This document shows positions 1 to 64,000 of a DNA stretch of 64,000 nucleotides, piece by piece. Location of the stretch: positions 1 to 64,000 of the forward strand of contig JAQUWL010000001.1 of the NCBI GenBank assembly GCA_028692875.1. The letters run 5' to 3'. The notes beneath the pieces are model-generated. The model saw only the letters and a list, made by a program, of their open reading frames with translations, did not search any database and had not been told where the DNA came from. Position 1 is the stretch's first letter. Each line of letters begins with the position of its first letter. The translations under genes were made by a program, and so were the position numbers. The stretch comes from Sulfurospirillaceae bacterium. Its GTDB lineage: Bacteria > Campylobacterota > Campylobacteria > Campylobacterales > Sulfurospirillaceae.

Positions 1-318
1 ATAAGAGAGTTTTTTCACGCAACAAGCGAAAAAGTTAACATAGCAAAAAATGTAGAGTATGATGAAAAAACACATAGTTAATATGTTGAGGGCAAAGAGG
101 TTTTTTTGCAAAATAAAGAGGCGAAACTGCTAAAGCTTTTCTTGCAAAAGCAAAACGAAATCATCCCTCATGAGGTTATTATGCGTGAGCTTTGGGACTA
201 TGAAGAGACGCCAAGCGAGAGTGCATTAAGGACATATATAAAAAATCTGCGAAAAATTATAGGCAAAGATAGGATTGTAAGTGTTAAAAAGTTGGGATAT
301 AAATTTACGCGAGAGTGA
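1..318 (+). pseudogene. OmpR-family response regulator, C-terminal part, with in-frame stop
   Basis: Cut by the left edge of the window; only the end of the gene is seen. Frame 1 encodes the winged-helix DNA-binding domain of an OmpR/PhoB-type regulator: the recognition-helix region (ELWDYEE...ALRTYIKNLRKIIG) and the final hairpin (VKKLGYKF) are both clear. The same frame contains a TAA at 79-81, between DEKTHS and YVEGKEVFL, at a place where the family has an ordinary residue, usually hydrophobic; a single T-to-A change of TTA (Leu) would explain it. Downstream translation could restart only at a weak TTG (106), giving 70 residues without the receiver. The kinase gene overlaps its 3' end, so the pair was one operon. 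It is either a truncated regulator or a sequencing error; the domain call is secure, the pseudogene call less so. Confidence 0.65.
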
Positions 319-1462
319 AAAAAAGACACTCCTCTCTTTTTTGGCTCTATACCTTTTCTTGATGTTTGTGATTTTGCTTTTTGTGGGCGTTTTGTACTAT
401 GTCTCGCAAAAAGAGGTTATGTTGCAAAGCAAGAGAATGGAGCTTTCAGACTTAACCAACGAGCATATAGCAAAACTCAAAGAGCTACATGTAACATTCT
501 ATAAAAATAAAAACTATCCAAGAGACGAGCGTTTTAATTCGGCTATTTACGATAGCTCTCTTAAGCAAATATTCTCAACAACAAAAGCCAAAAAAATCAA
601 TCTTTATGAAGATAGCTACCTTGAAGATGGCAAGATATATTTTATTAAAGAGCTTGAATCGTACTATTTGGGTGCTAGATATATCGCCATAGAAGTTGAT
701 GATGCTGGCATTTGGAAGAAAAAAGTGTACCAAGATTTGGCGATATATGGCAGTATCGTTTTTATGCTTTTGCTCCTTTTTGGATACTTCTTGTTAAATA
801 TTTTGTTGCAACCAATGCGAAACGCTCTTGCTTTGCTTGATAGATTTATCAAAGATACCACGCACGAGTTAAGCACTCCAGTCAATGCCATTATGTCAAA
901 TATTGAGATGATAGATATTGACTCGCTAGATGAGAAGTTGCAAAAAAAGATAAAGCGTATAAATATAGGTGCTAGAACAGTGGCGAACTTGTATCAAGAT
1001 TTGACCTATTTGATGCTTTCTCATAAGATTGTTTCCCATGATGAAGATGTAGATGTGGGGCTTTTGGTAAAAGAGAGAGTTGAGTATTTTTCCCTGTTTT
1101 TGGAGTCTAAAAAAATAGAGTTCAACATAAAAGCACAAGAGCATATAACAGTTCACATAGACCGCAAAAAGTTTGCAAAAGTGGTAGATAACATTTTATC
1201 AAATGCTATAAAATATAATAGTGTTGGCGGAAAGATAGATGTTGAGGTTTCGTCAAATGTTTTAAGCATAGAAGATACAGGAAGGGGAATTGAGCAAAAA
1301 AACATAAAACGTATGTTTGAGAGATATTCAAGATTCGATCCAAGCGTTGGCGGTTTTGGCATAGGTCTTAGCATAGTCTCAATGATAACCAAAGAGTATG
1401 GCTTACATGTAGAGATAAAATCAACCGTTGGAGTGGGTACGAAAGTGAGTATTTCATGGTAA
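281..1462 (+). CDS. Membrane sensor histidine kinase (partner of the preceding regulator)
   Basis: A transmembrane histidine kinase of up to 393 residues. Seen in order: a first membrane helix (about 20-42), a periplasmic sensor region of about 105 residues with no recognised fold, a second membrane helix (about 150-172), an H-box with the phospho-acceptor His195 (THELSTP), and a HATPase domain with an N-box (NILSNAIKYN, about 302-311), G1 (EDTGRGIE) and G2 (FGIGLSIV). The start is uncertain: TTG at 281 overlaps the regulator by 38 nt and lacks a good ribosome site; TTG at 341 or ATG at 362 would cut into the first helix. It overlaps the next cytochrome gene by 7 nt, so translation is probably coupled. 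The kinase looks intact although its regulator carries a stop. The signal sensed is unknown. Confidence 0.85.
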   Translation: MLKSWDINLRESEKKTLLSFLALYLFLMFVILLFVGVLYYVSQKEVMLQSKRMELSDLTNEHIAKLKELHVTFYKNKNYPRDERFNSAIYDSSLKQIFSTTKAKKINLYEDSYLEDGKIYFIKELESYYLGARYIAIEVDDAGIWKKKVYQDLAIYGSIVFMLLLLFGYFLLNILLQPMRNALALLDRFIKDTTHELSTPVNAIMSNIEMIDIDSLDEKLQKKIKRINIGARTVANLYQDLTYLMLSHKIVSHDEDVDVGLLVKERVEYFSLFLESKKIEFNIKAQEHITVHIDRKKFAKVVDNILSNAIKYNSVGGKIDVEVSSNVLSIEDTGRGIEQKNIKRMFERYSRFDPSVGGFGIGLSIVSMITKEYGLHVEIKSTVGVGTKVSISW

Positions 1463-1788
1463 AAATCATTACTATTGTAGTTTTATTTAGTCTATCCTTG
1501 AGTGCAAAAAGTGTTTATGAACAAGATTGTATGTCGTGTCATCAAACAATGGCGGTCAAGATAGACAAATTTTTCTATCGTTATCTTTTAAAGTATAGCA
1601 GTGAAGAGGGTGTCAAAAAAGCGATGACACAGTATTTGAAAAACCCAACTATCCAAAAAACTGTTCTTTCCGATGGGCTTATCAACCGTTTTGGAGTCAA
1701 AAAACCAACCAAGCTTAGCGACAAAGAGCTTCAAGAAGCACTTGATGAGTATTGGGAGATTTATAAAATTTTTGGAAAATTAAAGTAG
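1456..1788 (+). CDS. Small periplasmic monohaem cytochrome c-like protein
   Basis: 110 residues with a short signal peptide (cleavage probably after LSLSAKS) and one haem c motif, C25-M-S-C28-H29. The body is rich in Lys and Tyr and lacks an obvious distal Met motif of the cytochrome c553 type, although Met residues near position 30 and 55 exist, so the sixth ligand is not clear. The ATG overlaps the end of the sensor kinase gene by 7 nt, which makes it part of the two-component operon; it may be an accessory redox sensor or a target of the system. Function is inferred only from the haem motif and signal peptide. Confidence 0.75.
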   Translation: MVKIITIVVLFSLSLSAKSVYEQDCMSCHQTMAVKIDKFFYRYLLKYSSEEGVKKAMTQYLKNPTIQKTVLSDGLINRFGVKKPTKLSDKELQEALDEYWEIYKIFGKLK

Positions 1789-1797
1789 TAAAACAAG

Positions 1798-1816
1798 TTC
1801 ACAATCAATCCACAAT
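1798..1816 (+). promoter_or_regulatory. Paired direct repeat, probable OmpR-type operator (site 1)
   Basis: TTCACAAT at 1798-1805 and TCCACAAT at 1809-1816, start-to-start spacing 11 bp, lie 41 nt upstream of the cytochrome gene at 1857. Tandem half-sites one helical turn apart are the usual binding mode of OmpR/PhoB-family dimers. The same arrangement recurs at 2164-2182 before the next gene. The bound protein is inferred to be the adjacent OmpR-type regulator. Confidence 0.55.
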
Positions 1817-1856
1817 TTGCAGTTAAAGTAACGGTATCAAAACAAAAGGAGATACT

Positions 1857-2153
1857 ATGAAAAAGTTACTTATGATTGCGAGCATTGCTACAGCAACTCT
1901 CTTGATGAGCTCAGATGGAGAAGCTCTTTATAAAAGTTGTGTGCCTTGTCACGGTGCAAAAGCTGAAAAGCCTGCCCTTAACAAATCTCAAGTTATAGCA
2001 AATTGGAGCGAACAACAGATCGCTGACGCACTCAATGGCTATAAAGCCAAAACATACGGTGGTGCTTTAAAAGGTGTTATGGATGCACCAATGAAGACTT
2101 TGGATGCAGAAAAAATAGCGGTACTTTCAAAGTATATAACAACACTAAAGTAA
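1857..2153 (+). CDS. Cytochrome c553-type periplasmic electron carrier
   Basis: 98 residues: signal peptide (1-19), then a class I cytochrome c with haem motif C28-V-P-C31-H32 and candidate axial Met residues in GVMDAPMKTL near the C-terminus, ending in the typical helix (KIAVLSKYITTLK). It resembles the small c553 proteins that carry electrons between bc1 and terminal oxidases or peroxidases in Campylobacterota. AAGGAG is well placed before the ATG. It is separated from the previous gene by 68 nt that hold the paired TTCACAAT repeat, so it probably has its own regulated promoter. Confidence 0.85.
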   Translation: MKKLLMIASIATATLLMSSDGEALYKSCVPCHGAKAEKPALNKSQVIANWSEQQIADALNGYKAKTYGGALKGVMDAPMKTLDAEKIAVLSKYITTLK

Positions 2154-2163
2154 GCATTAAAAA

Positions 2164-2182
2164 TTCACGATTGATTCACAAT
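2164..2182 (+). promoter_or_regulatory. Paired direct repeat, probable OmpR-type operator (site 2)
   Basis: TTCACGAT at 2164-2171 and TTCACAAT at 2175-2182, again 11 bp apart, 39 nt upstream of the ATG at 2221. Same element, orientation and distance to the start codon as at 1798-1816, which argues for a shared regulator. A possible -10 (AAATAT) follows at about 2192. Confidence 0.55.
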
Positions 2183-2220
2183 TTTGATGTAAAATATGCT
2201 CAATAAACAAGGAGGATTAG

Positions 2221-2601
2221 ATGAAAACTCTTAAAACAATACTTATAGCAGGTCTAATAACCATCTCAAGCGTGAGCAATGCTCATGCGATAGGGGATAA
2301 CGAAAGAGCCGCTCTCTGGGGAGCTGGTGCATTATTGCTAGCACCAACGCTTATAAACAATATGGGAAATCTATTTAGCACAGGAGCAACTAGAACCTAT
2401 GAGACTAACACGGTAACGTATGTTGAGCCAAGTAGAAATGTTTACTATGAGCCTCGTGTTGTTGTGCGAGAAGAGCCTGTGTACATTAGAGAAAAAGTTA
2501 TTATTGTTGATGATCACAGACCGTACTACAAGTGGGACAGAAGACATCCGAGCCATCCTAGAGTTATCCATAGAAGTGACTATTATCCACGCTATCGATG
2601 A
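2221..2601 (+). CDS. Small secreted Tyr/Arg/Val-rich protein of unknown function
   Basis: 126 residues with a clear signal peptide ending in SNAHA (about 1-23), a short hydrophobic Gly/Ala-rich stretch (AALWGAGALLLAPTLI, about 31-46), then a strongly basic tail rich in Tyr, Arg, Pro and Val with repeated VREEPVYIREKV-like segments and many His and Tyr near the end (HRPYYKWDRR). No enzyme motif was seen. Strong ribosome site (AAGGAGG). The upstream operator pair and position suggest it belongs to the same regulon as the cytochromes; an envelope or metal-stress protein is possible but not shown. It overlaps the convergent methyltransferase gene by 10 nt. Confidence 0.7.
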   Translation: MKTLKTILIAGLITISSVSNAHAIGDNERAALWGAGALLLAPTLINNMGNLFSTGATRTYETNTVTYVEPSRNVYYEPRVVVREEPVYIREKVIIVDDHRPYYKWDRRHPSHPRVIHRSDYYPRYR

Positions 2602-3230
2602 CGCAAAACAACAACTCTTTTGCCATCATGTCTCACAACCTCTAAGCCACAAATGTTTGCCAATACTTCAAATGTTTGTGGCGTAAAAAACCCTATATGA
2701 GTGGGGTCTCTTCGATACCACCAGTTTAAAAAATCTTCTTGAGAGTTCTTGTGAAAAAGTGTCATAATAGCGATAATGCCTTGCGGATTTAGTAGGCTTT
2801 TTAGCATCCTTAGTGTTTCAAGAGGATTTCCCAAATGTTCAAATACTTCAGTTGAAGTAATTATGTCATATGTGCTGTTTTGGTAGGTTTTTTCACAAGC
2901 ATAAAACTTGTCATAAATGCTACATGTAAGACCTTTTCGCTCGAAAAGTTGGCTCAATACAGGCTTTGGACCTGAGCCAAAATCAAATGCTTTTTTAGGA
3001 TTTTCAATCTCACTATAAAAAAAGTCAATAAAATTTTCAAACATATTTACATACCCTATATTCTCCAAAGAGTTGTTGTGATTTTGGTACTGTGAAAGTT
3101 CTCTATCTTGCGAAACTACGTAGTTTTCATCCAAAAAAATGTATTCGCAACAAGGGCATAAAAAGTATATTTTTTGGAGCTGTTTGTCTTCTAGAGGGAC
3201 TGTTTGGGTATCACATATTTTACATTTCAT
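2592..3230 (-). CDS. SAM-dependent methyltransferase with N-terminal zinc-ribbon-like Cys motifs
   Basis: 212 residues from the ATG at 3230, chosen because the protein then begins MKCKICDTQ and GAGAAAA precedes it; an upstream TTG would add 38 unlikely residues. Two CxxC pairs (CKIC near the start, CPCC about 25 residues on) suggest a zinc ribbon. The Rossmann methyltransferase core follows: AFDFGSGPKP (motif I), IITSTEVFEHLGNP (motif IV region) and a late LNPQGIIAIMT strand. Such proteins usually methylate small molecules or sugars; the substrate cannot be told. Stands alone on the minus strand and is divergent from the binding-protein operon. Confidence 0.75.
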   Translation of the reverse strand: MKCKICDTQTVPLEDKQLQKIYFLCPCCEYIFLDENYVVSQDRELSQYQNHNNSLENIGYVNMFENFIDFFYSEIENPKKAFDFGSGPKPVLSQLFERKGLTCSIYDKFYACEKTYQNSTYDIITSTEVFEHLGNPLETLRMLKSLLNPQGIIAIMTLFHKNSQEDFLNWWYRRDPTHIGFFTPQTFEVLANICGLEVVRHDGKRVVVLRHR

Positions 3231-3311
3231 ATTTTTCTCATAATTTTTTTGTCTTAAAATAATTTTAAGTAAATATTTTTTTACTATATTAAGTTTTTTA
3301 TAAACAAGTCG

Positions 3312-3320
3312 TGCTATTAT
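3312..3320 (+). promoter_or_regulatory. Extended -10 promoter of the binding-protein/kinase operon
   Basis: TG-C-TATTAT at 3312-3320, an extended -10 with an AT-rich upstream region and no clear -35, as is usual for sigma-70 promoters in Campylobacterota. It would start transcription near 3327, about 48 nt before the ATG at 3375. Confidence 0.5.
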
Positions 3321-3374
3321 ACTAACCCTAATGTATTTTTCCAATGAAAAACACTTTCAAGAGGTTGTGTAGCT

Positions 3375-4535
3375 ATGAAAAAGATTTTAGCACTTTTTGT
3401 TTTAGTGCTTATTGTAACCTCTCCTTACTATCTTTTCCACAAAAAATATGATGATTTTGAGATACGACTGGGTATGAGCGGACCTTTTAGTGGGGCATCG
3501 GCTTCTTTAGGAAGAGAGTTTTTGCTCGGCGCAGAGTCGTATTTTAAGTTTCTTAATGAATCTGGTGGCGTTTATGGAAGAAGTATTCATATCGTCAATA
3601 AAGATGACAAGTATGAGCCTAAAATCGCTTTGGAAAATGTAAATAATCTAATCAAAAACGAGAAAGTTTTTGCACTTTTTGGAGTGATTGGCACTTCTGT
3701 TTGCCAAGAAGTTTTTCCTATCGCCATGGAGAAAAGCATTCCTTTTATTGGAGCTTTTTCTGGGGCTGAGTTTTTGCGAAATCCTCCAAACCCACTTGTT
3801 TTAAATGCTCGTGCTAGCGATATGGATGAAACAGAGGCATTGATAAAGTATTTTGTGGACACCCTCCATCTTTCAAAAATAAGTGTTTTTTACCAAAACG
3901 ATACCTATGGTCGTGCTGGCTTGCATGGTGTTCAAAAGGCACTTCAAAAACGGGGCTTGCAAACAGTTAGTGAAGGAAGTTATAAGAGAAACACGCTTTC
4001 CATCGGCAATGCGCTTTATGAAATAGAGATTGCAGACCCAGAAGTAATCGTTATTGTTAGTTCAACCGAGCCTGCCAGTGAGTTTATAGCAAGAGCCAAA
4101 AAAAGTAGCAAAATACGACCTTCTATCAAATTTGCACCGCTCTCTTTTGTGGAGCCTCAAGAGATTGTGCGAGATATGTCGCCTGAAGTCTCTGAAAATA
4201 TTGTTTTTTCGCAAGTGGTTCCATCCCCATGGGATTCGAAGATAAAAGAGGTTGAAAACTATAGACAACTTATGAAAAAATATTTTCCAAAAGAGTCTCT
4301 AAGTTATGTTTCACTTGAAGGCTATTTTGCAGCACGAATGATCTCTAAAGTATTTCAGACGATAGGAAAAGATTTTACTAAAGAGGACTTTATCCAAGAG
4401 TCTGCAAAGCTAACAAAACGGTTTGATGAAAAAGGTCCACGAACAAACAGAGATGAGCAGTGTACATGTTTGCACAAGGCACACCTAAGCCAATATATTA
4501 ATGGAAATTTTCAAACGGTGGGCGATGATGAGTAG
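3375..4535 (+). CDS. Periplasmic substrate-binding protein, LivJ/branched-chain amino acid type
   Basis: 386 residues: an N-terminal hydrophobic signal/anchor (1-20), then a type I periplasmic binding fold (Peripla_BP_6) with the usual opening IRLGMSGPFSG, GGVYGRSIHIVNKDD, FALFGVIGTSV and IPFIGAFSGAE. No ABC permease or ATPase is nearby; instead the gene overlaps or abuts a sensor kinase. In this lineage such orphan binding proteins are commonly encoded with kinases and probably act as ligand receptors for signalling instead of transport; that is an inference from context. The ligand (amino acid, amide or aromatic) is unknown. Confidence 0.85.
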   Translation: MKKILALFVLVLIVTSPYYLFHKKYDDFEIRLGMSGPFSGASASLGREFLLGAESYFKFLNESGGVYGRSIHIVNKDDKYEPKIALENVNNLIKNEKVFALFGVIGTSVCQEVFPIAMEKSIPFIGAFSGAEFLRNPPNPLVLNARASDMDETEALIKYFVDTLHLSKISVFYQNDTYGRAGLHGVQKALQKRGLQTVSEGSYKRNTLSIGNALYEIEIADPEVIVIVSSTEPASEFIARAKKSSKIRPSIKFAPLSFVEPQEIVRDMSPEVSENIVFSQVVPSPWDSKIKEVENYRQLMKKYFPKESLSYVSLEGYFAARMISKVFQTIGKDFTKEDFIQESAKLTKRFDEKGPRTNRDEQCTCLHKAHLSQYINGNFQTVGDDE

Positions 4536-6135
4536 ACCATTTGAGGATTTTATGGCAAGTGTAAACGAGATGACTATCGCTAAAAAAACAAGTTTGCTGT
4601 TTATGATTATGGTGGCGGGAATGTTGTGTATAGGCAGTTTTGCGCATATGAGTATAAATCGCATCAAGGATAATTTTGATATTTTGTATACCAAGCGAAT
4701 GTTGCCTGTTATAAAACTAGAAAATTTAAAAGATATTTTTACGGTCAATGTGTTAGATACTTTGAGAGATATTGAGAAAAACCATATTACTTTTCAGCAA
4801 GGTCAAACGATTATTGTTTTGGCTCAAGAGCTAACAAAACGTGAGTGGAGTGAGTACAAAGAGAGTTTGCTTATTGATGAGAGCGATTGGCTTGTAAAGT
4901 TGGCTCGTTCATGGGGTGTTTTAGACCTCTCTTTGGCTAAGAGTAAACATGTAAGTGAAGAGTTGGTATTGATAGAAAAAATAGAAAAAAAGATTCATAT
5001 GATTGATTCTATTTTATTGAAAATGTTCAATCTTTTTAGAACATCTCAGACGCAAGAGGCCTACGCAACACTCCAATCTGACCTATATCCTAGTGTTTAT
5101 TCGGTCAATATCGATTTGACTCAGCTTGCCAATCTCAATTTTGAAGCCTCCAAAAGAGGGATGAAGCGTACTCAAGCAGTCTATGACAATACTTTTGAGT
5201 GGATAGTTGTAGCAACTGTAGGAACCATCTCTTTGGCGGGGCTTTTGGCGGTGGTATTGTTGCAAAACATTAGACTGTTGCATGCAAATCTTGCCAGAAT
5301 GGTAGAGTTAAAAACTAAAGAGTTACAGGCTTTAAATTATGATTTGGAAGTAAAAATAGCTCATGAAGTAGAGCAGAGTCGGCAAAAAGATGAGATTATG
5401 TTTAGGCAATCAAAACTAGCTTCCATGGGGGAGATGATAGGAAATATCGCTCATCAGTGGCGACAACCGCTCAATGCACTTGTTTTGATTATTCAAAGTT
5501 TTCAGATGAAAAGACTCTCTGGGGCGACTTTGAGTGATGAGTTTATAGATGCTCAAGTAAAAGAGGGGGTCAAGATAGCCTCTTCTATGTCGCAAACGAT
5601 TGATGATTTTAGAAACTTTTTTAAACCAAATAAAACACCTGAGATGTTTGGGATTGAAGAGACGATTAAAAAAAGTGTTGATTTGGTAAAAGGCTACTAC
5701 GAAAAGATAGGCATAACAATCTCTGTTGTATGTCAAAGTGAGCTTTTTGTCAAAGGGTATTCAAATGAGTTTTCACAAGTAATCATGAATCTTCTCTCAA
5801 ACGCAAAAGATGCTCTTGAAGAGAGTTCTTGCAAGGATAAATTGATAGAGATAGTGGTAACTAAAGATGATAAATATGCACATGTCGAAGTTTTTGATAA
5901 TGGAGGGGGTATTTCTAAAGAGGTAATTGAGAGAATGTTTGAGCCTTATTTTACAACCAAACACAAAGCTTTGGGAACTGGTATTGGGCTTCATATGTCG
6001 AAGCAGATTATTGAGAAACAGATGAGAGGAACTATCAGTGCAGATAGCTGTTCTCATATGTTTGCAAATTCAAAATTTTACGAGGCGTGCGCATCTATAA
6101 TTATAAGCATACCTTTTGATAAAAAAGAGGAGTGA
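4528..6135 (+). CDS. HQWRQP-type membrane sensor histidine kinase
   Basis: 535 residues from the ATG at 4528 (ATG at 4525 and 4501 are alternatives). Seen: a membrane helix at about 22-43, a long helical periplasmic region (about 45-235) resembling four-helix-bundle sensors, a second membrane helix (WIVVATVGTISLAGLLAVVLL), a coiled coil, then the H-box with phospho-acceptor H309 in NIAHQWRQPLN, N-box NLLSNAKDALEE, G1 DNGGGI and the FEPYFTTK/GTGIGLHMSK lid region. The preceding binding protein probably contacts its periplasmic domain; the following response regulator, 3 nt downstream, is the likely partner. The stop codon of the binding-protein gene lies within its first codons, so translation is coupled. 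Confidence 0.88.
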   Translation: MSRPFEDFMASVNEMTIAKKTSLLFMIMVAGMLCIGSFAHMSINRIKDNFDILYTKRMLPVIKLENLKDIFTVNVLDTLRDIEKNHITFQQGQTIIVLAQELTKREWSEYKESLLIDESDWLVKLARSWGVLDLSLAKSKHVSEELVLIEKIEKKIHMIDSILLKMFNLFRTSQTQEAYATLQSDLYPSVYSVNIDLTQLANLNFEASKRGMKRTQAVYDNTFEWIVVATVGTISLAGLLAVVLLQNIRLLHANLARMVELKTKELQALNYDLEVKIAHEVEQSRQKDEIMFRQSKLASMGEMIGNIAHQWRQPLNALVLIIQSFQMKRLSGATLSDEFIDAQVKEGVKIASSMSQTIDDFRNFFKPNKTPEMFGIEETIKKSVDLVKGYYEKIGITISVVCQSELFVKGYSNEFSQVIMNLLSNAKDALEESSCKDKLIEIVVTKDDKYAHVEVFDNGGGISKEVIERMFEPYFTTKHKALGTGIGLHMSKQIIEKQMRGTISADSCSHMFANSKFYEACASIIISIPFDKKEE

Positions 6136-6138
6136 GGG

Positions 6139-6804
6139 ATGGATTTTAATGGTCTCAAAGAGTGTGTTGTTTTATACGTTGAAGATGATCAAGCCGTACA
6201 AACACAAACGCAGATGATTTTAAAAGATTTTGTTAAAGAGGTTTATGTTGCCAGTGATGGAGTTGAAGGGCTTAAGATGGCACTAGAGAAGGATGTCGAT
6301 GTTATCGTAAGTGATATTTTGATGCCTAATATGAATGGTATTGAGATGTTGAAGCAACTGAAAAATATCCACAAAATAAACATTCCTACTATCATCACTA
6401 CGGCTTTTACAGAAACTGAGTATTTGATGCAAGCCATTGCGCTAAAAGTCGATGGTTTTATAGTTAAGCCTATCAATATCAAAGACCTTATCAGCGCTAT
6501 ATATTTGGCATTTTTACCAAAATTTCACAAAAAAGAGATACAAGGATGTGCTTTTATAGTTGAGGGGCTATCTGCTTTGGTGGGTGGCAAAAAGATAGCT
6601 ATTTTGCGATATATTATCAAAAATCTGGACGAGGACAATATCTTCAATGGTTCATATCAGGACATCATAGAAAATGTAGGCGTGAGTAAGCCAACGGTGG
6701 TGCAGATGTTTAAACAATTGATAGAGGCTGGAATTTTAGAGAAGATAAAAAACAAAAGTTACCGTTTTAAAAATACAAAATTAATAGGTGAGGAGATAGT
6801 GTGA
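6139..6804 (+). CDS. Response regulator with receiver and atypical winged-helix output
   Basis: 221 residues. The receiver domain (about 8-125) has the acidic pair EDD near the start, phospho-acceptor D59 (VSDILMPN), Thr at TTAFTE and Lys at VKPINI. The C-terminal 90 residues are not OmpR-, NarL- or NtrC-like: they contain [20 protein letters not shown], a helix-turn-helix, followed by [20 protein letters not shown], a wing, similar in shape to MarR/RepL-type winged helices. It is a probable transcription factor driven by the upstream kinase. Its stop overlaps the start of the cyclophilin gene by 4 nt. Confidence 0.85.
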
Positions 6805-7322
6805 GAAGAGTTTTTTTAGGTTTATTGTTTCTGTTTTCTGTTGTTTTTGCGGGAGAGCAAAAGGTTGTATTTGAGACAAATAAAGGCAAAATTGTGATGG
6901 AACTTTACCCTGATGTTGCACCAAAGAGTTGTGAAAACTTTATAGGGCTTGTAAAAAAAGGCTACTATGATGGTGTTCAATTTCATCGAGTCATACGAAA
7001 TTTTATGATACAAAGTGGTGACCCTACGGCTAGTGGAATGGGTGGAGAGTCTATTTGGGGTAAGCCTTTTGAAGATGAATTTAAGCCCAATATTGTATTT
7101 GATAAAACAGGATTGTTGGCGATGGCAAATCGTGGACCAAACACAAATGGCAGTCAATTTTTTATCACAACGACAAGAACACCGTGGCTAAATGGAAAAC
7201 ATACTATTTTTGGAAAAGTGGTAGAGGGATACGATATTGTCAGAGCTATCGGAGATGTAGATGTAGACCAGAGGGCAAAACCGCTTGAAAAACAGACAAT
7301 CATCAAAGCCTATATGCAATAA
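6801..7322 (+). CDS. Secreted cyclophilin-type peptidyl-prolyl cis-trans isomerase
   Basis: 173 residues from a GTG overlapping the regulator's stop (GTGTGA), with GAGGAG upstream. Signal peptide 1-17 ([10 protein letters not shown]). The cyclophilin fold is clear: [18 protein letters not shown] carries the catalytic Arg and Phe, and NGSQFFITT plus [12 protein letters not shown] follow. It catalyses proline isomerisation during folding of exported proteins. Operon position after a two-component system may be incidental or may reflect regulation of envelope folding. The family call is firm. Confidence 0.93.
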
Positions 7323-7367
7323 ATAAAATTGCCTTGTGATTAATTTATGGGCAAAAATGGGGCGTAA

Positions 7368-7751
<384 letters not shown>

Positions 7752-7838
7752 CAATATTTCAAACTGCTTAAAAATTAACCAACGATGGTGTCCATTTTCC
7801 AGTAAAATTTTTAAATGTTCTAAAAAAGGGATTAAAAA

Positions 7839-9020
7839 ATGGGCACTATTGAACTACAATACGTCATTGACACTTTCTTTCTACTTTTTTCCGCCGTTCT
7901 TATTATATTGATGGCACCTGGTTTTGCGATGCTTGAGGCTGGACTTGTACGAACCAAAAACGTGGCAGCAGTTTTAACAGGCAACGTTATGCTTTATGCC
8001 GTTACCTCTTTTGCGTTTCTTTTGTGGGGATACAATCTTATGTTTGGTGGCAACGGCTTTTTCTTGTGCGGCGTTGAGGTTAAGGGCTATAGTGCTTATG
8101 CATACTTCTTTTTCCAGATGGCATTTGTGAGCAAAACCGTTTCTATCATGAGTGGTGGCGTGAGCGAGAGAATACGCATTTTGCCGTTTATGACATTTGC
8201 GGTTTTTATGAGTGGATTTATCTATCCGATAGTTGGCAATGCTATTTGGGGCGGAGGGTTTTTAAAAGATGTTCATGACCTTGCTGGTTCTACTGTTATC
8301 CATTCAGTTGGCGGATGGGCGTTACTAGCAGGTATATTGGTTTTGGGTGCACGCCGTGGCAGATATACCAAAGAGGGTCAAGTAAGAGCCATTCCCGCAT
8401 CTAACATACCGTTAGTAACGTTAGGAGCTATGTTGTTATGGATAGGTTGGTTTGGTTTCAATGGCGGAAGTGCTTTTAACATCTCTTCTATCGAAAAAGC
8501 GGACTTGGTTGGACTTATCATCGTCAATACAAACACCGCAGGACTTGCAGGAGCCATAATAGCCGCCATAATCGTCTACATGCAGTACAAAAAACTTGAT
8601 ATCACGATGATACTCAACGGTGCTCTTGGAGGACTTGTTGCCATCACTGCTGGAGCCGATGTTGTAGGACTTTGGGAGCCGATAGTTATCGGTGCTATCG
8701 GTGGAGCTTTGGTTGTGTTTGCTATTCCTATGTTTGATAAATTTAAAATCGACGACCCTGTGGGTGCATTGTCTGTGCATCTTGTAAATGGTATCTGGGG
8801 AACGGTTGCGGTGGGGTTATTTGCGGATTTTTCACTGCTTGTTCAGCTCAAGGGCATCGCACTCACAGGACTTTTTGTCTTTCCACTTTCATATGTTTTG
8901 TTTAGAATTATCAAGAAACTTATCGGACTCAGAATTGATGAAGAGCACGAATATGTCGGGCTTGACCTCGAAGAGTGCGGTTTGGAAGCCTATCCAGAGT
9001 TTGTCAAATCAAAGGTATAA
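7839..9020 (+). CDS. amtB: Ammonium transporter
   Basis: 393 residues with about eleven membrane helices and no long signal peptide. Family motifs: MLEAGLVRTKN near the start, GGxxERIRI-like segment after the second helices (SGGVSERIRI), STVIHSVGGWALLAG with the first pore His, and DDPVGALSVHLVNGIWGT with the second pore His. It conducts ammonia/ammonium inward across the inner membrane and is blocked by GlnK, whose gene precedes it in the usual order. Confidence 0.96.
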   Translation: MGTIELQYVIDTFFLLFSAVLIILMAPGFAMLEAGLVRTKNVAAVLTGNVMLYAVTSFAFLLWGYNLMFGGNGFFLCGVEVKGYSAYAYFFFQMAFVSKTVSIMSGGVSERIRILPFMTFAVFMSGFIYPIVGNAIWGGGFLKDVHDLAGSTVIHSVGGWALLAGILVLGARRGRYTKEGQVRAIPASNIPLVTLGAMLLWIGWFGFNGGSAFNISSIEKADLVGLIIVNTNTAGLAGAIIAAIIVYMQYKKLDITMILNGALGGLVAITAGADVVGLWEPIVIGAIGGALVVFAIPMFDKFKIDDPVGALSVHLVNGIWGTVAVGLFADFSLLVQLKGIALTGLFVFPLSYVLFRIIKKLIGLRIDEEHEYVGLDLEECGLEAYPEFVKSKV

Positions 9021-9029
9021 AACTTCAAG

Positions 9030-9059
9030 ATTGCGGGAGGCTAAGGCTTCTCGTAATCC
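9030..9059 (+). terminator. Hairpin after amtB
   Basis: An imperfect stem (GATTGCGGGAG paired with CTTCTCGTAATC, using some G-U pairs) around a GCTAAGG loop lies 10 nt after the amtB stop. It lacks a long U run and is followed directly by TACATGTA at 9061. Probably ends or processes the glnK-amtB transcript. Confidence 0.45.
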
Positions 9060-9086
9060 TTACATGTAAAGATTTCTTATCGCTTT

Positions 9087-9094
9087 GATATAAT
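9087..9094 (+). promoter_or_regulatory. -10 promoter element before the Fic remnant
   Basis: TGATATAAT (TATAAT at 9089-9094) forms an extended -10 about 25 nt before the ATG at 9119. It indicates that the remnant gene still has a promoter. Confidence 0.45.
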
Positions 9095-9118
9095 ATGACA
9101 AATACTCAAAGGTAAGAG

Positions 9119-9466
9119 ATGAATACGGTCAAACCACCTTTTACAATAACTTCAAAAATCATATTTTTAATCGGGCAAATTAGCGAGTGCGTAGGTAAGA
9201 GTACACTATTTGTAGAGTTTATGCTTGAAGCAATCCTTGAAGCATGTCAAAATATTTTTGAAAGTAACCAAAAAAGTAACCAAAAAAGTAACCAAAAAAT
9301 CTTAGAACTTATGAAAAACAATCCTAAAATAACCATCGCTGGACTCATGCAAGAACTAAACTTAAGCGAGTCAGGTATCAAAAAAATCATCGCAAAATTA
9401 AAAATAGAAAACAAAATAAAACGCAGTGGAAGCCTTAAAGGTGGATATTGGGAGGTTGTAGCATGA
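9119..9466 (+). pseudogene. Fic-family protein remnant with the catalytic core deleted in frame
   Basis: 115 residues. Residues 1-28 (KPPFTITSKIIFLIGQISE) match the N-terminal helix typical of bacterial Fic proteins; residues about 29-45 (LFVEFMLEAILEAC) match the segment that normally follows the Fic catalytic domain; then come a SNQK repeat and a C-terminal winged helix (ITIAGLMQELNLSESGIKKII). The roughly 200 residues between, including the HPFxxGNGR AMP-transfer motif, are absent while the frame is kept. The product would lack AMPylation activity but keeps the DNA-binding-like tail, so it could still act as a regulator. The family assignment rests on remembered Fic terminal motifs. Confidence 0.6.
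9263..9298 (+). repeat. Three tandem copies of a 12-bp unit
   Basis: AGTAACCAAAAA is repeated exactly three times, encoding the SNQK repeat of the Fic remnant. The unit is a multiple of three, so gain or loss of copies keeps the frame; it sits at the linker between the Fic tail and the winged helix. Confidence 0.9.
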
Positions 9467-9487
9467 AGAAAAATTGGAGAAAAAATT

Positions 9488-11551
9488 ATGGAAGCTAGGC
9501 AAATAAGTGTAGAAGATTTTTTATCTTATAAAAAAACACGATTTATTATTCCTGTATATCAAAGAAATTATGATTGGAAAGAAAAGAATTGTCAACAGCT
9601 TTTTGATGATATTGTAAACCTGACAAGCACAAATCGTAAAAGTCACTTTTTAGGCTCAATAGTTTATGTGACAAATAGTGATACGGATTCTATAGATTTA
9701 CGAGAATATGTCATTATTGATGGTCAACAAAGGCTAACGACAGCCACACTTTTTTTAAAAGCACTTCACGATAGCACTAATGATGAAAAAATAAAAGGAG
9801 AAATTTTAGAGGATTTTCTCATCAATCAAAGATTGGATGAAAAAAATAAACTCAAGTTAAAGCCTATAAAAAAAGATGATGAGGTTTTTAAAAAATTACT
9901 CAAGAATGATTTTGATGGAATAGATGAAAATTCAAATATTTATAGAAACTATACTTTTTTTAAGAACAAAATAGAAAAGTTTAATAATCATGAGTCTTTA
10001 TTTAGGGGTTTTCAAAAACTATTTATTGTTCATATTGCATTAAATCGAAGAGATGACAATCCCCAGCTTATCTTTGAAAGTATTAACTCAACAGGTGTGA
10101 GCCTATCACAAGCCGACTTAATTCGCAATTTTTTGTTAATGGATAAAGAAGCGGTTGAACAAGAAGAGTTATTTGAAAAATTTTGGTTTAAAATCGAAGA
10201 GAATATGGGAAGCGAGTATATTTCAAGTTTTATAAGAGATTACCTCACGATGCAACAAGGAAAAATTCCCAATAAAGAAGATACATACGAAGCTTTTAAG
10301 CAGTATGTGCAAAATCATACTATATCAACTACACAACTGCTAGGTAAGCTCTTAGAGTACTCAAAAATTTATAAAACATTTTTATTTGATTCAAGTGAAA
10401 TTTATGCTGGTCATATGAGGCATCTAAGACAGCTCAAAATTGGGGTTGTGTATCCGTTTTTATTGTCATTAGTGGTTGATTATAAGAGTGGAAATATTTC
10501 AGAAAAAGAGCTTTTGACAACTTTTGATATCATAGAAAGTTATGTGGTTAGGCGAATAATTTGCTCTAAACCTACGAATGCTTTGAATAAAATTTTTGCT
10601 TCATTATTTGATGAGATTAAAAGTATTGAAAAATTTAGTTATGAAAAGTTCAGTAGTTATTTTGTGAGTGTTTTGTTATCAAAAAGGGGTTCAGGAGTAT
10701 TTCCAAACGATGAAGATTTTAGGTCTGAGTTTAGCTCAAAAGATGCGTATAATCTAAAAAATATAAGATTCATACTTCTTCGATTAGAAAATAAAGATAA
10801 TAATGAAAAGGTGGATATCAATACCCTTTCTATCGAGCACTTTATGCCTCAGACATTATCAAATTCATGGAAAGTTAAATTGGGCGACAAATATCAGCAG
10901 ATACACGATAGATATTTGCACAACATTGGTAATTTATCACTTTCTGGGGACAATACACAACTTGGCAATAAATCATTTGAAGAGAAAAAGCAAATCCTAA
11001 AAGAAAAAAGCAGGCTAAAACTCAATCAATATTTTATAGAATCTGATAGTTGGGGCGAAGAAGAGATAAGCCAAAGAGCCAATTTTTTATTTGCAGAAGC
11101 TCAAAATTTATGGCGATATCCAAAAGAGTTGGCTTTGGAATTGGAGTTAAAAAATGATGATAAAGAATTTTATACACTTGATGATGAAGTAGATGTTACG
11201 AATACAAAGCCATTATATTTTGAATTTTTAGGTGAAAAAGTAAAGGTAAATTCTTGGAGTGACCTATTTTTAAAAACAATGGAAAAATTAGTGGAACTTG
11301 ATAGTGATATTGCTAAATCTTTATTAATTGATGATGATTTAAGTGGTAAAAAACAAAGAATCATTTCTTGTTCAGAAGATAATGTAAGAAAGCCATTTAA
11401 ATTAAAAGATAATTTTTTTGTGGAAACAAATTTAAGTGCTAAAGGTATTATGAATTACACCAAGTTGATTTGTGAAAAATTTGGTTTGAGTGGCGATGAT
11501 TTTGTATATGCTGTCTTAGAAAAAAGTGAAGTAACAAAAAATGATGGATAA
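9488..11551 (+). CDS. GmrSD-like DUF262/DUF1524 protein, probable anti-phage nuclease
   Basis: 687 residues. The N-terminal DUF262 domain has the conserved FIIPVYQRNYDW start and IIDGQQRLTT, the ParB-like nucleotide-binding/hydrolysing motif, followed by FESINSTGVSLSQADLIRN. The DUF1524 region has LSIEHFMPQTL and LHNIGNLSLSGDNTQLGN, an HNH-type nuclease core. This order is that of GmrSD-family type IV restriction enzymes, which cut modified phage DNA. A C-terminal extension of about 110 residues (from PLYFEFLGEKVKV) resembles the accessory domain seen in some family members. The gene looks complete, with an ATG at 9488 and a weak ribosome site (GGAG), between decayed genes. Substrate modification is unknown. 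Confidence 0.85.
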   Translation: MEARQISVEDFLSYKKTRFIIPVYQRNYDWKEKNCQQLFDDIVNLTSTNRKSHFLGSIVYVTNSDTDSIDLREYVIIDGQQRLTTATLFLKALHDSTNDEKIKGEILEDFLINQRLDEKNKLKLKPIKKDDEVFKKLLKNDFDGIDENSNIYRNYTFFKNKIEKFNNHESLFRGFQKLFIVHIALNRRDDNPQLIFESINSTGVSLSQADLIRNFLLMDKEAVEQEELFEKFWFKIEENMGSEYISSFIRDYLTMQQGKIPNKEDTYEAFKQYVQNHTISTTQLLGKLLEYSKIYKTFLFDSSEIYAGHMRHLRQLKIGVVYPFLLSLVVDYKSGNISEKELLTTFDIIESYVVRRIICSKPTNALNKIFASLFDEIKSIEKFSYEKFSSYFVSVLLSKRGSGVFPNDEDFRSEFSSKDAYNLKNIRFILLRLENKDNNEKVDINTLSIEHFMPQTLSNSWKVKLGDKYQQIHDRYLHNIGNLSLSGDNTQLGNKSFEEKKQILKEKSRLKLNQYFIESDSWGEEEISQRANFLFAEAQNLWRYPKELALELELKNDDKEFYTLDDEVDVTNTKPLYFEFLGEKVKVNSWSDLFLKTMEKLVELDSDIAKSLLIDDDLSGKKQRIISCSEDNVRKPFKLKDNFFVETNLSAKGIMNYTKLICEKFGLSGDDFVYAVLEKSEVTKNDG

Positions 11552-11678
11552 AATCCTTACATGTAAAGCTTCAAGCCCCAAAGCTGACACCTCAGAGCTT
11601 GAAGCCAAAATAGACAAAATGGTCTATCAACTCTACGGTTTAAACGAAGAAGAGATAGCCATCATCGAGGGAAAATAA
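11541..11678 (+). pseudogene. C-terminal fragment of a DNA methyltransferase
   Basis: A 45-codon frame overlapping the end of the DUF262 gene. Its last 28 residues (ELEAKIDKMVYQLYGLNEEEIAIIEG) match the C-terminus typical of large class I/type IIG (Eco57I-like) DNA methyltransferases (pattern: LEAEID.LVY.LYGLTEEEI.IVEG). Nothing of the catalytic domain remains. It suggests that a restriction-modification gene once stood here beside the DUF262 gene. Confidence 0.6.
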
Positions 11679-11757
11679 GCATTGCAAACTGAAATATTTT
11701 TAAAGGATGTTGAGCGAATGTGTTACGCTACATGTAAAGAATATCAAAGGCGTAAAA

Positions 11758-11911
11758 ATGAGCAATATTCAACTTTTTGAAGACAAAAAAATCCGCAGTC
11801 ACTACGATGAAAAGAGTGAAAAGTGGTTTTTTTCAGTGGTGGATGTGGTGTCAATATTGACTGAAAGCTGCCAAAGTGAGTAAAAAAGGCGGTGGCATTG
11901 CCAAAAGCTAA
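11758..11911 (+). pseudogene. Bro-N/antirepressor-like remnant
   Basis: ATG at 11758 opens MSNIQLFEDKKIRSHYDEK and continues EKWFFSVVDVVSILTES, the start of Bro-N domain proteins (phage antirepressors and DinD-like proteins), then meets a stop at 11881. In another frame the overlapping bases 11867-11911 read AAKVSKKGGGIAKS, like a tail segment of the same kind of protein. The interior (over 150 residues) is missing and the ends are joined out of frame. A prophage-type or SOS-type gene has decayed here. Confidence 0.55.
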
Positions 11912-11929
11912 GGTTTTTCATTTTTGCAC

Positions 11930-11935
11930 TATAAT
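11930..11935 (+). promoter_or_regulatory. -10 element of pyrC
   Basis: TATAAT 21 nt before the pyrC ATG, giving a predicted leader of about 14 nt that contains the palindrome AAAAGGCCTTTT. It separates pyrC from the decayed island upstream. Confidence 0.5.
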
Positions 11936-11955
11936 TAAAAGCAAAAAGGCCTTTT

Positions 11956-12963
11956 ATGACTCATACACTTTATTCCCCTTTGGATATGCATCTACATCTT
12001 CGTGATAGTGCAATGCTTCAAACGGTGGCACCTCTTAGTGCGCAGAGTTTTTCAGGTGGACTTATAATGCCAAATCTTGTTCCGCCAGTTTCAACCATCA
12101 GCGGTGTTTTAGAGTATCAACAACGCATTAAAGAGGCAACAAAAAACGAGACTTTTGAGCCGTTGATGACTCTGTTTTTTCGCTCGGACTATACAAGAGA
12201 GTTTTTACAGCAAGCATCTTTACATGTAAAGGCGTTGAAGCTCTATCCTTCGGGTATTACGACAAATTCTGAAGGTGGCGTGGCAAGTATGGATGTTGAA
12301 GTGTTGCGACCTGTTCTTCAAGCGATGAGCGATTTGGGGCTTGTTTTGTGTGTGCATGGCGAAACAAATGGCTTTGTGATGGATAGGGAAAAAGAGTTTT
12401 GCAATATTTATGAGGATTTAGCATCGGCTTTCCCAAAACTCAAAATCATTATGGAGCATATCACCACTTGTGAAAGTGTGGCACTTTTGGATAAGTATGA
12501 AAATCTCTATGCAACGATAACTCTCCATCATCTTTTGATTACTCTTGATGATGTTGTAGGTGGTATGTTGAAGCCCCATCTTTTTTGCAAACCCATCGCC
12601 AAGCGATATGAGGACAAAGAAGCACTCTTACATGTAGCTCTTCAAGCACATCCAAAAGTAATGTTCGGTAGCGATTCAGCACCTCATCCTATCTCAAAAA
12701 AAGAGTGTTGCGGTTGTGCGGCTGGTGTTTTTACTTCCCCGATAGCTCTTCAAGCACTTGCGGAGTTGTTTGACAAACACAATGCGTTAGCTTCGTTACA
12801 ATCATTTGTGAGTAACAACGCACAAGCTATATATGCGTATACACCGCCTTTTAAAGAGGTTGTGTTAGTAAAAGTGCCTTATCGTGTGCCTAACAGTTAC
12901 GGCGATGTTGTGCCTATGTTTGCCGATGAGACTTTGGCGTGGAGCATACAGAGTGTCCGCTAA
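11956..12963 (+). CDS. pyrC: Dihydroorotase, class II
   Basis: 335 residues, the length of the E. coli-type homodimeric enzyme. Metal ligands are visible: H12 and H14 (DMHLHLRD), the carbamylated Lys region (HVKALKLYP), His in CVHGE and MEHITT, and the catalytic Asp in [10 protein letters not shown]. It cyclises N-carbamoyl-aspartate to dihydroorotate in pyrimidine synthesis. The 3' end overlaps the next gene (GTG at 12953) by 11 nt. Confidence 0.96.
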
Positions 12964-13618
12964 AATACTAATTCTTGAAGATAACACATTGCTACTTGAG
13001 ACACTAGAAGAGTTCTTGAGTGAGCAAGGATATCATTGTGTTTTGGCGGACAATGGCAAAAAAGCACTCAATAAGTGCTACAAGGAAAAGTTTGACCTTT
13101 ATCTTTTAGATGTAAAAGTGCCAGAAGTAGATGGATTTGAGTTTTTGCAAGAGATGAGAGACTCTGGCGATACTACGCCTGCTATTTTTTTAACATCCGC
13201 TACCGAAAAAGAGAGTCTAGAGCGTGGTTTTTTTGTCGGCGGAGATGATTATATTAGAAAACCATTTGATTTGATGGAGCTTTTGCTAAGAGTTAAAGCG
13301 GTGCTTTCTCGTTCAAAAAGCTATGCAGATGCGTTGATAAAAATAGACGATACTTATAGTTTAAACACCTCTCGTAAAAGACTTTTATGCAATAACGAAG
13401 AGATGGATTTGCATTTGAAAGATTATGAGTTATTGTATTTGCTCATTAAGGACAGAGGTAAAATTGTTACCAAAGATATGATAAAAGAAGAGCTTTGGAA
13501 CAATGATGAAGAGATAAGCGAAGGTGCCATTAGGGTTTACATCAATAACCTAAAAAAAATATTTGGCAAAAAAGCAATTACCAACTCTAGAGGCATTGGT
13601 TATAGATTTGAACTCTAA
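12953..13618 (+). CDS. OmpR-family response regulator
   Basis: 221 residues from the GTG at 12953 ([11 protein letters not shown]), which overlaps pyrC; longer starts would be inside pyrC and add residues unlike the family. Receiver: acidic pair ED, phospho-acceptor D53 (LLDVKVP), Thr/Ser at LTSAT and Lys at RKPFDL. Output: OmpR winged helix with [23 protein letters not shown] and the C-terminal GIGYRFEL hairpin. It resembles the regulator at the left edge. Targets are unknown; the sensor kinase gene overlaps its 3' end. Confidence 0.9.
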
Positions 13619-14495
13619 AAACAACCACTTTTTAATGCGAGGAATCCTAGTTTTTTCTATTGCATGTATAGTGTTGGCGTGTTTGAGTGTTGCATCTTTT
13701 GCTTATTGCGATACTTTGACTTTGCGTATAGCGTGGTTTGTCGGTGTTGTTTTTTTGAGTTTGGGTGTGGCATACATAAGCTCTTTGTATCTACTTTTTC
13801 CGCTATTTAAAACCAATAGACTTTTGGATTTGTTACTAAAAGATACACTGCACGAATTAAATGTTCCGCTATCTGTGATTAAGGCAAATCTTCAAATGCT
13901 AAAAATGGGCGAAACGCAAGAAAATAAGTTAAAAAAGATTGAGAGAATAGAGCTAGCAAGTGACGATTTGTACGGACTTTACAAGGATGTTGACTACTAC
14001 ATTAAGCGTGAAATTCAAGATGAGATTAGAGAGGTTTTTGACGTAAAAGATATTGTTGATAAAGAGGTTGGAAAATTTTTAGAGATATACAAAGAGACTA
14101 AAATCATCCAAGATGTTTCCTCTAAAGAGCTTTTTGCGGACAAAAAAGGATTTTCAAAAGTGATAAACAATCTTCTGTTCAATGCTTTAAAATATAACAA
14201 AAATAGTGCCGATGTCACGGTATCACTAAAAGATACAACGATTTGCATTGAAGATAAGGGAATTGGGATGAGCGAATCTGAACTTTTTTTGGTGTTCGAT
14301 AGATATTATCGTGGTGAAAATGAAAAAAAAGAGGGCTACGGCATAGGGCTTAGCATCGTTAAGGCTTATTGTGATGAGTCAAAAATCCCCATCAAAATTA
14401 CCTCAAAAAAAGGCTTAGGAACTTGTGTAAGTCTAGACATATCTCGCATTTTATATAAAAATGATATCATAACAAGCGAGCAACAAAGAGCATAA
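13608..14495 (+). CDS. Short membrane histidine kinase without a periplasmic sensor domain
   Basis: About 295 residues if it starts at TTG 13608 (TTG 13563 or ATG 13635 are possible). Two membrane helices (about 12-31 and 36-62) are separated by only a few residues, so there is almost no extracytoplasmic sensor. The H-box holds H82 (LHELNVP), followed by an N-box (NNLLFNALKYN), G1 (EDKGIGM) and G2 (YGIGLSIV). It belongs to the same subfamily as the kinase at 281-1462. Such layouts sense the membrane itself or a partner protein. It overlaps its regulator. Confidence 0.82.
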   Translation: MNSKNNHFLMRGILVFSIACIVLACLSVASFAYCDTLTLRIAWFVGVVFLSLGVAYISSLYLLFPLFKTNRLLDLLLKDTLHELNVPLSVIKANLQMLKMGETQENKLKKIERIELASDDLYGLYKDVDYYIKREIQDEIREVFDVKDIVDKEVGKFLEIYKETKIIQDVSSKELFADKKGFSKVINNLLFNALKYNKNSADVTVSLKDTTICIEDKGIGMSESELFLVFDRYYRGENEKKEGYGIGLSIVKAYCDESKIPIKITSKKGLGTCVSLDISRILYKNDIITSEQQRA

Positions 14496-14507
14496 GAAGG
14501 TGCTATT

Positions 14508-15650
14508 ATGGACAACAGCTATGAGACAAGTGAGTCGGTGGCGTTTTTTCAGGATTGTTCAGATTTTTTGGAAAATTTTGAGCCGGATTTTGTAAGACAT
14601 TTTGCTTTGCTGTGTTTGGGATATGAGAAATCCTTGGACGAGATAAGAGCCAGAGAGACAGCTCATCTTATCTATGCCAATCTTTTTGAAGGCGACCAAC
14701 AGATCAAGGATATGGAGTGCGGTTTTCTTCAAGATATGTTTCGCAATGGTATTATGGTCGATGCCATACTTAGTAGGTCACTTTTTTTCTTAGCGGAAAA
14801 TTTTTTCAAACACGTTAAAAATGCCGACAAATCACTCTATCAATACTCCGAATTTTTGATTAAAACTATCAGCCATTTTTTAGTTGTTTTTGAATCCGAA
14901 ATATACAAAACTGTGCCGAGCGAGCCTATCATCTTCTCTAGCGAGCCTCAAGAGGCGTATCTTCACAACAATATAGTTGATATCTTTCGCACCATAAAAT
15001 CACAAAATCAAAGTGTCGAATTTTTAAATGTCTATCAAGGAGTATCTATCAGCAATGATGCACAAATTGTAGATATTGATGATGGCGAGGTTGTTTTTAG
15101 AGTCTCGGAAGTGCAGGGTTTGGCTATGAAATTGGAGGGTAAAGCCTATATTATGAAAAATGATTATTTTCAAAAACATATTAAGGCTGATGTTGTTTAC
15201 AACAATTTTTCTAATAAAACGGTTGTGCTTAATAATTTTGTTTATCTTCTAAATATGCCAACAACCCAAAGAGAATCCATGCGAGTACATCCTGAAGTGT
15301 CTGCAAAAGTAGTTATGCTAAGCGATAAAAGCAAGCAGACGATAGGAAGATTGTACGATATTTCACGACATGGGCTGGGTGTTATTAGTGAGAGCAATAA
15401 TGGAATTTTTTTGAAAGAGCGTGTGGAAGTTGAATTTGATATTGATTTTTTTGCCTCTAATACATCTTTGAAAACAATGCATCTCAAAGGAGAGGTTATA
15501 AATATCATCCAATATGGAACCTCATATCGTTATTGTATGAAAATCTTTCCTGATGATATTCAAGCTAGAGAGATTGATATTTATACTGCTCGAAGAGAGA
15601 TAGAGATCGTACAAGGACTTAAAGATAAAATTCAAGACTACCTAAGTTAA
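14508..15650 (+). CDS. PilZ-domain protein, probable cyclic-di-GMP effector
   Basis: 380 residues, no signal peptide or membrane segment. The C-terminal region (about 250-350) is a PilZ domain: an RxxxR motif in QRESMRV and the D/NxSxxG motif in YDISRHGLG, the two c-di-GMP-binding elements. The N-terminal 150 residues are helical and unrecognised; the middle part (about 165-245) looks like a beta-rich YcgR-N-type module. It follows the two-component genes by 12 nt with a good ribosome site, so it is probably co-transcribed and may alter motility or surface behaviour on cue. Confidence 0.75.
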   Translation: MDNSYETSESVAFFQDCSDFLENFEPDFVRHFALLCLGYEKSLDEIRARETAHLIYANLFEGDQQIKDMECGFLQDMFRNGIMVDAILSRSLFFLAENFFKHVKNADKSLYQYSEFLIKTISHFLVVFESEIYKTVPSEPIIFSSEPQEAYLHNNIVDIFRTIKSQNQSVEFLNVYQGVSISNDAQIVDIDDGEVVFRVSEVQGLAMKLEGKAYIMKNDYFQKHIKADVVYNNFSNKTVVLNNFVYLLNMPTTQRESMRVHPEVSAKVVMLSDKSKQTIGRLYDISRHGLGVISESNNGIFLKERVEVEFDIDFFASNTSLKTMHLKGEVINIIQYGTSYRYCMKIFPDDIQAREIDIYTARREIEIVQGLKDKIQDYLS

Positions 15651-16453
15651 TATTTAAACACTTTTTCACTCAAGAGTTGCATAAAAAATACCGTTGTAGC
15701 AACTGCGATGATAGTTGCGCCACTGCTCAAGTCATACATGTAAGAGAGGAAGATTCCACTGAGCGAGAAAAGAGCCGATAAAAGTGTTGAAAATGCCATC
15801 ATGCCAGCGATGGAGTGTGTAAACTTTTCTGCGATATACGGCGGTATGGAAAGAAGTGCTATCACTAAGATAAGTCCGACCGCACGAATGGTTACAACAA
15901 CACATAGTGCGATAAGTGCTACCAAAATAAAATACAATGCTCTAGTGGGAACCCCTCTAAGTTTTGCAAACTCCATATCAAAACTCATAGCGACAAGTTG
16001 TTGGTAATAAAAACAAACAAACAAACAAACAAGCGTTAGTACAATGCCAATATGCATTAAGTCTTCGCTTGAAACGGACAAAATCGCCCCAAAAAGATAG
16101 CTCATCAAATCCACGTTATATCCAGGTGTTAGGTCGCTTAAGATAATACCAAACGCCATACCAAACGCCCACAAAGCACCTATTATGGCATCTATTCGAG
16201 AACTATTTTTATAAGCTAAAAGTGCGATAACAAACGAGAGCGTGAGTGCAAAAAGTGTTGCACCTAACATCGGAGCTATGCCTAGATAAAGAGCCAACCC
16301 GACTCCGCCGTATGAACCATGGGCAAGACCTCCTGCGATAAAAACCATGCGATTTATAACGATTAGTGTGCCGATGATGCCACAAATAATGCTTACAAGT
16401 AGCGAAGACAAAATGGCGTTTTGCATAAATTCAAATTGTAAAATATCTATCAT
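15647..16453 (-). CDS. znuB: Zinc ABC transporter, membrane permease
   Basis: 268 residues with about eight membrane helices, an ABC-3 family permease (FIAGGLAHGSYGGVGLALYLG, VDLMSYLFGAILSVS, ALLSIPPYIAEKFT). It forms the inner-membrane channel for zinc (manganese possible) together with ZnuA and ZnuC encoded upstream in the same operon. It overlaps znuC by 4 nt, and its stop overlaps the convergent PilZ gene by 4 nt. Confidence 0.92.
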   Translation of the reverse strand: MIDILQFEFMQNAILSSLLVSIICGIIGTLIVINRMVFIAGGLAHGSYGGVGLALYLGIAPMLGATLFALTLSFVIALLAYKNSSRIDAIIGALWAFGMAFGIILSDLTPGYNVDLMSYLFGAILSVSSEDLMHIGIVLTLVCLFVCFYYQQLVAMSFDMEFAKLRGVPTRALYFILVALIALCVVVTIRAVGLILVIALLSIPPYIAEKFTHSIAGMMAFSTLLSALFSLSGIFLSYMYDLSSGATIIAVATTVFFMQLLSEKVFKY

Positions 16454-17220
16454 GATAGCTCTTTATGGATATGGTTACAGCGAGTTGCACAGATAATTTC
16501 TACAGGGCAAACGTGTTGTTTTGACGTTCTTTGGGCATCAAACAAAGTTGTATTTTGCGGAATGGGTGCATCGTGCATATAGAGTGTTTTGTCTACGTGT
16601 GCGATTTTTGTGGCGTAGTTTAGAGCAACATTTATGTCGTGGCTAACTATAACTATGCCAACTGTTTTATTGAGCGATTTTAAAAGTTTAAACATTGCGA
16701 TTTGTCCAGATGTGTCGATGCTAGCAGTAGGCTCATCCAAAAATAAAATCTCCGCCTCGCTAGCCAACGCTCTAGCGATAAAAACCCTTTGCCTTTGACC
16801 GCCTGAAAGTGCGCTAATGGAGTTGTTTGCAAAAGGGAGCATATCTACTTTTTCAAGCATCTGTTCGACGATTTTTTGGTCTTTTGCCGAGTGACCAAAA
16901 AGTTTTTTTGATTTTGAGAGTCTGCCCATAAGTACAACATCACGCACGCTGATAGGAAAATTTTTATTTACATGTGTGTCTTGTGGAACGTATGAGATTC
17001 GCTGAGAAATCTCTTGAGGCTTTTTTCCAAACACTAAGATAGAACCACTGGAGGGACTTAAAAGCCCTATCATCAGTTTTAGCAAAGTGCTTTTTCCGCC
17101 ACCGTTTGGTCCGATGATGGAGAGAAAATCACCCACGTCATATGTGAGATTTACATCTTTTAGAACAGGTGTTCCATCGTAATTAAAATTCAAATTTTCT
17201 ATAATAATGTCGTTTTTCAT
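16450..17220 (-). CDS. znuC: Zinc ABC transporter, ATPase
   Basis: 256 residues. Walker A GPNGGGKSTL, Q-loop YVPQDT, signature LSGGQRQRV, Walker B ILFLDEPTAS and switch His in VSHD are all present. Energises the zinc importer at the cytoplasmic face. A Cys/His-rich tail (CPVEIICATRCNHIHK) may bind zinc. Seven nucleotides separate it from znuA. Confidence 0.94.
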   Translation of the reverse strand: MKNDIIIENLNFNYDGTPVLKDVNLTYDVGDFLSIIGPNGGGKSTLLKLMIGLLSPSSGSILVFGKKPQEISQRISYVPQDTHVNKNFPISVRDVVLMGRLSKSKKLFGHSAKDQKIVEQMLEKVDMLPFANNSISALSGGQRQRVFIARALASEAEILFLDEPTASIDTSGQIAMFKLLKSLNKTVGIVIVSHDINVALNYATKIAHVDKTLYMHDAPIPQNTTLFDAQRTSKQHVCPVEIICATRCNHIHKELS

Positions 17221-17227
17221 AGTGAGA

Positions 17228-18082
17228 TTATATCATTTTAGAGTACAAGACAAAGGCGTTCGCAATTTTTCGTATATTTTCCTCCCAATCCTCAGAAAGT
17301 GGGTCGATAACAAAGACAATAGCACCTATCTCTTTGGCTATAACCGAAGCACTTTTTTGTGAAAATTGAGGTGAAGTAAAGACTGCCTTAGCTTTTGTTT
17401 TTTTAGCATCTTTGATGATGCGTGCCAGCTCTGAGGGTTTTGGCTCTTTTCCGCCAACTTCAATGGAGATTTGCTCCAACATGTAGCGTGAGGCAAAGTA
17501 TCCAAAAGATGGATGAAAGACGATAAATTGGCGGTTTGTTATATCTTTAAGAGTGGTCTGCAAAGATGTGTCAAGTGTGTCCAAAACAGCGATAAAATCA
17601 GCATAGTTTCGCTCAAACTCCTTTACATGTAGAGGGTAAAGTTTAATAAGTGCATCTTTTATGTGCTGAGCTTGTACTTTTACCAAAACGGGGTCTAACC
17701 AAATATGCGGGTCTTTGGTTTCGTGTTCATCGTCTTTATGGTTTTCGTGATTGTGTTTTTCTATGGATTGTTTGGTTATGCCTTTTGTTGTATCTATCAA
17801 AAGAAGGGAAGGATTTGTGGCTTTAAACTTTTCTAGCCATATCTGTTCAAAATTGACGCCAATTGCAAAGTAGGCATCTGAGCTAGAAAGAGCTTTCATT
17901 TGACTAGGCTTTGGCTCGTATGAGTGAGGACTTGCACCTGAAGGAACCATAACATTTACAATAACCAAATCTTTTGCAATCTGCTCAACAAAATATTTTT
18001 GCGGTGCTATGCTAACAGTAACGGTGGGTTTGGCAAAAACACTCACGCCTAAAAAGAGAAAAAATAGTGCAAAATATCTCAT
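17228..18082 (-). CDS. znuA: Zinc-binding periplasmic protein of the ABC importer
   Basis: 284 residues: signal peptide 1-17, cluster A-1 solute-binding fold with ligand His in SGASPHSYEPKPSQ, a His/Asp/Glu-rich flexible loop (KHNHENHKDDEHETKDPH) typical of zinc rather than manganese receptors, then DPHIWLDP and VFHPSFGYFA. It captures zinc in the periplasm. It is the first gene of znuABC and divergent from the Fur-family gene, with operator-like palindromes just upstream. Confidence 0.94.
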   Translation of the reverse strand: MRYFALFFLFLGVSVFAKPTVTVSIAPQKYFVEQIAKDLVIVNVMVPSGASPHSYEPKPSQMKALSSSDAYFAIGVNFEQIWLEKFKATNPSLLLIDTTKGITKQSIEKHNHENHKDDEHETKDPHIWLDPVLVKVQAQHIKDALIKLYPLHVKEFERNYADFIAVLDTLDTSLQTTLKDITNRQFIVFHPSFGYFASRYMLEQISIEVGGKEPKPSELARIIKDAKKTKAKAVFTSPQFSQKSASVIAKEIGAIVFVIDPLSEDWEENIRKIANAFVLYSKMI

Positions 18083-18095
18083 TTAAATACTCCTT

Positions 18096-18153
18096 GTGCA
18101 ACTAAGTCGCATTGATAAAACGCAATAGTAATCAAATGCAACTTAGTTGTAAC
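18096..18153. promoter_or_regulatory. Paired palindromic elements, probable Zur operators
   Basis: ATGCAACTTAGTTGTAAC at 18136-18153 contains the perfect palindrome CAACTTAGTTG. The complement of 18096-18112 reads ATGCGACTTAGTTGCAC, nearly the same sequence on the other strand. The two lie 14-71 nt upstream of the znuA start, and the shared core is GACTTAGTTG/AACTTAGTTG. Position between znuABC and a Fur-family gene suggests zinc-dependent repression; the binding protein is an inference. Confidence 0.6.
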
Positions 18154-18246
18154 TTAACGAAAATTTGGATACCATTCCTAAGGTTTAGAGGTAAGGTTTT
18201 ATAAAAAATAAAAAATAAAAATATTTTTATTCACTAAGGCTTCACA

Positions 18247-18282
18247 CGATGGATGCCCCAAAGCTAAAGCTTTGACCCATCG
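18247..18282. other. Long hairpin in the leader of the Fur-family gene
   Basis: CGATGG (18247-18252) pairs with CCATCG (18277-18282) and, inside, CAAAGCT (18259-18265) pairs with AGCTTTG (18268-18274) around AA, leaving an internal bulge. It sits 60 nt upstream of the ATG at 18342 in an otherwise AT-rich leader. It could be an attenuator, RNA leader structure or decayed mobile end; no known riboswitch was recognised. Confidence 0.45.
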
Positions 18283-18341
18283 GTTGCAGAGTCGTTCATA
18301 AAAAATATTTTGATTTTTTAAAATAGGGAATTTTGTACAAA

Positions 18342-18701
18342 ATGAAAACCATTTTTGAGCGACATAACATCAAAGAGACACCCGCTAGAAACTCTATCCT
18401 AAGTGTGTTAAAAGAGGCGAAAAATCCACTTAATTATGACCAAATCAGAGAAAAAATGGATATAGAGATGGATAAAGCGACCTTTTATCGCAATATTGCC
18501 AAATTTGAAGAGTTGGGAATGGTGCATAAATTTGAAGCTGATGATAGAAAGTGGTATTTTGAGCTATCTACTTCAGTGCATGCCCATTTTATCTGCGATA
18601 CGTGCCACAAAATTATATGCGTTGATGTTACAATAGGAGATGTTGAGGGCGAGGTTAAAAGTATCGTTTTAAAAGGTACATGTAAAGGTTGCAAAAGATG
18701 A
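18342..18701 (+). CDS. Fur-family metalloregulator, probable Zur
   Basis: 119 residues from the ATG at 18342 (TTG at 18333 is less likely). N-terminal winged helix (TPARNSILSVL, KATFYRNIAKFEELGMV) and C-terminal dimerisation domain with HAHFICDTCHK and CKGC, i.e. the two CxxC pairs that hold structural zinc in Fur-family proteins. Its position divergent from znuABC argues for a zinc-uptake repressor; PerR or Fur function cannot be excluded from sequence alone. The stop overlaps the next ATG (ATGA). Confidence 0.82.
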   Translation: MKTIFERHNIKETPARNSILSVLKEAKNPLNYDQIREKMDIEMDKATFYRNIAKFEELGMVHKFEADDRKWYFELSTSVHAHFICDTCHKIICVDVTIGDVEGEVKSIVLKGTCKGCKR

Positions 18702-19189
18702 AAAAATGGCTACATGTAGCGGTTTTAGTACTATTGTTCGCAGGCTGTTCACTTAAAACCGAAATCAACTCTTCGCAACCATATCTCATAAGCCTTAAAA
18801 ACAGACATATGGCGTTTTCTGACGCAGGTTTTTTAAATTTAGCAGACGGATATACCAATATGCAGATTTTCTCCACAGGAGCACTTTTGCTCAATCTTGA
18901 AGTCACGCACAATGTCTGTTTGGATGGCAAGTGCTATGATAAGTTAGCATTTAACAGACTCTTTTTTGACGTGGAGCATTATGAAGAACTTATAAATGAT
19001 TTGTTACATATGAAGCCCATTTTTGGGGGCAAAAATAGAGTAGATATTGATGGTGGTTTTGAGCAAGTTTTAACTCTTGGCGACACTCATATCGTATATC
19101 GCATCCAAAAAGGAACGCTCTATTTTAAAGACTCGAAACACGGGATTTTGATGAAACTAAAGCCATTAGAAAAGGATAAAATCCAATGA
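18698..19189 (+). CDS. Lipoprotein of unknown function
   Basis: 163 residues from the ATG overlapping the regulator's stop. Signal peptide with a lipobox (LLFAGC, Cys about residue 17), so it should be lipid-anchored. The rest is a small mixed alpha/beta domain ([30 protein letters not shown]) unrecognised. An operon chain of 4-nt overlaps links the Fur-family gene, this gene and nfo. A role in metal homeostasis is possible by context only. Confidence 0.75.
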
Positions 19190-20028
19190 AATATATCGGA
19201 GCTCACGTAAGTGCAAGTGGCGGAGTTTTTAATGCCCCGCTTAATGCAAAAGCTATTGGGGCAAAAGCCTTCGCACTTTTTACGAAAAACCAACGCCAAT
19301 GGGATGCAAAACCACTTTCGCAAGATGAGATAAGTCGTTTCAAACAAGCACTTGATGAGGCGGAAATATTGCCTAAGCACGTTTTGCCACACGATAGTTA
19401 TCTTATAAACCTAGGGCATCCGGACAAAGAAGCACGTGAAAAATCGTTACATGCTTTTATAGATGAGGTTAAAAGATGTGAACAATTAGGACTTGATAAG
19501 CTAAATTTTCACCCTGGAAGTCATCTAAGACGCATAAGCGAAGAGGAGTGCTTGGAGGCGATAAGCAACTCTATGAATGAAGTGTTACGTCAAACCTCAC
19601 ATGTAACCCTTGTTGTTGAAAATACGGCAGGACAAGGGAGTAATCTAGGTTACAAAATGGAACATCTAGCGTATTTCATAGAAAACTCTATTGACAAAAA
19701 CAGAGTAGGTGTTTGCCTAGACACATGCCATACTTTTACTGCAGGATATGATATAAGAACAGAAGAAACCTATGGGCAAACTATGAAAAAGTTTGCTACA
19801 ATAGTAGGATTTCATTATTTACGTGGTATGCATTTAAATGATTCAAAGCCTGATTTAGGCTCACATGTAGATAGGCACGAGTCGATAGGCAAGGGGAAGT
19901 TGGGCGAGGGGGCGTTTAGGTTTATCATGAACGATGAACGAATAGATGATATTCCTATGATATTAGAAACCATAGATGAATCTTTGTGGGCACAAGAGAT
20001 AAAGCTGCTTTACGGATTCATAAAATAA
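19186..20028 (+). CDS. nfo: Endonuclease IV (AP endonuclease)
   Basis: 280 residues, typical length. TIM-barrel metal-ligand motifs: GAHVSASGG at the start, [46 protein letters not shown] and [15 protein letters not shown]. The trinuclear zinc site is therefore complete. It cleaves abasic sites in base-excision repair. The start ATG overlaps the lipoprotein stop by 4 nt. Confidence 0.96.
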
Positions 20029-20044
20029 CACCAAAGGATTGCGG

Positions 20045-21250
20045 ATGAGAAATGTTTTACGGGCGAGTGTACTTTTGAGTATTAGTGCAGCAACGCTGTG
20101 TGCTTCAGGATATCGAATTCCTGAGCAGTCACTTAATTCAGTAGCTTTAAGCAACGCTTATGTAGCAAATGCTAATAGTGCCGATGCGAGTTATTATAAC
20201 CCTGCAAATATGTCATTTATGGGCACTGGTGCTGAAGTAGAGGCAGGTATGACCTATATCAACTTGCCAAAAGTGAGCTTTGCTGGCACAGATGCAACAC
20301 ATAGTGACAAATCGCTTGAAGAGCATTTTTTTGTTCCAACGATGTTTTACGTTTCTCCTATGATGGGTAGTTGGCGTTATGGTCTCTCTGTTGTTGCCCC
20401 TGGTGGACTTTCAAAAAGATGGGACAATTTTGGTAAAAGAAGTTCTGAAGAGTTTACTCTAGCAACTATTGAAGTAAATCCAACAGCAAGCTATAAGTTT
20501 AACGACCAGTTTTCGGTTGCTCTTGGTGCAAGAGGCGTTTACTCCGATGGTGTGGTTAAAAGCAACGCAAGTAATGTTGCAGTGAGAGATTTGACTGGCG
20601 ATTCGATAGATTTTGGATATAACCTTGCACTTAGCTATAAACCTATCAAAGATTTGACACTCTCTGCGACTTATCGCTCAAAGATTGACTTAACAGTCGA
20701 AGGTGAAGCAACACTTATACATCCTGCTATAGCTGGTGGTTACAACGGTGGAGCAAGCGTAACCATTCCTTTGCCAGCAGTTCTTAACATCGCTTTAGCA
20801 TACACTATGGATAAGACAACCGTAGAGTTTGTGTTTGATAGAACATATTGGTCGGCATATAAAGAGTTGGATTTTAATTATGATAGAGCTTTGGCAGCTT
20901 TTGATGCACCTGTTCCAAAAAATTGGAAAGATGTAAATGCTTATCGTATCGGTGTTACTCACCAATATAATGACAAATTGACACTTATGGCAGGTTTTGC
21001 TATAGATGAAACTCCTGCACCTGATAACACTGTAGGTTTTGAGTTGCCAGATAGCGATGCTAAGCTTTACTCTGTTGGATTTGACTACAAAATCAACAAG
21101 CAGTTGTCGATGGGATTTGCTTATCTTTATGATGATAAAGAGGATAGAACGGTTAACAACAATACCGGCGGAGCTTCGACGGCACCATCGGGCACATTTA
21201 GTGATTCTGCCGCTCATTTAGTAAGGCTTTCTGCGAAATATAAATTTTAA
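20045..21250 (+). CDS. FadL/OmpP1-family outer-membrane hydrophobic transporter
   Basis: 401 residues from the ATG at 20045 (AAAGG upstream). Signal peptide ending in CASG; mature protein begins YRIPEQSLNSVALSNAYVANA and SADASYYNPANMSF, the N-terminal hatch signature of the FadL/TodX family. Alternating aromatic beta strands follow, ending in the outer-membrane terminal Phe (LVRLSAKYKF). It passes long-chain fatty acids or other hydrophobic compounds. The acyl-CoA ligase gene lies 20 nt downstream, forming an uptake-activation pair. Confidence 0.92.
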   Translation: MRNVLRASVLLSISAATLCASGYRIPEQSLNSVALSNAYVANANSADASYYNPANMSFMGTGAEVEAGMTYINLPKVSFAGTDATHSDKSLEEHFFVPTMFYVSPMMGSWRYGLSVVAPGGLSKRWDNFGKRSSEEFTLATIEVNPTASYKFNDQFSVALGARGVYSDGVVKSNASNVAVRDLTGDSIDFGYNLALSYKPIKDLTLSATYRSKIDLTVEGEATLIHPAIAGGYNGGASVTIPLPAVLNIALAYTMDKTTVEFVFDRTYWSAYKELDFNYDRALAAFDAPVPKNWKDVNAYRIGVTHQYNDKLTLMAGFAIDETPAPDNTVGFELPDSDAKLYSVGFDYKINKQLSMGFAYLYDDKEDRTVNNNTGGASTAPSGTFSDSAAHLVRLSAKYKF

Positions 21251-21270
21251 AAAATAATTAGGCTCAAGAT

Positions 21271-22839
21271 ATGCTTGAATACACATATAAAAATTTTTAC
21301 GAACTTATCGAGCATAACGTACAGGTTTCTCCAAAGAAGCCTGTACTTTTTATCGAAGATCGAAAAGTGGACTATCTGCGTTTAAAACAAAAGATAGATA
21401 CTTTTGCTCGTTTTTTGGAGTTTAGCGGAATCTCCAAAGGTGATAAGGTTGGTATTATTGTTGGTAACTCTGAAGAGTTTATCATCTCTTTGTTTGCGAT
21501 TAGTAAAATAGGCTCCGTTGCAGTTCCTATAAATACTTTTTTGAAAAATGAAGAGTTTGAGTACATCTTAAATGACTGTTCAGCAAAGATGCTTATCTGC
21601 TCTCCCGCTTATGAGCAAGAGACTAAAACACTACTTGATAGTACCAAAATAGAAAAAATCGTATGGACAGATGCGTACGATAAACTAGATGAGCGAAATT
21701 ACAGTTTTAGCGAGATAACCGTTAGCAATGAAACGCACGAGCAGATTAAAAATCCTCCTACGCTGGATGATTTGGCGTGTATCGTCTATACTTCTGGAAC
21801 GACTGGAAAACCAAAAGGGGCGATGTTAAGCTATCGCAATATGTTCTCAAACTGTATCTCTGGAAAAGAGGCTTTTGGGATTAATAAAGATGATAGATTT
21901 ATCGTTTTCTTGCCGATGTTTCACTCGTTTACATTGACGATAATGGTGTTGTTGCCTATATATGTGGGCGCTTCATTGGTCGTTGTTAAGTCTGTCTTTC
22001 CTTTTGCAAATGTTCTAAAACAGGCACTTTTAAAACAAGTAACTATCTTTTTGGGCGTGCCAACACTCTATACCGCTTTGTTAAAGGCAAAAATCCCTTG
22101 GTATTTTATGTGGTTTAACAAAATCCGTATTTTTATCTCAGGAAGTGCGCCTTTGAGTGAGCAAGCTTTGATAGATTTTGGTAAAAAATTTAAAAAAGCA
22201 ACCTTGCTTGAGGGATATGGACTTAGTGAATGCTCACCTGCGGTTTCGGTCAATCGTATGGATTGGCAAAAACCTCTCTCTGTTGGACTTCCTTTGGCGT
22301 GTTGTGAAGTAAAAATCGTTGGCGATGAGATGATGGAACTTCCTGCTGGAAAAGTTGGAGAGATCATCGTTAAAGGCGATTGTGTTATGCGAGGCTACCT
22401 AAATCGAGTAGATGTTACCAATGAAACTATCATCAACGGATGGCTACTTACAGGCGATTTGGGAAAGATGGATGAGGATGGTTTTGTATATATTGTTGAT
22501 AGAAAAAAAGACCTTATTATCACAAAAGGCATCAATGTTTATCCTCGTGAGATAGAAGAGGTTATCTTCAAATACGAAGGAGTCGATAGCGTTGCGGTTA
22601 TTGGCATAAAAGATGAGATGAGTGATGAAGAGGTTGTGGCATTTGTTCAACCTAAAGAGGATGCTGTTTTGAAAGAGGCGGATATAAAACGCTATCTTAA
22701 AGGACATTTGGCAAATTTTAAAATTCCTAAGCAGATATATTTTGTAGAAGAGTTGCCTAAAAATGCTACTGGCAAGGTTTTAAAAAGAGTGCTAAAAGAG
22801 AAAGTTGCAGAGGGCATATTTCAAAAAGCCAAAAATTAA
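21271..22839 (+). CDS. Long-chain fatty acid-CoA ligase (AMP-forming)
   Basis: 522 residues. ANL superfamily motifs: P-loop YTSGTTGKPKGAM, A5 GYGLSE, A7 TGDLGKMDEDGF, A8 RKKDLIITKGINVYPREIEE and the C-terminal catalytic Lys in PKNATGKVLKR. It activates fatty acids to acyl-CoA through acyl-AMP. Pairing with the FadL-type porin suggests FadD-like vectorial acylation, but no beta-oxidation genes are in the window, so the acyl chain could be used for lipid synthesis. No signal peptide; a peripheral membrane protein is likely. Confidence 0.9.
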   Translation: MLEYTYKNFYELIEHNVQVSPKKPVLFIEDRKVDYLRLKQKIDTFARFLEFSGISKGDKVGIIVGNSEEFIISLFAISKIGSVAVPINTFLKNEEFEYILNDCSAKMLICSPAYEQETKTLLDSTKIEKIVWTDAYDKLDERNYSFSEITVSNETHEQIKNPPTLDDLACIVYTSGTTGKPKGAMLSYRNMFSNCISGKEAFGINKDDRFIVFLPMFHSFTLTIMVLLPIYVGASLVVVKSVFPFANVLKQALLKQVTIFLGVPTLYTALLKAKIPWYFMWFNKIRIFISGSAPLSEQALIDFGKKFKKATLLEGYGLSECSPAVSVNRMDWQKPLSVGLPLACCEVKIVGDEMMELPAGKVGEIIVKGDCVMRGYLNRVDVTNETIINGWLLTGDLGKMDEDGFVYIVDRKKDLIITKGINVYPREIEEVIFKYEGVDSVAVIGIKDEMSDEEVVAFVQPKEDAVLKEADIKRYLKGHLANFKIPKQIYFVEELPKNATGKVLKRVLKEKVAEGIFQKAKN

Positions 22840-22857
22840 AGCCTGCATGTAAGGCTT
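22839..22857 (+). terminator. Short hairpin after the acyl-CoA ligase gene
   Basis: AAGCCT (22839-22844) pairs with AGGCTT (22852-22857); the loop GCATGTA is one base away from the abundant TACATGTA motif. Followed by a moderately T-rich stretch. A weak intrinsic terminator at best. Confidence 0.35.
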
Positions 22858-22916
22858 GTTGCGATTTAAAGTGCTTTAAAAGAGCCTTTAATCGTCATTT
22901 AATTGTTATATCGCAG

Positions 22917-22925
22917 TGTTATAAT
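22917..22925 (+). promoter_or_regulatory. Extended -10 promoter of the AAA ATPase gene
   Basis: TG-T-TATAAT at 22917-22925 gives a predicted start near 22932 and a short leader containing AAAAGGGA before the TTG at 22960. Confidence 0.5.
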
Positions 22926-22959
22926 TTGGCATCGCTAGTTTATAAAAGGGAATTTATAG

Positions 22960-24693
22960 TTGCAATATTTAATAGATTTTTTAGAGCAAGAGATAGAAAA
23001 CAGTCACATATACAAGCAAATTAAGTGCTCCAAAGAAGAGGGACTTTTTTTAAAGACGCTCACAAAAGAGTATGTTATTGGCAATGTTGATGTTGTTGTT
23101 TCGGAAGTGCTTATTAAGCTTTTTGGCGACAAAGATTATGTATATCTAAAACAGTTAGCTTTGGTTAAGGATTTGATAGAGCAAGGCTGGGTAGTTCAAA
23201 GCAGTTTTGTCAGCTCACGTCTTTCAGATATCTCAAACTTAGAGCTTCTAAATAGTAGCATCTCCATCAGCTCATCTTTTGTTAAACTTCTAGAAGAGGG
23301 CACTTTGGAGTTGATTTTGCCAGATGTTACGCCTTATACAGACCATTTAGAGTATCTAAAAGATCAATTTTTTAGAATCGAGCTTTACCAAAAACTTAGC
23401 CACACAAAACAATCCTCTGTTGAAAAAGCATCAGGTGTTGGTACTATCAAAAATAAACTCCAGCTACTTGAAAACAGAATTGCCGAGCGAATGAAAGTGA
23501 CGCAAAAAGAGATTGTGGTGGAGACTATTTTCAAGGAAAACGAGCTAAGCCAAAAAGAGCAACTTATCTTTTTATCACTTCTAAAAGAGGAGTATGCGGG
23601 CGAGTTTGAAAGCCTTAGAGATATGAATACACTGATTTCAATCATTAGCTCTGATGATTATGAGAAGATTAAAAACCGTGCTCTTTTGGAGGATGGCTCT
23701 AAACTCATCGAAAATGGCATTATTGACTATGATGAGATGCTGAGCGGTTTTGGAGGAGTGGCTCGTAGTTTTTTCATAACCGAAGAGGTTTTGCAAAAGA
23801 TTATGCACCCAGACAAAGAGAAAAAAAGCAAAAAAATAAAACTAGATATGCTTATAGGCGAGCAAGAACTTTTTGAGCTAATAGACCCTAAAACAACGCT
23901 AGATGATGTTGTATTGCATCCAAAAACTCGTGAGGTTTTAGATAACTTACTCAAGCAAATCGACCGCAATGTTGCAAAGCTTTTACGAGAATGGGGTATA
24001 AAAGAGCGTCGCAGTGGGATTGATGCAAAAATCATACTTTATGGACCGCCAGGAACTGGCAAGACGATGACAGCGCTTTCTTTGGCAAAGTCGATGAAAA
24101 AAAGAGTTTTGAGTTTTGACTGTTCAAAAATCCTCTCAAAGTATGTCGGCGAGAGTGAAAAAAATGTGCGAAATATCTTTGACACTTACAAAGAGTTGTG
24201 TGTAAAAACCAAAAGCGAGCCATTGCTTTTGCTAAATGAAGCAGACCAATTTTTAAGCTCACGCTCTACCGATGCAAACTCAAGTGCCGACAAAATGCAC
24301 AACCAGATGCAAAATATTTTTTTAGAGCAGATTGAGAAATTTGATGGACTTTTGATAGCCACAACTAACTTGCTTGAGACAATAGATCCTGCTTTTTCAA
24401 GACGTTTTGATTATAAGATAGCATTTGAAAAGCCAGACTTGAAGCAGAGGTTGGCATTATGGCAAAAACTTTTGCCTGAAAATGCAGTTTATGAAGACAA
24501 ATTTTCTATCGAGGCGTTGGCGCAGTTTCCATTAACAGGCGGACAAATTCGCTTGGTTTTGAAAAATACAGCCTTAAGAGTGGCAGTAAAAGAGGAGCCT
24601 ATTTTTACCTTTGAGGATTTTAAATCCGCCATCGACAGAGAGTCCAAAGGTGCTTTTGGAGATGCCAAATCAATGGGATTTATGAATGTATAA
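22960..24693 (+). CDS. AAA-family ATPase with a helical N-terminal region
   Basis: 577 residues from a TTG with a good ribosome site (AAAGGGA). The N-terminal 330 residues are helical and charged, with long predicted coiled regions. The AAA core has Walker A GPPGTGKT (about 361-368), Walker B LLLLNEAD (about 421-428), an Asn finger/sensor 1 IATTNL and arginine-finger region AFSRRFDYK. Walker B reads NEAD instead of DEAD, a variation found in one stand-alone AAA subfamily. It probably remodels a protein complex; no protease or nuclease domain is present. The client is unknown. Confidence 0.82.
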   Translation: MQYLIDFLEQEIENSHIYKQIKCSKEEGLFLKTLTKEYVIGNVDVVVSEVLIKLFGDKDYVYLKQLALVKDLIEQGWVVQSSFVSSRLSDISNLELLNSSISISSSFVKLLEEGTLELILPDVTPYTDHLEYLKDQFFRIELYQKLSHTKQSSVEKASGVGTIKNKLQLLENRIAERMKVTQKEIVVETIFKENELSQKEQLIFLSLLKEEYAGEFESLRDMNTLISIISSDDYEKIKNRALLEDGSKLIENGIIDYDEMLSGFGGVARSFFITEEVLQKIMHPDKEKKSKKIKLDMLIGEQELFELIDPKTTLDDVVLHPKTREVLDNLLKQIDRNVAKLLREWGIKERRSGIDAKIILYGPPGTGKTMTALSLAKSMKKRVLSFDCSKILSKYVGESEKNVRNIFDTYKELCVKTKSEPLLLLNEADQFLSSRSTDANSSADKMHNQMQNIFLEQIEKFDGLLIATTNLLETIDPAFSRRFDYKIAFEKPDLKQRLALWQKLLPENAVYEDKFSIEALAQFPLTGGQIRLVLKNTALRVAVKEEPIFTFEDFKSAIDRESKGAFGDAKSMGFMNV

Positions 24694-24721
24694 TATGAGT
24701 ATTTTAAAAGGTGTATCGCAT

Positions 24722-24727
24722 TATAAT
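24722..24727 (+). promoter_or_regulatory. -10 element upstream of the nuo operon
   Basis: TATAAT at 24722-24727 in AT-rich DNA, 45 nt before the nuoA ATG, with AAGGA as ribosome site. It is the only good -10 in the 78-nt gap, so it is the likely promoter for the 14-gene operon. Confidence 0.5.
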
Positions 24728-24771
24728 TATGAATTGATGAAAAAATAATTGAAAACGTGTAAGGATTTTAT

Positions 24772-25170
24772 ATGACAGAATTATCGCATATGGATTTTGC
24801 CCATCCATATTTTGGTGCTTTCTTTTTGGTTGTTTTTGGTGCTGGCGTGTTTTACGGCATTACGGTTTTAGCAAGAGCTGTTAGCCGAAAAATGGCACGT
24901 TTGGATACAGAAAAACTAAAATTGACCATCTACGAATGTGGTCCTGAAGTGACCAAACAGCCCAACCGTATCTCGGCACACTTTTATCTGTTTGCCCTGT
25001 TGTTTATCTTGTTTGATGTGGAGATTATCTTTATGTTTCCATGGGCGGTAAACTTTAAAACGCTTGGAATGTTTGGATTTGTGGAGATGATTTTATTTAT
25101 CGGATTGCTAAGTATCGGTTTTGTATATGCATGGAAAAAAGGAGCGCTCGAATGGCACAGCATAAGATAA
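24772..25170 (+). CDS. nuoA: Complex I subunit A
   Basis: 132 residues, three membrane helices. Family motif [39 protein letters not shown] is recognisable (Cys of the A/D switch loop and the FDVE acid). It is part of the Q-site end of the membrane arm. First gene of the operon; nuoB begins within its 3' end. Confidence 0.95.
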
Positions 25171-25661
25171 ATTATCTTCAAGAAGGCGGGCTTCCCGTAG
25201 CGCTTACAACGGTCGATAAACTAGTTCAGTGGGGACGTTCTAACTCCCTTTGGCCTTTGACTTACGGTTTAGCATGTTGTGCTATCGAGATGATGGCAAC
25301 GGGTGCAAGTCGTTATGACTTTGACCGATTTGGAACGATTTTTAGGGCAAGTCCTAGACAAGCGGATGTTTTGATAATCGCTGGAACTCTAACCAAAAAA
25401 CACTCTCCTTTTATGAGGCGACTTTATGACCAGATGCCAGAGCCAAAATGGGTTATAAGCATGGGAAGTTGTGCTAACACTGGCGGTATGTTTAACACCT
25501 ATGCGACAGTTCAAGGAGCTGATAGGATTATTCCTGTGGATATCTATCTTCCTGGATGTGCACCTAGGCCCGAGACTCTTCAATACGCATTGATGTTACT
25601 TCAAAAAAAGATACGCACTGAAAGTGCATCTAAAAAACTTAAACCAAAAAGGCTAGTATGA
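25152..25661 (+). CDS. nuoB: Complex I subunit B (cluster N2)
   Basis: 169 residues from the ATG at 25152 (MAQHKINYL), which overlaps nuoA by 19 nt. Cluster N2 ligands: the tandem Cys in [17 protein letters not shown] and PGCAPRPE. It passes electrons to quinone at the tip of the peripheral arm. Ends with a basic tail (KKLKPKRLV). Confidence 0.96.
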
Positions 25662-26458
25662 TGAGAGCCTATCAAGATAAAAATAACGTACAAAAAAAGC
25701 CCTACTATACAGATAGATTTTGGGTTGCTCCGCAAATTCCAAAAGATGATGTTGAAAGTGATGAGGTTTTTGCCTCTGATGTAAAAGCGTTGAAGGAAAA
25801 TTTTGAAATTGGCGAAGCCTATATCCAGCGAGGTCAATTAGTTGTCTATATCAACGCAAAAAACAACGTAAAAGTGTTGAAATTTGTCAAGGAAAAGTTG
25901 CAATACAATATTCTTTCAGAGCATAGTGCAATAGATTGGCTTGCAAAGCGTGGAGAGTTTGAGATTTTTTATCAACTACTCTCTACATGTAAGAAAAAAC
26001 GTATGAGAATAAAATGTTTTATAAAAGAGAAAGAGACATTAAAAAGTGTAACATCTATCTACAAAAGTGCGGATTGGGCAGAGCGTGAGATGTATGATAT
26101 GTTCGGTGTTATCATAAGTGGACATCACTATATGAAGAGACTTTTGATGCCAGATGATTGGTTTGATTATCCTCTTAGAAAAACATATCCTCTTCAAGGC
26201 GATGAGGCTGCTCAATGGTATGAGATTGATAAGATTTTTGGAAAAGAGTATCGTGATGTTATCGGTCCAGAGCAAAGAGATAGTGCTAGAATCGACCCGA
26301 GCGATACACATAACTTTGCACATATCAAACACGAAGTTCCTTTTGGAGCAAAGCCTAGCGATAAAGAGGTCTTTACGGATTATCAAGAAGAGGGCGGTGT
26401 AACAATCATCCGAAAACTTAAAAAAGAAGATGCAAAAATCTTGAAAGGCAGACCGTAA
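25658..26458 (+). CDS. nuoC: Complex I subunit C
   Basis: 266 residues. The 30-kDa subunit signature is clear in [19 protein letters not shown] and [14 protein letters not shown]. The N-terminal 60 residues are an extra region compared with stand-alone NuoC and are hydrophilic. It contacts NuoD and NuoB at the base of the peripheral arm. The ATG overlaps the nuoB stop by 4 nt. Here nuoC and nuoD are separate genes, unlike the fused nuoCD of E. coli. Confidence 0.95.
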
Positions 26459-26460
26459 CG

Positions 26461-27687
26461 ATGCAAAAAGTCAATAAACTTCAACCGTTTTTTGAAAACT
26501 TAGTATTTGAGCGAGAGGACAATCATATGATTGTCAACTTTGGTCCTCAGCATCCCAGCTCGCACGGTCAGTTGCGTTTGATTTTGGAGCTTGATGGCGA
26601 GATGGTAGTGAAGGCAACTCCAGATATCGGATATCTTCATCGAGGTATGGAGAAGATGGCGGAAAATATGATTTATAATGAGTTTTTGCCAACTACTGAT
26701 AGGATGGATTATATCGCTGCAACATCCAATAACTACGGATTTGCATTGGCGGTCGAAAAACTTTTAGATATAGAGGTGCCACGACGTGCTAAAGTGATTC
26801 GTATGATGCTTTTGGAGCTTAACCGCATCACCTCACATCTTTTTTGGTTGGCATGCCACGCACTTGATATTGGTGCGATGACTATCTTTTTATATACATT
26901 TAGAGAGCGTGAATATGCGATAGATTTGATAGAGGATTATTGTGGAGCACGTTTAACGCATTCATCTATTCGTATCGGTGGAGTTCCTTTGGATTTGCCA
27001 AAAGATTGGATAGAAAAACTTCAAGCATTTGTAGATAGATTGCCAGCGGATATTGCTGATTATGAGGGATTGTTAGACCAAAATCGTATTTGGAAGATGA
27101 GGCTTGAGGGCGTAGGCGTTGTTACGCCTGAGATGGCACAAGATTGGGGATGTAGCGGACCGATGCTTAGAGGTAGTGGTATCGCATGGGATATCCGAAA
27201 AGAAGAGCCTTATGAGCTTTATGACGAGGTTGAGTTTGATGTGCCTGTAAGTACTACATGTGATAGTTACGGAAGGTATAAATTGCATATGGAAGAGATG
27301 CGTCAAAGTTTAAGGATTTTAAAACAGTTGATGCCGATGTATGCACAAACAACTCCAGAGATTATGGCTCATGCACCGCAATATATCTCAGCACCAAAAG
27401 AGCAGATTATGACTCAAAATTACGCTTTGATGCAACATTTTGTGTTAGTTACACAAGGTATGCGTCCGCCAGTTGGAGAGGTGTATGTTGCAACAGAATC
27501 GCCAAAAGGCGAGCTTGGTTTTTATATCAACTCACAAGGCGACCCGTATCCTTATAGACTTAAGTTGAGGACACCCAGCTTTTTCCATACAGCATTTTTA
27601 CAAGAGTTATTGCCAGGGCATTATCTAGCGGATGTTGTGGCTATTATTGGAAATTCAAATATCGTCTTTGGCGAAATAGATAGATAG
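26461..27687 (+). CDS. nuoD: Complex I subunit D (49-kDa)
   Basis: 408 residues. Conserved quinone-site segments are visible: [15 protein letters not shown] (His of the Q-site), [45 protein letters not shown] and the C-terminal [12 protein letters not shown]...IVFGEIDR. It builds the quinone pocket with NuoB. Two nucleotides separate it from nuoC. Confidence 0.97.
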
Positions 27688-27695
27688 GACTAGAC

Positions 27696-27941
27696 ATGCA
27701 AAGATACGATTTAAGACATCTAAAAGATGATTTTTACAGCAGAATGAGTGAGCTTGTAAGTGCTACACGCGAGGGCGAGGTGTCAGTATTTATTTTTGAG
27801 ATTGGCGATTTTTCAAGTGTTCAAAAGAGTATCCAGCTTGCAAAAGAGCAAAATTGTGAAGTGATGAATTCGTTAAAATTCAACGAGGTAGACTGGACGA
27901 TGGTTGTCAAAAAGATGCCAGCAGGTGGTTTAAGTGAATAA
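27696..27941 (+). CDS. Lineage-specific complex I protein in the NuoE position
   Basis: 81 residues, no signal peptide, no Cys cluster of the 2Fe-2S NuoE type (only one Cys). It occupies the slot of nuoE, as do Cj1575c of Campylobacter and HP1264 of Helicobacter. It therefore cannot carry cluster N1a; in those organisms complex I takes electrons from flavodoxin instead of NADH. Likely role: part of the docking surface for the alternative donor. Overlaps the next gene by 8 nt. Confidence 0.8.
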   Translation: MQRYDLRHLKDDFYSRMSELVSATREGEVSVFIFEIGDFSSVQKSIQLAKEQNCEVMNSLKFNEVDWTMVVKKMPAGGLSE

Positions 27942-28776
27942 GGCACATTTTTTTAAATCTTTACATGTAGACCAAAGCAGTTTAGCCTTTACATGTAAGG
28001 ATTCGGATTGTATTATTGTTTTAGGAACCATGCTTTCACGTGACAACAAAGAGTTATTGGATGAAGTTTTACAAGCCCAAAATAACGGTGCTAAAATCGC
28101 CTATTTATTTACGATGGAAGATGGACTTTTGTGCGATAAGGCAACTTTTTTTAGCAGGTATGAAACAGGAAGCGAAGAGGGTGTTTTGGGAATGTTGGCA
28201 AAAGCACTCTGTTTTGAAACACTTAAAGATGGTAAACTCAAAGAGTATTTTGAAGAGTTGGATGAGGGCTATATCAGTGCAGAGTCAAATATCGGAGAAG
28301 AGGAGATTGAAGAGATAGCCTCTTTGTGCAATAACTCCAAAAATCCTATGCTAATCGTTGGAGAAGATATTTTTGCACACAAAAGAGCTGAAAATATAGC
28401 TATGTTAGTAAGTGTTTGTGCAAATAATTCATCTTTAAAAGTGCTTACACAAGGTCAAACAGTTAGTTCGAAAAAAGAAGAGATTCCTGAAGAGATAGAG
28501 GATTTGAGAAGTTTTGACGGAACAGTAGTTTATACATGTAAGGCACTTAATGATGAAGAGACACATCAGCTTATCGGCTCTTCACAGTTTCAAGTTGCCG
28601 CCAAAGTTAAAGATAAACAACCCATTTCGATAATGATTGCAGGTCAACAAAGTGATAGAGTTTTTGTTTTGGACGAGACTCTTAAAGGCACTATCGCATT
28701 GATGCCAAGTTCGGATATAAAAAGTCAAACCTACCGCTATGCAGTAGCGAAAATAGTTAAGCGAGAAGTTCAATGA
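27934..28776 (+). CDS. Lineage-specific complex I protein in the NuoF position, NuoG-C-domain-like
   Basis: 280 residues, no FMN/NADH glycine-rich loops and no 4Fe-4S Cys set, so it is not NuoF. It matches the slot and size class of Cj1574c/HP1265. Compared by eye with NuoG encoded next door, blocks align in the same order: CIIVLGTMLSRD (about 25-36) with FVVSLGGMLRSD (about 378 of NuoG), GSEEGVLGMLAKAL with GAEEAIVYLLLDLF, and LIVGEDIFAHKRAENIAMLV (about 138) with LIVGEDVYTHKQSANIAKLL (about 517). It appears to be a shortened duplicate of the NuoG molybdopterin-fold domain. Overlaps nuoG by 4 nt. Confidence 0.8.
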   Translation: MNKAHFFKSLHVDQSSLAFTCKDSDCIIVLGTMLSRDNKELLDEVLQAQNNGAKIAYLFTMEDGLLCDKATFFSRYETGSEEGVLGMLAKALCFETLKDGKLKEYFEELDEGYISAESNIGEEEIEEIASLCNNSKNPMLIVGEDIFAHKRAENIAMLVSVCANNSSLKVLTQGQTVSSKKEEIPEEIEDLRSFDGTVVYTCKALNDEETHQLIGSSQFQVAAKVKDKQPISIMIAGQQSDRVFVLDETLKGTIALMPSSDIKSQTYRYAVAKIVKREVQ

Positions 28777-31178
28777 GCGAAATAACTTTAACAATCGATG
28801 GTAAATTATGTGTTGCGAAAGAGGGCGAAAGTGTCCTAAATGTCGCACGAAGAAACGGTATTTTTATACCAGCTCTTTGTTATCTAAATAACTGCTCACC
28901 TACGTTAGCGTGTCGTTTGTGTTTGGCGGACGTGGATGGCAAAAGAGCCTATACATGTAACGCTAAAATCAAAGAGGGCATGGTTGTTGTTACAAAGAGT
29001 GAAGAGATTGAAAAAGAGCGCCGAGCCATTATGGAGGTGTATGATATCAACCATCCTTTAGAGTGTGGAGTGTGCGACCAAAGTGGCGAATGTGAATTGC
29101 AAAACTATACTTTAGAGATGGGCGTAGATAGCCAAAGCCACTGTATAGCCGACACGCAAAGACCTAGTAAGGATTGGGGATTTATACATTATGACGCATC
29201 TTTGTGTATTGTTTGCGAGAGGTGCATAACAGTATGTAAAGATATGATAGGTGATTCTGCACTAAAAACAGTTCCACGAGGTGGAGCGGAGCTTGATAAA
29301 GAGTGGAAAGAAAAGACTCAAAAAGACGCATACGCTATGTGGAACAAAATGCAAAAATCCATCGTTGGACTTGCAAGCGGTGGCGATACGCTAGAGTGTA
29401 GCGATTGTGGAGAGTGTACGGCGGTGTGTCCTGTTGGAGCATTGGTGGGAAGCGATTTTCAGTATAGCTCAAATGCGTGGGAGTTGAAAAAAATCCCAGC
29501 TTCAAATCCTCATAGTAGCGACTGTTCTTTGATGTATTATGATGTAAAACACACAAATACATCCATATCAAAACCAAAAATCTATCGTGTAAGTAGCGAG
29601 TACAACTACGCACCACTTCACGGAGGTGCAAGGTATGGATATGATTTTCAAAACGAGGTTGATGGCAAAGATGAAGAGGCTTTTGACAAAGCGGTAGCAT
29701 TTTTGAAAAATGAAGCCGACACGATAGCTTTTAGTAGTTATATCACAAACGAAGAGGCTTTGATACTTCAAAAACTAAAAGAAAAATATGGCTACAAACT
29801 TATAAATCCCGATGCGTATAGATATCAAACATTTTTGAAAAATTTTACAAAAACTAGCGGAAAAAGTCTGTATAGTGGCGATTTGGATAAAGTAAGAGCG
29901 AGCAACTTTGTAGTCTCTTTGGGTGGTATGTTGCGAAGCGATAGCCCAAATGCAGGATATGCTATGAACAATGCGTTGAGTATGAACAAGGGTGCAGGAA
30001 TCTATTTTCATCCTATCGGCGATAAAGTCGTCAGCGGATACTCTAAAAACATCTTAAGTGCTTTACATGTAGTGGGTGCAGAAGAGGCGATAGTCTATCT
30101 TCTTTTGGATCTGTTTGCCGATAAAGAGAAATTGCCAGCTTCAATAAAAGAGTATTTGGCTGATTTTCACACAATAACCAAAAAAACCATAACAGATGGC
30201 GAAGAGGGACAAACCAAAGAGATAGAGGTTGATACAAATGCACTTTTGGAGATGATCGGACTTGAAGAGGACTTTTGTGAAAAAGTCGAAAAGCTTTTGG
30301 ATAAAAAAGATACCTTCAGCCTTATAGTTGGCGAGGATGTTTATACCCATAAGCAGAGTGCAAATATCGCTAAATTGCTAGGGCTTTTAGAGAGAACAAC
30401 TCCTTTTGATGTACTTCTTGTGCCATCTAAAACCAATACTCTAGGTGTTGCTTTGATATGTGATTTGAGTAAAACAAGAGGTCATAAAACTTTAGGCTAC
30501 AACGAAAAAGGCGACTTTACTTTGTGTGCTTTAGGCAAGGGTGATTTGGATATGCCTGCCCTTAATCAGCAAGAGGGAACTTTTTCTTCGATGAATAAAC
30601 GAGTTGTTCCAACCAATGTAGCGGTTCCTTTTGATGGTTATTGTCTAAATGATATTGCAAATGCTCTTGATTTGGAGCGTGAGTGGACGGTTGATTATAC
30701 AGCACATTTGCCGAAAAAAGCAGGCTTTAAAGCGGTTGCTTTTGATTCATTGCCAAATGAGTTTGATAATGCGGGCAATGAAAACAGAGGTTATTTGCTA
30801 GAGATTTTTGAGCTTACATGTAGTGATGAAATAGAGTCCATGAGCGATATAAAAGTATACAAAGAGCCTTTGGTATATCGTGCAAATCCTATCAACCAAT
30901 TTAGCCCTTTTACCAATAAAGCTCATCAGTTAAATGAAGCAGGTGCACTTTATGCTTCGCAAGAGTTTGTTGCTTCTTTGGGGTTGAAGCATAAAGATAT
31001 GGTTAATATAACAAACCATCAAGGAGATAAGCTTGTGGTCGCAGTTATGGTAGATAGTAGTATCGAAGGAATGATACCGTATCTGCCGACTTTTGATAGA
31101 AAGATTGATGTATCGCCATTTTTCAAAGATGGATACAGATTTGCAGAAGTAACAATAAAAGGTGTAAGCCATGAGTGA
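28773..31178 (+). CDS. nuoG: Complex I subunit G (Fe-S protein)
   Basis: 801 residues. N-terminal 2Fe-2S ferredoxin domain (ALCYLNNC...ACRLCLADV...YTC), His-Cys3 cluster (HPLECGVCDQSGEC), and a 4Fe-4S pair (CIVCERCITVCKD, CSDCGECTAVCPVG). The segment where the extra N7 cluster ligands occur in some bacteria reads NPHSSDCSLMY, so N7 ligands are mostly missing. The long C-terminal region is a molybdopterin-oxidoreductase-like fold without a cofactor site. It carries electrons along the peripheral arm. Confidence 0.94.
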   Translation: MSEITLTIDGKLCVAKEGESVLNVARRNGIFIPALCYLNNCSPTLACRLCLADVDGKRAYTCNAKIKEGMVVVTKSEEIEKERRAIMEVYDINHPLECGVCDQSGECELQNYTLEMGVDSQSHCIADTQRPSKDWGFIHYDASLCIVCERCITVCKDMIGDSALKTVPRGGAELDKEWKEKTQKDAYAMWNKMQKSIVGLASGGDTLECSDCGECTAVCPVGALVGSDFQYSSNAWELKKIPASNPHSSDCSLMYYDVKHTNTSISKPKIYRVSSEYNYAPLHGGARYGYDFQNEVDGKDEEAFDKAVAFLKNEADTIAFSSYITNEEALILQKLKEKYGYKLINPDAYRYQTFLKNFTKTSGKSLYSGDLDKVRASNFVVSLGGMLRSDSPNAGYAMNNALSMNKGAGIYFHPIGDKVVSGYSKNILSALHVVGAEEAIVYLLLDLFADKEKLPASIKEYLADFHTITKKTITDGEEGQTKEIEVDTNALLEMIGLEEDFCEKVEKLLDKKDTFSLIVGEDVYTHKQSANIAKLLGLLERTTPFDVLLVPSKTNTLGVALICDLSKTRGHKTLGYNEKGDFTLCALGKGDLDMPALNQQEGTFSSMNKRVVPTNVAVPFDGYCLNDIANALDLEREWTVDYTAHLPKKAGFKAVAFDSLPNEFDNAGNENRGYLLEIFELTCSDEIESMSDIKVYKEPLVYRANPINQFSPFTNKAHQLNEAGALYASQEFVASLGLKHKDMVNITNHQGDKLVVAVMVDSSIEGMIPYLPTFDRKIDVSPFFKDGYRFAEVTIKGVSHE

Positions 31179-32163
31179 AACAGCAGTTATTATAGAGACG
31201 ATTGTTAAAGCCGTAGTTGTGCTATCCGTTGTGGCGGGAATGGGTGCTTTTGCGACATGGATTGAGCGTAAAGTTTTGGCGTTTATGCAACGCCGTCTAG
31301 GACCTATGCATGTAGGACCTTATGGTGTGTTGCAACTTGCAGCCGATGGTATTAAGCTTTTTACAAAAGAAGACATCATCCCTCAAAATGCTCTAAAGCC
31401 TATTTTTGTTTTAGCTCCTATTGTGGCGGCTACTTCGGCGTTTGTTGCGATGGCAGCTATCCCATATTTCCCAGAATTTACCGTATTTGGCTATACCGTT
31501 CATCCGATAGTTTCAGATATAAATGTAGCTTTATTGTATGTTATGGGTGTGGCTTCGGTTGGTATTTACGGACCGTTACTAGCTGGTATGAGCAGTGCAA
31601 ACAAATGGTCGCTTTTAGGTGCGGCTCGTGCAGTTGTGCAAATCCTCTCTTTTGAAGTAGTTAGTGGTCTATCAGTTTTAGCGCCGATTATGATGATAGG
31701 CTCTTTATCCTTGATAGATATTAACGATTTTCAAAGCGGTGGAGTGACAAATTGGCTTTTGTGGAAACAACCTTTAGCATTTTTACTGTTTGCGATTGCG
31801 GGATTTGCCGAGACAAATCGTTCTCCTTTTGATACGATTGAGTTTGAAGCGGAGATAGTTTCTGGTTTTGCGACAGAGTATTCGGGTATGAGATGGGGTC
31901 TGTTTTTTGTTGGAGAGTATGCCAATATGATAACGATTGCCGTGCTTGTTAGCATTATATTTATGGGTGGCTACAATCCTATCTGGTTTATCCCAGGTGC
32001 GATTGTTATGCTACTTAAGGTTTCGTTTTGGATTTTCCTTTTCTTGTGGGTAAGGGCGGCTTGGCCTCATGTAAGACCAGATCAGTTGATGTGGGTTTGT
32101 TGGAAGGTTTTGATGCCTTTGGCGCTGGTAAATATTTTAATTACCGGCATAGTGTTGGTATAG
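31171..32163 (+). CDS. nuoH: Complex I subunit H
   Basis: 330 residues, about eight membrane helices. Family motifs WIERKVLAFMQRRLGPMHVGPYGVLQ, DGIKLFTKED and AGFAETNRSPFDTIEFEAEIVSGFATEYSGM, which line the quinone channel and the E-channel. The start overlaps nuoG by 8 nt. Confidence 0.97.
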   Translation: MSETAVIIETIVKAVVVLSVVAGMGAFATWIERKVLAFMQRRLGPMHVGPYGVLQLAADGIKLFTKEDIIPQNALKPIFVLAPIVAATSAFVAMAAIPYFPEFTVFGYTVHPIVSDINVALLYVMGVASVGIYGPLLAGMSSANKWSLLGAARAVVQILSFEVVSGLSVLAPIMMIGSLSLIDINDFQSGGVTNWLLWKQPLAFLLFAIAGFAETNRSPFDTIEFEAEIVSGFATEYSGMRWGLFFVGEYANMITIAVLVSIIFMGGYNPIWFIPGAIVMLLKVSFWIFLFLWVRAAWPHVRPDQLMWVCWKVLMPLALVNILITGIVLV

Positions 32164-32172
32164 GAGGCTCAC

Positions 32173-32787
32173 ATGGAACTAAAAGATTTTCAAAATCGAG
32201 ACATCGCACCAGGATATATCTTTTTTGATGGCGAAAAAAAGCCTCAAAATGGTTGGGAATCCTTCAAGCGTGTTGTTAAGCGAAGCGTAAAAGGTGAGTT
32301 GTTTGTAGGGCTTTGGATTGTATTTCGAGAGATGATACGTTTTGATATCCATACCGTACAGTATCCGATAGAAAAGATAGAAATGTCGCCTAGATATAGA
32401 GCTATTCATAGATTGCTTAGACTTTTAGAGAGTGAAAATGAGCGTTGTATCGGTTGTGGTTTATGCGAAAAGATTTGTATCGCTAACTGTATTCGTATGG
32501 AAACACGTTTGGACGAAAACAAACGCAAAGAGGTCACAAAATATAGCATCAATTTTGGACGTTGTATCTTTTGTGGATATTGTGCAGAGGTTTGTCCAGA
32601 GTTGGCGATTGTTCATGGAAATGATTATGAAAATGCGAGCGAACAAAGAGCGCATTTTGGTCTTAAAGAGGATATGTTAACGCCGATAGATACTTTTAGG
32701 GCGAAACAACAAAAAGAGTTTAGCGGTTTTGGAGCACTTAGCGACAATGCCGATGAAAACATCAAAAAAACGCCTCTAGCGTACTAA
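32173..32787 (+). CDS. nuoI: Complex I subunit I (2 x 4Fe-4S)
   Basis: 204 residues with two ferredoxin motifs, [15 protein letters not shown] and [15 protein letters not shown], ligating clusters N6a and N6b. The N-terminal ERKxP/RxxH segment is replaced by a lineage-type sequence ([14 protein letters not shown]). Connects the NuoG side to NuoB. GGAGG precedes the ATG. Confidence 0.95.
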
Positions 32788-32798
32788 AGGGGTAGGTA

Positions 32799-33341
32799 AT
32801 GTATGAGATAATAGCTTTTTATACGTTTTCGGCACTTGTCATTGGATTGTTTGGCATAGTCGTTTTAAGCAAAAATGCTCTATATTCAATGACCGCACTT
32901 GCTGGCGGAATGGTTTTTATATCGGGTTTTTTCTTTATATTGGATGCCGAATTTTTAGGAGTTGTCCAAATCGTGGTTTATACTGGAGCCATCATGGCAC
33001 TCTACGCATTTGGTATGATGTTTTTTGATACTACACGAGATGTTAAAGAAGATATTAGATGTAAAAAGATTTTTTATACACTTAGTATACTCTCAGCTGT
33101 TTTGGTTTTGATTGTGCTGAGTGCGCCTATTTTTTCAGCCAATATTGAAGCCATCTATCCTACCTTAGAAGGTGTTGGCAATGTTCAGACTATCGGTCTT
33201 TTGTTATTTACAAAATACCTAGTAGCTTTTGAGTTGGCGGCAATTATGCTTTTGGTGGCGATGATTGCTGGTATTGTTTTGGTTGGGAAAAAGTTGGATG
33301 CACAAAGTGATGACTTAGAAGTGGCAAAGGAGCTCAAATGA
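32799..33341 (+). CDS. nuoJ: Complex I subunit J
   Basis: 180 residues, five membrane helices; the pi-bulge helix region is seen in GVVQIVVYTGAIMALYAFGMMF. Membrane-arm subunit that couples redox change to proton pumping. Overlaps nuoK by 4 nt. Confidence 0.94.
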   Translation: MYEIIAFYTFSALVIGLFGIVVLSKNALYSMTALAGGMVFISGFFFILDAEFLGVVQIVVYTGAIMALYAFGMMFFDTTRDVKEDIRCKKIFYTLSILSAVLVLIVLSAPIFSANIEAIYPTLEGVGNVQTIGLLLFTKYLVAFELAAIMLLVAMIAGIVLVGKKLDAQSDDLEVAKELK

Positions 33342-33640
33342 TAGGGTTGGAACATTATCTTGTTTTAACGGGTATTTTATTTTCGATTGGAATTGTTGGC
33401 GTGATTCGCAGAACAAATCTTTTGATGCTGTTTTTTTCCACGGAAATTCTTCTTAATGCGGTCAATATCGGTTTTGCTGCGGTGTCAAAATATTATGGCG
33501 ACTTAAATGGTCAGATATTTTCCTTTTTTATCATCGCTATCGCTGCAAGTGAAGTAGCCGTTGGGCTTGGATTGTTGGTGCTTTGGTATAAAAAAGAGGG
33601 CACCATTGACTTGACTAGCTTACAAATGATGAAGGGGTAA
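33338..33640 (+). CDS. nuoK: Complex I subunit K
   Basis: 100 residues, three membrane helices, with conserved acids in FFSTEILLNAVNI and AIAASEVAVGLGLL. Part of the antiporter-like chain of the membrane arm. Its last base is shared with the nuoL ATG. Confidence 0.96.
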   Translation: MIGLEHYLVLTGILFSIGIVGVIRRTNLLMLFFSTEILLNAVNIGFAAVSKYYGDLNGQIFSFFIIAIAASEVAVGLGLLVLWYKKEGTIDLTSLQMMKG

Positions 33641-35499
33641 TGATGGAAAAATATCTCTATATAGCTCTATTTGCGCCTCTTGTTGGCTCGCTATTTGTTG
33701 CACTATTTGCCTCACGTCCTAAGATGCTTTTTACAGGTATTTTAGCCTCCGCATTTATCGGTATCTCGATGATAGCTTCGTTTGTTTTGTTGTTTCATGT
33801 TTACAACCATGAGCCTTTACATGTAGAGATGATGGACTGGATAAGTGCTGGCAATATCGACATACCTTTTGGTTTTATTGTGGATGAGGTTTCAGTTATT
33901 ATGATGGTAACTGTAACGCTGGTTTCAACTGTTGTACATGTATACTCTATCGGCTATATGGATCACGACAAGAGTTTCAATCGTTTCTTTACATACCTAA
34001 GTGCGTTTGTTTTTTCGATGTTGATTTTGGTTATGAGTGATAACTTTGTAGGTCTTTTTATCGGATGGGAAGGCGTAGGACTTTGTTCTTGGATGCTTAT
34101 TGGATTTTGGTACCACAAACATAGTGCTTCGTGGGCAGCAAATGAGGCTTTTATTATGAACCGTATCGCTGACCTTGGTATGCTTATGGGACTCTTTTTA
34201 ATATATTGGAATGTCGGCTCACTTCAATACAGCGATGTTTTTGAAGCGGTTAAAACACTAAATCCTGCCTTGGTTGGAACGATAGGAGTATTGTTATTTA
34301 TCGGCGCAATGGGCAAATCCGCACAGTTTCCACTTCATACGTGGCTAGCTGATGCGATGGAAGGACCAACTCCTGTTTCGGCTTTGATTCACGCCGCTAC
34401 AATGGTAACAGCGGGCGTTTATTTGGTTATTAGATGTGGAGAGATTTATACTATCATCCCTCAAGTAGGATTTGGCATCGCTTGTCTTGGTGCTTTTGTT
34501 GCGGTGTTTGCAGCCTCTATGGCTCTTGTAAATAATGACTTAAAACGAATTATTGCCTACTCGACACTCTCGCAACTAGGATATATGTTCGTAGCTGGCG
34601 GATTGGGTGCTTATTGGATAGCTTTGTTTCACTTGATGACTCACGCTTTTTTCAAATCCTTACTCTTTTTGGGTGCAGGAAATGTAATGCACGCAATGCA
34701 CGATGAGTTAAATATCAAAAAAATGGGCGGACTTTACGGCTCTATGAAAGCTACGGCGATTTTGATGAGTGTTGCTTCTGTGGCATTGGCTGGCATATAT
34801 CCGTTTGCTGGATTTTTCTCAAAAGATAAGATTTTAGAAGTTGCATTTAACGAGGGTGCTTATTTTTTATGGTTTGCACTTTTTATCGGAGCGGGCTTGA
34901 CGGCATTTTATAGCTTTAGACTTGTGATGCTTGTTTTCTTTGGCGAGAAAAAGTACGGACATGAACTTCATCCGCACGAAGCACAACCATTCGTGATTTA
35001 TGCTTTGATGCCTTTAGGACTGCTTGCGGCTATTTCAGGCTTTTTTGAACATAGTTTTAGAGAGTTTACAACACGCTTGCTAAGCGATTATGGTGTGCAT
35101 TTGGAACACCACATAGAGGTTATTCTTATCGCCTCAACTCTAGGCATTGCTATCAGCGGTATCGCTTTTGCGATTTACATGTATGGAAAAAGAGGCGGAT
35201 TTAGTGCTTGCTGGGAAAAGAGTTTTGGATATAAAGTCTTGAGCAATCAATACTATATCCCAAAACTTTACGAGATGGTTATCATAAAACCTTTCGGGGT
35301 AGCCTCGGAGTTTATGTGGAAAAAAATAGACGTCAAGATAGTAGACTTTACAGTGGACTTGATAGCTAGAGTGCTTTATGCTAGTGGAGAGAAAAGCCGA
35401 AAAATGCAAAGTGGAAATCTTTCCGATATGCTTCGCTGGATGATTGTGGGCATTGTTATATTGCTTGCTCTTGCGATTTTTTATAGACCAATGGTGTAG
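33640..35499 (+). CDS. nuoL: Complex I subunit L (proton pump)
   Basis: 619 residues, some sixteen membrane helices. Antiporter-like motifs: FIGWEGVGLCSWMLIGFW (pump Glu), GKSAQFPLHTWLADAMEGPTPVSALIHAATMVTAGVYL (pump Lys and broken helix) and LMTHAFFKSLLFLGAG. The long lateral helix at the C-terminus is present but poorly conserved. Distal proton channel. Confidence 0.97.
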   Translation: MMEKYLYIALFAPLVGSLFVALFASRPKMLFTGILASAFIGISMIASFVLLFHVYNHEPLHVEMMDWISAGNIDIPFGFIVDEVSVIMMVTVTLVSTVVHVYSIGYMDHDKSFNRFFTYLSAFVFSMLILVMSDNFVGLFIGWEGVGLCSWMLIGFWYHKHSASWAANEAFIMNRIADLGMLMGLFLIYWNVGSLQYSDVFEAVKTLNPALVGTIGVLLFIGAMGKSAQFPLHTWLADAMEGPTPVSALIHAATMVTAGVYLVIRCGEIYTIIPQVGFGIACLGAFVAVFAASMALVNNDLKRIIAYSTLSQLGYMFVAGGLGAYWIALFHLMTHAFFKSLLFLGAGNVMHAMHDELNIKKMGGLYGSMKATAILMSVASVALAGIYPFAGFFSKDKILEVAFNEGAYFLWFALFIGAGLTAFYSFRLVMLVFFGEKKYGHELHPHEAQPFVIYALMPLGLLAAISGFFEHSFREFTTRLLSDYGVHLEHHIEVILIASTLGIAISGIAFAIYMYGKRGGFSACWEKSFGYKVLSNQYYIPKLYEMVIIKPFGVASEFMWKKIDVKIVDFTVDLIARVLYASGEKSRKMQSGNLSDMLRWMIVGIVILLALAIFYRPMV

Positions 35500-35508
35500 G
35501 AGTAGCTT

Positions 35509-37035
35509 ATGGATCATATGTTATCGTTAATTATATTTTTCCCGTTTGTGGCGGGGTTGCTCGGCTTTTTGGTCAATAAAGAGAGTATCAGGTCGTATGG
35601 TGTTGTGATTGCAGGAATTGAATTTCTGCTCTCCATTGGGCTTTGGATAGCGTTTGATACCGCAAATGCGGGTTATCAATTTGTTGAATTTAGCGCACTA
35701 ATACCTAGTTTTGGTATGAGTTATTATCTAGGAGTTGATGGTATTTCACTATTTTTGGTAGTGCTTAGTACTTTTACTGTGTTGGTTTCACTGATTGCAC
35801 TAAATATCGACAATGATGTTAAAAATCTAATTATCGCCGTTTTGTTTTTAGAGATGACGATGGTAGCAGTATTTTTATGTTTAGATGTTATTTTATTTTA
35901 CGCTTTTTGGGAGCTATCTTTAGTGCCAATGCTTTATATCATAGGTGCGTGGGGCTCTGCCAATCGTGTGTATGCAGCCATAAAGTTTTTCCTCTACACT
36001 TTTGCTGGCTCGGTATTGATGCTAGTTGGTATCTTGTATCTAGGCTATTTATATTTTCAAGCAACAGGCGTTTGGAGTTTTTCACTTCCTGATTGGTATC
36101 TTGTGCAGTTGCCGTTCAATGTCCAATTATGGCTTTTTGGAGCCTTCTTTTTGGCATTTGCCATCAAAGTTCCGATGTTCCCATTTCATACTTGGTTGCC
36201 CTATGCACACGGACAAGCACCAACTATCGGCTCAGTGATATTGGCAGCAGTTCTTCTTAAGATGGGAAGTTATGGTTTTGTTAGGTTTTCTTTGCCACTT
36301 TTTCCTGATGCTACTGTTTACTTTGTCTATCCTATCGCTATTATTGCGGTAATTATGGTTATTTACGCTGCGATGGTCGCATACGCACAAGAGGATATGA
36401 AGCAAGTTATCGCTTATAGCTCTATCTCACATATGGGTATCGTTGTGCTAGGAACATTTGCACTCAATGCCGAGGGCATCACAGGCTCTATCTTTTTAAT
36501 GCTAAGTCACGGTATTGTTAGTGGCGCTCTGTTTATGCTAGTAGGAGTTATTTACGACAGAAGACACACAAAACTTATGAGCGAATTTGGCGGACTTGCA
36601 ACAGTTATGCCAAACTTTGCAACAGTGTATGGCATTATGCTTATGGCATCTGTTGGACTGCCTTTGACTATCGGTTTTGTTGGAGAGTTTTTGTCTTTGG
36701 CTGGATTTTATAGGGTTGATTGGTTAGTAACTATGTTGGCAGGTTCTGGCATTATCTTGGGCGCAGTTTATATGTTAAGTCTATACAAAAAATCATTTTT
36801 TGGCGTTGTTACCAAAGAGGAAAACAGAACTCTAAAAGATTTGAACGCAAAAGAGCTTTTCGCACTTGTGCCTATGGTTGCTTTGGTTATCGCTTTGGGC
36901 GTTTATCCAAAACCTGTTTTAGATACGATTGATATCAGTGTTAAAAAGATGATTGTCTTGATGGAAGCAAAAGCTATACATGTAGAGACGAAAGCCTTTC
37001 TGATAAATGCCAATAGCATAGGGGAGGTGCAATAA
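35509..37035 (+). CDS. nuoM: Complex I subunit M (proton pump)
   Basis: 508 residues. [39 protein letters not shown] (pump Glu), [37 protein letters not shown] (pump Lys) and [13 protein letters not shown] are typical. GTAGGAG precedes the ATG. Middle antiporter-like subunit. Confidence 0.97.
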
Positions 37036-38516
37036 TGTCCGATTTTATTTCACTATCAAGTCTTAATATTCCTTCGCTACTTCCGATGGCGATTTTGGTC
37101 TTTGGAGCACTTTTTATCATCTGTATTGATTTGGCTGTTAAAAATTTAAACAGAAGTTTCTATACGATTTTAAGCGTATTGTTTATCGTTTTAGACTTAG
37201 GCGTTCTTATAGGCTATAACGGAGCTAGCAGAGGCTTTTTTGATACGGTCTTGGTTGATGGTATCGCTATTTTGTCTCAGTGTATCATTTTGATAGCATC
37301 GGCATTTTTTATACCACTTTCTCTAAGCAATCGTCACTTTAAAGAGTATGAGATGGCAGAGTATTATGCTCTGTTTTTGTTTATGATTGTGGGTTTTCAG
37401 TTTATGGTCTCAAGCGACAATCTTATCGTTATCTTTATCGGACTAGAGACTGCTAGCTTATCTTTGTATACCCTAATAGCACTTCACAACCGTGCAAAAG
37501 CGTTTGAGGCGGCGATAAAGTATTTTACGATGGGTGCACTTGCTGCGGGATTTTTTGCTCTGTCTTCTTTGATTTTTTATGCACTTACAGGAAGTGTAGA
37601 GATCAACACTATCGAGGCTGTTTTAAAAGAGCGAGAGTTTCAGCCACTATCTGCTGTTTTGGCAGGAACGGTTTTTATGATTGCTGCTCTTGGATTTAAA
37701 CTCTCTGTCGTGCCTTCGCACACATGGACGCCTGATGTATACGAGGGAAGTTCTGCGCCTTTGGCTGGCTATATGTCTATTGTGCCAAAGATAGCAGGTT
37801 TTGTTGTGGCTATGCGATTTTTTGAGATGCTTATAGCTTCTGATATTATTTGGTTAGAGTATATTTTGTATGGATTAGTTGTTATTACGATGACACTAGC
37901 CAACATAACGGCTCTTGTTCAAGAAGATGTAAAAAGAATGTTAGCTTTTAGTTCTATCTCACACGCAGGATTTGTTTTATCGGCGATTTTGATAGGAACA
38001 ACTCAAGCAAATGCAGGTCTGTTTTTGTATTGGATTTTGTTTATGTTTACTAACTTAGGTGCATTTAGTATGTTATGGATTGTTAGACATAAAAACAATC
38101 TTTGGGATGAGCGTTATCAGCACCCTTTTTCAAAATTTTCTGGCATGGTAAAGTTGATGCCTACGACCGCTACTATTATGGGTGTTTTTATGTTTGCTCT
38201 TGCTGGTATGCCTCCTTTTTCAGTATTTTGGGGAAAGTTGTATCTTATAAGTGCGGCTGTAAATAGTGGTTTTATCTATTTGGCCGTAATTATGGTAGTT
38301 AATAGTGCAATCGCAGTTTACTACTACATGAAGTTAATGATATATATGTTTTTAAAAGAGCCTGTTGCAAATACAAGTGCAGTTTATGAAACAAACGCAT
38401 CTACAACGCTTAAAGTGATTGTTGGTTTTGCAACCGTGGTTACATTGAGTGCTGTTTTGTTTGTAGAGCCTATCTTAAATATCGTTACAAAATTTGTCAT
38501 TTTAAGTGGCTTTTAA
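37035..38516 (+). CDS. nuoN: Complex I subunit N (proton pump)
   Basis: 493 residues, fourteen membrane helices: [17 protein letters not shown] (pump Glu), [36 protein letters not shown] (pump Lys) and [15 protein letters not shown]. It shares one base with nuoM. Last gene of the nuo operon; a strong hairpin follows. Confidence 0.97.
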
Positions 38517-38521
38517 ACCAC

Positions 38522-38547
38522 AGGGGAGACTACTCCCCTATTTTGTT
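38522..38547 (+). terminator. Rho-independent terminator of the nuo operon
   Basis: AGGGGAG (38522-38528), loop ACTA, CTCCCCT (38533-38539), then ATTTTGTT. A 7-bp GC-rich stem followed by a T-run, 6 nt after the nuoN stop. Confidence 0.85.
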
Positions 38548-38564
38548 GTAACATTTGCATAATT

Positions 38565-38573
38565 TGCTATAAT
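38565..38573 (+). promoter_or_regulatory. Extended -10 promoter of pflA
   Basis: TG-C-TATAAT at 38565-38573. The hexamer ends only 7 nt before the pflA ATG at 38581, so transcription should start at or next to the A of the start codon. No Shine-Dalgarno sequence lies between (ATTGACCCC). This implies a leaderless mRNA. Confidence 0.55.
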
Positions 38574-38580
38574 TGACCCC

Positions 38581-40968
38581 ATGAAATATATTATATTTTT
38601 TACCCTTTTTTTTACGCCATTGTTTGCTATGAATATCATACTCAATAGCGCCAAGGAGAACCGATCTGCTTATGCTTTGTTGCATATTATTAATGATACA
38701 CCTGTGAGCTGCATGGCAATCCCTGATGCTTTTGAAAAAGAGCACTATATATGCAAATTTGACGGTATGGTTTCTAAGCTACCTGAAGCTAGAAAAACCC
38801 CTATGGTCGCAATAGACTTTTATGAAAAAGAGAAAATGTTTTACGTTAGTGTTGCTCCAAAAGTTCCATCAAAACTTATGCCTATGGATGAGTATTTATA
38901 TAACACCCAAGATGTTTTGCCTATTTTAAAAAACAGAGACAAGCAGAAACATTGGGTTGTTTTATTGCAAGAAAAAGCCCCAAAAAAAGAGTTTAAAAAA
39001 GCAGAGGTGTTGGATTTTCCAGTAGAGTTTTTAAAGGAACAAAAGCCTTATGTTGGGGCATTGGATTTAAATGGTGCTCCTATATCTTATGCTCAAACCA
39101 AAGATATATCACTATATTTGGATATCAAAAAAGATTTTGAATCTGAAGATTATGAGGGTGTTCTAAAAAGTGTAAAAAGAGTTATTGAGCACTATCCAAA
39201 CTCAATTTTTAAGAGTGAATTGGAGTTGTATAATATAAGGTCTATGGATAGATTGGCAAACTCTAAAGATGACCAAATAGCAAAGCACTATGACCACAAC
39301 GAAGTTGTAAAGCTTGCTCGAAGTTGGATTAAGGAGTTCTCGGGAGATGAAAATATTCCAGAAGTTTTGTTGTATATCTCAAAATCTTATCTAAAATTGG
39401 GCTTAACCTCAGACGCAAATTATTTTATTGATATCTTGGTAAGCGAGCATCCGCAGAGTGAGTACACTAAAAAAGCGATTTTGATTTTTGCTGATTCACT
39501 TTATGTTAAAAATAAAAAAGATAAAGCTCTTAAACTCTACTCAGATGTTTTATACTCATCTCAAAATGTAGATATAGCATCTGAGGCGGCAATACGACTT
39601 ACGGCATACAATATAGATGCTGGAAGAACAAAAGAGGCTAAAGAGTATCTTCTTAAAGTGCTTAATGCAAATTCAGTTTATCTTTTAAGGGACAAAGAGG
39701 AGACCTATGCTTTAGCTCAAAAACTCTATGTGAGTGGTTTATTTGATGTTGCAGCAAGAGTTTTAGATCTGTTGTTGAGTGATATGGACAAAAAAAATGA
39801 ACTTAGAGAAGAGTATTTAAAAGAGAGTGGAGATTGGCATGTTAAGGCAAATGACGTTCCTAAGGCCTATGACAGATATAAAGAGTATCTGAATGAATAT
39901 AAAAATGGTAGCTACTTGGGAGAGGTTGAAGAAAAGCTCGATGCTCTGTTTTTTGATTTAAAAGAAAATAATGAGACCAAACTTGAGAACTATTATGACA
40001 AACTTATAGGCTCTTATGACAATAAAATAGGCGATAGGGCAACAATAGAAAAAGGAAAACTGCTTCTAAAGCAAAAGAGATTTTATGATGTGCTGGAGAT
40101 GGAAGATGCACTTCGCAGATCAAGCGATGGTAACAATTCTGAAATAGAAACCATAATAAACACTTCTGCGCAATCTCTAGCTAGAGACAATCTGGAAAAT
40201 GATAAATGCATAGAGGCTATATCTTTGATAGAAAAATACAAGATAGACTTTTTTGGAATAGATGATGAGAGTCGATTGCACGCCTGTCTTATGAGGCTTT
40301 CTCGTTTTGATAACGCCAAAGAGGTAAGTAGTTCACATCTCAATGATGCCAAGATTGAAGATAAGTTTTTCTGGATAAAAAAAGAGGTTCTCGCACTTTA
40401 CAAGATGGGTAAATACAAAGAGGTAGTTGCACTAAAAAAAGATATTTTTACACTTTGGGAGCTTTTAAAAACACCTCTTGAGCTTCAAGTGATGCAAAGT
40501 ATTTTGTCATCACATTTGCAGTTAAAGCAACAAGAAGAAGCTTTGGCTATGGCTGATGTGATAGAGAAAAACTATAATGACAACTTTTCAAATATAGATA
40601 TTTACGCTGATATCGTCAAAACAGCGAGTGACTTAAAAGATGATTTGGTGTTGAGTAGATTTGCTAAAAAACTTTTAGATTTGCAGGAAAAACACAACTC
40701 TCATCTTTACTCCCCATCTGTTGAGTTTAGCTATATCGAGTCACTTAAAAGGCTAAACCAAAATGCTCAAGCACTTAGCGTGACAGAAAAACTACTCTCA
40801 ATATCTTTACATGTAAAGGAAAAGGCAAGAGCACTTTATACTGCCGGCGAGCTAAGTATGAAACTTAAGGATATAAAAAAAGCCGAAGAGTATTTTATTA
40901 GATGTGTTGATACAAATGAGACAAGTTCGTGGAAAAATATTTGTGGTGAAAACCTAAAGTTATTCTAA
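38581..40968 (+). CDS. pflA: Flagellar motor scaffold protein PflA
   Basis: 795 residues with a signal peptide (cleavage near PLFA-MN), an N-terminal beta-rich part, and a long array of helical TPR-like repeats (from about residue 170 to the end). Size, signal peptide, repeat architecture and position directly after nuoN match PflA (paralysed flagellum A) of Campylobacter. There it forms, with PflB, a periplasmic disk part that supports wide stator rings of the flagellar motor. Identity rests on context plus architecture, as TPR sequences are variable. Confidence 0.8.
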   Translation: MKYIIFFTLFFTPLFAMNIILNSAKENRSAYALLHIINDTPVSCMAIPDAFEKEHYICKFDGMVSKLPEARKTPMVAIDFYEKEKMFYVSVAPKVPSKLMPMDEYLYNTQDVLPILKNRDKQKHWVVLLQEKAPKKEFKKAEVLDFPVEFLKEQKPYVGALDLNGAPISYAQTKDISLYLDIKKDFESEDYEGVLKSVKRVIEHYPNSIFKSELELYNIRSMDRLANSKDDQIAKHYDHNEVVKLARSWIKEFSGDENIPEVLLYISKSYLKLGLTSDANYFIDILVSEHPQSEYTKKAILIFADSLYVKNKKDKALKLYSDVLYSSQNVDIASEAAIRLTAYNIDAGRTKEAKEYLLKVLNANSVYLLRDKEETYALAQKLYVSGLFDVAARVLDLLLSDMDKKNELREEYLKESGDWHVKANDVPKAYDRYKEYLNEYKNGSYLGEVEEKLDALFFDLKENNETKLENYYDKLIGSYDNKIGDRATIEKGKLLLKQKRFYDVLEMEDALRRSSDGNNSEIETIINTSAQSLARDNLENDKCIEAISLIEKYKIDFFGIDDESRLHACLMRLSRFDNAKEVSSSHLNDAKIEDKFFWIKKEVLALYKMGKYKEVVALKKDIFTLWELLKTPLELQVMQSILSSHLQLKQQEEALAMADVIEKNYNDNFSNIDIYADIVKTASDLKDDLVLSRFAKKLLDLQEKHNSHLYSPSVEFSYIESLKRLNQNAQALSVTEKLLSISLHVKEKARALYTAGELSMKLKDIKKAEEYFIRCVDTNETSSWKNICGENLKLF

Positions 40969-41132
40969 TTGACTTTTTTGGAAGCTTTATTATAAAAACT
41001 GTGCCTTCGTTCTTGTTTTCAAGCAAAGGTTTTCATCCCAAACGCTTTTCAACAATAATTTTAGTTATATAAAGACAATGGTTCCATCAAGTTCTATTCA
41101 GCATTAGATGTCTTAAAGATTATCTAAAATAG

Positions 41133-41999
41133 TTAATCAATAATCTTGTTTATAGGAAGCTCCACCAAGGCTTTTGCACCTGCTAATTTTAGTTTTGGCA
41201 ATACTTCTCGAAGAACTTTTTTGTCCATTACAGCCATAATATCTACCCAATCGCCCTTTGCAAGATGAGAAATGGTCGGATTTTCACTCGGCAAAATCTC
41301 CAAAATATTATCTAGTTTGTCTTTTGGGGCATTCATCATAATGCAGACTTTTGGAACGGCATTGATAACGGACTGGAGCATCATGATGATATTTTCCATT
41401 TTGATTCGTTTTTCTGGGTCTTTGTAAGCCTCTTTATTTGCGATAAAACGTGTTGTTGTCTCTAAAACAGTATCAAGAATTTTAAGATTGTTTGCTCGCA
41501 AGGATGAGCCTGTTTCAGTTATCTCAACGATAGCATCGGCAAGCTCTGGCACTTTTACCTCAGTTGTGCCCCAGCTAAACTCAACATTTGCTTTAACGCC
41601 GTGACTCGCAAGATAATCTGTGGTAAGGTTTACCACTTCAGTTGCTATGGTTTTGCCCTCTAAGTCTTTAACGCTTTTTATATCAGAATCCTCTTTTACT
41701 GCCAAAACCCAACGAATCGGCTTAAAGCTAGCCTTAGCATAAATCAACTCAGTCACATCTACAACATCAGCACGATTTTCCTTAATCCAATCCAACCCAG
41801 TAAGTCCGCAATCAAGCTGACCGCCCTCAACGTAGCGTGCCATCTCTTGCGCTCTTATCAGCATACACTCAATCTCATTATCGTCAATAGTTGGATAGTA
41901 GTTTCGACTTTTGATACCTATATCGTATCCTGCTTGTTGAAAAATATGTAGTGTCGACTCTTGCAGACTACCCTTTGGAATACCTAGTTTCAATAACAT
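41133..41999 (-). CDS. hisG: ATP phosphoribosyltransferase, long form
   Basis: 288 residues, the long HisG form with a C-terminal regulatory (ACT-like) domain, which works without HisZ. Motifs: [37 protein letters not shown] and the PRPP-loop region [14 protein letters not shown]. First step of histidine synthesis, feedback-inhibited by histidine through the C-terminal domain ([15 protein letters not shown]). AGGAG before the ATG; lies 63 nt after miaA, probably co-transcribed. Confidence 0.95.
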
Positions 42000-42062
42000 A
42001 ATATATCACTCCTTGCTAAAGCATAAAAGTGCGATTGTACTATATGTTGCGTAAAACTTTGG

Positions 42063-42968
42063 TTATATAAGGGGGCTGTGTAGATGATTTTCAATCAAAA
42101 TCTTAAGCTCATCAATGCTCTCTTTTGTATGAGGTGGAAACTGTGTGGTGTTGAATGTTCTTTGTCGTTTGGCAAGACGTGCAGTATTTGTTATGATTTT
42201 CTCGCGCAACTCATCTTTGCTAAGATAACCATCAAGGTACTCTAAAACTTCGGCTATACCTATGGATTTCATACAATTTGGCGTTCGTGTAAAGGTTTTT
42301 TCAAGATATATAACCTCGTCAATCAACCCTTTTTGCAACATCATATCTGTTCGTTTGGCGATGCGTTGTCGCAAAATCTCTTTGTCAGTTTCAATTTCAA
42401 AAAGCGTTACATGTGAGATGATAGGACTGTTTTTGTTGTCTAGCATGTATTGGCTAGGAATCTGTTTTGTAGCATAAAAAATTTCCAACCATTTTTCAAT
42501 GCGATAAGGGTCGTTTGAGGATATTTTGCTAGCATAAACAGGGTCGATATTTTCTATTGTCTCATAGGCTTTTTTAAGATTTTTCAAGGCATTTGCCACA
42601 TCTTTTGCGACCACTTCATTTATGGGTGGTTTTGTGCTTAGTCCTTCCATCATCGCCTTAAGATAAAAGCCAGTTCCGCCAACTATGATTAGATTTTTAT
42701 TGTCTTTTTCGCACGCTTTTTTTGCTTTTTTGTAGAGGTCGAAAAACATAGTCACATTAAAATCTACCGTAACGCAAAACTCATCAATGCCAAAATGTAC
42801 AATACCGAATCGTTCTTCTAAAGTTGGTTTTGCCGAGGCGATGTTTATCTCTTTGTAAAGACTTAGCGAGTCAAGAGATAAAATATAAGCGTTAAAATTT
42901 TTGGCAACTTCAATCGAAAGTGCTGTTTTTCCAGAAGCGCTTGCGCCCAAAATAGCAATACATTTCAA
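42063..42968 (-). CDS. miaA: tRNA dimethylallyltransferase
   Basis: 301 residues. P-loop GASASGKTAL, DSLSLYKEINIASAKPT (the catalytic Asp and the substrate segment), VGGTGFYLKAMMEGL, and the C-terminal FNTTQFPPH region. It adds the prenyl group to A37 of tRNAs that read U-starting codons. The prenyltransferase gene is divergent from it, as in Campylobacter. Confidence 0.95.
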   Translation of the reverse strand: MKCIAILGASASGKTALSIEVAKNFNAYILSLDSLSLYKEINIASAKPTLEERFGIVHFGIDEFCVTVDFNVTMFFDLYKKAKKACEKDNKNLIIVGGTGFYLKAMMEGLSTKPPINEVVAKDVANALKNLKKAYETIENIDPVYASKISSNDPYRIEKWLEIFYATKQIPSQYMLDNKNSPIISHVTLFEIETDKEILRQRIAKRTDMMLQKGLIDEVIYLEKTFTRTPNCMKSIGIAEVLEYLDGYLSKDELREKIITNTARLAKRQRTFNTTQFPPHTKESIDELKILIENHLHSPLI

Positions 42969-43068
42969 ACTTCATCCTCTTTACATGTAGGGCTTTTTAA
43001 GAGCCAAATTATAACACTTTTAAACGGTTTTGTTGTAGAATGAAAAGATTTTGTTCAAAAGGGTTTAC

Positions 43069-43938
43069 GTGAGAAATTTGGCTAGGGTTTTAAAAGATAT
43101 AAATGAGCTTATTATGTTTAAGCACTCCGTTTTTGCACTACCTTTTATTTTTATTGCGATGATTGTAAGCTCCAAAGTGGTAAATGGCTCCATTTGGTTT
43201 GGATTTGAGCTTCTTTTCTTGGGGCTTATCTCGGCAGTAAGTGCTAGAAATTTTGCTATGGGTTTTAACCGTTATGCCGACAAAGATATCGACCAGCAAA
43301 ATCCTAGAACCTCAAATAGACCGAGCGTAGATGGAAGAATTGGCGATAACAATATGAAACTTTTTATCTTAATAAATGCAGTTGTTTTTGTTGTAAGTGC
43401 CTATTTTATCAATGCCTTGGCTTTTTATCTCTGTTTTCCTATTTTGATTATTTTGGGTGGGTATTCTATCTTTAAGCGTTTCTCGTCTTATGCACACCTA
43501 GTTTTGGGCGTCTCTTTGGGTTTAGCACCAATAGCAGGTGCTGTTGCTGTTAGTCAAAGTATACCTATGTGGTCGATTTTATTGGCTCTTGGAGTTATGT
43601 ATTGGGTGGCCGGATTTGATTTGCTTTACTCTTTGCAAGATATGGAGTATGATAAAAGCAAGGGGCTTTTTTCTATTCCCTCAAAGTTTGGAAAAGATAG
43701 TACATTTTTTATATCTACGCTTTTTCACGCACAGACTATCTTGTTTTGGTTGCTTTTTGTTGTGGAGGCGGATTTGGGATTTTTTGCATATGTTGGTGTT
43801 GTCATTTCTGCTGTTTTTTTATGGAGTGAACACGTTATTGTGCATAAAGATTTTTCAAAAATAGATAGAGCATTTTTTACGCTCAATGGCTATTTGGGTG
43901 TTGTTTTTTTTATTTTTATTTTATTGGATAGGTTTTAA
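43069..43938 (+). CDS. UbiA-family prenyltransferase, probable MqnP of menaquinone synthesis
   Basis: 289 residues from the GTG at 43069, preceded by AAAAGGG; a TTG at 43051 is less likely. About eight membrane helices. Both Asp-rich prenyl-diphosphate motifs are present: NRYADKDID and DLLYSLQDMEYDKSKG. Campylobacterota make menaquinone by the futalosine pathway and use a UbiA-like MqnP for prenylation, so that is the likely role, although annotation as 4-hydroxybenzoate polyprenyltransferase is common. Confidence 0.85.
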   Translation: MRNLARVLKDINELIMFKHSVFALPFIFIAMIVSSKVVNGSIWFGFELLFLGLISAVSARNFAMGFNRYADKDIDQQNPRTSNRPSVDGRIGDNNMKLFILINAVVFVVSAYFINALAFYLCFPILIILGGYSIFKRFSSYAHLVLGVSLGLAPIAGAVAVSQSIPMWSILLALGVMYWVAGFDLLYSLQDMEYDKSKGLFSIPSKFGKDSTFFISTLFHAQTILFWLLFVVEADLGFFAYVGVVISAVFLWSEHVIVHKDFSKIDRAFFTLNGYLGVVFFIFILLDRF

Positions 43939-43940
43939 AA

Positions 43941-44471
43941 ATGGATGGTGTTAGATATGTTAAAGCGCCTTTAAAAATCTTTTTTCAAGAAGGTGACAAA
44001 GAGAATAAGTCTTTTAAAAGAGAGTATGATGAGCTTTCGCAAGTCGATGATGACTCTGTTGGTCAATGGTTAAAACTTGCAAAAGCTAGGGGCGAAACAA
44101 GAGAGAGCGATCAAATATTGATGACACTTTTAGTTGAGTTGCATCGCAAGGTTGATTATCTTACGTCTATCACAAGAGACGAGGATGCTAAACTTTTGCA
44201 ACTTAAGCATCATGCAAAAATAGAGTCAATCGGCTATGGATATTTTAGATTTGAAGACGACACTATTGAAGATAGTCTTTTTTACTATGGCAGGATTGAG
44301 GTGCCAGTTTTTCCAAAGCGAGAGATGCCAGTTTTTTTCAAAGCACTTAACTCTAAAGAAGCTCAGATTGTTTTGATGCATGAGCAGGATGAAAAGGATT
44401 GGGGATCATATCTTGTGGCACGAGAACGTATTATGATTAGGGAGATGAAAGGCAGAGAAAATGACGATTGA
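43941..44471 (+). CDS. Cytoplasmic protein of unknown function (PilZ-like possible)
   Basis: 176 residues, no signal peptide or membrane helix. N-terminal half helical (LSQVDDDSVGQWLKLAKARGETRESDQILMTLLVELHRKVDYL); C-terminal half beta-rich with IESIGYGYFRFEDDTIEDSLFYYGRIEVP, reminiscent of atypical PilZ folds but without the RxxxR and D/NxSxxG signatures. It follows the prenyltransferase gene by 2 nt and overlaps the next gene by 11 nt. Family not recognised. Confidence 0.7.
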   Translation: MDGVRYVKAPLKIFFQEGDKENKSFKREYDELSQVDDDSVGQWLKLAKARGETRESDQILMTLLVELHRKVDYLTSITRDEDAKLLQLKHHAKIESIGYGYFRFEDDTIEDSLFYYGRIEVPVFPKREMPVFFKALNSKEAQIVLMHEQDEKDWGSYLVARERIMIREMKGRENDD

Positions 44472-44967
44472 GATATTGGGAATTATCTGTGTAGCATCGT
44501 TGGTTGTTATACTTTTTTTGATGAGCTATATTCGAGATGGCGAGGTCAATAAAAAACTTTTAGTTTATGAGAAGATGATAGAAGACCTCAATAGGCAACA
44601 ATTTGAGCTAAAAAAAACTCTTAGAGAGTTGATGCAAAAAGATACTATAGATATAAAAAAAATAGAAAAAAAGATTGAAGACCAAATTAAAACAGAGGTT
44701 CAAAATAGCGTCTATCCCGTGCTTGAATCTATAAAAGAGATTGAGTTTTTAATGCAAAACTTTAATGATGAACAAGTTGAGAGAATAAATGCTATGGAGA
44801 TAAGAGTTAAAGAGGTTAGTTGTATGCCATCTTCCGCAACTTGTTCCAACGAAAAGACTATAATCGCTCAATATGCAAAAGGAAAGAGTGAGTTTGAGAT
44901 AGCTAAAGATTTGCGAATCGGTATCGGCGAAGTTGATTTGGTATTGAAATTGGCAAATTTAAAATAA
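44461..44967 (+). CDS. Membrane-anchored coiled-coil protein with C-terminal helix-turn-helix-like tail
   Basis: 168 residues. One N-terminal membrane helix (IEILGIICVASLVVILFLMSYI), a long charged coiled coil (about 30-115), then KTIIAQYAKGKSEFEIAKDLRIGIGEVDLVLKL. The last part resembles DUF6115/DUF2802-type tails, a helix-turn-helix-like fold seen in small membrane proteins near flagellar or chemotaxis genes. DNA binding is not shown. Coupled to the preceding unknown gene by overlap. Confidence 0.7.
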   Translation: MTIEILGIICVASLVVILFLMSYIRDGEVNKKLLVYEKMIEDLNRQQFELKKTLRELMQKDTIDIKKIEKKIEDQIKTEVQNSVYPVLESIKEIEFLMQNFNDEQVERINAMEIRVKEVSCMPSSATCSNEKTIIAQYAKGKSEFEIAKDLRIGIGEVDLVLKLANLK

Positions 44968-44995
44968 CAGCATGCCCAATTTTTGAACATGCTGT
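44967..44995. terminator. Hairpin between convergent genes
   Basis: ACAGCATG (44967-44974) pairs with CATGCTGT (44988-44995) around a 13-nt loop. It separates two convergent genes and could act in both directions. TACATGTA begins at 44997, right after the stem. The T run is short. Confidence 0.5.
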
Positions 44996-45008
44996 TTACA
45001 TGTAAGAG

Positions 45009-46445
45009 TTATTTTGTAATCGTTGATTCTTTAATCATATTGTCCATAATCTCAAAGAGATTTTTGCTGGACTCTTCCATCTTCTTGAATCGCTCAATAA
45101 GCAAGGCGATATTTTTATTGTTATATCCCTCTTTAATCTCTTCAATATTTTCATGAATATAAGAGTGAATTTTTTGATGTGGCTCATCAAGGAGTGGATA
45201 GTTTTTGTTTTTCTCAAATCTCTCCTTGCCTGCTCCTTCGCTATACCATTTTCCAAATCGACAATTATTTTTGTCTGTCGTGACCATATTGGACTTTTCG
45301 TTCAGTATAGCAAAATAGGCATTTGTCTTATAGACAATATGGTCTATTTTGGCCAAAATTGCAAATGTTTTATTTTCCATTTTGTACGATATTTCTGCTG
45401 TTTTGTTAGCATCTTTGCTAAACGCATTTAGGGTATTTTCAAAAAGAACAACATTTTCTCCAGAACTGTTGGCAATAGTGCTAATTCTTTCAGAATTTGC
45501 GTGAATGCCGTTCGTCTCTTGCTGAAGTGTTTGTATAGTGATGGAAATTTCTTGAGTTGCTTTTTGTGTACGCTCGGCCAGTTTTCTAACCTCATCTGCA
45601 ACAACAGCAAATCCCCTTCCATGCTCTCCAGCACGTGCGGCTTCGATTGCGGCATTAAGTGCGAGAAGATTCGTTTGGTCTGCTATGTCTTTGATAAGAT
45701 TGACTATGGAGGATATCTCGGAAGTTCTTTCACTTAAAGAGTTGATAGCCTCGTTTGTGTCGCTTAGTAACTCTAAAAGTTCTCTAATGCCATCTGCTAG
45801 AGTTACCACGGTCTGTAGGCTCTCATCGGATTTTAGTGCCGTAGATTGAGACATTTGGGTAATTTCGCCAATTTCTTGGATTCCCTCAGTCAAATCTTTT
45901 TGAACACTTAAGATGCCGTTATTTCCATTGCCCAAATCCGCAAACGCTGAAGATAAAACACCTCTGGCTTTTCCTTTTTGTCCCTCTGCGATGCCCTTAA
46001 CCCCCTCAATTAAGTGTCTAGCATTTACTGAAAATAGTCCCCTAAAGCCCTCGTTAAATATATTGCGATAAGTTTTACCTTCTCTTGCTGCTTCAATACA
46101 GGTTTTTGCTTCTCTCATCAAAGCTTCGGTTTGGTCAAGCAGGTCATTTACATGCAAGCATACATCTTTTAATGGAGAGTTTGGATTAATATCAACAACT
46201 CTTGGCTCTAGATTTCCGCGTGTGGCGGATTTTGCTACTGATAGCAACTTATCATATGTTTCGGCATCACATTGGATGTTTTTTCTACTGCCAAAAAAAG
46301 AGCCAGCACCCACTCCAAAAAGGAGTGTTGAGGTTGTTGTCAGTGCTACGTTGTCCGAATAGTAAATAATTGCAACCAGAAGAATAAGTCCAATAGCTAG
46401 AATTTTATAGTTATAATCTTTGAAGATTGTTTGAAAATTCATCAT
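45009..46445 (-). CDS. Methyl-accepting chemotaxis protein with C-terminal CZB domain
   Basis: 478 residues. Two close N-terminal membrane helices (about 13-50) with almost no periplasmic domain, a short linker, the signalling hairpin ([43 protein letters not shown]), and a C-terminal zinc-binding CZB domain ([27 protein letters not shown]: His and Cys ligands). The PAS-protein gene overlaps its start by 13 to 35 nt. The pair matches the logic of CetA/CetB energy taxis of Campylobacter, in which a sensor-less receptor signals through a separate PAS protein. The CZB domain adds a second input (zinc or oxidants). Confidence 0.85.
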
Positions 46446-46923
46446 AACTTACCCCTTTGTCTTTTAATAGTGTGTTTAAATGCTTTTCTGAAGCCTCTAT
46501 GCCCCCGCTTTTCTCTAAAGAGAGTAGTTGCTGATATAGTGGCTTAATAATTTCTAGTGCTTTGGGATTTGGTTTTCGTCTTACAGAGTAGTAGCCTACA
46601 ATGTTATTGTTGATGTCCAATGATGCAGTAATATTGGCATACACCCAATAAAATCCCCCATCAAAGCTCATGTTTTTAACGTAAGCAAAAATCTCTTCTT
46701 TGTTTTTGATTTTGTCCCACAATAGCTTGAATATAACTCTTGGCATATCTGGGTGTCTGATAATGTTGTGAGGTTGTCCCAACAAGTCCTTTTCTTTTGC
46801 TCCTGCGATTTTTATGAAAGGCTCATTGCAGTAAGTAATTTTGCCTTTCGTGTCAGTTTTGGAGACCAAAAAAGCATCTGCACTTACAATATATTCCTTT
46901 CCGTTTGGAATAAGTTTTTGCAC
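46411..46923 (-). CDS. CetB/Aer-like PAS protein for energy taxis
   Basis: 170 residues from the GTG at 46923, chosen because AAGGAG lies 6 nt before it (a TTG at 46929 would abut the ribosome site). A single PAS domain (about 10-125) with the Aer signature [14 protein letters not shown] and FYWVYANIT, which binds FAD in Aer and CetB. The tail is helical and may dock on the receptor. No membrane segment. Probably the redox sensor for the chemoreceptor encoded next. Confidence 0.82.
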
Positions 46924-47016
46924 GCCCAACTCCTTGCGTTATAATTTATTCTTAAGTGAGTTCATTCTAGCTCAAATAATTTTATAAATAGCTTTTGTGC
47001 ATTTAATCAAATAATG

Positions 47017-47022
47017 TATAAT
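47017..47022 (+). promoter_or_regulatory. -10 element of moaA
   Basis: TATAAT within ATGTATAATACAT, 27 nt before the ATG at 47049; AAGGGAG serves as ribosome site. Confidence 0.5.
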
Positions 47023-47048
47023 ACATTTTTTTGCATCAAGGGAGTTTT

Positions 47049-48017
47049 ATGTTAGTAGATGGTTTTGGAAGAAAGGTTAACTACCTCAGAATCTCAGTAA
47101 CTGAGAGATGTAATTTTAGATGTCAGTATTGTATGCCAGAAAAACCATTTTCATGGGTCCCAAAAGAAAATTTACTTAGCTTTGAAGACCTTTTTTTATT
47201 TGTCAAAGTGGCTATTGATGAGGGTATAGATAAGATTCGTATCACTGGCGGAGAGCCTCTTTTGCGTTATGATTTGGATAAGTTTATTGCCATGATTAAT
47301 AAACACAAGCCAGGGCTTGACCTTGCCTTGACAACAAATGGTTTTTTGATGAAAGAGTATGCCCAAAAGCTCTATGACGCAGGGCTTAAAAGAGCCAATA
47401 TTTCACTAGACAGCCTAAAAGATAGTGTTGCACAACAGATTGCTCAAAAAGATGTCCTAAAAAATGTCAAAGAGGGCATTGATGAGGCTTTACATGTAGG
47501 GTTAAAAATAAAAATCAATATGGTTCCGCTAAAAGGAATAAATGATGTTGAGGTGCTTGACGTTTTAGAATATGCCAAAGCAAAAGGTATTTCTATCCGT
47601 TTTATAGAGTACATGGAAAATAGGTTTGCAAAAGAGAAGCTTCAAGGATTGAGTGCAAAAGAGATAGAGAGTATAGTGGGTACAAAGTATTCATTTGAAG
47701 AGATTGGAAGAGAAGGCTCAAGCCCAGCACACATGTATAGATTTGAAGATGGATATAAATTTGGCATTATTGATCCTCATAATCACGACTTTTGTGAAGA
47801 TTGTAACCGCATACGTTTGACGGCAGAAGGCGTGTTAATACCTTGTTTGTATTTCGATGAGGCTATGAGCATCAAAGAGGCGGTTCAAAAAGGAGATATC
47901 TTAGAAGCGTCACTAATTCTTAAAGAAGTCTTAAAAAACAAACCTGAAAAAAATAAATGGTCTAATGACGATACAAATGAGACCTCAAATAGAGCTTTTT
48001 ATGAAACTGGTGGTTAA
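47049..48017 (+). CDS. moaA: GTP 3',8-cyclase, molybdenum cofactor synthesis
   Basis: 322 residues from the ATG at 47049 ([25 protein letters not shown]); a TTG further up is excluded by the AAGGGAG site between. Radical-SAM cluster C-x3-C-x2-C (CNFRCQYC), SAM motif [10 protein letters not shown], and the C-terminal second cluster [18 protein letters not shown]. The terminal Gly-Gly needed for catalysis is present (ETGG). First step of molybdopterin synthesis; moeA lies close by on the opposite strand. Confidence 0.96.
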
Positions 48018-48112
48018 TTTTTTGAAAAATAACTAAAAACATAGTACAATATTTGACATTTTGATATCTTCAAGTCTTAAGTTTTTGTTTTTAAATTAAA
48101 AAGGTAAAGCGG

Positions 48113-48412
48113 ATGAGAAAAGTTGTTGTTTTGTGTTTTTTGTCAGTCTTGATGTTTGCCGAAGATGGTGCACAGCTATATGCAAAATGCAAAGGTTGCC
48201 ATGGGCTTGATGGTAAGCATATAGCGTATGAAAAAGGCAGTCCCATCGCTGGTAGAGACAAAGAGGAGTTAAAGCTAATTATGGTCGCTATTAGGGATGG
48301 AAATTATAAAAAAGATAGAGTAAATTTTGTAATGAGAAAAGTAGTTTCAAAATTGACCGAGCCCGAGATAGAAGCTCTTTCGGCTTATATTAACTTGCTA
48401 GGATCGAAGTAA
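48113..48412 (+). CDS. Small periplasmic cytochrome c (c553 type)
   Basis: 99 residues: signal peptide 1-16, haem motif C26-K-G-C29-H30 followed by GLDGKH, and a Met in FVMRKVVSKLTEPEIEALSAYI as likely sixth ligand. A soluble electron carrier. A -10-like TACAAT lies near 48047. The stop overlaps the convergent moeA by 15 nt. Confidence 0.85.
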   Translation: MRKVVVLCFLSVLMFAEDGAQLYAKCKGCHGLDGKHIAYEKGSPIAGRDKEELKLIMVAIRDGNYKKDRVNFVMRKVVSKLTEPEIEALSAYINLLGSK

Positions 48413-49567
48413 AAAAGGGTAAAAATCTACTTTTTGAGACTTTCTAACTCCTTTTTTCTGGTGCACCAAGATATATCCGTTGCATTTGCCTAGAACATTT
48501 AACATTCCAGCTTGAAAAGCAGGGGCACTTCTAAAGCAGATTCCATCAAAATATCCTGGAATAGCAGTTGTGCATGAAGCCTTACATGTAAAAGATTTTT
48601 TGTTTATTGTGCGTATAAAGTTCGTTCTTATGTTTAATGAATTTTTCAATCTATTAATTATGGGAATGCCAAGTATCTCAAATCCCAACATGCAAGAAAG
48701 TGGAAGCCCTGGAAGGCTTAATATGGGAATTTTATCAAGCATAGACAACGCAGTAGGTTTGGCGGGACAAATCTTTACTTTATGAAAAATCTTCACAAAA
48801 TCTTTTTTTTCTAACAATTTATTCATAACATCTTCACTGCTCATAGCACCACTTGTAATAACTAGGTCTGAAATTTTTGAAAGTCTTTTTAGTGTTTCAA
48901 AAATAGTGTTTTCATCTTCTTTGTTGACATTTATGCACTCAACAAAACAGTTCATTTCACTTATTCTAGCCCCTAGAGTTATTGCATTTGAGTTATAAAT
49001 AGAGTCTTGGGAGCCACTTTTTTCTACAGGGCATAATTGATCGCCGATGCTTAAAACAGATATTTTGGGTTTTGTGTAAGCTTTTAGTTTGTTTATTCCC
49101 TCGGCGGCACACGAAGTTGTTTTGTATGCACTAATAAACTCATTTTTTTTAAGAATAATTTCGCCTACTTTTATATCTTCTGCTTTATTCTTAATATTAA
49201 TGTTTTTTTCCAAAGGAGAAGTTATTTTTATTGTTTTATCGGGAAGTAGATAAACATCCTCTATTGGAATAACAGCATTTATTCCTTTTGAAATATAGTC
49301 TCCCGTTGAGACTTTTATTCCATGTCCTTTTGATATAATCTTTTCGACCGATGAAGATATTTTATATGTATTAATGGTGCCATGGTAGTTTATTGCATAT
49401 CCCTCCTTGAGGCTTATTGTGCAAGCAGGAAGAGGATATTTGGCGATAATATCTTGAGCACAAATTAAACCAGTAGCATCTTGCAGTCTTACTGATTGTG
49501 TTGTACTAACTGGTTTTATGTTTTCTAAAATAAGCTTTATAGCATCTTTATAAGAAACAAATGGCAT
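48398..49567 (-). CDS. moeA: Molybdopterin molybdenumtransferase, diverged
   Basis: 389 residues with MoeA domain order: N-terminal clamp (ISKGINAVIPIEDV), DIKVGEIILKKNEFI, the MoCF domain (VLSIGDQLCP, DLVITSGAMSSEDVMNKL, KICPAKPTALSML, LPGLPLSCMLGF) and a C-terminal beta domain. Several usual residues differ: the MDGYA loop reads LKEGYA, and LPGNPVS reads LPGLPLS. It inserts molybdate into adenylylated molybdopterin in the family; the changes make it a weaker or specialised member. It probably serves Mo/W enzymes of anaerobic respiration. Confidence 0.85.
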   Translation of the reverse strand: MPFVSYKDAIKLILENIKPVSTTQSVRLQDATGLICAQDIIAKYPLPACTISLKEGYAINYHGTINTYKISSSVEKIISKGHGIKVSTGDYISKGINAVIPIEDVYLLPDKTIKITSPLEKNINIKNKAEDIKVGEIILKKNEFISAYKTTSCAAEGINKLKAYTKPKISVLSIGDQLCPVEKSGSQDSIYNSNAITLGARISEMNCFVECINVNKEDENTIFETLKRLSKISDLVITSGAMSSEDVMNKLLEKKDFVKIFHKVKICPAKPTALSMLDKIPILSLPGLPLSCMLGFEILGIPIINRLKNSLNIRTNFIRTINKKSFTCKASCTTAIPGYFDGICFRSAPAFQAGMLNVLGKCNGYILVHQKKGVRKSQKVDFYPFLLRS

Positions 49568-49673
49568 CTATCTCCTTTATTTGATAAATTATACGTCAAA
49601 TCGTTTTAAGAAGTCGAATAAAAGATTGGAAATGTTACAATTTTGGTTAAGAATAGGCATTAGGAGGCATTTT

Positions 49674-50087
49674 ATGAATGAGATGATATCGTTGTCTATA
49701 AAGCTACACCTAGTTTTCATAGGGGTAGTATTCACTTTGGTGCTTATAAATATCTATTTGCTCAGGAGTAACAGTAAATTTGTAAGAGTTTCTAAGAAGA
49801 TTGAGTTGATAGCACCGCAATATTATCTCTTGCTTTTTGCTATATTTTTTACAGGCATTTTGGTTTTGAGCGTAAGACATTTTGCTTTAAGTCCTTCAGT
49901 TTTAGCGATGATTTTATCATGGCTGGTAATGATATTTTTAGGAATAAAAGGGCATAGAATTTATAAAAAAATACACATAAAAGATATTCAATCCCAAGAA
50001 AAATTTAAAAAATTTGCCTTAAAAAAATATGGCATAGATGTGTTTTTACTTGTTTTTGTCACAATATTTAGCTATATGGCGGGATAA
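49674..50087 (+). CDS. Four-helix membrane protein of unknown function
   Basis: 137 residues from the ATG at 49674, which has TAGGAGG in front; earlier in-frame starts lack one. Four membrane helices (LHLVFIGVVFTLVLINIYLL, YYLLLFAIFFTGILVL, VLAMILSWLVMIFLGIKG, VFLLVFVTIFSYMAG) with a basic cytoplasmic loop. It directly abuts rsmE. Family not recognised; similar small membrane genes are common in Campylobacterota. Confidence 0.72.
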   Translation: MNEMISLSIKLHLVFIGVVFTLVLINIYLLRSNSKFVRVSKKIELIAPQYYLLLFAIFFTGILVLSVRHFALSPSVLAMILSWLVMIFLGIKGHRIYKKIHIKDIQSQEKFKKFALKKYGIDVFLLVFVTIFSYMAG

Positions 50088-50756
50088 ATGCAGTTTGTTT
50101 ATCATGAAAAAGCTGGCGAAAAGTCTTTAGTTGTAGATGCAAGTGAGTATGCCCATATATTAAAAGTTCGTAGAACTAAAATAGGCGATATCTTGTCGTG
50201 GAGAAATCTTAGGAACGACACCATTCATGACTATAAAGCGGTTGAGATAAACAAAAAAAATGCAACATGGGAGCTTGTTGGCTCAAAAGAACTTAGTACA
50301 TGTGCAGATAAAAAATTTGTTTTGGGCTGGTGCGTAGTTGAGCCAAAAATTATCGAAAAAACATTGCCGATGTTTAATGAGATGGGGTTAAGCAAAATTG
50401 TTTTTGTTTATGCTGATTTTTCTCAAAAACAGTTTAAAATTGATCTTGAGCGAGCAAGAAGAATTTTGATTAATTCTTCACAGCAGTGTGGCAGAAGCGA
50501 TTTGTTGGAGATAGAAATTTTAGAAAGCGTGGAGGCGTATCTTAAAAAATATCCCAAAAGTGCTGTGCTAAATTTTTCAGATAATAAAATCTCACAATCC
50601 TTACATGTAGAGTCTTTGCTGGTAGGACCTGAGGGCGGATTTAGTAAAAAAGAGCTGCAGATAATGCGTCAAAAAGAGGTTTTTGGTTTGGATTGTCCGC
50701 TTATTTTAAGGAGCGAAACTGCTGCTATTGCTATTTGTGCAAAAGTGTTGCTATAA
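50088..50756 (+). CDS. rsmE: 16S rRNA m3U1498 methyltransferase
   Basis: 222 residues. SPOUT-family C-terminus with LLVGPEGGFSKKE and LRSETAAI, which form the SAM knot, and an N-terminal PUA-like domain (YAHILKVRRTKIGD). Methylates U1498 of 16S rRNA. Starts one base after the upstream stop, so translation is coupled. Confidence 0.92.
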   Translation: MQFVYHEKAGEKSLVVDASEYAHILKVRRTKIGDILSWRNLRNDTIHDYKAVEINKKNATWELVGSKELSTCADKKFVLGWCVVEPKIIEKTLPMFNEMGLSKIVFVYADFSQKQFKIDLERARRILINSSQQCGRSDLLEIEILESVEAYLKKYPKSAVLNFSDNKISQSLHVESLLVGPEGGFSKKELQIMRQKEVFGLDCPLILRSETAAIAICAKVLL

Positions 50757-50777
50757 CGTCTCTGGGTTAAGCACCTT

Positions 50778-51233
50778 TCATTGTATTTCAATAGCAACTT
50801 TTGTTTTTTCAAGCTTAACTTTTTTGTCGATATCGATGCGCCAAATATAGACAAACTTTCGACCCTCGTATATCAAATTGCCACTAAATGCGGTAGAGCC
50901 TACCTTGAAACGCACGTTTTCAACTAAAAATTGTTGCTCTCCAGCATACTTTCCAACAGGTGCATAAAACATACCGAAAAAAAGTATCAAAACAGCAAGA
51001 TATACTTTGGCAAAAAATTTATTAAAAGGCACATACAAGATACCATACCCAACAATCAAAGCCAATAAAAAGAAGATAAGATAGTTCTGGTTATCCACAA
51101 ACAGAGTGTTAAAGTACTCATCCACTCCATAAGCGTCAAAGTAGTTTAGCTTCAAGCCCATAAAATACAAAAAATCCATCACTAAAACCAAAACAAAACC
51201 TATAAACAGGCTATTAAAAAACTTATTTATCAT
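50778..51233 (-). CDS. Membrane protein of unknown function (DUF2177-like length and topology)
   Basis: 151 residues with three membrane helices (SLFIGFVLVLVMDFLYFMGL, YLIFFLLALIVGYGILYVPF, VYLAVLILFFGMFYAPVG) and a C-terminal periplasmic or cytoplasmic beta domain (NVRFKVGSTAFSGNLIYEGRKFVYIWRIDID). Last gene of the fabZ-carB run, overlapping the preceding gene by 4 nt. Function unknown; the comparison in the title is topology only. Confidence 0.65.
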   Translation of the reverse strand: MINKFFNSLFIGFVLVLVMDFLYFMGLKLNYFDAYGVDEYFNTLFVDNQNYLIFFLLALIVGYGILYVPFNKFFAKVYLAVLILFFGMFYAPVGKYAGEQQFLVENVRFKVGSTAFSGNLIYEGRKFVYIWRIDIDKKVKLEKTKVAIEIQ

Positions 51234-51670
51234 CTAAGCCTCCTTATTTTTTGTCGCCCTATCCTATAAATAGCAGATGGGCAATCCTCAAAAAATCCGC
51301 CACATGTTTCGACTATTATATCCGCTTTTTCACGAGCAAATGCTTCATTAAAATTTTTTCCACTTGCATTTGCCGAGGTTGAATAACTCCATGTTAGTTT
51401 TTTCAAAAAATCCAAATGTGACCTCTGCTTCACTACGCGAACAGCTAGATTGCAAGGAAAGACATAGGTTGTTTTTTCGGCTCTTCGCACTGCTTTGGAA
51501 AAATTTTTAGGAATTCTGGCAAATTTTTTGAGTGTTTCAATAGAATCCACACTTATAAGAAAAGGTTTTGTTTGAGGTCTGTTTTTGGTGCTAGCAAGAG
51601 CATCTGCACTTTGAGAGAGAAATCCGACCGTTGTCTCTGTTTGAACAAGATAGACTTTGGTCGGATTCAT
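51230..51670 (-). CDS. Short YrdC/Sua5-family protein
   Basis: 146 residues, shorter than the 190-210 of usual TsaC. Substrate-site elements seen: KNRPQTKPFLI (the KxRxxxKP loop) and YSTSANASGK (the SxxNxSGxxN loop). It would make threonylcarbamoyl-AMP for t6A37 in tRNA, or be one of the shorter YrdC-like proteins of this lineage. Cotranscribed with carB upstream (4 nt gap). Confidence 0.75.
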   Translation of the reverse strand: MNPTKVYLVQTETTVGFLSQSADALASTKNRPQTKPFLISVDSIETLKKFARIPKNFSKAVRRAEKTTYVFPCNLAVRVVKQRSHLDFLKKLTWSYSTSANASGKNFNEAFAREKADIIVETCGGFFEDCPSAIYRIGRQKIRRLR

Positions 51671-51674
51671 CGTT

Positions 51675-54600
51675 TTAATTTTTTAGATAATCTTGAAGTG
51701 CTTTTGGCTCAATAGCACTATCATCTTGAACATATTCTATCGACTCGGCTGCGGCAGCTGCGGCTGATATGGTTGTAAAATACGGTATCTTAAATCTAAG
51801 CACGGATTGACGAATTTTCTTTGCATCATCTTTGCTTGATTTGTTGTCACTTGTGTTTATAACTAGCGACACTTCGCCGTTTTTCAGTTTATCCTCGATA
51901 TTTGGTCGCCCCTCGCTTATCTTATAGACAAACTCTGCATTGACACCTGCATCTTTAAGTGCTTTGTGAGTACCACCAGTTGCCAACACCTTAAAGCCAA
52001 GTTTTTCAAACTTTGCACCAATGCTTTTTGCAAAACTCTTGTCAATATCGGTCAAAGATATAAATACCGTTCCGCTTTTTGGCAATACGTTTTGAGAGGC
52101 GATTTGACTCTTAGCAAAAGAGACTGCGAAGGAGCTACTGATGCCCATAACTTCGCCTGTTGACTTCATTTCGGGCCCTAAGATGAGGTCGGCACCTTGC
52201 AATTTATTGAACGGAAATACCGCCTCTTTAACAGCGACATGGTTCATCTTCTTTGGCTTTAAGATGCCATTTCCTTCACGCACAACATCAAACTTATCAT
52301 AAAAACTTAGAGCCTCTCTCAAGTTTCCTTGATACATAACACGTGTTGCAACTTTTGCCATCGGGATACCCGTAGCTTTGCTGACAAATGGAACGGTTCT
52401 ACTCGCCCTTGGATTTACCTCTATCATATAAACATCATCTTGATAGATAGCGTACTGGATATTCATCAGACCAACTACGCCTAAGTTTAGTGCGATTTGT
52501 TTGGTTTGTGTCTCTATTTTTGAAAGAAGAGCATCGCTTAAAGAGACTGAAGGAAGTGAACAAGCACTATCGCCACTGTGTATACCAGCTTCTTCGATAT
52601 GTTGCATAATACCACCGATATAAACCTCTTTGCCATCACATATAGCATCAACATCCACCTCGATAGCACGATCCAAAAATTGGTCTAACAAGACTGGAGA
52701 ATTATGACTAACACTAACAGCTTCTTCCATATAAGTTCTAAGCTCACTCTCGTTGTAAACGATACGCATAGCACGCCCGCCAAGGACGTAACTAGGGCGT
52801 ACCAAAACAGGATAGCTTATCTCTTTTGCTTTTTCAATAGCTTCATTTTCACTAACAGCGGTTGCGTTATTTGGCTGTTTTATGTTATTTTCTGTTATAA
52901 ATTTTGAAAACTTTTCTCTATCTTCTGCCATATCGATTACACGAGCGGTTGTGCCGATGATTTTCGCTCCGATAACGGTAAGTTTTTTTGCCAATTTAAG
53001 AGGTGTTTGTCCTCCAAAATGGACAATAATGCCATTTGGCTTCTCTTTCTCGACCACGCTTCTTACATGTTCAAAATCAATCGGCTCAAAATACAAAATA
53101 TCACTCGTATCATAATCAGTCGATACTGTTTCTGGGTTACAGTTGTACATAATAGTCTCAATTCCCATATCGCTTAAGGCATACGCCGCATGTACACAAC
53201 AGTAGTCAAATTCGATACCTTGACCAATACGATTTGGTCCGCCACCGATAATCATAACTTTCTTTTTATCACTTTGTGGCAAAGCAGAAAGAGGAAGTTT
53301 TGTTACATTTGTAGTTGAGTATAAATATGGAGTTAAAGCTTTAAACTCAGCAGCACATGTATCCACTTCGTTGTATTCAAAGTCGATGCCCATCTTATTT
53401 CGTGCAAAATAGATATCGTTTTGTGTTAGCTCTAGGTTGTCCTCTTTATTGATAAGCTTTGCTATCATCTTGTCTGAAAAACCGTAATTTTTAGCCTTTC
53501 TTAAAAGCTCTTCATCATTTAAAATAAACATATCAATAGAGGCTTCAAAGTCAACAATCTCTTTTATTTGCTGTAAAAACCATGGGTCAATTTTACTAAG
53601 TGCAAACATATCGTCTACACTATAGCCACGCCTGAAAGCCTCAGCAACATACAGTACTCTATCGCAATTTGGACGCCTAATCTCTTTTTTTAGTTTATCC
53701 TCATCTACTTTTTTACGCTCAAACCCACTAAGTCCAGTCTCAAGAGAACAAAGTGCTTTTTGGAATGACTCTTTAAACGTTCGACCTATCGCCATAACCT
53801 CGCCAACACTTTTCATAGAGGTTGTGAGAGTGGAATCTGCCATAGGAAATTTTTCAAATGTAAATCGAGGAATTTTTGTAACAATATAATCAATTACAGG
53901 CTCAAAACTTGCCGCCGTTGCTGTAATGTCATTTTTAATCTCATCAAGCGTAAAGCCAACCGCCAAAAGCGTTGCAACTTTAGCAATAGGATATCCTGTG
54001 GCTTTTGAAGCAAGAGCAGAACTTCTACTAACACGGGGGTTCATCTCGATAACAGTCATTCTTCCTGTTTTTGGACATACAGAAAACTGAACATTGCTTC
54101 CTCCTGTATCAACGCCGATTTCACGCAAGATTGCAAAGGAGGCATTTCGCATCTTTTGGTACTCTTTATCGGTCAAGGTTAAAGCAGGAGCGATAGTGAT
54201 GCTATCTCCAGTATGAACGCCCATCGGATCAAAGTTTTCTATAGAACAAACGATGATACAGTTATCCGCATTATCTCGGATAACCTCCATCTCGTACTCT
54301 TTCCAGCCTAAAAGTGACTCTTCTATCAAAATCTCGTTTATCGGACTGATCTCCAACCCGCTTGTAGCAAGCTCTTTAAACTCGTCAATATTGTAAGCTA
54401 CTCCGCTTCCGCCACCAGCCAAAGTATAAGATGCTCTGATAATCAAAGGAAAGCCTATCTCTTCAGCAGCACTCATAGCCTCTTTTATATTGTAAGCGTA
54501 TCTACTTATGGGTAAATCTAGACCTATTTTTATCATAGCCTCTTTAAAAGCTTGTCTATCTTCGCCCTTTTTTATAGCTTCTGGATTTGCACCCAAAAAT

Positions 54601-54935
54601 TTTACGTCTTTTAGCATACCTTTTTCATGCATTTTCATAGCAACATTAAGTGCTGTTTGTCCGCCCATTGTAGGCAAAACTGCATCTACATTTTCTTTTT
54701 TTATAATGCGATAAATAACATCTTCTGTAATAGGTTCAATATACGTTCTATCCGCAAACTCTGGGTCAGTCATAATCGTAGCTGGATTTGAGTTGACCAA
54801 CACAACTCTATATCCAAGCTCTTTAAGTGTTTTTGCTGCTTGTGTTCCTGAGTAGTCAAACTCACACGCCTGCCCGATAATAATCGGACCTGATCCTATT
54901 AGTAGTATCGTTTTTATATCTTGACGTTTTGGCAT
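51675..54935 (-). CDS. carB: Carbamoyl-phosphate synthase, large subunit
   Basis: 1086 residues: two tandem ATP-grasp halves, each with its own motifs ([22 protein letters not shown] and [22 protein letters not shown]), an oligomerisation domain between, and a C-terminal allosteric MGS-like domain ([16 protein letters not shown]). Makes carbamoyl-phosphate for pyrimidines and arginine. The small subunit carA is not in the window. Confidence 0.98.
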
Positions 54936-54999
54936 CTCTTTCCTTTTGTCTGCTTCTAAATGTTAACTAAAACTCTTCAATAAAAGCTTTGGTTAACCG

Positions 55000-55749
55000 T
55001 TAGTTTTTAGTGATAACATGTACATATGCTGGTGTACTTACCTTAACATGTGGCTTAATAACAGCTGTTTTTGCTGTACCATCCTCGGCAATTGACTCAA
55101 TAACACCGACTCTAACACCATCAAAAAATATATTATCAAGTCCGCTTGTAAAAACCTCGTCGCCCTCTTTCGGATTTGTCCAAATTGGAATATATTTAAC
55201 AAGCACCTCTTTTTTATTGCCAAAAGCAATGCCTGGAATCCTATCTTTTCCAATATAAACAGAATATATACACTTAGGGTCTCTAAGTAAGAGTGCCAAA
55301 GGATTACCATCGCTTTGCACCACTATGCCCGCAGCATTTCCTTGATGTAAAAGACCATAGATTTTACTCGCATTAAAATCTTTAAAATCCACCCAAATCC
55401 TATCATAGTTATCCAAATTCGCATAAGATATAGCCCTAACCAGCTCTACGTCAGGGGCATATTTGGAGACATTGTTTTCTCTCAAAAGTTCATTTAGTTT
55501 TCCAGCAAAAGCGATAGACAAAAGAGCCGATTTTTGAATTTTTTGGTTCTCTGCCCTAAGTTTTAATATCTCTTCTTGTTGAGCAAAATGCTCGTTTATT
55601 TTATTGCTAAAAGCTTCTTTGATGTTAAAGAAATAGGTCAAAACATTCGTATTAACAGAAGTAATGACTCCTCTTGCGTTACCTCCAAATTTGTATGAAA
55701 CAATTACAAATATAGCAATTAACGCAAAAATTTTTAGTCTATTACTCAT
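55000..55749 (-). CDS. mreC: Rod shape-determining protein MreC
   Basis: 249 residues from the ATG at 55749 ([14 protein letters not shown]), which overlaps mreB by 8 nt; a longer start would add an unlikely cytoplasmic tail. One membrane helix, a coiled coil ([18 protein letters not shown]) and the periplasmic beta domain with [18 protein letters not shown], the MreC core. It couples MreB to the elongasome peptidoglycan synthases. Confidence 0.92.
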
Positions 55750-56776
55750 TCGCCAACTGTTGTAACAACTGAATCTCATCAAGCACCTTGCCAGTTCCTT
55801 TAGCAACCGCTAGCAAAGGCTCATCAGCAACGAAAACAGGAAGTTTGACAATATCACTTAAGTACTTATCCAATCCTCGTATCAAAGCACCACCACCTGT
55901 TAGCACAACACCGTTTTCCACGATATCTCCTGCCAAATCTGGAGGCATAACTTCTAAAACATCCTTAAGTGCATCGGCAATCTCTTTAAGTGGCTCCTTC
56001 ATTGCATCTCTTACATCTTCGCTGGTTAGCTCTATTCTGCTAAGCAAACCACTCACTTGATCTCGTCCTTTAACCATCATAGATATAGGCTCTTCCATTG
56101 AAACCGCGGTTCCTATTTCGACCTTTATCTCCTCTCCTGTTCTCTCGCCAATTAGAAGATTGTATTTGCGTTTTACATAGTCTACAATTGCTAAATCAAT
56201 TTTGTCGCCAGCGGTACGTATGGATTTGCTGATAACCAATCCACCTAGGGAAACGACTCCGATTTCAGTTGTTCCACCGCCTATATCAACAACAAGACTT
56301 CCTTTTGGTTCACGAACTGGAAGACCCGCCCCAATCGCTGCTGCCATAGGCTCTTCAATCAAAAAAACCTCTCTAGCCCCTGCACTCATGGCCGATTCTC
56401 GTACGGCTTTTCGCTCTACTTGTGTTAAGCCATACGGAACGCAGATAATAATTCTAGGGCGTAAAAAGCTTTTTCTGCGATGTGCTTTTTCAATAAAATA
56501 ACGAATCATTTTTTCAGTAATATCAAAGTCCGCAATAACACCATCTCGCATTGGGCGAATAGCCTCAATATCTCCAGGTGTTTTTCCAACCATGTTTTTT
56601 GCCTCTTGTCCTACGGCTAGTATTTTTTGTTTGCCGTACTTATCTCTTTGAACCGCTACTACTGAAGGCTCATTTATTATGATACCCTTACCCTTAACCA
56701 GCACTAAAGTATTTGCTGTTCCTAGGTCAATACTCATATCGCTTGAGAAAAAACCTATCAATTGATCTAAAATCAT
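55742..56776 (-). CDS. mreB: Rod shape-determining actin homologue MreB
   Basis: 344 residues. Phosphate-1 [11 protein letters not shown], connect and phosphate-2 [19 protein letters not shown], adenosine motif [16 protein letters not shown]. Forms membrane-bound filaments that steer cell-wall elongation and indicate a rod or curved rod cell. Encoded between clpX and mreC as in Campylobacter. Confidence 0.98.
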
Positions 56777-56788
56777 TCTTTTTGCCCT

Positions 56789-58018
56789 TTATGCACTTTT
56801 TTTATTTTTTTTAACATATAATGGCTTTTCGCCTTTTGTTACCGTATCTTTTGTTATAACAACTTCATATCCAGCAAGTTCTGGGAGTTCATACATAACG
56901 TCAGTCATTACCTCTTCCATGATGGTTCTTAGCCCTCTTGCACCTGTCTTTCGCTTGATGGCAGACTCAGCAATCGCCTCAAGTGCATCCTCTTCAAAAG
57001 ATAGCTCTACAGTGTCAATTGCAAACAATTTTTTGTATTGTTTGTAGATAGCATTTTTGGGCTCTGTTAAAATGCGAATCATATCTTCTTTGGTAATTTT
57101 ATTTAAGCTAGCCGTTACATGTAATCGTCCCACAAGCTCTGGAATCAAACCATAATGAACCAAATCATCAGGCTCTACCATCTCAAAAAGTGTATCATCT
57201 TGGCTTTTTGCTCTTTTTTCTTGCTCAAATCCTAAAATATTTTTACCGATACGTCTTTTAATAATATCCTCTATTCCATCAAATGCACCTGCACAAACAA
57301 ATAAAATATTTGTCGTGTCTATCTGTATAAACTCTTGATTTGGATGTTTTCTTCCGCCTTTTGGAGGAATGTTTACCACGCTACCTTCGATTATCTTTAG
57401 CAATGCTTGTTGCACGCCCTCGCCTGAAACATCTCTTGTAATAGAGCGATTTTCGCTCATCCTAGCTATCTTATCAATTTCATCAATAAACACGATACCC
57501 TGCTCGGCCCTAGCTACATCTCCATCAGCACATTGTAAAAGTTTTGTTAAAATATTTTCGACATCCTCACCAACATATCCAGCTTCTGTTAAGCTTGTTG
57601 CATCGCAGATGGCAATAGGAACATCCAAAAAGCGTGCCAAAGTTTGAGCCATCAATGTTTTTCCACTTCCTGTAGGCCCAATTAATAATATATTAGATTT
57701 TGAAATCTCCGTATCATCGGCGACAACATTTTGTTTAAAAATACGTTTGTAGTGGTTATAAACTCCAACCGAGAAAACTTTTTTAGCTCTATCTTGTCCT
57801 ATAACAAACTCGTCAAGTACTTTTTTTAACTCTTTTGGAGAGAGCAGTTCTCTACCGAGAGTCTCTTTTTTCTCTTTCTCTTCTTCGATGTCCCCAAAAA
57901 ATATCCTATGTGCTGAAATAACACAATGCTCACAAATATAAACATTTTCTCCCGCAATAAGTCTTGTGTCCGCACTCTCTCTAGTTCCGCAAAAGCTACA
58001 CTCTCTAATCTCCATCAT
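56789..58018 (-). CDS. clpX: ClpX unfoldase of the ClpXP protease
   Basis: 409 residues from the ATG at 58018; GAGAGGA precedes it and the zinc-binding domain ([20 protein letters not shown]) follows at once. AAA core: Walker A GPTGSGKT, Walker [12 protein letters not shown], pore loop GYVGED, sensor 2 TGARGLR. The ClpP-docking IGF-type loop reads [10 protein letters not shown]. Overlaps the end of lpxA by 14 nt. Confidence 0.97.
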
Positions 58019-58799
58019 TTTTCCTCTCAAACGGAATACCTCTTTTGGACTCCAAAATAAAATTACACAAATTTAAAACCTTTTCATTGTTTGTCTCTTG
58101 AGTCAAGATAGTAGCACTCTCTTTAATTGGCTTGCTACTTCTAAAAAGTACTTTATATGCACTGTGAAGTGCAGAGGCATCTTCTCTTGAAAATCTTCTT
58201 TTAATTCCAACAACATTTAGTCCCCGAACAACAGCACGGTTTCCCTCCGCTAAACAATATGGTGGAATATCTTGCGAAATAGCACTCGCTCCACCTATCA
58301 TAACACCTTCTCCTACATGTACAAACTGATGAATTGGAGTCTGTCCGCCTATAACCGTAAAGGAACCTACATGTACATGTCCCGCCAATACAGCATTATT
58401 TGCCATAATGACTTTATCGCCCACCTTGCAATCATGTGCAATATGACAGCTAATCATAATAAAACAATCATCGCCTATTTTTGTGATTCCACCACCACTT
58501 TTTGTACCAGCATTTACAGTTACAAACTCTCTAAGTACGCAGTTTTTGCCTATCTCAACAGAAACATCGTCCTCTGGAACATAGCCCAAATCTTGAGGTG
58601 GCATACCAACAATAGCATATGGGTAGATTTTTGTATTTTCGCCGACGATAGTTTTTCCATAGATTTGGGCACCTTGCATAATCTCAACACCATCCTTGAG
58701 AGTACTATCCTTAGAGATAAATACGTATGCTCCTATTTTGACACCTTGAGATATTTGTGCACCCTTTTCGACGATAGCACTCGGATGAATTAATGACAT
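58005..58799 (-). CDS. lpxA: UDP-N-acetylglucosamine O-acyltransferase
   Basis: 264 residues of left-handed beta-helix hexapeptide repeats ([36 protein letters not shown]), catalytic His in [12 protein letters not shown], and a C-terminal helical domain. First step of lipid A synthesis, showing an LPS- or LOS-bearing outer membrane. The start is 1 nt after fabZ stops. Confidence 0.96.
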
Positions 58800-59246
58800 T
58801 TATTTGTCCACTATCATAGCTTTAAGCTCAGCTTCGGCAACGAGTTTTTCGTCCACATAAGCCTTTGCTTCCAAAACCCAAATATTACCTTTGTGTTTTA
58901 ACACGCTTAATTTGTAGACGAGCTTGTCTCCTGGCGTAACAGGGCTTCTGAATTTTGCATTATCTATACTCATAAAGTAGACCACTTTGTCTTTAACTTC
59001 GCCCTGCGTCTCTTGACTCATACTTTTAAACGCCAAAACTCCGCCCGCTTGAGCCATGCCCTCGATAATCATAACACCTGGATAAATGGGATGATCTGGA
59101 AAATGACCTTGGAAAATCTGCTCGCCAATAGTGATATTTTTATAAGCTTCAATACCTTCGCCAACAACCAAAGAAGTTACTCTATCCACAAGCAAAAACG
59201 GGAAACGGTGAGGAAGAATTTTTTGAATCTCTACAACGTCTATCAT
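58800..59246 (-). CDS. fabZ: 3-hydroxyacyl-ACP dehydratase
   Basis: 148 residues, hot-dog fold with [17 protein letters not shown], catalytic His in [25 protein letters not shown] and the paired Glu. Dehydrates 3-hydroxyacyl-ACP in fatty acid elongation; adjacent lpxA competes for the same substrate, a classic pairing. First gene of the fabZ-lpxA-clpX-mreBC-carB run. Confidence 0.97.
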
Positions 59247-59279
59247 CGTCTAAACACCTTTTAACAAAATTAGGATATT

Positions 59280-60368
59280 TTAGCTAATTATTGCTAAAAC
59301 TTCCCTAACATCTGAATACATTATGGCATCACAATAAATCTCATAACCTCCCTCAATAAGCTCATCAACAATAACAATAGGAGTCAACGAGATAAAATCA
59401 TCAGGCAAAATCATCTCTCTTAGAGAGATTTCAAACGCTACATGTAGGGGATTTTGTATCAAATCCATAACGCTTTTGTATGAAGTTTTTGCCAGAAGAT
59501 TAACGCCCTCAATGGAGATAAAAAAAGCCTCTTGCTTGAGTGTAAAAGCTTGATTTTTGGAGATATTTTCGATTTTTACTTTTTGATATGTTTTGCTTGG
59601 GATAGAGTAAAACATAAAGTAACTAGGGACTATATTTTTTAGAGGATTTTTAACAAAAGCTCTCAGAAGCCTATAATTTAGAAACTTTTTGCGTTCAAGA
59701 CTAAATTGAATACCATTTTTTTCGCACTCTTGAACTTTTCTAAAAAGCTCTAGCCTCTCCTCTATAGAAGAGGGTAAAATCTGTTTCGTAATAGGCGTAC
59801 AAAGTTCATCAAGATATCTATTTTGCTCTTTTCTTTGTGCCTCCAAAGCAAACATACATCCACAATAATTCTGATGATACAGTTTATCTTTTTTGGCTAA
59901 TGCAAACTGCTCTGTTGTGCCTCCGTTGATTCTAAAATCAGGAGCAACATAAGAAAGGTTGTATTTTTGTGCAATTGCCTCAAGAGATTTTGACAAACTT
60001 TCAATGGATTTTTTGGGACTTGTTAGCAGGGTTGTTGTTATCATTTTTTCGCCTATCTCTAGGGCTTTTAACGCAGTTTTTTCTAGCCTATTATCAAAAC
60101 AAACGTTACATCTTTTGCCTTTTTCTGGCTCATTTTCTAGTCCATTTACGCAACACAGCCAGTTCTCAAAATCATAATCACCCTCAATTAGCTCAATTTT
60201 TAATTTTTCACAACTTCGTCTCACGTCTTCAAGACGCAAAAGATACTCATTGTATGGATGGATATTTGGGTCGTAAAAAAAGCCTATAAGTCTCTCTTTG
60301 GGATATATTGTGGCTAATTTTTGAAGAAAAAAGTGACTGTCAACAGAACAGCAGATATGAACTAACAT
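59280..60368 (-). CDS. queH: Epoxyqueuosine reductase QueH (DUF208)
   Basis: 362 residues from the ATG at 60368 (MLVHICCSVDS); a TTG at 60398 would add ten residues. QueH metal-site Cys pairs: HICC near the start, KRCNVCFDNRL, and NYCGC. Also YDPNIHPYNEYLLRL. The Cys set binds a 4Fe-4S cluster and a second iron. Reduces epoxyqueuosine to queuosine in tRNA, replacing QueG. A long C-terminal region of about 150 residues beyond the usual core (200 residues) is unassigned; it could be a fused domain. Confidence 0.85.
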   Translation of the reverse strand: MLVHICCSVDSHFFLQKLATIYPKERLIGFFYDPNIHPYNEYLLRLEDVRRSCEKLKIELIEGDYDFENWLCCVNGLENEPEKGKRCNVCFDNRLEKTALKALEIGEKMITTTLLTSPKKSIESLSKSLEAIAQKYNLSYVAPDFRINGGTTEQFALAKKDKLYHQNYCGCMFALEAQRKEQNRYLDELCTPITKQILPSSIEERLELFRKVQECEKNGIQFSLERKKFLNYRLLRAFVKNPLKNIVPSYFMFYSIPSKTYQKVKIENISKNQAFTLKQEAFFISIEGVNLLAKTSYKSVMDLIQNPLHVAFEISLREMILPDDFISLTPIVIVDELIEGGYEIYCDAIMYSDVREVLAIIS

Positions 60369-60502
60369 GTAACGCTTTTCACAAATAAAATTGTCCAATT
60401 ATACCATACATAATAATTTGAAATTAATAATTTATTCGATATTAATCTACATTGATTTATAGATGTAGTATACTTATGTGAGTTATGACTTTAGGAGTTC
60501 AA

Positions 60503-62077
60503 ATGAAAGTTGTGCAAAAAACCCTCTTACCATTAATACTATTTTTTATGGTTTTAATAGGTGCCTCTTCTTTTATCTTTTTTCTCAACGATGCAAAAAA
60601 TAAACAATTCAAGCTTGTGGAAAACAATCTGCTTCAAGAAGCTGTTGCACATTTTGACAATATGCTCATAACCAGATTGTGGAATGCTCAACACGGAGGA
60701 CTTTTTGTTGAAGAGCACGAGGGGATTGAGCCAAACCCATATCTTAAAAACAATTTTATTTTAGGCAAAGATGGCAAAAAGCTGATCAAAATCAACCCAG
60801 CTTGGATGACAAGACAAATCTCTGAAATATCAAACACCAAAAGCAAGTATTACTACAAAATAACCTCTTTAAATCCATTAAATCCACATAACGTAGCTGA
60901 TGAGTTTGAGACAAAAGCACTAAAGTATTTTGAAAAAGATCCAAATGCAAAACATTACTACTCATTTCAAGAGAGCGATGGAATTAAAAAAAGATTTGAT
61001 TTTATGGGACCATTAAAGGTGGAGCCTGCATGTATGCAATGTCACGCACATCAAGGGTATAAAGTTGGCGACTTAAGAGGTGGTATACGCGTATCTATCC
61101 CTAGTGACAACTATAACGAAACGATTCAGTTTATACAAGACAATACCAAAAAAACTCAGTCTTATGTTTTATTGGGTGCCATTGTTATGTTTTTCATAAT
61201 GATGTATTTTGTTGTAAACAATCTAAGATACCAATCCAAAGTAGAATTTTTAAATGCAACTTTAGAACAAAAGGTTTTAGACAGAACGCAAGATTTGAAA
61301 AATCTAAATGAATCACTTGAGTATAAAATAAAAGAGGCGGTGGAGCAAAACAAAAAGCAAGAAAATATCCTAGCCAATCAGGAAAAATTTGTCTCTATGG
61401 GCAAGATGATTAGTATGATAGCTCATCAATGGAGGCAACCAATTGCTGTTATATCGATGGGTATAAACAATATCCTTGTTGATTTGGAGCTTGGCGAAAA
61501 GAATTCTAGGGAGTTTCAAGAAGAGCTGAAAACAATAAGCAAGCAGACAGAATTTTTATCCAACACTATTTCTGATTTTCAAAAATTTTTAGAACTAAAT
61601 GTAGAGTATACTTTTGTCTCTCTTAAGTCTGTTGTGCAAGATGCGGTGTCTGCAGAAAAGTGGGATATTTTAAATTCAAATATCAAAGTTTCTCTCTCTA
61701 TTGAAAAAAATATTCCAGACATTGTATCTTCAAAAGATGAACTACTTCAAGTTCTGCATAACATAATTAAAAACGCTATTGAAGCTCTAATTCAAAACAG
61801 CATAAAAGAAAAGATGATTTATGTAGAGGTAAGACAGGATGATTTTTTTGTTTATGCATCCATAAAAGATAACGCTGGCGGAGTCAAACAGGAGATTGTG
61901 GATAAGATATTTGATCCTTATTTCACTACAAAAGAGGAATTCAATGGCTCAGGGCTCGGTCTTTACATGTCAAAACTTATGGTTGAGAAACATCTGCAAG
62001 GAACATTGACTTTACAAAATGTTGAAGATGGTGCTTGCTTTACAGTAGGACTACCCAAAGAGCTTAAAAAATCTTAA
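60503..62077 (+). CDS. Haem-binding (Tll0287-like/DUF3365) HQWRQP sensor histidine kinase
   Basis: 524 residues from the ATG at 60503 (TTAGGAG before it). Membrane helix at about 8-28, a periplasmic Tll0287-like domain (about 40-215) carrying a haem c motif C177-M-Q-C180-H181 in PACMQCHAHQGYKVGDLRGGIRVSIP, a second membrane helix (YVLLGAIVMFFIMMYFVV), coiled coil, H-box with H308 (IAHQWRQP), N-box NIIKNAIEAL, G1 DNAGGV and FDPYFTTKEE. It should sense redox state or a gaseous ligand through haem. No response regulator is adjacent, so it is an orphan kinase. Confidence 0.87.
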   Translation: MKVVQKTLLPLILFFMVLIGASSFIFFLNDAKNKQFKLVENNLLQEAVAHFDNMLITRLWNAQHGGLFVEEHEGIEPNPYLKNNFILGKDGKKLIKINPAWMTRQISEISNTKSKYYYKITSLNPLNPHNVADEFETKALKYFEKDPNAKHYYSFQESDGIKKRFDFMGPLKVEPACMQCHAHQGYKVGDLRGGIRVSIPSDNYNETIQFIQDNTKKTQSYVLLGAIVMFFIMMYFVVNNLRYQSKVEFLNATLEQKVLDRTQDLKNLNESLEYKIKEAVEQNKKQENILANQEKFVSMGKMISMIAHQWRQPIAVISMGINNILVDLELGEKNSREFQEELKTISKQTEFLSNTISDFQKFLELNVEYTFVSLKSVVQDAVSAEKWDILNSNIKVSLSIEKNIPDIVSSKDELLQVLHNIIKNAIEALIQNSIKEKMIYVEVRQDDFFVYASIKDNAGGVKQEIVDKIFDPYFTTKEEFNGSGLGLYMSKLMVEKHLQGTLTLQNVEDGACFTVGLPKELKKS

Positions 62078-62094
62078 CACAAGGCTGGTTGAAG

Positions 62095-64000
62095 ATGTGG
62101 TTAAAACTTAAAAAAAGTATTTTCTTTTGGATTGGGACATTGGTGTGCATCTATGCATTGGCGGGATTTGTTGTGGCTCCATATGTCGCAAAAACGCAAG
62201 CCATATCATTTTTTGAAAAAAACTATGCTCTAGGGCTTTCGATAGAAAAAATCAATCTCAACCCATTTACCTTTGAGCTTGGCGTTAAAAAACTCTCCCT
62301 TGCAGATAAAGACTCAAGACCTGCCATGGGATTTGAAGAGCTTTACATTGATTATGCCCTTTTGGGACTCTTTGAAAAAGTTGCTTTAGTAAAAAGCTTT
62401 AAACTTTCAAAACCATTTGTCAACGCAAGAATCAATCCAGAGGGAGAGCTTAATCTTCTTGCTATGTTTGAAAACAGCTCAAGCCCCTCAGCTACAAACG
62501 AAACGGAAAAACCAAAAGATAACAAAGAGCCTTTTTTTGGTTTTTTACTAAGTCGTTTTGAGTTAGATAACGGTAGTGTGAGTTTTCACGACGCACGTGG
62601 CACAAAACCATTTTCTTTAGAGCTGGGACCCATTAACTATGTGATTAGAGATTTAGGTACACGCAAAAACGATTTAAGTTCGCACGCACTTAATGCTGAT
62701 GCTCAAGACAATCAAGCCTTTAGCTACAACGGGGCTATATCTCTAGACCCACTTAAGATTTACGGTCAAATTGATATAAAAAATCTACAATTAAGTGATT
62801 TTTGGGATTATGCACTTAGGGACATCAACGCAAATCTTTTAGCAAAAGCCTCTTTGCATGTTCCCTATGTGCTTGATTTAAGCAAGGAGGTGCCCGAATT
62901 TTCAATCAGCAACGCCTCTGCAAATATTAAAAAAATAAAGATTCAACAAAAAGACGATAAAAATTCTTTTGTCTCTTTGGATGAAATTGACATTAAAAAT
63001 ATCAATTTTGCTATGCCACAACAAAATGTAGATATTGAAAGCGTAGATATACACAAGCCTTTTGCAAATCTTATATTGGATAAAAACAATCAAATAAATC
63101 TAACTCAAGCTTTTGTATTTAATGGTGTTGAGCAAAAAGAAAATCTCCAAAGCGATTCAAACACAACACAAAAACCGTGGGCTTTTTTATTAAAAACGCT
63201 ACGAATTCACGATGGCGGAGTAGATTTTACAGATTTGAACCCTAAAGAGTCACCAAAAACATCTATTGCCTCCATAAATACTACGGTTGAAAATATTTCA
63301 CTAGATAAGCAAACGCCTATAAATTACACCATAAATGCTACTATAGACAAACTTAGCACACTTGCCTCTCAAGGAACTATCGAGCAAGAACCTTTAGCCA
63401 TCGCAAGTTCTCTTGAGCTTAAAAATATCCAACTACTCAAAGCAAAACCTTATATTGAGCCTTTTGTAAATGTTGATTTGCAAAGTGGCAATATCGACCT
63501 TAAAGCAAAGGCAAATATAAAACTCAAAGAGCAACTTGATGCAAATGTTAACGCCGACTTGTCGGTTAAAGAGTTCTCTTTGGCAGATAAAAACAGAGCG
63601 AAACTACTCTCTTTTTCTTCACTAGACTTAAGCAACATTGCCTATGCACATCAACAAAAATCTCTTAATATAGACAAAATTTTACTCTCAAAACCAACTA
63701 TAAATGTTGCTATAGAAAAAGATAAAACAACAAATTTTTCAACACTTATAAAACCACAAAGCAACACTCAAGAGGCTCAAAAAAAGACAAATGAAAAAGA
63801 GCCAACCCAAGCCCCTCTAAATGCTCATATTAAAGAGTTTTCTCTTGCTGGTGGAGCCATATCAATGGTGGACAATGGACCACAAAAGAGTGTACATGTA
63901 GAGTTGAATCCCCTCAATATCGGACTTAAAAACATATCGACAAATCCAAAAGATACTATTTTGTATACTCTAAACACTGCCATAAACAAAAAATCCAAAC
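62095..64000 (+). CDS. AsmA/DUF748-type envelope protein, 5' part
   Basis: Runs off the right edge; at least 635 residues without a stop. The ATG at 62095 opens an N-terminal membrane anchor (IFFWIGTLVCIYALAGFVVAPYVA), then a long beta-rich periplasmic repeat region with the family phrases LSIEKINLNPFTFELGVKKLSL, RFELDNGSVSFHDAR, LRIHDGGVDFTDLNP and EFSLAGGAISMVDNG. Such AsmA-like/DUF748 proteins span the periplasm and are linked to phospholipid or outer-membrane homeostasis. It is 17 nt downstream of the haem kinase, so possibly co-transcribed. Confidence 0.8.
   Translation, partial: MWLKLKKSIFFWIGTLVCIYALAGFVVAPYVAKTQAISFFEKNYALGLSIEKINLNPFTFELGVKKLSLADKDSRPAMGFEELYIDYALLGLFEKVALVKSFKLSKPFVNARINPEGELNLLAMFENSSSPSATNETEKPKDNKEPFFGFLLSRFELDNGSVSFHDARGTKPFSLELGPINYVIRDLGTRKNDLSSHALNADAQDNQAFSYNGAISLDPLKIYGQIDIKNLQLSDFWDYALRDINANLLAKASLHVPYVLDLSKEVPEFSISNASANIKKIKIQQKDDKNSFVSLDEIDIKNINFAMPQQNVDIESVDIHKPFANLILDKNNQINLTQAFVFNGVEQKENLQSDSNTTQKPWAFLLKTLRIHDGGVDFTDLNPKESPKTSIASINTTVENISLDKQTPINYTINATIDKLSTLASQGTIEQEPLAIASSLELKNIQLLKAKPYIEPFVNVDLQSGNIDLKAKANIKLKEQLDANVNADLSVKEFSLADKNRAKLLSFSSLDLSNIAYAHQQKSLNIDKILLSKPTINVAIEKDKTTNFSTLIKPQSNTQEAQKKTNEKEPTQAPLNAHIKEFSLAGGAISMVDNGPQKSVHVELNPLNIGLKNISTNPKDTILYTLNTAINKKSK

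Follow-up and report, generated by a model that had tools for sequence, protein, structure and literature searches.

The stretch of DNA analysed here (the window, 64 kb) forms the beginning of contig C10 in the 1.94-Mb genome of a Sulfurospirillaceae bacterium. Close to its beginning, an OmpR-type two-component system is followed by genes for small exported proteins, and two of these genes are preceded by a pair of direct repeats. This raises the question of whether the repeats are operators and, if so, by which regulator they are read and for which genes. Judged from sequence and conservation, the two boxes are most probably activator sites of the adjacent regulator, a DccR-like member of the OmpR family, and would define a small self-amplifying regulon of the envelope and periplasm with targets of its own.

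The boxes and their gene neighbourhood

The first direct repeat, TTCACAATCAATCCACAAT, was identified at 1798-1816 and the second, TTCACGATTGATTCACAAT, at 2164-2182. Each is one mismatch away from TTCACAAT-N3-TTCACAAT, the half-sites have a period of 11 bp, one helical turn, in both pairs, and about 40 nt separate the end of each pair from the ATG codon that follows it (1857 and 2221). These repeats, their spacing and their distance from the start codons had been described in a first-pass annotation of the sequence and were all found again at 1798 and 2164. The same is true for the OmpR-type two-component system which it had placed upstream, since a Trans_reg_C domain was identified in the regulator, and HisKA and HATPase_c domains in the kinase (Table 1). 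A fuller description of the element is TTCAC-N6-TTCAC-N10-TANNNT, with TTCAC-N6-TTCAC as the core, spanning 1798-1829 and 2164-2195. The N6 and N10 spacer sequences of box 1 and box 2 are unlike each other, so that what the two sites have in common is mainly the half-sites and the way these are spaced. A scan for sigma-70 promoters that include a -35 match gave none at either box, which implied that the second half-site occupies the place of the -35 hexamer.

Table 1. Features at the start of the window; positions are those of the window.
Feature	Position	Strand	Basis and remarks
3' part of the OmpR-type response regulator gene	1..318	+	Trans_reg_C; 5' part on contig C32
Sensor histidine kinase	281..1462	+	HisKA and HATPase_c (Pfam)
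110-aa exported c-type-cytochrome-like protein, in the kinase operon, no box	1456..1788	+	CMSCH motif
Box 1, TTCAC-N6-TCCAC direct repeat, 11-bp period	1798..1813	+	59 nt before ATG 1857; sequence, conservation
Predicted -10 hexamer TAAAGT, N10 after box 1	1824..1829	+	sequence, spacing kept in relatives
98-aa exported class I cytochrome c, CVPCH heme motif	1857..2153	+	Pfam Cytochrom_C 1.7e-7
Box 2, perfect TTCAC-N6-TTCAC	2164..2179	+	57 nt before ATG 2221; sequence, conservation
Predicted -10 hexamer TAAAAT, N10 after box 2	2190..2195	+	sequence, spacing in relatives
126-aa exported Tyr/Arg-rich protein	2221..2601	+	no Pfam family; homologs in 17 relatives

The regulator gene is cut at the contig start. 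The joined regulator consists of 224 amino acids and contains a receiver domain (Response_reg, 7.6e-21) and a winged-helix domain (Trans_reg_C, 1e-16). Contig C32 and the window overlap at their starts over 206 bp with six mismatches, all of them within the first ~85 bp of the window, and one of the six creates an in-frame stop. The mismatches at 1-85 look like contig-end sequence errors, and the first bases of the window are therefore not to be trusted. On contig C32, a third site was identified at 801-832 upstream of a DUF1104 gene; it reads TCCAC-N6-GTCAC-N10-TATGCT and contains two mismatches. The gene order of the cluster is thus weak box, DUF1104, regulator, kinase, cytochrome-like gene, box 1, cytochrome c, box 2 and Tyr/Arg-rich protein. 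For the product of the cytochrome-like gene at 1456, Cytochrome_CBB3 was obtained at 0.0018, below the cut-off.

Further downstream, the window contains genes for a periplasmic binding protein, a 4HB_MCP-sensor kinase and a response regulator (3375-6804); the output domain of this response regulator is similar to the winged helix of RepL, a plasmid replication protein. The gene at 9488-11551, possibly a defence gene, codes for a 687-aa restriction endonuclease of the GmrSD type. A second OmpR-type regulator and kinase are encoded at 12953-14495, overlapping the end of an amidohydrolase-type gene.

Occurrence and conservation of the box

Within the window, a 13-letter element, which was defined partly from the two sites themselves, was found with at most one mismatch twice on the + strand and not at all on the - strand, compared to a mean of 0.1 for one strand of 64 kb in Markov sequences. 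Its chance occurrence per intergenic gap was estimated at ~2.5e-4 and 5e-5 for the two gaps. Since the element was derived in part from these sites, it is their conservation that provides an independent test. At a loose threshold of three mismatches, four matches were identified in the window versus 2.05 expected, which is not significant.

For the home genome, the first-pass annotation had named a lack of genome-wide enrichment of its exact motif, beforehand, as a finding that would speak against its reading. With at most two mismatches, this motif gave five sites versus four for the reversed control, and perfect TTCAC-N6-TTCAC cores were found six times versus seven in the reversed control, so that neither is enriched. 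The other five perfect cores of the home genome are located inside coding sequence or in an interspersed repeat. A copy of this repeat which contains the core is present in the window at 18230-18294 (TTCACTAAGGCTTCACACGATG ... GACCCATCGGTTGCAGAGTCG), and it recurs at position 9396 of contig C13. In the home genome, the sites that look functional are limited to those of the cluster, namely box 1, box 2 and the weak box on contig C32, and enrichment is absent because the regulon seems to be confined to this cluster. The results support the view that the earlier reading was right in substance, while its exact motif and the enrichment test are not the best description.

At 1e-20, 56 of 60 genomes were found to contain relatives of the kinase; at 1e-90, the number is 40 of 60, with the home genome counted. 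For 29 kinase loci (L007-L035) the flanks were inspected, and 23 of these contain an ortholog of the cytochrome encoded at 1857; none was present in the flanks of L011, L012, L019, L031, L034 and L035. The window itself is represented by the loci L006 and L036, which were left out of these 23 orthologs and of the 18 homologs of the gene at 2221 and were included in the 31 rows for the gene at 1456. A box with at most one mismatch precedes 20 of the 23 cytochrome orthologs (19 perfect, one with one mismatch), at a shuffle expectation of ~0.4% per promoter. For the other three, two mismatches were found in L024 and L026 and no box in L032, where it is located before the neighbouring 107-aa gene instead of the cytochrome gene.

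For the Tyr/Arg-rich protein, homologs are present in one other genus only, with 35-51% protein identity, and a box was identified before all 18 genes from 17 relatives (17 perfect, one with one mismatch). In this related genus, the gene is located ~10 kb or more away from the two-component genes, with the box kept, as for example in L183. In genome G028, two tandem genes for Tyr/Arg-rich proteins are present, each with its own box, of which one is perfect and one has one mismatch (L043; L054 repeats the same genes). The conserved sites fit the small regulon proposed earlier, which consists of a cytochrome and a Tyr/Arg-rich protein.

In these cytochrome orthologs and Tyr/Arg-rich homologs, the box starts ~54-74 nt before the start codon, and its spacing to the -10 hexamer is fixed. 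When 38 sites were aligned, the final T of the -10 hexamer and a T three bases past the second half-site were each present in 38 of 38; 36 of these sites had been chosen for perfect half-sites and the TA, and the final T of the -10 hexamer was not selected for. Before the internal gene at 1456, no box was found in any of the 31 rows (29 relatives and two window copies). At the head of the DUF1104 operon in the related genus, a box with at most one mismatch was identified in only 3 of 24 rows, which showed that autoregulation via the box would not be general.

On the level of whole genomes, the perfect 32-bp element was found 87 times in the 60 genomes, versus 12 times for the reversed pattern. 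At least one perfect box is present in 34 of the 40 genomes with an ortholog of the kinase and in 7 of the 20 genomes without it (Fisher p = 2.2e-4, uncorrected for relatedness). That the repeats have the form of OmpR/PhoB-type operators, as predicted in the first-pass annotation, is supported by this association together with the conserved position, the spacing to the -10 hexamer, the absence of the box before the gene at 1456 and its occurrence in Campylobacter genomes with DccRS. In relatives, other genes behind perfect boxes code for glycine-zipper proteins (L106), a DUF2202 protein (L101), a Cys-rich lipoprotein-like protein (L123) and a 107-aa protein (L104), the last two of which belong to no Pfam family. 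A homolog of the glycine-zipper target of the relatives was not found in the home genome.

The proposed regulator and its mode of action

From the anatomy and the conservation of the boxes, we infer binding and phosphorylation of the regulator, activation and a signal, which may be connected as follows. The kinase would sense a periplasmic condition and phosphorylate the regulator. The phosphorylated regulator would bind to both half-sites in a head-to-tail arrangement, on the same face of the DNA helix, replace the missing -35 contact and recruit sigma-70 RNA polymerase. By this, the cytochrome c gene at 1857 and the Tyr/Arg-rich gene at 2221 would be switched on, and the weaker box on contig C32 would act on the regulator's own operon, coding for the DUF1104 protein, the regulator, the kinase and the second cytochrome. 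For the Cpx system, CpxP is the periplasmic feedback partner; by analogy, one might guess at a similar role for the DUF1104 protein.

Activation rather than repression is suggested by the geometry of the box, since a PhoB-type arrangement with ~10 bp to the -10 hexamer is typical of activators. A repressor operator, at which the regulator blocks the -35 region, is unlikely: the box does cover the -35 position, but there is no -35 hexamer left to block. The related ArsR of H. pylori is described as an activator or a repressor (PMC2736386), whereas DccR is described as enhancing transcription (PMC9449129). It is quite unlikely, too, that the boxes are real and are read mainly by another OmpR-type regulator. 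The most plausible one would be the paralog encoded at 12953-13618, which is 40% identical to the first regulator, is the second-best match of C. jejuni DccR in the home genome (177 bits) and has a related recognition helix. However, this helix differs at several positions, and the paralog has no box near its own genes, the window containing just two sites with at most one mismatch. Furthermore, in the relatives the cytochrome box directly follows the operon of the first regulator, and the presence of the box tracks the first kinase.

That the repeats resemble operators by chance, or go back to a duplicated stretch of promoter which no regulator reads, is highly improbable. The missing excess in the home genome at loose thresholds would fit this reading, but the box is conserved among the 23 cytochrome orthologs and across 17 relatives in which the Tyr/Arg-rich protein has diverged to 35-51% identity. 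The spacers speak against it as well: box 1 and box 2 have different N6 and N10 sequences, whereas their half-sites and spacing have been retained.

A regulon with three promoters in one cluster, cytochromes c included, which the adjacent regulator is predicted to activate, would be a simple place to learn what the sensor detects, and the conserved box can be used directly to search for target genes throughout the order. For DccRS, the signal and the functions of the targets are poorly known. In a literature search, in which subscription journals were barely covered, no description of such a regulon outside Campylobacter was found.

Comparison to known two-component systems

The cre/blr tag of E. 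coli and Aeromonas is given as TTCAC-N6-TTCAC (PMC4689548, PMC3660660), which is the same form as the box in the window. The E. coli creD promoter contains TTCACCGTCACTTCAC, confirming this form of the cre tag. By model score, the identity of the window regulator as CreB was ruled out (110 bits versus a cut-off of 273), as was that of the kinase as CreC (77 bits versus 356). Since the tag has the same form and the window proteins are not CreBC, this operator form is known in at least one other branch of the OmpR family. Like the repeats in the window, those of the Pho box of PhoB are direct, have an 11-bp period and occupy the -35 position. However, its half-sites have another sequence, and the window regulator reached only 112 bits compared to the PhoB cut-off of 296.

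For a comparison with Campylobacter, 20 genomes from two families, picked by a search for a major-outer-membrane-protein family, were analysed. The element was identified in 11 of these 20 genomes, with 21 sites versus none in the controls. A scan with the regulator of G209, which carries a near-box, led to named loci of C. jejuni. Here, the genes are arranged in the order hemerythrin, regulator, kinase, groEL and groES, which, with the genes named by eye, fits dccRS. For the G209 regulator, which is encoded near a porin gene, an assignment as RacR was rejected, because its counterpart in the named C. jejuni loci has hemerythrin and groESL as neighbours, which mark it as DccR. The DccR box is said to read TTCAC-N6-TTCAC, as reportedly described by Wosten in 2010. 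An adjacency of groEL and dccS is listed in Table 5 of PMC5447181. In PMC9449129, DccRS of C. jejuni is given under the locus numbers Cj1223c-Cj1222c and is described as required for full colonisation.

In C. jejuni 414, C. coli C8C3 and C. bilis, 13 perfect sites were identified, 12 of which precede an open reading frame of 109 aa or more; when one mismatch was allowed, 23 sites were found versus 10 in the controls. Of the box genes examined in Campylobacter, one codes for a PepSY_like protein, one for a HlyD/MacA-like protein and one for a protein without a Pfam family. A box with one mismatch is present before the regulator gene in L187 and in G209, G169 and G219, and in L198 and L203, both from C. 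jejuni, no box with at most one mismatch was found before dccR. In another Campylobacter-type genus (L181 of G199, L159 of G159), a box precedes the gene for a low-complexity exported protein rich in Lys, Met and Asp, which is located ahead of the regulator and kinase genes.

On the protein level, C. jejuni DccR and the window regulator share 46% identity (205 bits), and the next of the 11 home OmpR-type regulators compared reached 177 bits; this set is without L062, which is located at a contig end and is 30% identical to the window regulator. The window regulator in turn matched the Campylobacter regulator L208 with 207 bits versus the 205 bits for DccR. Among the three kinases of the window, C. 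jejuni DccS matched the one encoded at 281-1462 best (164 bits versus 112 and 50), aligning over residues 77-393 with 32% identity. In a tree of 65 regulator rows, the window clade was placed as sister to the Campylobacter/Helicobacter clade in which DccR is found, at weak support (85/44). The term DccR-like is thus justified, and one-to-one orthology with DccR is unproven. The recognition helix is nearly the same in both: in the window clade it reads RTYIKNLRKI(I/L/M)GK with hardly any variation, and in Campylobacter R[AV]Y[IV]KNLRKILGK.

The sets of genes behind the boxes comprise cytochromes together with the Tyr/Arg-rich protein, glycine-zipper proteins, DUF2202 proteins, PepSY-like proteins and a MacA-type pump. 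It is conceivable that one operator code, TTCAC-N6-TTCAC located 10 bp before the -10 hexamer, has been kept by the DccR-like family across the order while its targets were almost completely exchanged. In the lineage of the window, this would have resulted in a purely local, self-wired redox-and-envelope regulon, with the regulator operon and the two exported targets as the only sites of the genome. We regard this broader proposal as evenly poised between right and wrong. Like DccRS, the system described here has TTCAC-N6-TTCAC in front of genes for small proteins, which are periplasmic in Campylobacter and secreted in the window. The order of a small exported protein (often DUF1104), regulator and kinase is likewise found in Campylobacter-type and Helicobacter-type relatives. 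The targets differ, since those of DccRS are PepSY-like proteins and a MacA-like pump, whereas the predicted targets in the window are cytochromes c and the Tyr/Arg-rich protein.

Follow-up and report, generated by a model that had tools for sequence, protein, structure and literature searches.

The 280-residue protein encoded at the NuoF position (F) of the nuo operon in the window, a 64,000-nucleotide stretch of a Sulfurospirillaceae genome, and the C-terminal part of the neighbouring NuoG are homologous and have the same MopB fold. In our judgement, F is quite probably the remnant of a second, full-length NuoG (NuoG1) that would serve as a redox-inert scaffold at the input tip of complex I and that, as comparisons among genomes support, has a second role outside epsilon-type complex I. 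The start codon of F is GTG and overlaps the 3' end of the gene for the E-position subunit (E; Table 1). In the literature, the F-type gene is treated as a replacement of nuoF or is annotated as NuoF (PMC4178425; PMC6682613; PMC3561388). These papers state neither a derivation from NuoG nor persistence without complex I, and no earlier report of a NuoG1 origin of F or of a complex-I-independent role was found in the open literature searched. F matched no NuoF family in searches of Pfam and NCBIfam, and it falls outside canonical NuoF as defined by the FMN/NADH-binding, SLBB and 4Fe-4S domains.

Table 1. Positions in the window of the nuo operon, its neighbours and the corresponding parts of F and NuoG
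Feature	Position	Strand	Remarks
AAA ATPase, 577 aa	22960..24693	+	conserved neighbour upstream of nuoA
nuoA, nuoB, nuoC, nuoD	24772..27687	+	
E-position subunit, 81 aa, NuoX / Cj1575c / HP1264 type	27696..27941	+	PF16514, 6.8e-35
F-position subunit, 280 aa	27934..28776	+	probable truncated NuoG1 descendant; assigned to the NuoY / Cj1574c / HP1265 type from its place in the operon
F residues 17-175, Rossmann-like half of MopB core	27982..28458	+	alignment, mapping, AF2 model
F residues 29-37, 79-92, 102-111, 140-156, four blocks	28018-28401		
F residues 180-279, C-terminal beta-barrel	28471..28770	+	counterpart of the molybdopterin-dinucleotide-binding domain
nuoG, NuoG2 type, 801 aa	28773..31178	+	NF006305, 1147 bits
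NuoG residues 371-568	29883..30476	+	homologous to F 17-176
NuoG residues 382-390, 435-448, 458-467, 517-533, four blocks	29916-30371		
NuoG residues ~466-489	30168..30239	+	beta-hairpin insert of neighbour-type NuoG
NuoG residues 569-683, internal block	30477..30821	+	shared by NuoG and NuoG1, lost from F
NuoG residues 684-800	30822..31172	+	homologous to F 180-279
nuoH to nuoN	31171..38516	+	
DUF7494/TPR protein, 795 aa	38581..40968	+	neighbour downstream of nuoN

A preliminary description of this DNA had pointed to four blocks shared by F and NuoG. All four were found, with their order conserved, and chance similarity is ruled out by shuffling and by the scores of other window ORFs. In a single BLASTP comparison, whole F and whole NuoG were 26% identical over 176 columns (E = 3e-7). 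Their Smith-Waterman score was 106, against a mean of 40.2 for shuffled sequences (sd 5.4, maximum 67; z = 12.2), none of 1000 shuffles scoring as high, and against a best score of 59 among 49 other window ORFs. Profile-profile alignment, one of the checks that had been proposed, likewise joined the F family to NuoG (hhalign E = 8.2e-29, probability 99.8%, 256 columns); identity of the family to its own-type NuoG (NuoG2) was 21%. The NCBIfam NuoG model NF006305 matched F at 6.9e-25 (87 bits, below the curated cut-off of 591) and 29 of the 34 F family members, again under the cut-off. On sequence grounds, F is thus a homologous fragment of NuoG and not a member of the full NuoG family (COG1034 / TIGR01973 / NF006305). 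The likeness described earlier holds for the first half of F, but the C-terminal barrel had been overlooked: residues ~180-279 align with the C-terminal beta-barrel of NuoG (~684-800), and homology spans almost all of F.

The AF2 model of F (pLDDT 93.6, pTM 0.91) combines a Rossmann-like half with a C-terminal barrel and, with its Foldseek matches, identifies the MopB fold. The best of these matches were formate dehydrogenases (ForCE1, FdhF; 3.4e-8 to 1.6e-7); the model also matched E. coli NuoG (7nz1_G; 3.3e-5) and DMSO reductase. The AF2 model of the window NuoG found the same structural templates, and the common fold anticipated in the preliminary description is thereby borne out. Searching PDB sequences with F itself or with its profile gave no meaningful match. 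The start of F corresponds to NuoG ~371 and NuoG1 ~346, and its Rossmann-like half carries the F/NuoG1 motif L-D-x-G-Y-[LI]-S-A-E-S-N-x-G-E-E-E, which in the window reads LDEGYISAESNIGEEE. Domain search found no Fe-S domains in F, which places it outside full NuoG by domain content also. No Cys column is conserved in the F family, the most frequent being present in at most 10 of 34 members, and an Fe-S cluster in F is therefore unlikely.

The origin of F is indicated by other families of Campylobacterota, Hydrogenimonas and Sulfuricurvum among them, in which the full-length NuoG1 (~750 aa) occupies the F position. The operon order in these families is E, a NuoF-FeS/GltD-like flavoprotein (~670 aa, with Pyr_redox_2, Fer4_20 and NADH_4Fe-4S domains), NuoG1 and NuoG2, as against E, F and NuoG2 in the window and related genomes; the NuoG2-type nuoG is common to both operon types. 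The operon layouts compared show F and NuoG1 to be mutually exclusive at one position. In profile comparison, F is 42% identical to NuoG1 over 258 columns (E = 1.9e-63), relative to which it is missing ~345 residues at the N terminus, which form the ferredoxin-like Fe-S part, and an internal block of ~115 residues. In the tree, a split supported at 99/99 separates neighbour-type NuoG (36 rows) from F together with NuoG1 (59 rows). The preliminary description had proposed instead that F was copied directly from the C-terminal domain encoded by the adjacent nuoG gene, in a lineage losing the NADH module, and the adjacency and homology of the two genes would suit such an event. It is nevertheless extremely improbable, given that F is much nearer to NuoG1 than to its neighbour in identity, falls with NuoG1 in the tree and substitutes for it in the operon, shares the GY[LI]SAESN motif with it and, like it, has no counterpart of the neighbour's hairpin insert. 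A recent duplication of the neighbouring NuoG is ruled out by the tree and profile comparisons.

Since F is closest to NuoG1 and the neighbour-type NuoG branches apart, a whole NuoG would have been duplicated to give NuoG1, and later loss of the Fe-S half and of the internal block would have given F. The opposite course, in which the small form is ancestral and NuoG1 arose when an F-like protein became fused to a duplicated Fe-S half of NuoG, could draw on the root of the F/NuoG1/NuoG2 tree, which is not firmly fixed, and on the ingroup tree made without outgroups, in which support for NuoG1 as a clade is poor (20/60). We hold it to be very improbable, however, because NuoG1 has the complete layout of Fer2, His-Cys 4Fe-4S, Fer4 and MopB that is common to E. 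coli NuoG and FDH, and retains both the internal block and four invariant Cys where the MopB part begins. Moreover, with outgroups, which are long branches, F forms one clade (96/98) and NuoG1 is paraphyletic, as an origin of F from within NuoG1 would predict. Support for a single origin of the truncation is weak without outgroups (60/97) and becomes stronger only with these long-branch outgroups. In one genome (G040), an E-GltD-NuoG1 cassette of the f4 kind lies amid C, D, G2, H and I genes of the f1 kind. The E+F and E+GltD+NuoG1 sets thus look like interchangeable input modules, suggesting cassette-wise exchange of the input modules of complex I.

F is also found where epsilon-type complex I is not. 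Of the 32 genomes that lack epsilon-type NuoD, 25 have retained F and 31 have lost E, the sole exception (G128) having a 50-aa E relic immediately 5' of an intact F. The tree requires at least seven changes between operon and stand-alone F. Stand-alone F is often alone at the operon scar, which is marked by the AAA ATPase gene in Arcobacteraceae whose complex I has been replaced, and by the DUF7494/TPR gene adjoining F in families f2 and f3. Such genes could be functionless, slowly decaying remains of the lost operon, and the many that lie exactly at the former operon site, the absence of F from the other seven genomes (all f2) and a dN/dS of 0.39-0.53 in f7 g12, where retention could be partly relaxed, are in keeping with decay. 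But the reading frames are intact in four families, pairwise dN/dS is 0.04-0.18 at high dS in f2, f3 and f5, indicating purifying selection, and residues E77, D110, G112, E117 and F219 are invariant in all 34 aligned members. In f5 and f3 g16, F is located elsewhere than at the scar, and F has outlasted its neighbour E almost everywhere. Decay is thus quite improbable.

Two factors were considered that might track F. POR/OOR is uninformative, as PF01855 was matched in all 38 genomes tested. Flavodoxin was also rejected: some genomes with F have it and others do not, and the F-less f2 g26, G093 and G163 have it. F survives loss of epsilon-type complex I, of E and of detectable flavodoxin, and so, from these gene distributions, it probably has a second role independent of epsilon-type complex I. 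Its absence from the seven f2 genomes indicates that this role is not universal. Conversely, nuo operons without detectable F in G078 and others of f2 g19 indicate that complex I is not always in need of F. Whether NuoY (Cj1574c type) is primarily a Campylobacterota housekeeping protein with a function outside complex I is, to us, an evenly balanced question. Such a function would explain why F outlives complex I in several families. It would also explain the essentiality of Cj1574c: Weerakoon and Olson are said to have found in 2008 that this gene is essential in C. jejuni but the nuo genes are not. If F works without epsilon-type complex I, those models of electron flow in C. jejuni and H. 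pylori in which F is nothing but a complex I subunit need a second partner for it.

Within complex I, F, modelled with AF2 as a single chain, may sit at the docking site of NuoG1, at the distal end of NuoG2. It is plausible that two MopB folds are stacked at the tip of the complex, as the preliminary description had suggested. E and F together would form a redox-inert platform at which a small low-potential donor feeds the NuoG2 clusters. The published model of Cj1574c in C. jejuni, to the extent that PMC4178425 relates it in citing it, would make F a complex-I-specific receptor of flavodoxin, and long-chain flavodoxin is present in many F-bearing genomes. However, there is no match to flavodoxin (TIGR01752, PF00258) in the window genome, which is 99.87% complete, in four f5 genomes with stand-alone F, or in G076, where F is in the operon. 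Docking of flavodoxin at the tip, which the preliminary description had envisaged, is therefore unsupported here, and the receptor model is unlikely. In Sulfurospirillum multivorans also, ferredoxin has been proposed as the donor and a flavodoxin homologue was not detected (PMC4585668). The H. pylori homologue of E, HP1264, has been reported to bind FMN (PMC6269979). The donor in the window organism may be ferredoxin. More tentatively, stand-alone F might serve some other enzyme of low-potential electron transfer as a subunit for docking or stabilisation.

The probable derivation from NuoG1 gives a concrete origin, NuoG minus its Fe-S half, to the subunit that took the place of the NADH module in complex I of the Campylobacter type, and the alternative NuoF-FeS/GltD input module survives in relatives. 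Among known systems, F of the window agrees in operon position, E - F - NuoG, with Cj1574c / HP1265 (NuoY) of epsilon-type complex I, an assignment made by layout. The same layout is found in named records of Sulfurospirillum, Poseidonibacter and Arcobacter, and the family also takes in F proteins of other lengths, from L079 (238 aa) and L075 (343 aa). The C-terminal MopB part of NuoG / Nqo3 is homologous to F and has the same fold, but F is a separate protein without any of the Fe-S domains and without one internal block. The tandem NuoG1 of Hydrogenimonas, Sulfuricurvum and others corresponds to F in position but is full-length; unlike F, it has the full Fe-S complement and an accompanying flavoprotein. 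Compared with the formate dehydrogenases and the MopB superfamily, the source of its best structural matches, F is a minimal core that has no Fe-S domain and is missing most of the pterin-binding regions.

The 280-residue protein at the NuoF position (F; NuoY, Cj1574c or HP1265 type) is homologous to the neighbouring NuoG (NuoG2) over nearly its whole length. The four paired blocks noticed by eye stand where they were described, in identical order (F residues 29-156, NuoG residues 382-533), and pairwise BLASTP gives E = 3e-7. The Smith-Waterman score is 106 for NuoG against a maximum of 59 among 49 other window ORFs, and 0 of 1000 shuffles of F score as high (z = 12.2). Profile-profile alignment, the check first proposed, joins the two at E = 8.2e-29 over 256 columns. 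The second of the homologous stretches (see table), overlooked in the preliminary description, is the counterpart of the molybdopterin-dinucleotide-binding barrel. The NCBIfam NuoG model matches F at 6.9e-25 and 29 of 34 F-family members, the score of F lying far under the cut-off for whole NuoG. AF2 models F with confidence (pLDDT 93.6, pTM 0.91), and this model matches formate dehydrogenases (3.4e-8), other MopB enzymes and E. coli NuoG (3.3e-5) in the PDB. The model of window NuoG residues 236-801 (pLDDT 89.9) matches the same templates, and in the shared stretches both models have the same secondary-structure order, except for one beta-hairpin insert.

When F is searched across the order, its best match in many families is a NuoG-like ORF of 750 residues (NuoG1), matched by both halves of F. 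There the operon reads nuoC, nuoD, E (~76 residues), a ~670-residue protein, NuoG1 (~750), NuoG2 (~828) and nuoH. Hydrogenimonas and Sulfuricurvum are among the named records with such an operon. The layout E, F, NuoG2 is found in the window's own family, Sulfurospirillum, Poseidonibacter, most Arcobacter and most groups of families f2 and f3. F and NuoG1 substitute for each other across operons, with NuoG2 constant. In the ~670-residue protein, present at 19 loci besides the two tabulated, the Fe-S region of NuoF (PF10589) is combined with Fer4_20 and the pyridine-nucleotide flavoprotein domain PF07992 (Pyr_redox_2). It looks like a NuoF whose NADH/FMN domain has given way to a GltD-like input module. 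F matches NuoG1 at E = 1.9e-63 with 42% identity, twice its identity with NuoG2, and a tree on the columns of F splits NuoG2 (36 rows) from F plus NuoG1 (59 rows) at 99/99. The preliminary description had F as a duplicated domain of the adjacent NuoG. The duplication is real, but since F is nearer to NuoG1 by both identity and tree, it is older and was of a whole gene, of which F is the remnant. When the tree is given E. coli NuoG plus four canonical NuoGs as outgroups, F forms one clade (96/98) and NuoG1 comes out paraphyletic, the pattern that truncation of a NuoG1 to F would leave. Since these outgroups are long branches, a single origin of F is no more than likely. Where its MopB part begins, NuoG1 keeps four invariant cysteines (alignment columns 10, 13, 17, 48) that probably bind an additional 4Fe-4S cluster. 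Most of these cysteines are gone from window NuoG (NPHSSDC).

In G040, a genome of the window's own family, the E, GltD-like and NuoG1 genes are 64-81% identical to those of family f4, and the C, D, G2, H and I genes of the same operon are closest to family f1. Apparently the E-GltD-NuoG1 cassette horizontally replaced E-F inside one operon, as judged from a single contig of an assembly in 180 contigs. If the exchange is real, E plus F stands in functionally for E, GltD and NuoG1. Five f2 g19 genomes with NuoD (G078, G091, G094, G121, G186) have no separate F match; in the one such operon read (G078, L135), E is followed directly by NuoG. In L135, two overlapping ORFs, of 305 and 510 residues, make up NuoG.

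Features of the nuo region and of related loci
Feature	Location	Strand	Remark
AAA ATPase with winged helix	window 22960-24693		nuo operon flank
DUF7494/TPR protein	window 38581-40968		nuo operon flank
F 17-176 with NuoG 371-568			homologous stretch
F 180-279 with NuoG 684-800			homologous stretch
NuoG 569-683			absent from F
~670-residue flavoprotein	L057:7575-9608	-	in complex I operon, before NuoG1
~670-residue flavoprotein	L067:2666-4708	+	in complex I operon, before NuoG1
E-GltD-NuoG1 cassette, f4 kind	L076 (G040:C168:2500-14500)		in operon otherwise of window's family
E relic, 50 residues, N-terminal part lost	L077:6417-6539 (G128)	-	immediately 5' of an intact, stand-alone F that neighbours nap genes

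F also persists without this type of complex I (the epsilon type). Among 150 sampled genomes of the class, epsilon-type NuoD (called at E <= 1e-100) is absent in 32, and 25 of these keep F (f2, 7/14; f3 g7, 3/3; f3 g16, 5/5; f7 g12, 4/4; f5, 6/6), while the E gene is lost from 31. NuoH has no match in the f2 genomes concerned and only a weak, hydrogenase-type match in those of f3 g7. The examined f7 g12 (L128, L137) and f3 g16 (L129, L130) genomes have another complex I, of canonical type, with fused NuoCD, a ~161-residue E, a ~410-residue F and a NuoG of 457-478 residues, and the f5 genome examined, G071 (L131), has one with fused CD and without E, F and G. In several lineages lone F lies precisely at the operon scar, adjoining the AAA ATPase that precedes nuoA in f7 g12 and the DUF7494/TPR protein that follows nuoN in f2 g18, f2 g31 and f3 g7. 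For stand-alone F, pairwise dN/dS lies at 0.04-0.18 (f2, f3, f5) and 0.39-0.53 (f7 g12), several dS being near saturation, and the tree requires at least seven changes between operon and stand-alone F. Because F is retained and under purifying selection, these comparisons support a role that does not depend on epsilon-type complex I. Weerakoon & Olson (2008) reportedly found Cj1574c essential and nuo genes deletable, which would fit such a role.

Several side observations concern these loci. Outside the window, too, the AAA ATPase and DUF7494/TPR pair flanks the nuo operon, or the scar it left, in several families, and the pair may be linked with F. The complex I of G071 lies between the same two genes; the F gene of that genome sits in a haem-biosynthesis cluster (L080). 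In the f7 g12 and f3 g16 loci the canonical type replaced the epsilon type, and stand-alone F remains elsewhere in the genome.

Neither a conserved cysteine nor a recognisable cofactor domain is present in F, which is therefore probably redox-inert. Most economically, F would retain the docking surface of NuoG1 on NuoG2, and with E would form the place where a small donor docks. FMN binding has been reported for HP1264, the E homologue (PMC6269979). A TraDIS study counts the E gene Cj1575c as essential both in C. jejuni and in C. coli, but not in C. lari (PMC10077673). The donor is flavodoxin in the published C. jejuni model, as cited in PMC4178425, and ferredoxin has been proposed for Sulfurospirillum multivorans (PMC4585668). 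Two family models find no flavodoxin in the window's genome, so the flavodoxin partner first envisaged is not supported here. The presence of POR/OOR, considered as a factor tracking F, does not follow F.

In the open-access literature we found no statement on derivation of NuoY from NuoG, the tandem NuoG1/GltD layout or persistence of NuoY without complex I, and provisionally, as judged from that literature, all three would be new. What is described there is nuoX/nuoY as replacements of nuoE/F (PMC6682613), and HP1265 is annotated as NuoF (PMC3561388).
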